The translations under genes were made by a program, and so were the position numbers. Under the pieces are notes generated by a model that made no database searches, had not been told where the DNA came from, and saw nothing but the letters and a program-made list of their open reading frames with translations. Shown here piece after piece: positions 1 to 22,636 of a DNA stretch of 22,636 nt; the first letter of the stretch is position 1, and each line of letters begins with the position of its first letter. The DNA lies in IMG/VR virus record IMGVR_UViG_3300032241_000706, positions 1-22,636 of that record; one strand, given 5' to 3'. This stretch comes from a virus.

Positions 1-1342
1 GGCTGACGGTTCCACTGGGCTTGACGCAAGTAATTGCAGCACTCTTAGGTATTCCAAGCAACTCTGCAAACTCCTCATTGGCTCGTCTAGCTTCCTCTCG
101 AAGCTCTGTAAGTAAACCATTTAGTTTGTCTCCTTGGGTTGTAAGTAATGGGTTGTCGTAAATTCCGGTAAGCGATACGCCCAATAATCTTTCCTCTTCC
201 GTATTTCGTTGCCACACTTTTCGCAGGTAGGGGAATTTAATGAATGTAGCTTGGATGGTGCCGAGGATGGCTGCAAGTCGTACCTTGCGTAATAGGGTAT
301 CTTTTGTATCATCATGGCGTACTACAACCTCACTGAGATTACAAAATTGGTATGGTCGCAAAATGATCTCCGAGCATGGATTAGTTCCGAACTCATAATT
401 TGGATCACGATGCCCGTATTTTTCAACCGTCTTTCTAGCAGCTTCCCGATTAAAAATCCCTCGTTCACCGGAATGGGAGTTGTAAAGTGATAACCATTCT
501 TCCATGAACTTTCCGACAGTAGGTGTTTCTGAATACACCGCACTGTTGTTCGCAAGAGCGCGGTGTGGTGCGGTTTCCCACCATGGTCCAGCTTTAGCAT
601 GTCGAATCCTTTCATCATCTAAGTCTGACAATGATATCATAGCTGAGCGACGAACACCACCCACTACAACTACCTCGCCAATCTTACACATTAGGTCGTG
701 GCACTCTAATGAATGCAACTTACGACCCTTAGCGTGTTTAAACGTATTTACTACAAAGTTAAATAAATCAACTAATGGTTCCGGCCCGGAAGCTCTTCCA
801 CCAAAAGTTTTGAGTCGTGCTCCGGCAGGTCGGACATTGGACACGTCCCACTTTGGAATTTCTCCAGCCCAGAGGTTGGCGAGGAGTAAACGTAATGATT
901 TGGCCCATCCTTCTTTGGAGTCGTGGACTGCAATGGTATGGTCTGACTCAAAAAGTTTCTCTGGCACCTCGGGCAACTGGTTAATGTATTTCGATTCGAC
1001 CGAAAATCCAACTCCAGTTCCACACAACAAAATAAACATAGCTTCGTCGAAGCTCTTGGGGTCATCCACTGGGAGATACGAGCAATTATAGACGCAAGTA
1101 TTGTCACGATCGGCACTCTTTCCTGCAGTCATCATGGCGCGCATGGACGGCATAAGTTCTAGGTTTTTAATGGATTTGAAAAGTTCTTTCTTTAACTTTT
1201 CGTTTTCGGTAATTTGGGGTGTGCGGCTAAAAATATAATCTACAAAACGGTGCACAGTTTCGTCCCAGGTTTCACGACGACCTTTGTCATCTTGATAACG
1301 GGCGTAACGGCTGGCAGCGATATATTCTTGGTATTGATCCAT
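1..1342 (-). CDS. nrdJ: Adenosylcobalamin-dependent (class II) ribonucleoside-triphosphate reductase, 3' end cut by window edge
   Basis: The frame is open from an ATG at 1342 to the left edge (447 codons visible), so the C-terminus is missing. Seen: MPSMRAMMTAG (residues 64-74), NTCVYNCSYLPVDDP (81-95), a GTGVGFSVE stretch, GGVRRSAMIS, NPCSEI (C323, E325) and FCNLSEVV (C334), ending in VKPSGTVS at the edge. The 11-residue spacing C323/C334 equals that of the radical cysteine C408 and redox cysteine C419 in the monomeric Lactobacillus leichmannii enzyme. C83 or C87 would supply the other N-terminal redox cysteine. Family role: reduces NTPs to dNTPs using coenzyme B12 and needs no oxygen. NPCSEI with FCNLSE resembles the RTPR type rather than the dimeric NrdJ type. 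The gene follows a terminator-like hairpin with only about 26 nt between, and no classical Shine-Dalgarno is visible. Confidence 0.93.
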   Translation of the reverse strand, partial: MDQYQEYIAASRYARYQDDKGRRETWDETVHRFVDYIFSRTPQITENEKLKKELFKSIKNLELMPSMRAMMTAGKSADRDNTCVYNCSYLPVDDPKSFDEAMFILLCGTGVGFSVESKYINQLPEVPEKLFESDHTIAVHDSKEGWAKSLRLLLANLWAGEIPKWDVSNVRPAGARLKTFGGRASGPEPLVDLFNFVVNTFKHAKGRKLHSLECHDLMCKIGEVVVVGGVRRSAMISLSDLDDERIRHAKAGPWWETAPHRALANNSAVYSETPTVGKFMEEWLSLYNSHSGERGIFNREAARKTVEKYGHRDPNYEFGTNPCSEIILRPYQFCNLSEVVVRHDDTKDTLLRKVRLAAILGTIQATFIKFPYLRKVWQRNTEEERLLGVSLTGIYDNPLLTTQGDKLNGLLTELREEARRANEEFAELLGIPKSAAITCVKPSGTVS

Positions 1343-1368
1343 GGTATCTTTATTGTTATGAGTTGATG

Positions 1369-1403
1369 AAAAAGGGAGGCCACAGTTTCTATGGACACTC
1401 CCC
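1369..1403 (-). terminator. Terminator-like hairpin between ssb and the reductase gene
   Basis: On the minus strand GGGAG and CTCCC pair as an outer stem, CCATAG and CTGTGG pair as an inner stem around an AAA loop, and TTTTTC follows. This has the form of a factor-independent terminator after the SSB gene. The reductase start is so close that either read-through or attenuation must feed it. Confidence 0.7.
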
Positions 1404-1433
1404 GGTACTACGGTACTACGATTGAAGGACTAC

Positions 1434-1949
1434 TTATACTGCAAAGTCGTCGGCAGCAGATGAACCGCCACCTAATTTGTCGCCATCATCCAATTTCTGG
1501 AGATTGTTTAAACCACATGCAATGCCTTTAGAACCGGCTGCATTGTATGGGTAAAATGTTACTGAAGCACGGCCATAGCAACCACTGTAGAACTCGCTTG
1601 GGTCAAACAACTCTTCACGATTAGCATCTACAACTTGTGGCTTTTGTGCACTGTTAGCATTGATGAAATAATGGCCAGCATAAGCTGCATCATCACGCTC
1701 TTCATCACCATCACGCAAACCACCTTTTAAGCCCTTTGGTACTGAACCACCAAAGAACGCCGCATTACTAGACTTGCAGTCTTCAAAGGCTTGTTTCAAT
1801 TTAGCAACACCGGCTGTATCTGTTTTTGGAATCAAGATAGATACTGAATACTTTGGTTCGCCACCGTTCATACCAGCTTTAGGCTGGAACACGTTAGCGT
1901 ATGAGAAACGAACTTTACCGGTTACTACTTTAACTTTATTAGATTGCAT
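1434..1949 (-). CDS. Single-stranded DNA-binding protein, DUF2815/Enc34-like
   Basis: This 171-residue protein starts MQSNKVKVVTGKVRFSYANV and carries PKYSVSILIPKTD (about 33-45). A later segment reads FYSGCYGRASVTFYPYN, followed by GIACGLNNLQKL, a pattern I recognise from the DUF2815 family. The phage member Enc34 SSB has an OB fold related to T7 gp2.5. The tail is acidic and ends DDFAV, like the acidic C-terminal tips by which phage SSBs contact replication partners. The start has AGGAAA a few bases upstream and a TTGCAC-N17-TATAAT promoter just before it, and a hairpin terminator follows, so it looks able to be its own strong transcript. Expected role: coating single strands during replication and recombination. 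Family assignment is from motif memory, not a search. Confidence 0.85.
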   Translation of the reverse strand: MQSNKVKVVTGKVRFSYANVFQPKAGMNGGEPKYSVSILIPKTDTAGVAKLKQAFEDCKSSNAAFFGGSVPKGLKGGLRDGDEERDDAAYAGHYFINANSAQKPQVVDANREELFDPSEFYSGCYGRASVTFYPYNAAGSKGIACGLNNLQKLDDGDKLGGGSSAADDFAV

Positions 1950-2012
1950 GATATTTCCTATTTACATTAGAACTGGACTTCAATCGGGGCCAGCTCGTCT
2001 ACCCGTACTACC

Positions 2013-2041
2013 ATTATACACAACTTTTATGCGTCGTGCAA
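2013..2041 (-). promoter_or_regulatory. Sigma-70-type promoter for the SSB gene
   Basis: Reading the minus strand, TTGCAC (2041-2036) is followed after exactly 17 nt by a perfect TATAAT (2018-2013). It overlaps the 3' end of the preceding small gene, and the predicted start lies about 60 nt before the SSB start codon. The -35 box matches TTGACA at only three positions, but spacing and the -10 box are consensus. Confidence 0.65.
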
Positions 2042-2284
2042 TAATCCGTGAACCTGTAATGCTTTGTGTACTGCTAGTGCGTTAATGAAGTCGCTTCTAT
2101 ACTCGAATTCATGTAGCGCTTCTGGATCTTCTGCGATGTAGTCAATTACATCATACATTGTATCACGTAATTGTAACACAGCTTCTCTGTTTCCACTACC
2201 AGGTAATCCATCAAATTGTTTGATATATGTGTCAATCAAATAATCTGGTACTTCAATGTCGTTACCAAGGCATTCGACTTTCAT
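2027..2284 (-). CDS. Hypothetical protein, 85 aa, acidic
   Basis: The protein begins MKVECLGNDIEVPDYLIDTY and is rich in Asp and Glu, with predicted helical stretches around 36-60 and 62-80. I do not recognise the family. The ATG follows a small membrane-protein gene by 10 nt and the gene runs on into the promoter of the SSB gene, so that promoter is embedded in its coding sequence. It belongs to the same transcript as the DUF2800 gene upstream. Confidence 0.65.
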   Translation of the reverse strand: MKVECLGNDIEVPDYLIDTYIKQFDGLPGSGNREAVLQLRDTMYDVIDYIAEDPEALHEFEYRSDFINALAVHKALQVHGLLHDA

Positions 2285-2294
2285 AGGTACTTTC

Positions 2295-2444
2295 TTATAA
2301 TTGTAATGTTACCATAACCAGACCCACGTTACCTAGAGCATATCCTAAGAACGAGATCCCCATGCCTACTTGGCCTTTCATAAAAAATTGAATAGCTACT
2401 GCTAAATATACAAAACCAATAAAACCGATTAGCCATGCGTTCAT
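2295..2444 (-). CDS. Small membrane protein, 49 aa
   Basis: An ATG at 2444 overlaps the TGA of the DUF2800 gene (ATGA) and opens 49 codons ending in TAA. The product begins MNAWLIGFIGFVYLAVAIQF, a clear hydrophobic segment (about 3-21), and has a second one, GMGISFLGYALGNVGLVMVT, with a short KGQ turn between. It therefore looks like a two-pass inner-membrane hairpin. The stop/start overlap and the hydrophobic pattern support it as real. Function is unknown; it could be holin-like, but the replication neighbourhood does not favour that. Confidence 0.6.
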   Translation of the reverse strand: MNAWLIGFIGFVYLAVAIQFFMKGQVGMGISFLGYALGNVGLVMVTLQL

Positions 2445-3589
2445 GCGAAGTCCTCCTTGGCTGCTTGTTTAACACGAACCAGTTTTGGCTGACCTTCTGG
2501 GCGCAACACTAAGTCTCCAAGCCATGCTGTTACTTGTGGGTTAATCTTTTCCAAGTTTGGAATTGATTTGAGTGTTGGTTGATTCCAGATTTGTTCTGCT
2601 GGTAAACCTTTTTCAACAAGCACTGCAGCTGCTAATTGGTTGTCTACAATCTTACGATGTGTCTTAGTTGTTGTTAGCTTAAATCCTGTCGGAATAACAT
2701 TATTTTTTACGGCTTTTTCGAGGGCGTATTCTTCGACGTCGTTTGCCCACGTGCGGAGGTCTTGGGCTTTGCCGAGGACTTCAATGATTTCTTCTTCGGT
2801 GAGGAGGGGAGGCTCTTTGAAGTCTTGCTTGGCGAGCTCGGTGTTGAAGTCGCTGCGCGCACGGCACGTGGCTTTGGCGCGGCAGAACTGGCACCATTCA
2901 CCCGGGAGGAACTCGCCTGAGCCGCTCCACGCTTTCTTGGCTTTGGGTTTGACGAAGTAGTTTGCCCAGTCGACGAGCTTGGTAATGCTTGTGCCGTCGG
3001 TAGAGATGCTATCAAGGCGAGGCTGGTGGATCGTATAGCTGACTTCTTTGATCTCTGGCCATTCTTCTTTGAATTTGGCGTAGGCGCCGAGGGCATAGAG
3101 TCTAAGTTGCGGGTTATCTTGCGCATAGACCGGAACGCCTCTTCCGAACTTGAGGTCGATGACACGAATGGAGTGCTGAGAAAGTATAACCACATCGGCC
3201 GTACCAAAGCCGTCAGGAACCCACTCAGAGAAGTCCACACGCTGCTCAAAGAGGGGAGTGTCGCCCTCACCGATTTGAGAACGTACGTATAAAACGTAGT
3301 TATCGACGTGAGCCTCAAAATCGTCTCGTTCATCGGCTGTGTAATTCTGGTAGATTTGGTGCGCTTTGATGTCTGCGTATTCTGTTTCATACTCTTCGTG
3401 TCCTATTTGGTTGTAATGAAGGCGCAAACGAATTTCGCCAAGAGAGTGGGCAAGAGTGCCTTCTGCAGAGAAATCAATCCCCTTGGTACTTCTTTTGGGT
3501 TCTGGGAGGGTAGCTTCTAGCCGGGCGCTAGGCGTACAAGACAGCCACCGTTTAGAGCCGGAGGCTGATAGCATCGCATGTGCAGTCAT
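2441..3589 (-). CDS. DUF2800-type PD-(D/E)XK (RecB/Cas4-like) nuclease-like protein
   Basis: The 382-residue protein begins with MTAHAMLSASGSKRWLSCTP, including C18. GTLAH occurs at 44-48 with GE at 51-52, GTADVVI at 129-135 (D132), RVIDLKFG at 142-149 (D145, K147), then QDNPQLRLYALGAY. A C-terminal cysteine group follows (C233, C236, C242). D132, D145-x-K147 fit a PD-(D/E)XK core, and C18 with the three late cysteines could hold a 4Fe-4S cluster as in Cas4/AddB-type nucleases. In phages this family usually sits beside a DUF2815 SSB, as here, suggesting end processing or recombination. Codon use changes sharply near 2705: upstream codons (residues 1 to about 292) often end in G or C, the last 90 often end in A or T. 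Confidence 0.85.
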   Translation of the reverse strand: MTAHAMLSASGSKRWLSCTPSARLEATLPEPKRSTKGIDFSAEGTLAHSLGEIRLRLHYNQIGHEEYETEYADIKAHQIYQNYTADERDDFEAHVDNYVLYVRSQIGEGDTPLFEQRVDFSEWVPDGFGTADVVILSQHSIRVIDLKFGRGVPVYAQDNPQLRLYALGAYAKFKEEWPEIKEVSYTIHQPRLDSISTDGTSITKLVDWANYFVKPKAKKAWSGSGEFLPGEWCQFCRAKATCRARSDFNTELAKQDFKEPPLLTEEEIIEVLGKAQDLRTWANDVEEYALEKAVKNNVIPTGFKLTTTKTHRKIVDNQLAAAVLVEKGLPAEQIWNQPTLKSIPNLEKINPQVTAWLGDLVLRPEGQPKLVRVKQAAKEDFA

Positions 3590-3621
3590 TTTATTCTTTC
3601 AATTCGGTTAAGATGTATACA

Positions 3622-3636
3622 TACTAATGCAAAAAA
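3622..3636 (-). repeat. 15-bp direct repeat, copy 1
   Basis: The minus strand reads TTTTTTGCATTAGTA, identical to 4936-4950. In both places the T run is the tail of a terminator hairpin and the rest leads into the next gene's 5' region. Confidence 0.75.
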
Positions 3637-3659
3637 GGGGCGTTGTCCACCCCTTTTTT
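3631..3659. terminator. Symmetric, probably bidirectional terminator
   Basis: AAAAAAGGGG and CCCCTTTTTT form a perfect 10-bp inverted repeat around a 9-nt loop, giving a T run on either strand. It lies after the terminase small subunit-like gene and about 40 nt before the DUF2800 start, separating two transcription units. Confidence 0.85.
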
Positions 3660-3684
3660 ACCGAATTAATGAAAAAATATTTAC

Positions 3685-4074
3685 TTAGCTTTTTAGGGCG
3701 GTTAGCAAATCTGCTATTTCTTTATTGAAGTCGACCTTGGTTTCTACTTTAGCGTCGAGTTTGATATCGCGGGTTTCGCGGTAGTCTTGCTGGAATTGAC
3801 CACGAAGGGCAATCTCTGCAAGTCGGCTGTTAAAGCCTTTGTTGTTGACGTTGGCTAGGATTTCACGTTCCCAATAGGCTTGGGCATTTGTTACAGCGCT
3901 ATCTAGGGCGTCAGCAAACTCTGGATGATTCTTTTTCCAAGTGTCTGCCACACCTTTGTTAATGCCAATCTCGGCAAACATCATTTTTTGGGATGCACCT
4001 TCTTTACCCATTTCAATGATGCGGTCGCACATTTCGGGTTTAAACACATACTTGGTTGGTTTCTTAGCTGCCAC
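3685..4074 (-). CDS. Terminase small subunit-like DNA-binding protein
   Basis: The 129-residue product has an N-terminal helix-turn-helix pattern: FKPEMCDRIIEMGKEGASQK (11-30), then EIGINKGVADTWKKNHPEF. This is followed by the ALDSAVTNAQAYWEREILAN stretch typical of small terminase subunits, which bind the packaging site and hand DNA to the large subunit. The start is GTG (4074) with a GGTGG-like site just upstream, overlapping the previous gene by 11 nt. No large terminase gene lies in the window, so the packaging link rests on family resemblance; another HTH DNA-binding role is possible. A strong terminator follows. Confidence 0.72.
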   Translation of the reverse strand: MAAKKPTKYVFKPEMCDRIIEMGKEGASQKMMFAEIGINKGVADTWKKNHPEFADALDSAVTNAQAYWEREILANVNNKGFNSRLAEIALRGQFQQDYRETRDIKLDAKVETKVDFNKEIADLLTALKS

Positions 4075-4327
4075 ACTTCCACCTTTTTAGAGCTGCTGCT
4101 TTTCTTGTTGGTTTGCCGTTCTCGTCTTTCATCGGGCCTTTAACGCCGGACATGCGAGCACAGAATGAGTCTTTACGTGCGCCACCTTGAGGTTGTGGTG
4201 CTTTTAAATTTGAGCCTGTTGCTGCATTGTACTTGGCTCTTCCCTTGGCAGTTAAGCCAGCACCTTTAGATACTGGTAGCTTTTCACCGCGGCCAATAGA
4301 TAGGGAAGGATTCTTTTTTGTTGCCAT
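4064..4327 (-). CDS. Small basic phage protein, DUF6321-like
   Basis: The 87-residue product is very basic, with GLTAKGRAKYNAATGSNLKA (about 24-43) and a second block, ARKDSFCARMSGVKGPMKDE, then KPTRKAAALKRWKCGS. The LTAKGRAKYN...GSNLKAP and SFCARM patterns recur in small proteins of aquatic phages that I recall as DUF6321; this label is from memory. No enzymatic motif is visible. The start ATG overlaps the preceding stop (TAATG), and its 3' end overlaps the terminase-like gene, so these are co-translated. Nucleic-acid binding is possible given the charge, but that is inference. Confidence 0.7.
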   Translation of the reverse strand: MATKKNPSLSIGRGEKLPVSKGAGLTAKGRAKYNAATGSNLKAPQPQGGARKDSFCARMSGVKGPMKDENGKPTRKAAALKRWKCGS

Positions 4328-4488
4328 TATTTTTTCTTTGGGGGTTTAGCTGTTTTGGCAGACTGCACAAATGCGTCTTTTGTAGGCGCACCTTTGGCAC
4401 CCGGCTTGCGCATCTTCTCGCCAGAGCCAGCTTTTATGCGTTCTTGTTTAGCGTGGATGTTTGCGTACAAACCGGGTTTAGTTGCCAT
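4327..4488 (-). CDS. Small basic conserved phage protein, 53 aa
   Basis: An ATG at 4488, one base after the stop of the upstream gene, opens MATKPGLYANIHAKQERIKA, then GSGEKMRKPGAKGAPTKDAF, ending PPKKK with TAATG shared with the next gene. The pattern PGLYANIHAKxxRI...GSGEKMRKPGxKGAPT is one I recognise as a very common small protein beside packaging or structural genes of aquatic phages. Its function is unknown. Confidence 0.75.
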   Translation of the reverse strand: MATKPGLYANIHAKQERIKAGSGEKMRKPGAKGAPTKDAFVQSAKTAKPPKKK

Positions 4489-4489
4489 A

Positions 4490-4735
4490 TTAGAATCCTG
4501 TAAGTTTCTTTACTGCTTTGGTTAATTCTTTTTCTGTACTTTCGCTAACAAATTTATTAATTTGCATTGCAGCATCAATAATTTCTTCCATTGTAGGAAA
4601 TTTTGGTGCTGTTTCAGCAAGTTGTTTAGCTGTTTTATCCATTAGATCCCATGCAGCGATATTGGCTTTATAGTTGTTTTCTAATAGTTCTTTAGCTTGG
4701 GTAAATGTAGCAAAACGTAGTTCAAATGGGTTCAT
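4490..4735 (-). CDS. Hypothetical helical protein, 81 aa
   Basis: The product starts MNPFELRFATFTQAKELLEN and is predicted mostly helical with alternating charged and hydrophobic residues, including PTMEEIIDAAMQINKFVSES. It loosely resembles phasin-like or phage accessory helical proteins; I assign no function. The frame stays open to a TTG at 4843 and an ATG at 4801, but the residues gained are low-complexity (QHTHTERNK) and come from a GT-rich run, so I chose the ATG at 4735. No strong Shine-Dalgarno is present. A 200-nt structured leader precedes it. Confidence 0.65.
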   Translation of the reverse strand: MNPFELRFATFTQAKELLENNYKANIAAWDLMDKTAKQLAETAPKFPTMEEIIDAAMQINKFVSESTEKELTKAVKKLTGF

Positions 4736-4944
4736 TTTGTTTCTTTCTGTGTGTGTGTGTTGTGTGATTGCCCGCATTTGGTGAAAAACCTTCACTGTTT
4801 TGGGCGTTGTGAAAGTGCCGTCTTTCCGGCTGCCAGGGGTCAAGTCACCTCCCCGTACTTGTAGGCGACCGAGCGTCCCCAGTCCAAAGCAAGGCTTTCG
4901 CCTGCAGAAGGCGTCTCACGACGAGCTCCTATATCTACTAATGC
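4736..4944 (-). other. Long 5' leader with several potential RNA hairpins
   Basis: Between the terminator at 4945-4968 and the 81-aa gene lie about 200 nt without a convincing gene. The 4815-4930 part looks more GC-rich than its surroundings and has several small hairpins on the minus strand: CGTC-GTGA-GACG (GNRA-type loop), CGCCT-TCTGC-AGGCG, GCCG-GAAAGA-CGGC, and CAAGT...ACTTG overlapping GGGG...CCCC. A CA-repeat run (about 4750-4765) lies before the start codon. It may be a structured untranslated leader or a small RNA. No known riboswitch or tRNA was recognised. Confidence 0.4.
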
Positions 4945-4950
4945 AAAAAA
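4936..4950 (-). repeat. 15-bp direct repeat, copy 2
   Basis: Same TTTTTTGCATTAGTA as at 3622-3636, again immediately after a terminator stem. Confidence 0.75.
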
Positions 4951-4968
4951 CAAGGGAAAACCGCCCTT
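4945..4968 (-). terminator. Rho-independent terminator ending the long operon
   Basis: On the minus strand AAGGG-CGGTTTT-CCCTT forms a 5-bp stem and 7-nt loop followed by G and TTTTTT. It overlaps the stop codon of the 86-aa gene and would end the transcript running from the primase gene. Confidence 0.7.
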
Positions 4969-5227
4969 AATCGGGCATGATAATTTTGCGTATTGGTTTT
5001 TGGCCTGTGGCTGCGGCATCTTTGGCTTTTTGCTCTTCCTCCATCATTTTACGGAAGGTTGGCATCATTTCATTGACGATCATTTTAGTCATCGCTTCGG
5101 CTTTCATGCGATCAATCATCTCTTGCTCTTCAGTAGTTCTTTTTACTTTTTCGTCAATGTTGTCTGCAATTTTAGAACTGAATTTACGATGCTTTAAAAA
5201 CTGACGAATAAAATTATCATTGCTCAT
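4967..5227 (-). CDS. Hypothetical charged helical protein, 86 aa
   Basis: Starts MSNDNFIRQFLKHRKFSSKI. A long Glu/Lys/Met-rich helix (about 26-74) with MKAEAMTKMIVNEMMPTFRK suggests a coiled-coil or helical bundle. No family recognised. The ATG overlaps the previous gene by 11 nt, and the stop lies in the terminator stem, making it the last gene of the operon. Confidence 0.7.
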   Translation of the reverse strand: MSNDNFIRQFLKHRKFSSKIADNIDEKVKRTTEEQEMIDRMKAEAMTKMIVNEMMPTFRKMMEEEQKAKDAAATGQKPIRKIIMPD

Positions 5228-5420
5228 CTTTTTTCTCTGCCTCGTATTTTGCTAACAATACTTCAAATTGTGGGCCACCTTGTTGCCTGATAATATTTAC
5301 CAAGTTGGCTACTCGAATATGGGGGCGTTCTCCAAGCTCTTGTAAAACTGCATTAGTAAAATCTACAGTCCAAGAAAAGTTTAAAATTTCTTTTGCTAAT
5401 GGGTCCTGTTGTTCGGTCAT
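5217..5420 (-). CDS. Hypothetical protein, 67 aa
   Basis: The sequence MTEQQDPLAKEILNFSWTVD, then TNAVLQELGERPHIRVANLV, is acidic and probably helical. No family recognised. The ATG overlaps the upstream stop codon (ATGA) and the 3' end overlaps the next gene, so translation is coupled on both sides. Confidence 0.7.
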   Translation of the reverse strand: MTEQQDPLAKEILNFSWTVDFTNAVLQELGERPHIRVANLVNIIRQQGGPQFEVLLAKYEAEKKDEQ

Positions 5421-5704
5421 TTCTTTTTACCTTTCTTTTCAATTATTTCAAACATTTTTTTTCGCTGCGCCAGTTTTTCTGGGTCTGTGCAGTATTGGTC
5501 TAGCTCCATCTTACGGCAGTATGTATCCATGAGTTTTTCCATACGCATGTCGTGCAATACTTTAATACCCCACAGTGCATTGGCGACATCATCTTCTGTC
5601 ATTGGTACTGGGTGGTCGCCGTGATGTTTGTAAAGCAAATCCAAATCTTCACTAGTTTGCCATGCCACCATAATAGCGCTTTCTAAATCAATATGTGGGT
5701 TCAT
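5417..5704 (-). CDS. Hypothetical protein, 95 aa
   Basis: Starts MNPHIDLESAIMVAWQTSED and is probably all-helical, with MTEDDVANALWGIKVLHDMR in the middle and a basic KKGKKK tail. No catalytic motif or family recognised. ATGA overlap with the gene before, and its own stop overlaps the next start, in the run of small proteins between the DUF3310 gene and the terminator. Confidence 0.7.
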   Translation of the reverse strand: MNPHIDLESAIMVAWQTSEDLDLLYKHHGDHPVPMTEDDVANALWGIKVLHDMRMEKLMDTYCRKMELDQYCTDPEKLAQRKKMFEIIEKKGKKK

Positions 5705-5922
5705 TTCATCCTCTTCTTTGCTTTTTTAATTTCGGCATCAAAGTCAATGCTATACCAACCGCCAACAATTTTAAGAGCTGGTAATAATTCTTTCCAAGAC
5801 GCAACATCATCTTCATGCCAACTTTTGGGTTGCTTTAACATACCAGCAATACTGACATAGCTATCTGCTAAACAAGTCCTAGTAATATCGTCAACGATAT
5901 CATCATCAATTTCAATAATCAT
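5701..5922 (-). CDS. Hypothetical protein, 73 aa
   Basis: Starts MIIEIDDDIVDDITRTCLAD, continues with SWHEDDVASWKELLPALKIV and WYSIDFDAEIKKAKKRMK. The acidic N-terminal strand-helix layout is common among phage accessory proteins. I know no function. ATGA overlaps link it to the DUF3310 gene upstream and the next gene downstream. Confidence 0.7.
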   Translation of the reverse strand: MIIEIDDDIVDDITRTCLADSYVSIAGMLKQPKSWHEDDVASWKELLPALKIVGGWYSIDFDAEIKKAKKRMK

Positions 5923-6209
5923 TTACCGCACTCCTTATCCGCCATCATGTATGTATGAGGACCTGTGTTTTCAAAAAATTTACTAAGATCCGGTTTAGTT
6001 TGCAGTTCTATAAGTTTATTTATATACCACATTGCTTTACGCAAATCTTCAACACCGCCTTTTTCTTTCCAACGCCACAAATATTTAATCGCATTTGCAG
6101 TGCAAATTGCTTCAACACCAACAAGATTAGCAGTTGCTGAGGCAAGAGCGTCAATACATTCAATACCGCCCTGAGTATAGTGTTTAGGATGATTGACTGG
6201 ATCTTGCAT
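5919..6209 (-). CDS. DUF3310 family protein
   Basis: The 96-residue protein begins MQDPVNHPKHYTQGGIECID and continues with EAICTANAIKYLWRWKEKGG and VEDLRKAMWYINKLIEL. The VNHPxHY...GxEciD and F/N-x-IKYLWRWKxKGGxEDLxKAxWYL pattern is diagnostic of DUF3310, a small phage family sometimes annotated as nucleotide kinase-like without solid proof. It overlaps the upstream gene by 26 nt. A nucleotide-metabolism role would suit the reductase and PPK2 in this genome but remains unproven. Confidence 0.9.
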   Translation of the reverse strand: MQDPVNHPKHYTQGGIECIDALASATANLVGVEAICTANAIKYLWRWKEKGGVEDLRKAMWYINKLIELQTKPDLSKFFENTGPHTYMMADKECGK

Positions 6210-6375
6210 GTTTTTCCTTTAATTCTTTTTCAACGGCCATAACCTCAGCTTCGTTATCACAAACCCATAATGTTTTAATTGGAGAGAACATTGATAGGTC
6301 AATGTCTTCAACACCACGCACAACGTCAACTAACGGATAGCCTTTAACTTCGTGCTCCACAATAAATATACTCAC
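6184..6375 (-). CDS. Hypothetical protein, 63 aa
   Basis: Starts at a GTG (6375) whose bases overlap the TGA of the sigma region 4-like gene. Product MSIFIVEHEVKGYPLVDVVR, then LWVCDNEAEVMAVEKELKEK, looks like a small alpha/beta protein. No family recognised. Coupled translation at both ends. Confidence 0.65.
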   Translation of the reverse strand: MSIFIVEHEVKGYPLVDVVRGVEDIDLSMFSPIKTLWVCDNEAEVMAVEKELKEKHARSSQSS

Positions 6376-6674
6376 AGTTTAAGTTCCTTCTTAATAAATT
6401 CAATCCCGGCTGCAAAATGGTAGCGCCAAGTTTTTTCACTTATGCCGATATCATTATAACTGAAACCCTGTAAAAAAGCATCTAAAACTTTACGTTGCTT
6501 TTCAGGCATTTTGGCAATTAGCCGTTTGATGTCTGAGATGTCTTCTGCATCCCACGGAAGCCAACCTGAGCTTTCTACAATACTTGATGCTATCCCTTCC
6601 GATTCGTCTTGCTCGATTGGGTCTGTCTCCTCGTCTGATAGACGTGGTGCTACTGCTTGAATTTTTGATGTCAT
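6372..6674 (-). CDS. Sigma-70 region 4-like helix-turn-helix protein
   Basis: In this 100-residue protein the N-terminal 40 residues are acidic and Ser-rich. The C-terminal half, LIAKMPEKQRKVLDAFLQGF then SYNDIGISEKTWRYHF and a closing basic helix, follows the sigma region 4.2 pattern (LPxxqRxvl...gfSyxeIa..gIsexTvrxhl..a...Lr). The helix-turn-helix turn is a few residues shorter than in canonical region 4. No region 2 is present. It could be the -35-binding half of a two-part sigma factor whose other half is the region 1.2-3 protein at 14325-14894, or a stand-alone regulator. ATGA overlaps with the helicase gene before it and GTGA with the gene after. Confidence 0.65.
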   Translation of the reverse strand: MTSKIQAVAPRLSDEETDPIEQDESEGIASSIVESSGWLPWDAEDISDIKRLIAKMPEKQRKVLDAFLQGFSYNDIGISEKTWRYHFAAGIEFIKKELKL

Positions 6675-8005
6675 AATTGTAGTGATTCTAGGATTGCCTC
6701 TTGTAATGTTATTTTGCCTTCTAATACTGCTACTACTCTTTCGTCCACGCTATTAGACACAACTAGGTGGTGTATAATAACCGGTTTTTCTTGCCCTTGG
6801 CGGTAGATCCGAGCATTTGCTTGGATGTAGTTCTCTGAGCTCCATGGTAAATCGAACCAGACCGTTTGTGCTGTGTCTCCAACGTTGCACTGAAGATTAA
6901 GCCCGATCCCACCGCTTTGCGGGTGGGCAAGGAGCATACGAATCTCGCCACGACGCCACGCTTCAATGTTGTCATCGTCCAGCACCACCGCCTGTGGGAA
7001 CTGAAGACGTAGTCGTTGGAGTGAATGCTTGAAATGATAGAAGACAAGCGTGGGACTTGAAGATTCTTCCATGATCGACTCAAGGTATTCCAGTTTAGAG
7101 CGGTGTACTTCTGTAGTCTCTCCTTCTTCATTATAGACCGCTCCCGATGTGAACTGAAGCAGTTTGTTCGCCAGTGCCGCTGCTGTTGGAGCTGTGATCT
7201 TTTCTTTTTTGAGATCAACGACCATGTCTTTTCTAAGTTGTTCATATTGAGCCCTTACGTTTTTGTCGATTTCAATTTTGTGATGAAGCGATGTAAGCGG
7301 AGGAAGTTGTAAGTAATCTTCAGCTTTAAGACTAAAACAAATATCAGAAATTTTATCTTGTATAACTTTAGCAGCGCCACTTTTTGGTTTCCATGAATAC
7401 ACCACGCGGGTGTGTCTATTAAATTGATCTGGTTGTAAATACTTTTCCCTGAACTTCGTCAGGCTTGTTTCTAAACGGGCTCCTAAGTCCAATATACCCA
7501 CCTGTGACCAGAGATCAGATACCCCTTGAGGGGTGGGTGTACCAGTTAGTATAATACGCCGTGAGAAGCCCTTTAAATGCTTTTTAAGTGCCTTAAAACG
7601 CTTGGTGCTAGCGTCCTTAAAACGGCTGGACTCATCAATCACTAAGTTAGTAAACACTAACTTAGGTAAAAGTTCACAAAGCCAAGCCACATTCTCAAGG
7701 TTTATCAGGTATATGTCCGCCTCAGTCTTCAATCCAGTGATACGCTGCGTCGGGCTGCCCATTATCTTGCTCACTCTTAGGTGCTTCAGATGTTCCCACT
7801 TCTTCACTTCCGCATCCCATACTGTCTCTGCTACTCTCTTGGGGGCGATTATCAATGTCGACCCTGTAAATTGCTCCGCAATGATAGTCAGTGTCGTCGT
7901 TGTTTTGCCTAAGCCTGGTGGTAGGAATAGTCCCAGGTTTGGAATTGTCGATGCCTTTGAGATTAGTTCTTTTTGGTACGGGTGGAGTTGAATTCGGTTT
8001 AGCAT
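6671..8005 (-). CDS. SNF2-family DEAD-like helicase (SF2 ATPase)
   Basis: From the ATG at 8005 the product is 444 residues: LHPYQKELI (Q motif, 7-15), Walker A PPGLGKT (29-35), LIIAPKRVAETVWDAEV (Ia), VIDESSRFK (Walker B variant DESS, 122-130), TGTPTPQG (154-161), LVFYHF, AHPQSGGIGLNLQ and QANARIYRQGQ (395-405, motif VI). This is a phage-type SNF2/SSO1653-like translocase, likely acting on replication or recombination intermediates. The frame opens further to an ATG at 8062, but HPYQ starts at residue 8 from 8005, the usual place. About 284 nt of its 5' part, including Walker A and Ia, overlaps the tail of the HNH-like gene in another frame. Confidence 0.9.
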   Translation of the reverse strand: MLNRIQLHPYQKELISKASTIPNLGLFLPPGLGKTTTTLTIIAEQFTGSTLIIAPKRVAETVWDAEVKKWEHLKHLRVSKIMGSPTQRITGLKTEADIYLINLENVAWLCELLPKLVFTNLVIDESSRFKDASTKRFKALKKHLKGFSRRIILTGTPTPQGVSDLWSQVGILDLGARLETSLTKFREKYLQPDQFNRHTRVVYSWKPKSGAAKVIQDKISDICFSLKAEDYLQLPPLTSLHHKIEIDKNVRAQYEQLRKDMVVDLKKEKITAPTAAALANKLLQFTSGAVYNEEGETTEVHRSKLEYLESIMEESSSPTLVFYHFKHSLQRLRLQFPQAVVLDDDNIEAWRRGEIRMLLAHPQSGGIGLNLQCNVGDTAQTVWFDLPWSSENYIQANARIYRQGQEKPVIIHHLVVSNSVDERVVAVLEGKITLQEAILESLQL

Positions 8006-8354
8006 ATAAGTGATTCCAGATCCAGTCTGCAATGTCGTAGTGTTCTTGCATTGTGCCGTCATCTTTAAGACGGTTAGCTCGATATGAAATAAAAGCTACG
8101 TTACCTTCAACATAGCCTAGGTGTGGTTCAATACGATCAAGTGTTGGGCCGTTTGGTTTGGCGTTGCCTTGACCTAGACCGGACAAGCCCCACTCAAAAG
8201 GTGTGTGAAATACGGGGCACTCATCTGTTGCAATAGATAAAAGATAGTCGCCTGTTATGTTAAATGGAACGCCGTCACGTTTAGCGCGACGTTTAGCCGA
8301 GCCAATAAAATTGCAAATATGCAGCTCTTTAACTGTTTTCTTTACGCGCGCCAT
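7722..8354 (-). CDS. HNH-like endonuclease domain protein with C-terminal overprinted extension
   Basis: Residues 1-117 have the pattern of a phage HNH-like family: KRRAKRDGVPFNI, DECPVFHTPFEWG (45-56), TLDRIEPHLGYVEGNVAFIS (71-90) and YRANRLKDDGT (91-101). The LDRIxPxxGYVxGNV...RANxLKxD block is characteristic; only one cysteine (C46) remains where relatives usually have more. The domain ends at about residue 117, exactly where the SNF2 start codon lies. The frame then runs on for 94 low-complexity residues (PPVPKRTNLKG..., Asp/Ser/Gln-rich) through the helicase gene. Either the original stop was lost or the tail is truly dual-coding. It overlaps the VRR-NUC gene by 26 nt at its 5' end. Confidence 0.75.
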   Translation of the reverse strand: MARVKKTVKELHICNFIGSAKRRAKRDGVPFNITGDYLLSIATDECPVFHTPFEWGLSGLGQGNAKPNGPTLDRIEPHLGYVEGNVAFISYRANRLKDDGTMQEHYDIADWIWNHLYAKPNSTPPVPKRTNLKGIDNSKPGTIPTTRLRQNNDDTDYHCGAIYRVDIDNRPQESSRDSMGCGSEEVGTSEAPKSEQDNGQPDAAYHWIED

Positions 8355-8637
8355 TTATAAAATCCTCGACGTCTTCTTTTGATCTAAGAACATGAACAGG
8401 AAATCCCTGCTCACCCAGCTCGTCGAACACGAGCACTTGTCTTGGACTTAGTACTCCCGTTGCTGTTTTTAGTTCTACTAGGTACACTTTTTGGTTCAGG
8501 AACACTATCCGGTCCGGCACTCCCGTCACGCTCGCCACCCATTTGAATGAGAGCCCTGAGTGCTGCTTCACGCTCTTTGTCAGATACTTTTCTATTTCCT
8601 TTTCGAGCACGTGCACGATTGTCATCCTCCGTTGCAT
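8329..8637 (-). CDS. VRR-NUC domain nuclease
   Basis: The 102-residue product has the small-phage VRR-NUC pattern: WVASVTGVPDRIVFL (about 33-47, D42), VYLVELKTATGVLSPRQ (51-67, with E-L-K as the metal site) and GFPVHVLRSKEDVEDFI. The family is a PD-(D/E)XK nuclease fold that cleaves structured DNA such as Holliday junctions. The ATG at 8637 is used; an ATG at 8625 is possible. Its first 75 codons lie inside the 3' end of the metallopeptidase-like gene in another frame. Confidence 0.9.
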   Translation of the reverse strand: MQRRMTIVHVLEKEIEKYLTKSVKQHSGLSFKWVASVTGVPDRIVFLNQKVYLVELKTATGVLSPRQVLVFDELGEQGFPVHVLRSKEDVEDFINGARKENS

Positions 8638-9043
8638 AAATTGAGAACACTTGTTTAAAAATGTGTTCGCCTAGATAGGATCGTGATTCATCTCCTATTT
8701 TAGTTTCTTCTTCGCCAATGTATTCAAAGACGTGAGTGGTTGTGTGAGAGACTTCGTGATAGATGATACCCATACGCTCCAATGAGTCTAGCTTAGCCAT
8801 GTCTTCCCAATTAAACACAATAGCCATCATGGCGTGAGTTGTGCCCTCTTGCTGGATGTAATGTGATTCAGCCAAACCGAGATCTAAAGCATGGTGCTTA
8901 GTTGTAATTTTGGAATCTTTAAGCGCTTCTTGAAAAGCATGGTCGGAGAAACACACTTTGATTTTCATACCAAAGTGTCCAGTATCCGCAACGTAGTACG
9001 GTTTATTTTCCAAAGGGGATGGACTTGAGGATATCTTCGTCAC
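8411..9043 (-). CDS. HEXXH metallopeptidase-like phage protein with overlapping C-terminal tail
   Basis: Residues 90-135 hold RMGIIYHEVSHTTTHVFEYI (HEVSH at 96-100) and GDESRSYLGEHIFKQVFSIY, a typical HExxH plus downstream Glu arrangement. Expected role: zinc-dependent protease, or an inactive relative; substrate unknown. The start is uncertain: GTG at 9043 (with GGAAG upstream) or ATG at 8968 (MKIKVCFSD), which would not overlap the upstream gene. The recognisable part ends near residue 135, where the VRR-NUC gene starts, and 75 Arg/Lys/Ser-rich residues follow in the overlapping frame, repeating the layout of the HNH/SNF2 pair. Confidence 0.7.
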   Translation of the reverse strand: MTKISSSPSPLENKPYYVADTGHFGMKIKVCFSDHAFQEALKDSKITTKHHALDLGLAESHYIQQEGTTHAMMAIVFNWEDMAKLDSLERMGIIYHEVSHTTTHVFEYIGEEETKIGDESRSYLGEHIFKQVFSIYATEDDNRARARKGNRKVSDKEREAALRALIQMGGERDGSAGPDSVPEPKSVPSRTKNSNGSTKSKTSARVRRAG

Positions 9044-9173
9044 GTTGTTCTTCCAATTCTTCTAATTTGGGGATACCATTTTTAAATATAGAATCCCAGT
9101 TTTTGTCAAACTGCTCTTCCGTCACTGTTAATGGGCGCTTAGCGTCCCCTTTACCACCGTCATGTTGTGTCAT
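9003..9173 (-). CDS. Hypothetical acidic protein, 56 aa
   Basis: ATG at 9173 overlaps the TGA of the preceding gene (ATGA). The product MTQHDGGKGDAKRPLTVTEE continues with FDKNWDSIFKNGIPKLEELE and ends SIPFGK. No family recognised. Its 3' end overlaps the possible GTG start of the metallopeptidase-like gene by 41 nt. Confidence 0.6.
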   Translation of the reverse strand: MTQHDGGKGDAKRPLTVTEEQFDKNWDSIFKNGIPKLEELEEQRDEDILKSIPFGK

Positions 9174-9451
9174 TCTTTTGCTTTCTTAATACCAAGGCCT
9201 TCACGTAATTCATGGCTGTGTAGTTTCTTGCCCGGTTTTTTAACTTCACCTGCGGCTTTTGCTATTTTAGCAGCTTTTTCACGATTTGCAAACTTTCCGT
9301 TAGATAGCAAGAATCCGCGTTTGTCTTGATTCTTTTTACGTCCGGCTTTCTTTTCAATTTCTTCGTGTGAATAAGCAGGTGTGTCTTTTAAAATCTTACC
9401 TGACTTTTCTTTTACCGCAGGTTCTACTACTTTAATTTTCTTTGTTGCCAT
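9170..9451 (-). CDS. Small basic phage protein with GFLLSNGKFANREKAAKIA motif
   Basis: The 93-residue Lys-rich product begins MATKKIKVVEPAVKEKSGKI. Around residues 46-64 it has GFLLSNGKFANREKAAKIA, followed by AAGEVKKPGKKLHSHELREG. The layout GFLxSxGxFxxRExAaxIAxxAGxxxxxxxLxSexL is widespread in small phage proteins next to replication genes, but no activity is known to me. It starts 2 nt after PPK2 ends and its stop overlaps the next start. Confidence 0.72.
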   Translation of the reverse strand: MATKKIKVVEPAVKEKSGKILKDTPAYSHEEIEKKAGRKKNQDKRGFLLSNGKFANREKAAKIAKAAGEVKKPGKKLHSHELREGLGIKKAKE

Positions 9452-9453
9452 GT

Positions 9454-10212
9454 TTAAAGCTCCTTTAATATGTTTTGGTCTATTAAACCAATGTTTAATA
9501 AGTCTTTACCTTCGTACTCATTTTTTAATAATACATACTGCATTGATGCTATTCTTGCACTGCGTTTACAATTGCTTTTTACTTGGATCCAGTTTTCTGT
9601 TTCTGCAAACATTTTGTTTTTGGCTTTCGTGTACTCGTCCCATTTGTCTTGGCTGATGAGATCGATTTCACTGAGCTTACCTTGCTTGAGCGGGTGGGTT
9701 TCTCTTTCTTTGAACCTACGGGCTTGCTCTTTTTTGTTGACGCTGTACCAGAATTTGATGAGGTGGATACCAGCTTCTTTCCAAATTCTTTCGAGTCTAC
9801 GAGCTTCCTCAAAGAATCGTTCAATCTCTGATTCGCTTGCAAAGCCAAGGACAGCTTCAACTCCGGCTCTGTTATACCATGAGCGATCCCAAAAAGTGAT
9901 CTCGCCAGCATGTGGGAACTGTGCGATGTAGCGTTGCCAGTACCACTCTTTGCTTTCCAATTCTGTAGGCTTGTTAAGAGCCACCACTCTTGCGCCTCGA
10001 GGGTTAAGGTGTTCCATAAAGCGTTTAATAGCGCCACCTTTACCCGCCGCATCTCGTCCTTCAAAAATAATGATATGTTGTTCATTAGTCGCTTTAACAT
10101 GGTTCTGCCATTTCAATAGTTCAATTTGTAGTAGATACTTCTTTGCCTCATACTCTTTGACGGAAATGAGATTGCGTGGTGTATCTTCAGTCTGGTCTAT
10201 CGTATTGCTCAT
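9454..10212 (-). CDS. ppk2: Polyphosphate kinase 2 (PPK2) family enzyme
   Basis: The 252 residues show the complete PPK2 core. Walker A is FEGRDAAGKGGAIKRF (50-65, K58), followed by LNPRGARVVALNKPTELESK (69-88) and WYWQRYIAQFPHAGEI. Walker B is TFWDRSWYNRAGVEAVLGF (106-124, D109). The lid region is GIHLIKFWYSVNKKEQARRF, then KERETHPLKQGKLSEIDLIS. It fits class I PPK2, which phosphorylates nucleoside diphosphates from polyphosphate to make ATP or GTP, and runs in reverse. Class I enzymes usually read WKLS where this one has GKLS. In a phage this would be an auxiliary metabolic gene feeding NTPs to the class II reductase and primase (inference). It is embedded in the replication operon, overlapping the preceding gene by 26 nt. 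Confidence 0.93.
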   Translation of the reverse strand: MSNTIDQTEDTPRNLISVKEYEAKKYLLQIELLKWQNHVKATNEQHIIIFEGRDAAGKGGAIKRFMEHLNPRGARVVALNKPTELESKEWYWQRYIAQFPHAGEITFWDRSWYNRAGVEAVLGFASESEIERFFEEARRLERIWKEAGIHLIKFWYSVNKKEQARRFKERETHPLKQGKLSEIDLISQDKWDEYTKAKNKMFAETENWIQVKSNCKRSARIASMQYVLLKNEYEGKDLLNIGLIDQNILKEL

Positions 10213-10390
10213 TATTCTTCCATCTATCTACGTGCCATTTACATAGCTCTTTATAATAAGCGATATCAATCTCATATTGAGCGCACTTTTCATCGTATAT
10301 ACGCTGTTGCTCTTTTAAGTCTTTAGTCTGAGGGCGAAATGCGTAACCGATAATCATTCCGATTATCAACGCAAGGAATATGTCAATCAT
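10187..10390 (-). CDS. Small single-pass membrane protein, 67 aa
   Basis: MIDIFLALIIGMIIGYAFRP is an N-terminal transmembrane anchor. A charged stretch likely to be helical follows (LKEQQRIYDEKCAQYEIDIA) and CKWHVDRWKNNEQYDRPD. Shape recalls i-spanins, but no partner o-spanin is visible and the replication context argues against it. The end overlaps PPK2 by 26 nt, so the two are co-translated. Function unknown. Confidence 0.68.
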   Translation of the reverse strand: MIDIFLALIIGMIIGYAFRPQTKDLKEQQRIYDEKCAQYEIDIAYYKELCKWHVDRWKNNEQYDRPD

Positions 10391-10502
10391 TTCTGTGGTA
10401 CCTATCGTGTGGGTGTTTTAACATACTGGCGATGAGTTCATCGGTTGTCCAAAACCACTGGATCACTTTGAGCCCGTCTGCTTGGTAGATGGTGAAGCTC
10501 AT
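10383..10502 (-). CDS. Hypothetical protein, 39 aa
   Basis: ATG at 10502 overlaps the TGA of the upstream gene (ATGA), and the frame ends with TGA overlapping the start of the membrane protein by 8 nt. Product MSFTIYQADGLKVIQWFWTT then DELIASMLKHPHDRYHRND. The tight joins at both ends and the protein-like sequence argue that it is real. No family recognised. Confidence 0.55.
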   Translation of the reverse strand: MSFTIYQADGLKVIQWFWTTDELIASMLKHPHDRYHRND

Positions 10503-10684
10503 TGTTTATTCGCTTGTTTGGCAAACCACCAAGTCCAGCGTCTTTTCTTGGCTACTTGGGCAACTAATTTGTTTATAAATTTGGTTGGATCTTCGCCCAT
10601 ATTTACAAGAGCCATATATTGACCCTGGTTCAACCGAATTGGTTTAATTGCGTCTTGCCCTCTGACTTTCTTGACTTCAATCAT
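10499..10684 (-). CDS. Hypothetical basic protein, 61 aa
   Basis: MIEVKKVRGQDAIKPIRLNQ, then GQYMALVNMGEDPTKFINKL and a basic, Trp-rich end RRWTWWFAKQANKQ. Resembles small DNA-associated phage proteins but no family is recognised. Starts 1 nt after the preceding stop. Confidence 0.65.
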   Translation of the reverse strand: MIEVKKVRGQDAIKPIRLNQGQYMALVNMGEDPTKFINKLVAQVAKKRRWTWWFAKQANKQ

Positions 10685-10685
10685 T

Positions 10686-10862
10686 CTATTCTCCTATTCC
10701 GTGGGCGCGTTCGATGGCGCGGGCGAACGCAACAAAGTACGGATCGTCAGTGCGGTCATAAAACTCATCGCCAAAAATTGATTCAACTTCATTTAATATT
10801 GCCTCAACTGTCAACGGAGTACGTTGCGCATCTTGCCGGTCTTGTGTGGTGAAGGTGGTCAT
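10686..10862 (-). CDS. Hypothetical acidic protein, 58 aa
   Basis: The ATG at 10862 is one base after the primase-helicase stop codon. A longer frame to 10922 would run back through the primase gene and was rejected. Product MTTFTTQDRQDAQRTPLTVE, then ILNEVESIFGDEFYDRTDDP and FVAFARAIERAHGIGE. No family recognised. Confidence 0.62.
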   Translation of the reverse strand: MTTFTTQDRQDAQRTPLTVEAILNEVESIFGDEFYDRTDDPYFVAFARAIERAHGIGE

Positions 10863-10863
10863 G

Positions 10864-13194
10864 TTAAAACACTTCCTCGTTAAATGATTCAATACTTTCG
10901 ACATACTTCTGAGCCTTAGCATTAAGTTTTATGCCTTGGTAGGTGTGTATTCTACCACCGTTTACTCTGCTAAGTCCAGTCTGGATATGGTGCTCTTGAG
11001 TAGCTGCCAAGAAACGACGTTTAAACGCTAACTCGGTGCCTGGCGGTAAAGATTTCTGCAGCGCCCATTTTTTGTAACAGGCAAATACATCGTCCTTAGA
11101 TGCCTCGCCCAGTGGGTCAAACTCTAACGCATCCTCAACGAATGAACCGATTGGATTACCCAGTTCAGCCATCAGTTCGAGCAGTTGTCTGCCGGATTCT
11201 GGTTGGATAAAATATCCCCCGCGGGCTAAGCGGCGCTTGAGTCCTTCCATAGCCCAGTTAAAGATTCCTGCCAGTTCTTTTTCCAGTTTGAATGACAGTT
11301 CTGTGTCCTCTCTGTCGTAGAATGTGTTTGTCATCTTGAGCACTAACATACGACCTGTGAGAGCGTTGGAGTTCTCAGTTAGTTGTAATACCTCGTTAGA
11401 ATAAACCACAATACGGGTAGGAAGATAGCCACTCCAAGCCTCTTTATTCTTTCTATTGACAGTGACGGTGTCACCACCCACAATCCTGAGAAGTTGAGAT
11501 ACAACAGCACTCCGATTGCGTTCAGGAGCTCGTGCATCTGTGAAAGAAGCCAAAAGTTTACCCAGCCAAGGCTGTAAGCCAAAAGTATCACAGAGTTCCT
11601 CCAGTTGTGGTGCGACCGTGTTGTGTTGTCCTAACAACGACACCAAGATCTTGTTGATGGTTCCCTTACCTGAGCGGCGGGGTCCGATAATGTTAAAGAA
11701 TTTTTGTTGGCGAGTATCGCCCGACAGAATGTAACCGAACATCTCTTGCAATGCTTCGATAGACTGCGGGTCTTTGTCCCATACAGAGTTTAAAAAAGTA
11801 AGCCATGTTGGGCACTGTGCTTGGGGATCATACACGAACGGTAATGAGTTCTGAGTAAAGAAACCCAATGAGTGCGGAATCATTACATAGTCTTTGAGAT
11901 GAAAGATGCCGTTACGCAGGGAAACAAGATCGGAAGCAGCCGGCTGGTCAGCGGCATATTGCTCAAGCCAGATAGGTGGCTTAGTGTTAGGATGGTTCGG
12001 CAAATGAGTAATTGATTTGACTGCGTCAAGTGCGGCAGATACACTAGCGGGAGAAGGGTTGAAATTTTCAAGCGCACCCTTTCTTCCCGTTTTCTTGCAT
12101 TTATCCAAAAAAGCATAGAGCTTGGATCGGATAGTTGCTTCTTCAATAATTTCATAGTGTGTCCTAACGTAGATATAAAAGTCATCTGCATAGTGAACCA
12201 TGGTGTAGCCTTCTTCAGATGAGAAGAGGTTATCAAGGAATACACGGGCATGGTTCATCGGTCCGGCATCTAAAATGATTTCGCCACGGGATAATGCTTC
12301 TTGTTTGGTTTGGATGTTTACTTTAAAAATAAGCGAACGTAGTGTGGCAGTTGAGCCGCTGTCCCGTTTAAACGTGTTCCATTTATGATGGCATGACATT
12401 TCACCGCTTGCTTGGTACTCAGGTGATGCTCCGTCATTGTATGACCAGCGATCCCATAACTCACACGCTTCGGGGTCACCTCTGAACTGATGGTGCAGTG
12501 CATACCCCACAGCCATCCAATCTGCGTATCCACAGTTGGTCGATGGTAGGTGAGCTAAAATTTCCGTTTCGACACGGGCTAAGTCATAGTCTGAGACGGG
12601 AGGTTTGTAGTCTGCAAAGTCGTCGCCTGTGATGTGGACGGTGCGGTCTGGGATGATGGCTGATAGGTCTTGCTCTTGGGTGGGTATAGAACCACTTATA
12701 AGGGCTCCAGTGACCGTAAAGTACCTACCATGGGGGTATGCCTCAAATCCGATGGAGTGGTCTACATGGGCTGTTTTAAGGCTTCCGCGGGTAAATATCT
12801 TAACACCTGTCCCTGATGGGCTGACCTCCATGTAGCCGTCAATTGATGTAGCAATATGCTGCATTGCAGCATTTGTGAAACTGGACAGTGTGGCATCATA
12901 GCAGTCATCCAAATCGACACCGATGAGGTTGTCATCTTCACTGAAGACAAAACCGACGCCACTAAAGCGGTTTGAGTTGGACTGATAGGCAGCTTGGACA
13001 GTTAAAAAGTCTGCCCATGTTGCTGGATTGGTGGATGAGGCTGATTGTCCGTTTGCCTGTACGGGGAGTTTAGACCAGCGCTTATTACCTTCTGGTCCGA
13101 CTTCTGTGTGACTCCAAAGAACCCAGCGTGGGATTCTCTTTAAATCCATGGGGATATTTTCAAATATTACTGGCAGTGATGCTGGTTTTGACAT
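10864..13194 (-). CDS. Primase-polymerase / superfamily 3 (D5-like) DNA helicase
   Basis: The 776 residues fall into three parts. An archaeo-eukaryotic primase-like N-terminus has NLIGVDLDDCYD (89-100, D94/D96), EVSPSGTGVKIF (123-134) and GRYFTVTG (156-163). About 205-290 is a PriCT-2-like linker (YADWMAVGYALHHQFRGDPE ... LWDRWS ... KWNTF). A D5-type SF3 helicase has Walker A FNIIGPRRSGKGTINKIL (500-517), FTDARAPERNRS and YSNEVLQL (motif C region with Asn). This layout matches phage primase-helicases, and NrS-1-like relatives can also polymerise DNA. Expected role: origin opening, primer synthesis and fork unwinding. It is the first gene downstream of the origin-like dyad, with an AGGAAAGG purine-rich site before the ATG. 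GTTTAAAC occurs twice within it (11029, 12366). Confidence 0.92.
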   Translation of the reverse strand: MSKPASLPVIFENIPMDLKRIPRWVLWSHTEVGPEGNKRWSKLPVQANGQSASSTNPATWADFLTVQAAYQSNSNRFSGVGFVFSEDDNLIGVDLDDCYDATLSSFTNAAMQHIATSIDGYMEVSPSGTGVKIFTRGSLKTAHVDHSIGFEAYPHGRYFTVTGALISGSIPTQEQDLSAIIPDRTVHITGDDFADYKPPVSDYDLARVETEILAHLPSTNCGYADWMAVGYALHHQFRGDPEACELWDRWSYNDGASPEYQASGEMSCHHKWNTFKRDSGSTATLRSLIFKVNIQTKQEALSRGEIILDAGPMNHARVFLDNLFSSEEGYTMVHYADDFYIYVRTHYEIIEEATIRSKLYAFLDKCKKTGRKGALENFNPSPASVSAALDAVKSITHLPNHPNTKPPIWLEQYAADQPAASDLVSLRNGIFHLKDYVMIPHSLGFFTQNSLPFVYDPQAQCPTWLTFLNSVWDKDPQSIEALQEMFGYILSGDTRQQKFFNIIGPRRSGKGTINKILVSLLGQHNTVAPQLEELCDTFGLQPWLGKLLASFTDARAPERNRSAVVSQLLRIVGGDTVTVNRKNKEAWSGYLPTRIVVYSNEVLQLTENSNALTGRMLVLKMTNTFYDREDTELSFKLEKELAGIFNWAMEGLKRRLARGGYFIQPESGRQLLELMAELGNPIGSFVEDALEFDPLGEASKDDVFACYKKWALQKSLPPGTELAFKRRFLAATQEHHIQTGLSRVNGGRIHTYQGIKLNAKAQKYVESIESFNEEVF

Positions 13195-13283
13195 GCGGAT
13201 TCCTTTCCTTTTCCTAATTGTATCGTAAAAAGGTAGGAAATACTAAATAACTTTTTGCAATAAAGGCATAACTAAAAGTTATA
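13195..13283 (-). other. Leader upstream of the primase-helicase gene
   Basis: AT-rich stretch without a gene. It contains a perfect 6-bp inverted repeat ATAACT-AAA-AGTTAT (13268-13282) and a related ATAACTTTTT (about 13246-13255), together a possible regulator site. A GATACAATTAGG element could be a -10 box, but no matching -35 at the right distance was found, so no promoter is called. Confidence 0.4.
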
Positions 13284-13406
13284 GATTGTCAGGGTTGTCA
13301 TAGTAGTACCCCTTATTTCTTCTTTTTTCTTTTTTCTTAATTTAAAAAAAATAAAATAAAGAAAAGAGTCAAAGTAAGGGTGACTACTGTGACTACTGTG
13401 ACAATT
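13284..13406. repeat. Long imperfect dyad around an AT-rich core, candidate replication origin
   Basis: Arm 13284-13315 and the reverse complement of arm 13375-13406 match at 25 of 32 positions. The right arm contains the tandem 9-mer GTGACTACT twice plus GTGACAATT, and the left arm contains TTGTCA twice. Between them, 13316-13374 is mostly a T/C run followed by an A/G run, which can extend the dyad. Iteron-like repeats, an easily melted core and position directly before the primase-helicase gene are what a phage origin looks like. A regulatory or hairpin-forming role is the alternative. Confidence 0.5.
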
Positions 13407-13407
13407 T

Positions 13408-13424
13408 TGCCTAAAAATTAGGCA
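13408..13424. terminator. Hairpin at the end of the sigma operon
   Basis: TGCCTAA-AAA-TTAGGCA is a perfect 7-bp stem overlapping the stop codon of the 64-aa gene. On the minus strand it is followed by AAATTG rather than a T run, so termination would be weak. It may instead belong to the origin-like region next to it. Confidence 0.4.
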
Positions 13425-13612
13425 GAAAGGATAATATCAGCTACTTCTTTGGTAATTGGAGTGCATTCTGCTACTGGTACCCACACCTTTTTTGTAAATG
13501 GTTCGCCTCTACTGTCTTTGTATGTAAATTCAACTCGAATGTTCTCAGCATTAAAGGATGCGTTATTGACTACCTGTCCTGCTGTATGGTTATACAGTAT
13601 CCACTCTCTCAT
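13418..13612 (-). CDS. Small KEVADI-tail protein, paralog 1 (64 aa)
   Basis: MREWILYNHTAGQVVNNASF begins a probably beta-rich body (RVEFTYKDSRGEPFTKKVWV), followed by a C-terminal tail CTPITKEVADIILSA. The tail is shared with the products at 13609-13830, 15329-15538 and 15541-15720. The ATG overlaps the stop of paralog 2 (ATGA). Function unknown; last gene of the sigma transcript. Confidence 0.7.
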   Translation of the reverse strand: MREWILYNHTAGQVVNNASFNAENIRVEFTYKDSRGEPFTKKVWVPVAECTPITKEVADIILSA

Positions 13613-13830
13613 AGGACACTCATCATAATGTCTGCTACCTCTTTGGGTATTAGTGTGGTCTCCTCTGTTTTCACTGTAAATACCTCATACTTGTTAAAAC
13701 TTTCAATTCTATTTACGGCTTTAGGATTTTTGGATATGGTGGCACGAATCACCAAATTTAACCCGTCATTATAGACTGTAACTATCTCGGCGGGTTTATC
13801 ATCCCATATAACCCAATCCCCCGGCTTCAT
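13609..13830 (-). CDS. Small KEVADI-tail protein, paralog 2 (73 aa)
   Basis: MKPGDWVIWDDKPAEIVTVY looks like an SH3/KOW-like opening (PGDWV, then short strands), and the tail is TTLIPKEVADIMMSVL. It is linked by ATGA to the genes on both sides. SH3-like small proteins often bind proteins or nucleic acids, but this is only a fold guess. Confidence 0.72.
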   Translation of the reverse strand: MKPGDWVIWDDKPAEIVTVYNDGLNLVIRATISKNPKAVNRIESFNKYEVFTVKTEETTLIPKEVADIMMSVL

Positions 13831-14024
13831 AGCTCTAAGTCATACCCTAATTGTCTTGCCATGTGATACGCCCAAGTTCGAAACTTCTCTCTGTTCTCGC
13901 TGGTTTGTTCGTCATGTTCATCCCAAATTGCTTGGAATTCAAATCCACCTTCCAAATTGAAAAAATCTAACCTTAAAAGGCTTCCTTCACTATCGTAAAC
14001 GTCAGTTGGTATGAGTTTTGTCAT
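13827..14024 (-). CDS. Hypothetical acidic protein, 65 aa
   Basis: MTKLIPTDVYDSEGSLLRLD, then FFNLEGGFEFQAIWDEHDEQ and a helix FRTWAYHMARQLGYDLEL. The strand-rich start and helical end suggest a small alpha/beta fold. No family recognised. Start overlaps the previous stop by one base (TAATG). Confidence 0.68.
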   Translation of the reverse strand: MTKLIPTDVYDSEGSLLRLDFFNLEGGFEFQAIWDEHDEQTSENREKFRTWAYHMARQLGYDLEL

Positions 14025-14341
14025 TACAGCTCCTTAATTTTGCTTGGTTTTTCATCCCAGTTATCGGCGGGTGTGCCATAATCTCCACGACTAGAACGCA
14101 ATCTCTCGTCATGCCTAAATCGTGGTTCAACTTCTAGCCAATGTTTAAACGCTTCCACATACTCTACATACTCATCATTAACTACATAAAGCGGGTGGTT
14201 TAAACCTGTTACATCAACTGTGTGAGAGATTTCAGAGGCGCGCACCCACTTTTTATTGCGCTTGTAAACTCTGTCCCGCGCCATAACATAGCGGTTATAT
14301 GCCCTAGTTTGCTCGGGTGTTAGTTCAATCATCTTGCTCAT
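14024..14341 (-). CDS. Hypothetical protein, 105 aa
   Basis: MSKMIELTPEQTRAYNRYVM begins an N-terminal helix rich in Arg/Lys, followed by an acidic/aromatic segment YVEYVEAFKHWLEVEPRFRH. No family recognised. It overlaps the 3' end of the sigma gene by 17 nt (an internal ATG at 14332 would shorten this), so it is likely co-expressed with sigma. Contains two GTTTAAAC sites (14143 and 14198). Confidence 0.7.
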   Translation of the reverse strand: MSKMIELTPEQTRAYNRYVMARDRVYKRNKKWVRASEISHTVDVTGLNHPLYVVNDEYVEYVEAFKHWLEVEPRFRHDERLRSSRGDYGTPADNWDEKPSKIKEL

Positions 14342-14894
14342 CTGCTACTCTTTCGGTGTTTAAATGGTCTATTGAGATCGGCTCTCTTGCCGTATAGGAC
14401 TGCAACTGCGCTAACTTGCGCTCAGTAATGTTCATAATCTTGGCTAGTTCTGCGGGCTTGGGTTTGCGCCCTAGAATTTGGGAAAGCACCCGTTCGTTGT
14501 AGTTCAGCTTTTTGAGGGCTTCAACTACATTCATTGGCAAACGGATGATATTAGATAGGTTGTCCAGTTCTCTGCGAACACCCTTTTCAATAAAAGACTT
14601 GGCATAGGTGGCAAACTTGGCATTGTTTTTAGGTTTCCACTTCTTAGCGCACATCAGCAACTGCTCGTTGCCAATACTAATAATGTCCTCAACTGGCATC
14701 TTGCCATGATTCCAGTATGTCATCTTACGCACGATATAAACGACAAAGCGCAAGTTATGAGTAACTAGGCGGTCTAATGCCTCGTCATCACCTTGCGCTA
14801 TTTTGTGAGCAAGTTCATGCTCTTGCTCTGTTGATAGGGGTTCAATCCCATATAGGGATTGTAGGTAATCTGATAGTATGTCTTGGTCGATCAT
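14325..14894 (-). CDS. Sigma-70-family factor lacking region 4
   Basis: The 189 residues show region 1.2 (ILSDYLQSLYGIEPLSTEQE, 6-25), region 2.1 (LVTHNLRFVVYIVRKM, 43-58), 2.2 (MPVEDIISIGNEQLLMCAKK, 66-85), 2.3-2.4 (FATYAKSFIEKGVRREL, 94-110) and region 3 (NIIRLPMNVVEALKKLN; KPAELAKIMNITERKLAQLQ). It stops in the region 3.2 linker (REPISIDHL), with no region 4. Region 2 binds the core enzyme and melts a -10 element; without region 4 it would read extended -10 promoters or need a partner, possibly the region 4-like product at 6372-6674. The gene sits behind its own TATAAT and an inverted repeat directly before the ATG, so autoregulation is likely. Confidence 0.9.
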   Translation of the reverse strand: MIDQDILSDYLQSLYGIEPLSTEQEHELAHKIAQGDDEALDRLVTHNLRFVVYIVRKMTYWNHGKMPVEDIISIGNEQLLMCAKKWKPKNNAKFATYAKSFIEKGVRRELDNLSNIIRLPMNVVEALKKLNYNERVLSQILGRKPKPAELAKIMNITERKLAQLQSYTAREPISIDHLNTERVADEQDD

Positions 14895-14922
14895 CGGGGT
14901 TCAATTTGTGGTTTGAACCCCG
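14895..14922. promoter_or_regulatory. Operator-like perfect inverted repeat at the sigma start codon
   Basis: CGGGGTTCAA (14895-14904) and TTGAACCCCG (14913-14922) flank an 8-nt spacer. The repeat fills the gap between the -10 box and the ATG exactly, and no separate Shine-Dalgarno is visible. It could be a repressor operator over the transcription start, or a hairpin at the mRNA 5' end that limits sigma translation. Confidence 0.75.
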
Positions 14923-14928
14923 ATTATA
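14923..14928 (-). promoter_or_regulatory. -10 box (TATAAT) of the sigma gene
   Basis: A perfect TATAAT on the minus strand lies 28 nt before the ATG. At 17-nt spacing upstream I see no good -35 hexamer, so activation may rely on another factor. It lies just after the stop of the small GTG-started membrane gene. Confidence 0.6.
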
Positions 14929-14942
14929 CCACATTGTGAAAT

Positions 14943-15080
14943 CTATGCCCTATTATGGTGCTTAAATAGGTTGTATAGATATAAAAGTAATAAAAGCCAC
15001 CATGCTTTACACAATAGCCACCATAAACTACTAAAAAGCAAAACTGGTAGGTATAAAAACCCAGTTAATATTTCACTCAC
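14943..15080 (-). CDS. Small Trp/Leu-rich membrane protein, 45 aa, GTG start
   Basis: A GTG at 15080, overlapping the ATGTGA end of the upstream gene, opens 45 codons ending in TAG. The product reads MSEILTGFLYLPVLLFSSLW, then WLLCKAWWLLLLLYLYNLFK and ends HHNRA, so almost the whole chain is hydrophobic: one long or two short transmembrane segments and a basic end. The overlap and composition support it. Function unknown. Confidence 0.5.
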   Translation of the reverse strand: MSEILTGFLYLPVLLFSSLWWLLCKAWWLLLLLYLYNLFKHHNRA

Positions 15081-15223
15081 ATTATCGCCTCTCCAAGTAG
15101 TTTAAACACATCCAGAAATGTTAATTTCTTGATCCTCTTTCGTTTCGGTTCTTGCCATACAACTGCGCCGAAATCGTCATACTTAGTTTTCGTCGCTGCC
15201 GATAAATGTTTCGTCGCTGCCAT
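15077..15223 (-). CDS. Hypothetical basic protein, 48 aa
   Basis: ATG at 15223 lies within the 3' end of the preceding small gene (41-nt overlap). Product MAATKHLSAATKTKYDDFGA, then VVWQEPKRKRIKKLTFLDVF and KLLGEAIM. A tandem-like AATKxLSAATK occurs at the N-terminus. A GTTTAAAC site (15100) encodes V-F-K here. No family recognised. Confidence 0.5.
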   Translation of the reverse strand: MAATKHLSAATKTKYDDFGAVVWQEPKRKRIKKLTFLDVFKLLGEAIM

Positions 15224-15332
15224 CTAAACTTAACTCCTCCATAATTTTAAGTTTATACATATGGCACTTAGTATCCTCATACTCCTCATCAAAATTATCC
15301 ATGTTTTCGTCTTTAAAATAATCCCTATTCAT
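15183..15332 (-). CDS. Hypothetical acidic protein, 49 aa
   Basis: ATG at 15332 overlaps the stop of the KEVADI paralog upstream (ATGA). MNRDYFKDENMDNFDEEYED is strongly acidic, followed by TKCHMYKLKIMEELSLDGSD and ETFIGSDEN. No family recognised; highly acidic short phage proteins can be DNA mimics, but nothing specific shows that here. Confidence 0.55.
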   Translation of the reverse strand: MNRDYFKDENMDNFDEEYEDTKCHMYKLKIMEELSLDGSDETFIGSDEN

Positions 15333-15538
15333 GTTTTTAAACTCCTTACAATGTCAGCTACTTCTTTGGTTATGCGAGTGATTTTATTACTGTGTGCTAA
15401 ACCTGTATAAACACCTCCTTCTTTAGATAGCCATGTAACCTCAAAACTGCGTGGTGGAAACTCATCAAAATTTATCCAATCAGGTAGAGATGTAACCCCC
15501 ACCATCCCCCGTTCATTCATAATGTATGTTTTCGTCAT
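15329..15538 (-). CDS. Small KEVADI-tail protein, paralog 3 (69 aa)
   Basis: MTKTYIMNERGMVGVTSLPD, then FDEFPPRSFEVTWLSKEGGV and the tail ITRITKEVADIVRSLKT. Strand-rich body plus the shared helical tail. The start follows a GTTTAAAC junction directly (GGAGTGTTTAAACATG), which also ends the gene before it. Function unknown. Confidence 0.7.
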   Translation of the reverse strand: MTKTYIMNERGMVGVTSLPDWINFDEFPPRSFEVTWLSKEGGVYTGLAHSNKITRITKEVADIVRSLKT

Positions 15539-15540
15539 GT

Positions 15541-15720
15541 TTAAACACTCCTCATTATATCAGCTACTTCTTTAGATATCACCTTTACCTCATTGGTTGG
15601 GACAATCAATCTTCGCATAATGCCTACCCCACCATCGACATTGACTTGGCAATACATCCCACCAATCTGCCATAACTGCCCGACTTCGTTATTGGTCATA
15701 ACCCAATCGTTAATGTTCAT
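15541..15720 (-). CDS. Small KEVADI-tail protein, paralog 4 (59 aa)
   Basis: ATG at 15720 overlaps the end of the 273-codon gene (ATGA). The product MNINDWVMTNNEVGQLWQIG has the same DWV-type opening as paralog 2, and ends VKVISKEVADIMRSV with the TAA inside GTTTAAAC. Arranged back-to-back with paralog 3, suggesting tandem duplication. Confidence 0.68.
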   Translation of the reverse strand: MNINDWVMTNNEVGQLWQIGGMYCQVNVDGGVGIMRRLIVPTNEVKVISKEVADIMRSV

Positions 15721-16538
15721 GTCATCACCCAGTATGCGGTTTTGTTTTCTTTGCGCCCTACATCCTCAATAAACTGCTTCTCATCGGAGATATCTAACAC
15801 AAACATTTTACCTCGAATTTGCTCGGGTAGGTCGTTTAAACTAGCTACTCGCTTTGATACATTTTCACCCCTAGTGATAAACTCCACACAATTTGGTTTC
15901 AGCCATACAAAATAGTATTGCGGATCGTAATTAGAATACTTATCAATGTTGGCTCGGTTCTCATACAAATACTCCATCGCATTTTTAAACTTCGGACTGC
16001 GTGGTTCATAGCCGATACTTTTAAGGTGAATCATATCTTCATACGCTACTTTAAAAGCATCATCTGTTTTGCGGTTTACTTCCCAACTCCATTTAGTGCG
16101 AATTGAGTTTATGTTCTGTTCAAAATCTCGTTTGCACCCATCCATTACTTGTAGGATGTTTAGTGGCTTTAATGTTTTCTTAGCAATATTGATAATGTTT
16201 TTTGCGTGTTTAGATTCCTTTGTTTCACCCTCTCCCCTACCATATCGCCTCCTACCATCGGGGATGTTGCGATTAGTAATGAAGTATTTGTCGTTGTATC
16301 TGTCAATACCCAACACACCAATGCGGTTGTTTGGATCATCTTCAAAGTAAACATCAAGGGATTGTGTAACACCAACTGGCTTACATTCCTCGGGTATGTT
16401 GTATGTATATAATTCACCCTGTTTAAACTGCACCTCGGGGATTGCTTTTTGTATATCGTTTGCTATTGCTATGAGTTTGGCATCTACCCACTTGCAATCA
16501 GCAAAGGGTTCGTATTTTCGTGTTAATTCGGTTGTCAT
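15717..16538 (-). CDS. Hypothetical protein, 273 aa
   Basis: The ATG at 16538 has AAGGAG at good spacing; a longer frame from 16589 would begin inside the preceding gene. Sequence: MTTELTRKYEPFADCKWVDA, a middle with charged GRRRYGRGEGETKESKHAKN, then a helical region and VASLNDLPEQIRGKMFVLDI near the end. No catalytic motif recognised. It follows the 322-codon gene and the VWA gene on one transcript, so it may be part of the MoxR/VWA group. Two GTTTAAAC sites lie inside, in different frames. Confidence 0.7.
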   Translation of the reverse strand: MTTELTRKYEPFADCKWVDAKLIAIANDIQKAIPEVQFKQGELYTYNIPEECKPVGVTQSLDVYFEDDPNNRIGVLGIDRYNDKYFITNRNIPDGRRRYGRGEGETKESKHAKNIINIAKKTLKPLNILQVMDGCKRDFEQNINSIRTKWSWEVNRKTDDAFKVAYEDMIHLKSIGYEPRSPKFKNAMEYLYENRANIDKYSNYDPQYYFVWLKPNCVEFITRGENVSKRVASLNDLPEQIRGKMFVLDISDEKQFIEDVGRKENKTAYWVMT

Positions 16539-16548
16539 TGTGTTCTCC

Positions 16549-17517
16549 TTAAAACCAAGATTTGAAACGATCTTTACATGGCTCGCCAAGTGGCACTTCG
16601 ACTGCTTTCAATGGCTTGACCAGTTTGTATAAATCTTTGTAAAGATAGTGTTTGAGTTTGTCTTTGCGGTAGATTGTTTTCCTATCCTCAATCCGATAAG
16701 ACCCGCACCAATCGTGTGCTTCGATGCGCTTCTTATAATACTCAGCCATTTTGAACCAATGCTCGGGTGCTTCGCCATCATCTTGTTTAAACACCTTGTC
16801 TTTAGCTATGTCTTGGGTTGCTTCGGCTAATACATTCTGCCACCATCCAATGTATTGTGGCTCTACCATATCCACCATGACATTTAAGTAATCGAGTAAT
16901 GGCTTGGCAGTGTTGCGCCATTCTTTAGTTTTCTCTCTATCTAATAGGTGGATTACCTCACGATGGACTACCATTGGTTTCCAATACTTTTCACCAACTC
17001 TGCGGGTAAATGTCGTATCTCCCTTTTCTACTGTGTAATATAGATACCCTTGCTCCGTATCTAAACGAACATACTTTGCCGACTTGTAGTTCACCATGTT
17101 TAAACCGATTGGTAAATTGAAATCGTAAAAGTAAAAGACGGATGGACTACTAAATGCTCGGGGGTATAAATTCTTTTCCTCTTTCCAATTCGTGCGGGGT
17201 GTATGCACGACAACTGTTTCCATATCCCCTACTAAATGGAATGAGATTGCCTTAGTGTGTTGTCTATCGGGTTGGTGTATCTCTGACCATCTCCACGCAT
17301 CAAAGGTGAGATAGTATTCATTGTCATTAACTTTGACAATCCTCTCATGGCTTCTACCCCGTTCACCATTGGGTCGTATATCAAGGTGTTTGCGTTTCTT
17401 ACCTTGAATTGGCTTGGTGTTCTCATAGCGTTCCTTAATTTTGTCGAATGTATATCTTCCTCCGTTATCCCGTTGGACTTCGTAAGGTGTGCGAATGTTG
17501 TAATGTCCAAAACTCAT
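16549..17517 (-). CDS. Hypothetical protein, 322 aa
   Basis: MSFGHYNIRTPYEVQRDNGG opens a protein rich in Tyr, Trp and Lys/Arg, with RIVKVNDNEYYLTFDAWRWS early, KPMVVHREVIHLLDREKTKE in the middle and basic YRKDKLKHYLYKDLYKLVKP near the end. Not recognised. It starts immediately after the VWA stop codon, with GAGGAGAG upstream, so expression is coupled to the HEXXH/VWA protein. Two GTTTAAAC sites fall within it, encoding V-F-K and G-L-N in different frames. Confidence 0.72.
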   Translation of the reverse strand: MSFGHYNIRTPYEVQRDNGGRYTFDKIKERYENTKPIQGKKRKHLDIRPNGERGRSHERIVKVNDNEYYLTFDAWRWSEIHQPDRQHTKAISFHLVGDMETVVVHTPRTNWKEEKNLYPRAFSSPSVFYFYDFNLPIGLNMVNYKSAKYVRLDTEQGYLYYTVEKGDTTFTRRVGEKYWKPMVVHREVIHLLDREKTKEWRNTAKPLLDYLNVMVDMVEPQYIGWWQNVLAEATQDIAKDKVFKQDDGEAPEHWFKMAEYYKKRIEAHDWCGSYRIEDRKTIYRKDKLKHYLYKDLYKLVKPLKAVEVPLGEPCKDRFKSWF

Positions 17518-18696
17518 TTATCTCTCCTCATCAATATGAATGGTTACTCCGTTGGGTGCGTTGGTTTGGCGGTTATCCACAATGCACCATAAAACGGGAC
17601 TGTTCCAATTCCCGCCCCAATCGTTTCCTACATAGCCATCTGTGAGCACAATGGAGCACATTGGTTGTATGTTGTGCTTGGTCATGTATTTGGTAATGCA
17701 AGATGGACTTGTGCCTCCACCCCCTTTCGGTTGGGTTGATGCCCTCATCTTATCTGCTTCACCTGAACCATAAACCTCATGCCCCGCTACTTTACTGTCC
17801 CAGTAAATCAAATCCACTTGCTCGGGTGATACATTCTCCATAATGCTACTCACCTCAGATAAAAACCGATTGAGAATTGCACCTTGAATACTGCCTGATG
17901 TATCAATGGCTACTACCATGCGCCCTACTGATTCGCTGATAGTAGAGGGCATATAAATGTCATGTTGTAACCATCTGCGGTTTGGTTTGCGCCATGTTGA
18001 ATCGTCTTTGCCTTTGCATACATCCGATACAAATTCACGGAGAGCATCTTTCCAATTCACCTTTGCTGACATCAAATCATCAAACGATCTGTTTAAACTA
18101 CCTCCCACTTTACCCGCTAAGATTGCACCTTGACGAATGGCTTGGTCAATCTCTTTGGCTAAATCATCAATCTCCTCTTGGGTCATGTCCTCTGCGCCAT
18201 CCCAATCGTGCTCATCAAATCCAGTTTGACCTGAACCTCCACCTATACCCGAACCTCCCTCATCATCAGGTAAAAGGGCAAACACTTGCCCGCTATCCAT
18301 GCCCTTAAACTTCGGGTCATATAGCCCGCCTTTGGGTAGGGTAATGAACTTGTTTGATCTTTCGCACTCCTCAATGATCTCTGCGTTAATTACATAATCA
18401 CAGGCACGATTGGCTTTGTCGTGGTTGATTTTGGATAGGTGCTTCCATGTTAGTAAGTGCCTATACATTTTGTGTTTTGCTTCATGGATAATCACACCTC
18501 GCAAATCGGTGTCGTTTAAACTCTCTACAAACTTGCGCCCGTAGTGAACATTTTTACCATTGGTTAATGCGGTTAAAATGTTGTCCTTTACTTTGACATC
18601 GCCAATCATCAAGATGCCTGAATAGGCTACAAAATACGGGGACTTCATTAAATCAATATGCGCCCGTTCAATGCGTTGCTCTGCGGTTAGTGCCAT
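17518..18696 (-). CDS. HEXXH metallopeptidase-like plus VWA-domain protein (DUF2201-like)
   Basis: In the 392 residues an N-terminal metallopeptidase-like domain has GVIIHEAKHKMYRHLLTW (68-85, HEAKH 71-75) and ANRACDYVINAEI (95-107). A Gly/Asp/Glu-rich linker covers 144-175. The C-terminal VWA domain has MVVAIDTSGSI (260-270, MIDAS DTSGS), GGGGTSPS (325-332) and LTDGYVG (351-357), completing a metal-ion-dependent adhesion site. This is the VWA-like/putative metallopeptidase family that normally pairs with a MoxR AAA+ ATPase, here 1 kb upstream. Such pairs act as chaperone or remodelling machines; the phage target is unknown. Its ATG directly follows a GTTTAAAC junction with GGGGAGAA before it. 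Confidence 0.88.
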   Translation of the reverse strand: MALTAEQRIERAHIDLMKSPYFVAYSGILMIGDVKVKDNILTALTNGKNVHYGRKFVESLNDTDLRGVIIHEAKHKMYRHLLTWKHLSKINHDKANRACDYVINAEIIEECERSNKFITLPKGGLYDPKFKGMDSGQVFALLPDDEGGSGIGGGSGQTGFDEHDWDGAEDMTQEEIDDLAKEIDQAIRQGAILAGKVGGSLNRSFDDLMSAKVNWKDALREFVSDVCKGKDDSTWRKPNRRWLQHDIYMPSTISESVGRMVVAIDTSGSIQGAILNRFLSEVSSIMENVSPEQVDLIYWDSKVAGHEVYGSGEADKMRASTQPKGGGGTSPSCITKYMTKHNIQPMCSIVLTDGYVGNDWGGNWNSPVLWCIVDNRQTNAPNGVTIHIDEER

Positions 18697-18698
18697 GT

Positions 18699-18875
18699 TT
18701 AAACTTCTCCCCTTTGAAAGAGTTTGATTGCGTGTAGTGGGTCGGTAGCCATCATGGTAATTGTTTTAGGTTGCCATGTTGAATCTACCAACTTCTCAAA
18801 ACTAACTTCGTGCTTAACATATTCGTCAATGCTGACCATATCAATGCACCTTGCCATTATGTTTTTTGTTTCCAT
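18699..18875 (-). CDS. Hypothetical protein, 58 aa
   Basis: ATG at 18875 comes 3 nt after the preceding stop. Product METKNIMARCIDMVSIDEYV, then KHEVSFEKLVDSTWQPKTIT and MMATDPLHAIKLFQRGEV, with its TAA inside a GTTTAAAC junction that also carries the VWA gene start. No family recognised; mixed alpha/beta. Confidence 0.62.
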   Translation of the reverse strand: METKNIMARCIDMVSIDEYVKHEVSFEKLVDSTWQPKTITMMATDPLHAIKLFQRGEV

Positions 18876-18878
18876 GAT

Positions 18879-19031
18879 TTATTCCTCATCATCTTGGGTT
18901 AGTCGTTCTGCCATACCACGAATAAAATCTTCGGGTAAATACCTCATAAGTAAATCTACAAGGTAGGCGGTTTCAGAATCATAAAAATATCCAACAACTG
19001 CTTCCCTTTGTCGGTCAGTTAATCTCAACAT
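18879..19031 (-). CDS. Hypothetical protein, 50 aa
   Basis: ATG at 19031 overlaps the upstream gene by 17 nt. Product MLRLTDRQREAVVGYFYDSE, then TAYLVDLLMRYLPEDFIRGM and an acidic tail. Predicted to be all-helical. No family recognised. Confidence 0.6.
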   Translation of the reverse strand: MLRLTDRQREAVVGYFYDSETAYLVDLLMRYLPEDFIRGMAERLTQDDEE

Positions 19032-19248
19032 AGTTTTCCTCATAGGTTAGATATTGTTTAAACACTTTAGGCTTTTGACCGAATACATAAAACAATGGAT
19101 TAGTTTCCTTTATGATCTCCCGCTTTTCTGCGGGGGTCGTAGCTAACTTCATGCGTTCAAAAATAGATTGCATACGGGCTTCCTCAATCTTACTGCTCGC
19201 CCGCTTTTTAAGACTATATGGATAGTGTTTGATCATGTCGGTTCGCAT
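19015..19248 (-). CDS. Hypothetical basic protein, 77 aa
   Basis: MRTDMIKHYPYSLKKRASSK begins a helical, basic protein, with EARMQSIFERMKLATTPAEK and a C-terminal NPLFYVFGQKPKVFKQYL stretch. Start at 19248 has GGGGAT upstream; the alternative ATG at 19236 would give an ATGA overlap with the gene before. Contains GTTTAAAC (19056). No family recognised. Confidence 0.65.
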   Translation of the reverse strand: MRTDMIKHYPYSLKKRASSKIEEARMQSIFERMKLATTPAEKREIIKETNPLFYVFGQKPKVFKQYLTYEENYVEIN

Positions 19249-19430
19249 TGTTTTATCCCCACTTTATCGCCATTCTTATAAATCTCTGCTTTCCCATCGG
19301 CTACAAGCATTAGCCCTACTTGGAAAAGTAACAGGGTTCTATGCGCCCGAGTAGCAATATGTTTAAACACTATGGCTAAGACTGTGGCAATCGTAGCCCA
19401 TGCCATTAAAAACAATTCACTTGTTTGCAT
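19233..19430 (-). CDS. Small single-pass membrane protein, 65 aa
   Basis: MQTSELFLMAWATIATVLAI followed by VFKHIATRAHRTLLLFQVGL: one clear transmembrane helix (about 6-22) and a second hydrophobic stretch (33-43), then a soluble tail. The start lies 1 nt after a GTTTAAAC junction with GAGGAG ahead. Function unknown. Confidence 0.67.
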   Translation of the reverse strand: MQTSELFLMAWATIATVLAIVFKHIATRAHRTLLLFQVGLMLVADGKAEIYKNGDKVGIKQCEPT

Positions 19431-19433
19431 TGT

Positions 19434-19634
19434 TTAAACCTCCTCACTAAAATTGTAATCGTCAGGGTCGCAACTGCGTAGGTCGTTCAACTCGTCTAAA
19501 TATTGCTCAATCTGTTCTCTTAAATACTCGGGCAAATCGTTGGATAAATCCTCCCTTTTGCCATCGTTCCAAGTAATAATGATTTTGCAATCAGTAATAG
19601 CTAGGTCAAATTTACTGTGTGGGTCAAGTATCAT
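19434..19634 (-). CDS. Hypothetical acidic protein, 66 aa
   Basis: The ATG at 19634, 3 nt after the GTTTAAAC junction with GGGAG upstream, is preferred; a longer frame to 19682 lies within the MoxR gene. Product MILDPHSKFDLAITDCKIII, then WNDGKREDLSNDLPEYLREQ and an acidic tail ending FSEEV, with TAA inside the next junction. No family recognised. Confidence 0.68.
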   Translation of the reverse strand: MILDPHSKFDLAITDCKIIITWNDGKREDLSNDLPEYLREQIEQYLDELNDLRSCDPDDYNFSEEV

Positions 19635-19639
19635 AGTGT

Positions 19640-20716
19640 TTAAACTCCCTGTGCGAATAGATAATTGTTTGCGGTAGCCCATTTAATAAAACCCTGATTC
19701 GTGCCTACTGTGGTTTTCTTACTGGTTCGCATAATGGCGGTAGCAAATAGCCCTTGCGCCTCTTTGGACAGTCGTTCGCAATACTTCATCCACTTGCTGA
19801 TATCTTCCTTTTCTAGTCGTTGGATTGCGCTATAAACAAGCATACAAACGGCACTCGGGGATTTTGGAACAGGGGCTTTATCGGGTGAATCCATGATCAA
19901 ATCCCAGTCGGGTAATTCGCTATTTAACTGGATGATTGAAAGCATATCGTAAGTGGCTCGGTTTCCAATCGTGCCTTTTAATGCGTGTGCCATGATGTTT
20001 AAACTCAATCCCTTAGACTTCTTAATAATGTCGGATGCTTTTTGCATACTGCGTGGGGTGCAAAATGCGGGGCGGGGTGTGCGTGGGTCGTAAATGTATT
20101 CATTGTCCGATGCCTTGTCAAAATCCTCAAAACTTGCAAGCATTTGCGGGAATTGCTTTACAGTCAGGAGCACCTCGGGGGCTATGTTGTTTTCTAATGC
20201 CCATTCAATCCACTCATCTGCGGAGGGTTTGCGGACTTTTACAACAGAGATACGATTACGGGCATGGGGTGGCAAATTGTCCCCTATGGCTTCGTTAGCT
20301 AAGTTTGTAGTGGCGAATACTATTGACCCCTCGGGTAATGAGTAAGTGCCTAGTTTTCTCTCTAACATCAATCTAAGACAAGCGTTCATAACTGCCTTTG
20401 ATGCCTTGCCGATCTCATCCAACATTAAAATAATCGGCTTCTCAAAATGGAATCCGAACTCCTCATTCGGTATAAAAGAGCAAACCTCTACCCCGTTTAA
20501 ACTGCGTATTTTTGGGACTAGAAAATCGCCTACATCCTTAGTAGTCATGTCCCCGTAGCATACAAAATGGTCGGGGAATTTGGCTTGTAACATTTTGAGC
20601 ATGGATGACTTTCCGATACCCATTTCGCCTTGTGCTAATACTGTAACTGTATCGCCAACAGTAGCGATAAGGTCGGCGCACTCTGATAGTGAAACTGCTT
20701 TGTATAAATCTGACAT
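19640..20716 (-). CDS. MoxR-like AAA+ ATPase
   Basis: In the 358 residues: Walker A GEMGIGKSS (30-38), a loop region with GDMTTKDVGDFLVPKI (55-70), Walker B ILMLDEIGK (96-104), sensor-1 ATTN (135-138) and NLPPHARNRI (147-156, arginine finger zone). C-terminal half is helical lid plus extension (RPAFCTPRSMQKASDIIKKS). MoxR-family AAA+ proteins hydrolyse ATP to remodel partner proteins, normally one with a VWA domain such as the HEXXH/VWA gene here; RavA-ViaA is the best-known pair. N4-like phages also carry an adjacent AAA/VWA pair. The ATG has AAAGGAG and a GTTTAAAC junction before it, and its TAA lies in the next one. Two further GTTTAAAC are internal. Confidence 0.9.
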   Translation of the reverse strand: MSDLYKAVSLSECADLIATVGDTVTVLAQGEMGIGKSSMLKMLQAKFPDHFVCYGDMTTKDVGDFLVPKIRSLNGVEVCSFIPNEEFGFHFEKPIILMLDEIGKASKAVMNACLRLMLERKLGTYSLPEGSIVFATTNLANEAIGDNLPPHARNRISVVKVRKPSADEWIEWALENNIAPEVLLTVKQFPQMLASFEDFDKASDNEYIYDPRTPRPAFCTPRSMQKASDIIKKSKGLSLNIMAHALKGTIGNRATYDMLSIIQLNSELPDWDLIMDSPDKAPVPKSPSAVCMLVYSAIQRLEKEDISKWMKYCERLSKEAQGLFATAIMRTSKKTTVGTNQGFIKWATANNYLFAQGV

Positions 20717-20721
20717 GGTGT

Positions 20722-20931
20722 TTAAACTCCTTTTTGGTTAATGTAAATACTATCTAATAAATCTTGAACTGCTTTATCTAATGGTTCGATACTACTTGGC
20801 AATACCCATCTAACATGAACTTTTTGATCTTCGTTTATGTATTCTATCAATGTGCGATTATTCTTATGGTGGGTTGCACCTGTGCGCCCTATATAATCGC
20901 CATATTTAACCCATATACCCCGATCCATCAT
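20722..20931 (-). CDS. Small SH3-like hypothetical protein, 69 aa
   Basis: MMDRGIWVKYGDYIGRTGAT has a WV-x-YGD opening similar to KOW/SH3-like small proteins, followed by IEYINEDQKVHVRWVLPSSI and a helix IEPLDKAVQDLLDSI. The layout (small barrel plus C-terminal helix) echoes the KEVADI group. A start at the second Met (20928) is equally possible. TAA inside a GTTTAAAC junction. Confidence 0.65.
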   Translation of the reverse strand: MMDRGIWVKYGDYIGRTGATHHKNNRTLIEYINEDQKVHVRWVLPSSIEPLDKAVQDLLDSIYINQKGV

Positions 20932-21015
20932 TTAACCCCAATACTCAGGGGCAAAACAAAAAACAATAAATAAACCTATAAGTAATAAGGTGCAATAAAA
21001 ATCGTCTTTAGTCAT
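20932..21015 (-). CDS. Tiny membrane peptide, 27 aa
   Basis: ATG at 21015 overlaps the upstream TGA (ATGA) and the TAA is followed directly by the ATG of the next gene. MTKDDFYCTLLLIGLFIVFC then FAPEYWG: a single hydrophobic helix with a charged N-terminus. Exact joins at both ends support it; it is too short to place in a family. Confidence 0.45.
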   Translation of the reverse strand: MTKDDFYCTLLLIGLFIVFCFAPEYWG

Positions 21016-21086
21016 AGCGTTGTGCCTAGTAATAATATCAGAATAATTAGGATTGCAATAGCTAACCCATTGAAAAGATTGGACAT
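21012..21086 (-). CDS. Tiny membrane peptide, 24 aa
   Basis: ATG at 21086, one base after a GTTTAAAC junction with GGGGAG ahead, encodes MSNLFNGLAIAILIILILLL then GTTL and TGA. It is nearly all hydrophobic, a single transmembrane helix. The strong ribosome site and the coupled second peptide support real translation. Confidence 0.45.
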   Translation of the reverse strand: MSNLFNGLAIAILIILILLLGTTL

Positions 21087-21089
21087 TGT

Positions 21090-21275
21090 TTAAACACTCC
21101 CCGCAATATGTAGCCCGTAATTGGCTAGAGTTTTAATGGCTAACTTATCGCCCATCAATGCGCCCTGAACGATTCCCCGCACCCTATGGACTTGGTTGTC
21201 CCCTATCCAGTTTGCAAGGTGGTTGATTGCAACACCTTGCGGGATTGGTCGATTATTAAGATAAAATTGCGTCAT
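21090..21275 (-). CDS. Hypothetical protein, 61 aa
   Basis: MTQFYLNNRPIPQGVAINHL, then ANWIGDNQVHRVRGIVQGAL and MGDKLAIKTLANYGLHIAGS. Compact alpha/beta appearance. No family recognised. Both ends are in GTTTAAAC junctions with GGGAG-type ribosome sites. Confidence 0.66.
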   Translation of the reverse strand: MTQFYLNNRPIPQGVAINHLANWIGDNQVHRVRGIVQGALMGDKLAIKTLANYGLHIAGSV

Positions 21276-21277
21276 GT

Positions 21278-21520
21278 TTAAACACTCCCTAAATATTCGT
21301 CAAAAAACTCTTGGGGCTTTTCCTCGGCTTGGACTCCATCTAGCCATTTATTGATGTGGCGGGATGTAGTCTTGCTCCAATACTTAGCGGTGCGGTAGTA
21401 GTCGTGCTTGTGCTTGTCATAGACTGCTACGGGTGTAGAGTATGAGAAAAGCACAAGGGCTTGGGGGGTTTGCAATAAGGTCATATTGCTTGCTAGTGGT
21501 TGGACTTGTAAATTTTGCAT
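21278..21520 (-). CDS. Conserved phage protein, 80 aa
   Basis: MQNLQVQPLASNMTLLQTPQ, then ALVLFSYSTPVAVYDKHKHD and YYRTAKYWSKTTSRHINKWL. The LFSYxTPVA...Y.RTAKYWSxTTSRHINKWL arrangement is one I recall in many phage small proteins, without a known function. AAGGAG precedes the ATG, and its TAA is inside a GTTTAAAC junction. Confidence 0.7.
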   Translation of the reverse strand: MQNLQVQPLASNMTLLQTPQALVLFSYSTPVAVYDKHKHDYYRTAKYWSKTTSRHINKWLDGVQAEEKPQEFFDEYLGSV

Positions 21521-21534
21521 GGTGTTGTTTCTCC

Positions 21535-21861
21535 TTAATAATGAACCTTGATATTGTCATCTTCTAAACTACTGCAATAGTCGTTAAACCCGCACTCATA
21601 TGCTATCGGGTCGAGTTCTTTTAATGCTCGGCTTGGGTCGTATTCATACCCGCACACATTAACAGGCGGGTAGCAATCATCTAACATCGAATCATAGCGT
21701 GAACGGGCTTCGTATTCCTCTAAATACTCTACCTCGCTTGGCTCATCTTCCTCGGCTTCATCTTCCTCTAATTCCTCGGCTTGGTGTTTTGGGAATCGTG
21801 CCTTGATATAGGCTTCTAGGGCTTCGCCTGTTAGCTCGACAGTTTGATATTTGTTTGACAT
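21535..21861 (-). CDS. Hypothetical acidic protein, 108 aa
   Basis: MSNKYQTVELTGEALEAYIK, then a strongly acidic linker (ELEEDEAEEDEPSEVEYLEE) and a conserved-looking end DDCYPPVNVCGYEYDPSRAL, KELDPIAYECGFNDYCSSL. The final segment, PSxxLKELDPIAYxxGFNDY, resembles the end of many small phage proteins. Several cysteines could bind metal. AAAGGAAT before the start. Function unknown. Confidence 0.68.
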   Translation of the reverse strand: MSNKYQTVELTGEALEAYIKARFPKHQAEELEEDEAEEDEPSEVEYLEEYEARSRYDSMLDDCYPPVNVCGYEYDPSRALKELDPIAYECGFNDYCSSLEDDNIKVHY

Positions 21862-21895
21862 AGCGTCTATTCCTTTGCGGTTAGTGTTTGTTTGT

Positions 21896-21921
21896 AATGC
21901 CCCCTTATTATCGGGGGCATT
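21896..21921. repeat. 9-bp inverted repeat, hairpin between two small genes
   Basis: AATGCCCCC and GGGGGCATT are perfect arms around an 8-nt loop (TTATTATC). On the plus strand GTTTTGG follows, on the minus strand ACAAAC, so it lacks a T run in the direction of the genes. Possible transcript-processing or pausing hairpin. Confidence 0.6.
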
Positions 21922-21948
21922 GTTTTGGTTTGGTATTAGTGATAACCC

Positions 21949-22074
21949 TTATTTTGTTTTTACTTGGTTAATTATGGTCATGCCCGCTAAGTATTTGGCG
22001 AACTCTCTCGCTTGTTTTAAAGTTTTAAATTCGTAAACTTTGGCGGGGGTTTTAATGGTGTATTTGATAGTCAT
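21949..22074 (-). CDS. Hypothetical basic protein, 41 aa
   Basis: ATG at 22074 has AAAGGAAA upstream. MTIKYTIKTPAKVYEFKTLK, then QAREFAKYLAGMTIINQVKT, ends in K. Strand-strand-helix layout with a basic tail. Sits between two hairpins (21896-21921 and 22106-22125). No family recognised. Confidence 0.6.
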   Translation of the reverse strand: MTIKYTIKTPAKVYEFKTLKQAREFAKYLAGMTIINQVKTK

Positions 22075-22105
22075 GGTTTAATTTCCTTTGGTAGTGTTTA
22101 AACAT

Positions 22106-22125
22106 GGCGGGGGTTTGCCCCCGCC
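22106..22125. terminator. Strong GC hairpin after the SprT-like gene
   Basis: GGCGGGGG and CCCCCGCC form a perfect 8-bp stem around a 4-nt loop, 10 nt after the stop of the SprT-like gene. On the minus strand it is followed by ATGTTTAAAC, so a GTTTAAAC site (22096) sits where a T run would be. Termination is possible but not certain. Confidence 0.55.
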
Positions 22126-22134
22126 TGTGTTGGT

Positions 22135-22636
22135 TTAGCCTAGATTCATTGAGTAGCCCATGTTATTACATTCGTCATTGGGGCAAGTAGGCATGGCGAT
22201 ATCTAACCATTTGCGTGATGTATATACCTGATAATCACATTCAAGGCACACGCACTTAATCATTCGGGTTGATTGCTTTTTGATGTTGGATTGTGTAAGG
22301 GGTGCGTGTGGATATTCGCCCGATTCAGCAATCCATATATTGATTTGATCCACTAAATCAGGGCTTGCGGTTGTGGATGTCATTTTGCCCTCTAAACCAA
22401 CAGAGAGGGCGCATTGTTTAAACTCTTTGCCATGACCCGCTTGTAATCCTACTGTGGCGTGAATCAACTCATGGATTAAAATTGCTATCACCTCATTAGA
22501 ATCCGCAATTTTCGGGGCGATAAATATTTCGAAAGTGTTATCCTCACTTGCGATACTCGACCAACATTCGCCTATGTGTTTCTTGCGTGATGTCAGAGAG
22601 CAACTCATTCTGACATTTTGGGGGATTGTGTAGCCC
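22135..22636 (-). CDS. SprT-like zinc metalloprotein, 5' end cut by window edge
   Basis: The frame stays open to the right edge before the first ATG (22608) with protein-like codons GYTIPQNVR, and the family usually begins earlier, so the start lies outside the window. Numbered from that ATG: KKHIGECWSS (9-18), EIFIAPKI (27-34), ILIHELIHATVGLQAGHG (43-60, HELIH at 46-50 plus H59), GLEGKMTST (71-79), and a C-terminal zinc ribbon (C121, C124, C142, C147). This matches phage SprT-like proteins, related to Spartan proteases that clear DNA-protein crosslinks. The phage substrate is unknown. A GTTTAAAC site (22416) encodes part of KEFKQC. Confidence 0.85.
   Translation of the reverse strand, partial: GYTIPQNVRMSCSLTSRKKHIGECWSSIASEDNTFEIFIAPKIADSNEVIAILIHELIHATVGLQAGHGKEFKQCALSVGLEGKMTSTTASPDLVDQINIWIAESGEYPHAPLTQSNIKKQSTRMIKCVCLECDYQVYTSRKWLDIAMPTCPNDECNNMGYSMNLG

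Follow-up and report, generated by a model that had tools for sequence, protein, structure and literature searches.

In cluster A mycobacteriophages, stoperators lie in one orientation and are used together with the L5 repressor. These sites are 13 bp long and have a role in transcription (PMC3203893). Cluster K mycobacteriophages have start-associated sequences (SAS/ESAS), which lie a few base pairs before start codons and are confined to the genome's non-structural half (PMC3203893). In cyanobacteria, the HIP1 word (GCGATCGC) tracks methyltransferases (PMC4390886). A link to DNA is also known for the metalloprotease SPRTN (PMC5127644).

The virus record analysed here (hereafter the window, i.e. 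the whole stretch of 22,636 bp) iterates the word GTTTAAAC. It resembles the stoperator/L5 repressor system in having many short sites and one putative phage regulator encoded beside them, with proposed promoter control and transcription block. By contrast, the window word is a strict 8-bp palindrome that also lies inside genes, its proposed partner is a zinc-ribbon SprT-like protein, and a one-orientation asymmetric site is absent (GTTTAAAC is a palindrome and GTGTAAAC is found in both orientations). Like SAS/ESAS, the word is a short sequence repeated shortly before start codons; however, SAS are 13 bp, non-palindromic, contain the Shine–Dalgarno sequence, are almost never intragenic and have no protein assigned, whereas the 8-bp palindrome lies between Shine–Dalgarno and ATG and within genes too. 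With HIP1 it shares the form of a highly iterated, strict octamer palindrome that other words replace in some lineages, but unlike chromosomal HIP1 it is viral, block-restricted in the clade studied here and tracks a zinc ribbon. The SprT-like protein resembles SprT/SPRTN metalloproteases in combining an HExxH domain with a zinc-binding region, and differs in that some phage members have lost the protease. Our literature search, which covered few subscription journals, found nothing on the word or its SprT link, nor a description of sequence-specific binding of an iterated viral word by SprT/SPRTN. As far as we found, this pairing of word and protein, seen in dozens of phages that are not otherwise related, is apparently undescribed.

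A strict DNA word in the early block

The window is from an uncultured virus with genes for ribonucleotide reductase, an exonuclease, an SNF2 helicase, a primase, a sigma factor, a DUF2201/VWA protein, an AAA ATPase and the SprT-like protein; megablast against phages and plasmids gave no match. The sequence-only reading had counted 27 copies of GTTTAAAC in the window and 20 within 15100–22423, with an expectation below one. Both counts are exact, and order 1–2 Markov models give 0.7 expected copies (1.7 at order 3 and 3.9 at order 4). No 8-mer in the window, palindromic or not, is as frequent as this word, and the runner-up 8-bp palindrome has 3 copies. That reading had also stated that a Markov model of order 5–6 explaining the count would refute it. 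Such models do give 8.3 (order 5) and 20.2 (order 6) against 27, but they near the observed number because their input sub-words are mostly made of GTTTAAAC itself (sub-word TGTTTAAA has 22 copies), and the comparison therefore does not validly refute the excess.

A dense block with 22 copies spans 14143..22423 (no strand assigned), at 14143, 14198, 15100, 15539, 15834, 16421, 16785, 17098, 18091, 18514, 18697, 19056, 19361, 19432, 19638, 19997, 20495, 20720, 21088, 21276, 22096 and 22416, with a mean gap of 394 bp and a coefficient of variation (CV) of 0.62 (random 0.94). Sparse copies outside the block (736..12373, no strand assigned) lie at 736, 1506, 4038, 11019 and 12366. Minus-strand genes of the block include two of unassigned function (15717..16589, with copies at 15834 and 16421, and 16549..17517, with copies at 16785 and 17098), the DUF2201 metallopeptidase/VWA protein (17518..18696, with copies at 18091 and 18514) and an AAA/MoxR-like ATPase (PHROG 1297; 19640..20716) with two internal copies.

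We fetched 160 related loci from IMG/VR using the AAA and primase proteins. Their GTTTAAAC counts are bimodal, with 7–40 copies per locus in one clade and 0–2 in the others. In 12 larger relatives one early block (5–11 kb each) is filled with the word (282 copies in 102 kb, 3.9 expected), while the same contigs hold 51 copies in 413 kb outside it (14.5 expected). This 72-fold enrichment in the block versus 3.5-fold outside differs from the genome-wide spread of HIP1. By the sequence-only reading, relatives that lack the word at homologous positions, with no excess elsewhere, would count against it; in these relatives the excess is present in the same block, whereas 14 GTTTAAAC-poor relatives have 19 copies in 816 kb versus 24 expected. 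Mean gaps within the relatives' blocks are 270–510 bp and gap CVs are 0.43–0.72 versus ∼0.94 for random placement, i.e. spacing is more even than chance. Exact GTTTAAAC is enriched 71-fold (337 copies) and the best one-mismatch neighbour 1.9-fold, so the word is a strict 8-mer.

Selection acts on the DNA word and not on a protein motif, as the sequence-only reading had claimed. Copies within genes split 171:172 between two possible coding frames, the third being unused because it contains TAA (genes were called with a simple script), and synonymous codon shuffling of block genes from 15 sequences gives a mean of 19.9 copies and a maximum of 32 versus 188 observed. Residues are altered so that the word is held: in a codon alignment of the VWA protein, column 344 reads GLND or GLNE with the word versus GSGE or GQGD, and column 234 reads SLNR with the word (the 18091 copy of the window) versus NIDR. 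Other phages carry the word at the same alignment spot in a different reading frame.

Several further repeats and proteins were seen around these blocks. Arrays of 9-bp iterons in divergent orientations lie near word-block edges in L015 (6829–7129 and 16979–17164), L037 (5747–5935 and 17398–17589) and the window, with the units ACCCTGACA, AGTCGGACA and GTGACTACT; in the window a small array of GTGACTACT lies just outside the block (13380..13402, no strand assigned). Nine GTTTAAAC-free relatives (L046, L043, L044, L052, L059, L063, L032, L033 and L080) have clade-specific 15–18 bp dyads (e.g. TTCGGGACwGTCCCGAA, TCGTTACnnGTAACGA, TTTCATACsGTATGAAA and TTTTAGACsGTCTAAAA) in 5–11 copies in the same early block around the AAA gene, and a ribbon-helix-helix-like protein of the L046 clade may be their partner. 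Phages with GTTTAAAC in the L012-type clade have a primase/sigma side that belongs to one lineage and an AAA block that belongs to another; their GTTTAAAC-free relatives have one or the other. Four small window proteins (13418–13612, 13609–13830, 15329–15538 and 15541–15720) have a common C-terminal tail like ITKEVADIMRSL and may be paralogues or bear a shared tag. In L171 (12685–13629) and its relatives, a protein of 314–332 aa precedes the large terminase; it has no Pfam match, and we presume that its sequence resembles Hint/homing domains.

Co-occurrence of the word with an SprT-like zinc ribbon

The SprT-like gene of the window (PHROG 6361; 22135..22635, minus strand), the proposed source of the GTTTAAAC binder, is truncated at its 5′ end, where the contig stops. 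Its product matches phrog_6361 (E = 2.8e-40) and Pfam SprT-like (E = 2.5e-7, above the cutoff), and contains an HExxH zinc-protease motif in the SprT-like domain (HELIH; 22459..22473, minus strand), which is lost in some word-rich relatives, and a C-terminal KKQSTR...C..C...C zinc ribbon (22147..22281, minus strand), the proposed DNA-recognition part. A Foldseek search of its AlphaFold2 model (pLDDT 85) against PDB gave no significant match, the best being weak metallopeptidases.

Within the clade, two families track GTTTAAAC, i.e. the SprT-like protein and an 80-aa block protein (21278–21520) that has no match in a Pfam search and presumably resembles DUF8033. Scanning IMG/VR by DNA patterns alone, so that contigs were chosen on the word and not on a protein, found many unrelated phages (26–56% GC, 1–4 word copies per kb), and the family common to unrelated word-iterating phages is SprT-like. 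It is the commonest family in iterating loci outside the clade (52 loci versus 31 for the next). Of 48 whole contigs, 15 have 16 copies or more, and 14 of these encode the SprT-like protein; among the 33 with fewer copies, one does (Fisher 4.5e-10, at a cut-off set after the counts were seen). Throughout, counts from phages of the same genus are non-independent, and many records are fragmentary. No SprT-like protein or ribbon is detectable in the 40 kb contig G032, yet it has 24 copies of GTTTAAAC.

Other candidate readers of the word were rejected: the 80-aa protein does not track it in unrelated word-rich phages, the RHH protein of some clade members is not universal, and the phage sigma factor (14325–14894) is present in many word-free relatives. 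The latter is sigma-70-like in the window, with regions 1.2, 2 and 3; region 4 was not detected.

Two of the 14 SprT-positive, word-rich contigs encode the C-terminal ribbon only, as a protein of 55–57 aa without the protease domain (G036 and G039), and contigs with such stand-alone ribbons hold 42 and 25 word copies. The word-rich L366 and L376 have lost HExxH and kept the ribbon. Both observations map the function to the ribbon. An apparent loss of the ribbon in L288 is a frameshift, and the ribbon is intact in L366.

The word and the intact ribbon co-occur in the opposite search direction too, and this co-occurrence depends on ribbon integrity. Among 59 loci chosen by protein only, 54 have KQxTR, and GTKTAAAC is present at least once in 53 of these and enriched at least 4-fold in 43; the 5 loci without KQxTR have zero GTTTAAAC and one GTGTAAAC in total. 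All 22 cultured phages with an intact KQ[STG]TR ribbon, from 26 analysed, iterate GTTTAAAC or GTGTAAAC. In the other 4 (Quenya, Dismas, Armstrong and CN2) the ribbon is decayed and neither word is iterated, the only copy being one GTGTAAAC in CN2. Copies of GTTTAAAC number 16 in Pan1, 17 in R5C, 20 in R26L, 34 in Venkman and 4–8 each in ep3, PT1, Arya, KA2-1, Mano, Persinger and Alexa, and 11 actinophages have 14–41 copies of GTGTAAAC. Iteration is found even at 62–70% GC, where ∼0.01–0.05 copies are expected; for the jilinviruses and relatives, with merely 4–8 copies and a weak genome-wide excess, the case rests on position. A code in which S/T versus G in KQxTR sets T versus G at base 3 was rejected, as Zeta1847 (KQSTR) and DrManhattan (KQTTR) use GTGTAAAC. 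In Bordetella phage CN2 (L497), which has a cysteine-poor ribbon and no iterated GTKTAAAC, AAGTAAAC occurs five times (0.06 expected) and is possibly an altered word.

Inheritance of the word from the host, another suggestion of the sequence-only reading, is not supported. In a MAG holding such phages the word is not iterated outside the phage contigs, and SuMoo and Percival (with the word) share the host strain Microbacterium foliorum NRRL B-24224 with Quenya, Dismas and Armstrong (without it), so phages of one strain split by their ribbon.

Positions at promoters and start codons

Across 119 sprT starts, the 150 nt upstream contain 43 copies of GTTTAAAC (0.48 expected) and 14 of GTGTAAAC (0.53 expected), with at most 3 of any other one-mismatch variant. 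Upstream of sprT, ep3, PT1, Arya and KA2-1 have a TATAAT-like −10, 8 nt, GTTTAAAC, 18–20 nt and ATG, in that order. Several jilinviruses have TATAAT-N8-GTTTAAAC, and in Arthrobacter phages GTTTACAC comes immediately after the −10 TTAGACT. An sprT-promoter site is placed by position in jilinviruses, Persinger, Alexa and Arthrobacter phages. Four SuMoo promoters have the word at the same position between −35 and −10; of the 16 sites in this phage, 9 lie in intergenic DNA, which makes up 8.5% of the genome. More broadly, the word lies within 100 nt upstream of sprT in 14 of 51 word-rich phages (∼6 expected), and many have no such site. This promoter geometry is what a repressor would show that acts at its own promoter and at others.

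In the window clade, words before start codons are not at recognisable promoters. With genes called by the same script, and start positions hence approximate, GTTTAAAC lies within 30 nt upstream of the start in 89 of 264 block genes (34%) versus 3 of 429 gene starts outside the blocks, and at 70 of the 264 block starts it lies exactly 0, 1 or 3 nt before ATG, i.e. it forms the spacer after the Shine–Dalgarno sequence. The window has this arrangement as AGGAGT-GTTTAAAC-ATG at 15539..15546 (no strand assigned), with further spacer copies at 18697, 19432, 19638, 20720 and 21276. About 60% of copies are intragenic.

Proposed role and alternatives

We consider it likely that GTKTAAAC (GTTTAAAC here) is the recognition site of the SprT-like zinc ribbon, and that the protein regulates itself and most likely silences the early block. 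The C-terminal ribbon (KQ[STG]TR...CxxC...CPxC) would recognize GTKTAAAC as DNA, and the truncated gene at 22135–22635 would encode the binder of the window. We infer this contact with high confidence; a binding site for a phage protein was one option of the sequence-only reading. Silencing of transcription through GTKTAAAC operators is less certain than binding. The protein would regulate its own promoter, where the site appears to overlap the transcription start in several genera, and ∼20–35 further sites would line the early operon of the clade, in Shine–Dalgarno/start-codon gaps and inside genes. Bound protein would then most likely repress rather than activate, silencing the early block by obstructing promoters and elongating RNA polymerase in a stoperator-like manner. 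A bolder picture is speculative and, taken as a whole, rather doubtful: SprT-ribbon proteins might be DNA-binding phage proteins of a widespread and as yet undescribed class that mark early genes with a strict octamer, a protease tethered at these sites clearing or cleaving proteins there, and the ribbon alone sufficing and sometimes outliving the protease.

Alternatively, the sites may be landing places, not operators, for a DNA-tethered protease that strips host silencers, defence enzymes or stalled polymerase. HExxH is present in most members, the protease SPRTN is DNA-dependent (PMC5127644) and the sites are evenly spread (∼300–450 bp), but the loss of HExxH or of the whole protease domain in word-rich phages, together with a promoter geometry that favours an operator, makes this unlikely. 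It is distinctly unlikely that another factor, of host or phage, binds the word and sprT is merely one of its targets. Such a factor would suit the position of the word at the sprT promoter and its iteration in G032; however, ribbon integrity predicts the word both ways, stand-alone ribbons retain it, phages of one M. foliorum strain differ by ribbon, and word-rich phages share no other family so often.

A signal at the RNA level, for translation or for the decay of mRNA, comparable to start-associated sequences or early-mRNA nuclease targets, agrees with the clustering of words just before block starts but is very improbable given the intragenic majority of copies. Moreover, nearly all genes of Yang point in one direction, yet its copies of the asymmetric GTGTAAAC lie in both orientations (6 and 14), and promoter-spacer copies upstream of the expected transcription start would escape transcription. 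A protective modification site like HIP1, as the sequence-only reading had offered, would suit a strict palindrome and the methyltransferase link of HIP1 (PMC4390886), but is the least credible, as no methyltransferase is seen to track the word (none was seen in the window, and some word-bearing phages have one annotated while others, e.g. SuMoo, do not), most copies in the clade lie in one early block and GTGTAAAC is not palindromic.

Recognition of GTKTAAAC by the SprT-like ribbon would give PHROG 6361, a common phage family represented by 173 records of cultured phages in the collection that was searched, often with no annotation beyond SprT-like protease, a testable putative function, i.e. 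sequence-specific DNA binding. It supplies an exact candidate binding site and a 55-residue minimal protein, and cultured phages of Arthrobacter, Microbacterium, Streptomyces and E. coli permit direct tests. It also presents a viral DNA word strong enough to alter the amino acids of the genes that it occupies.
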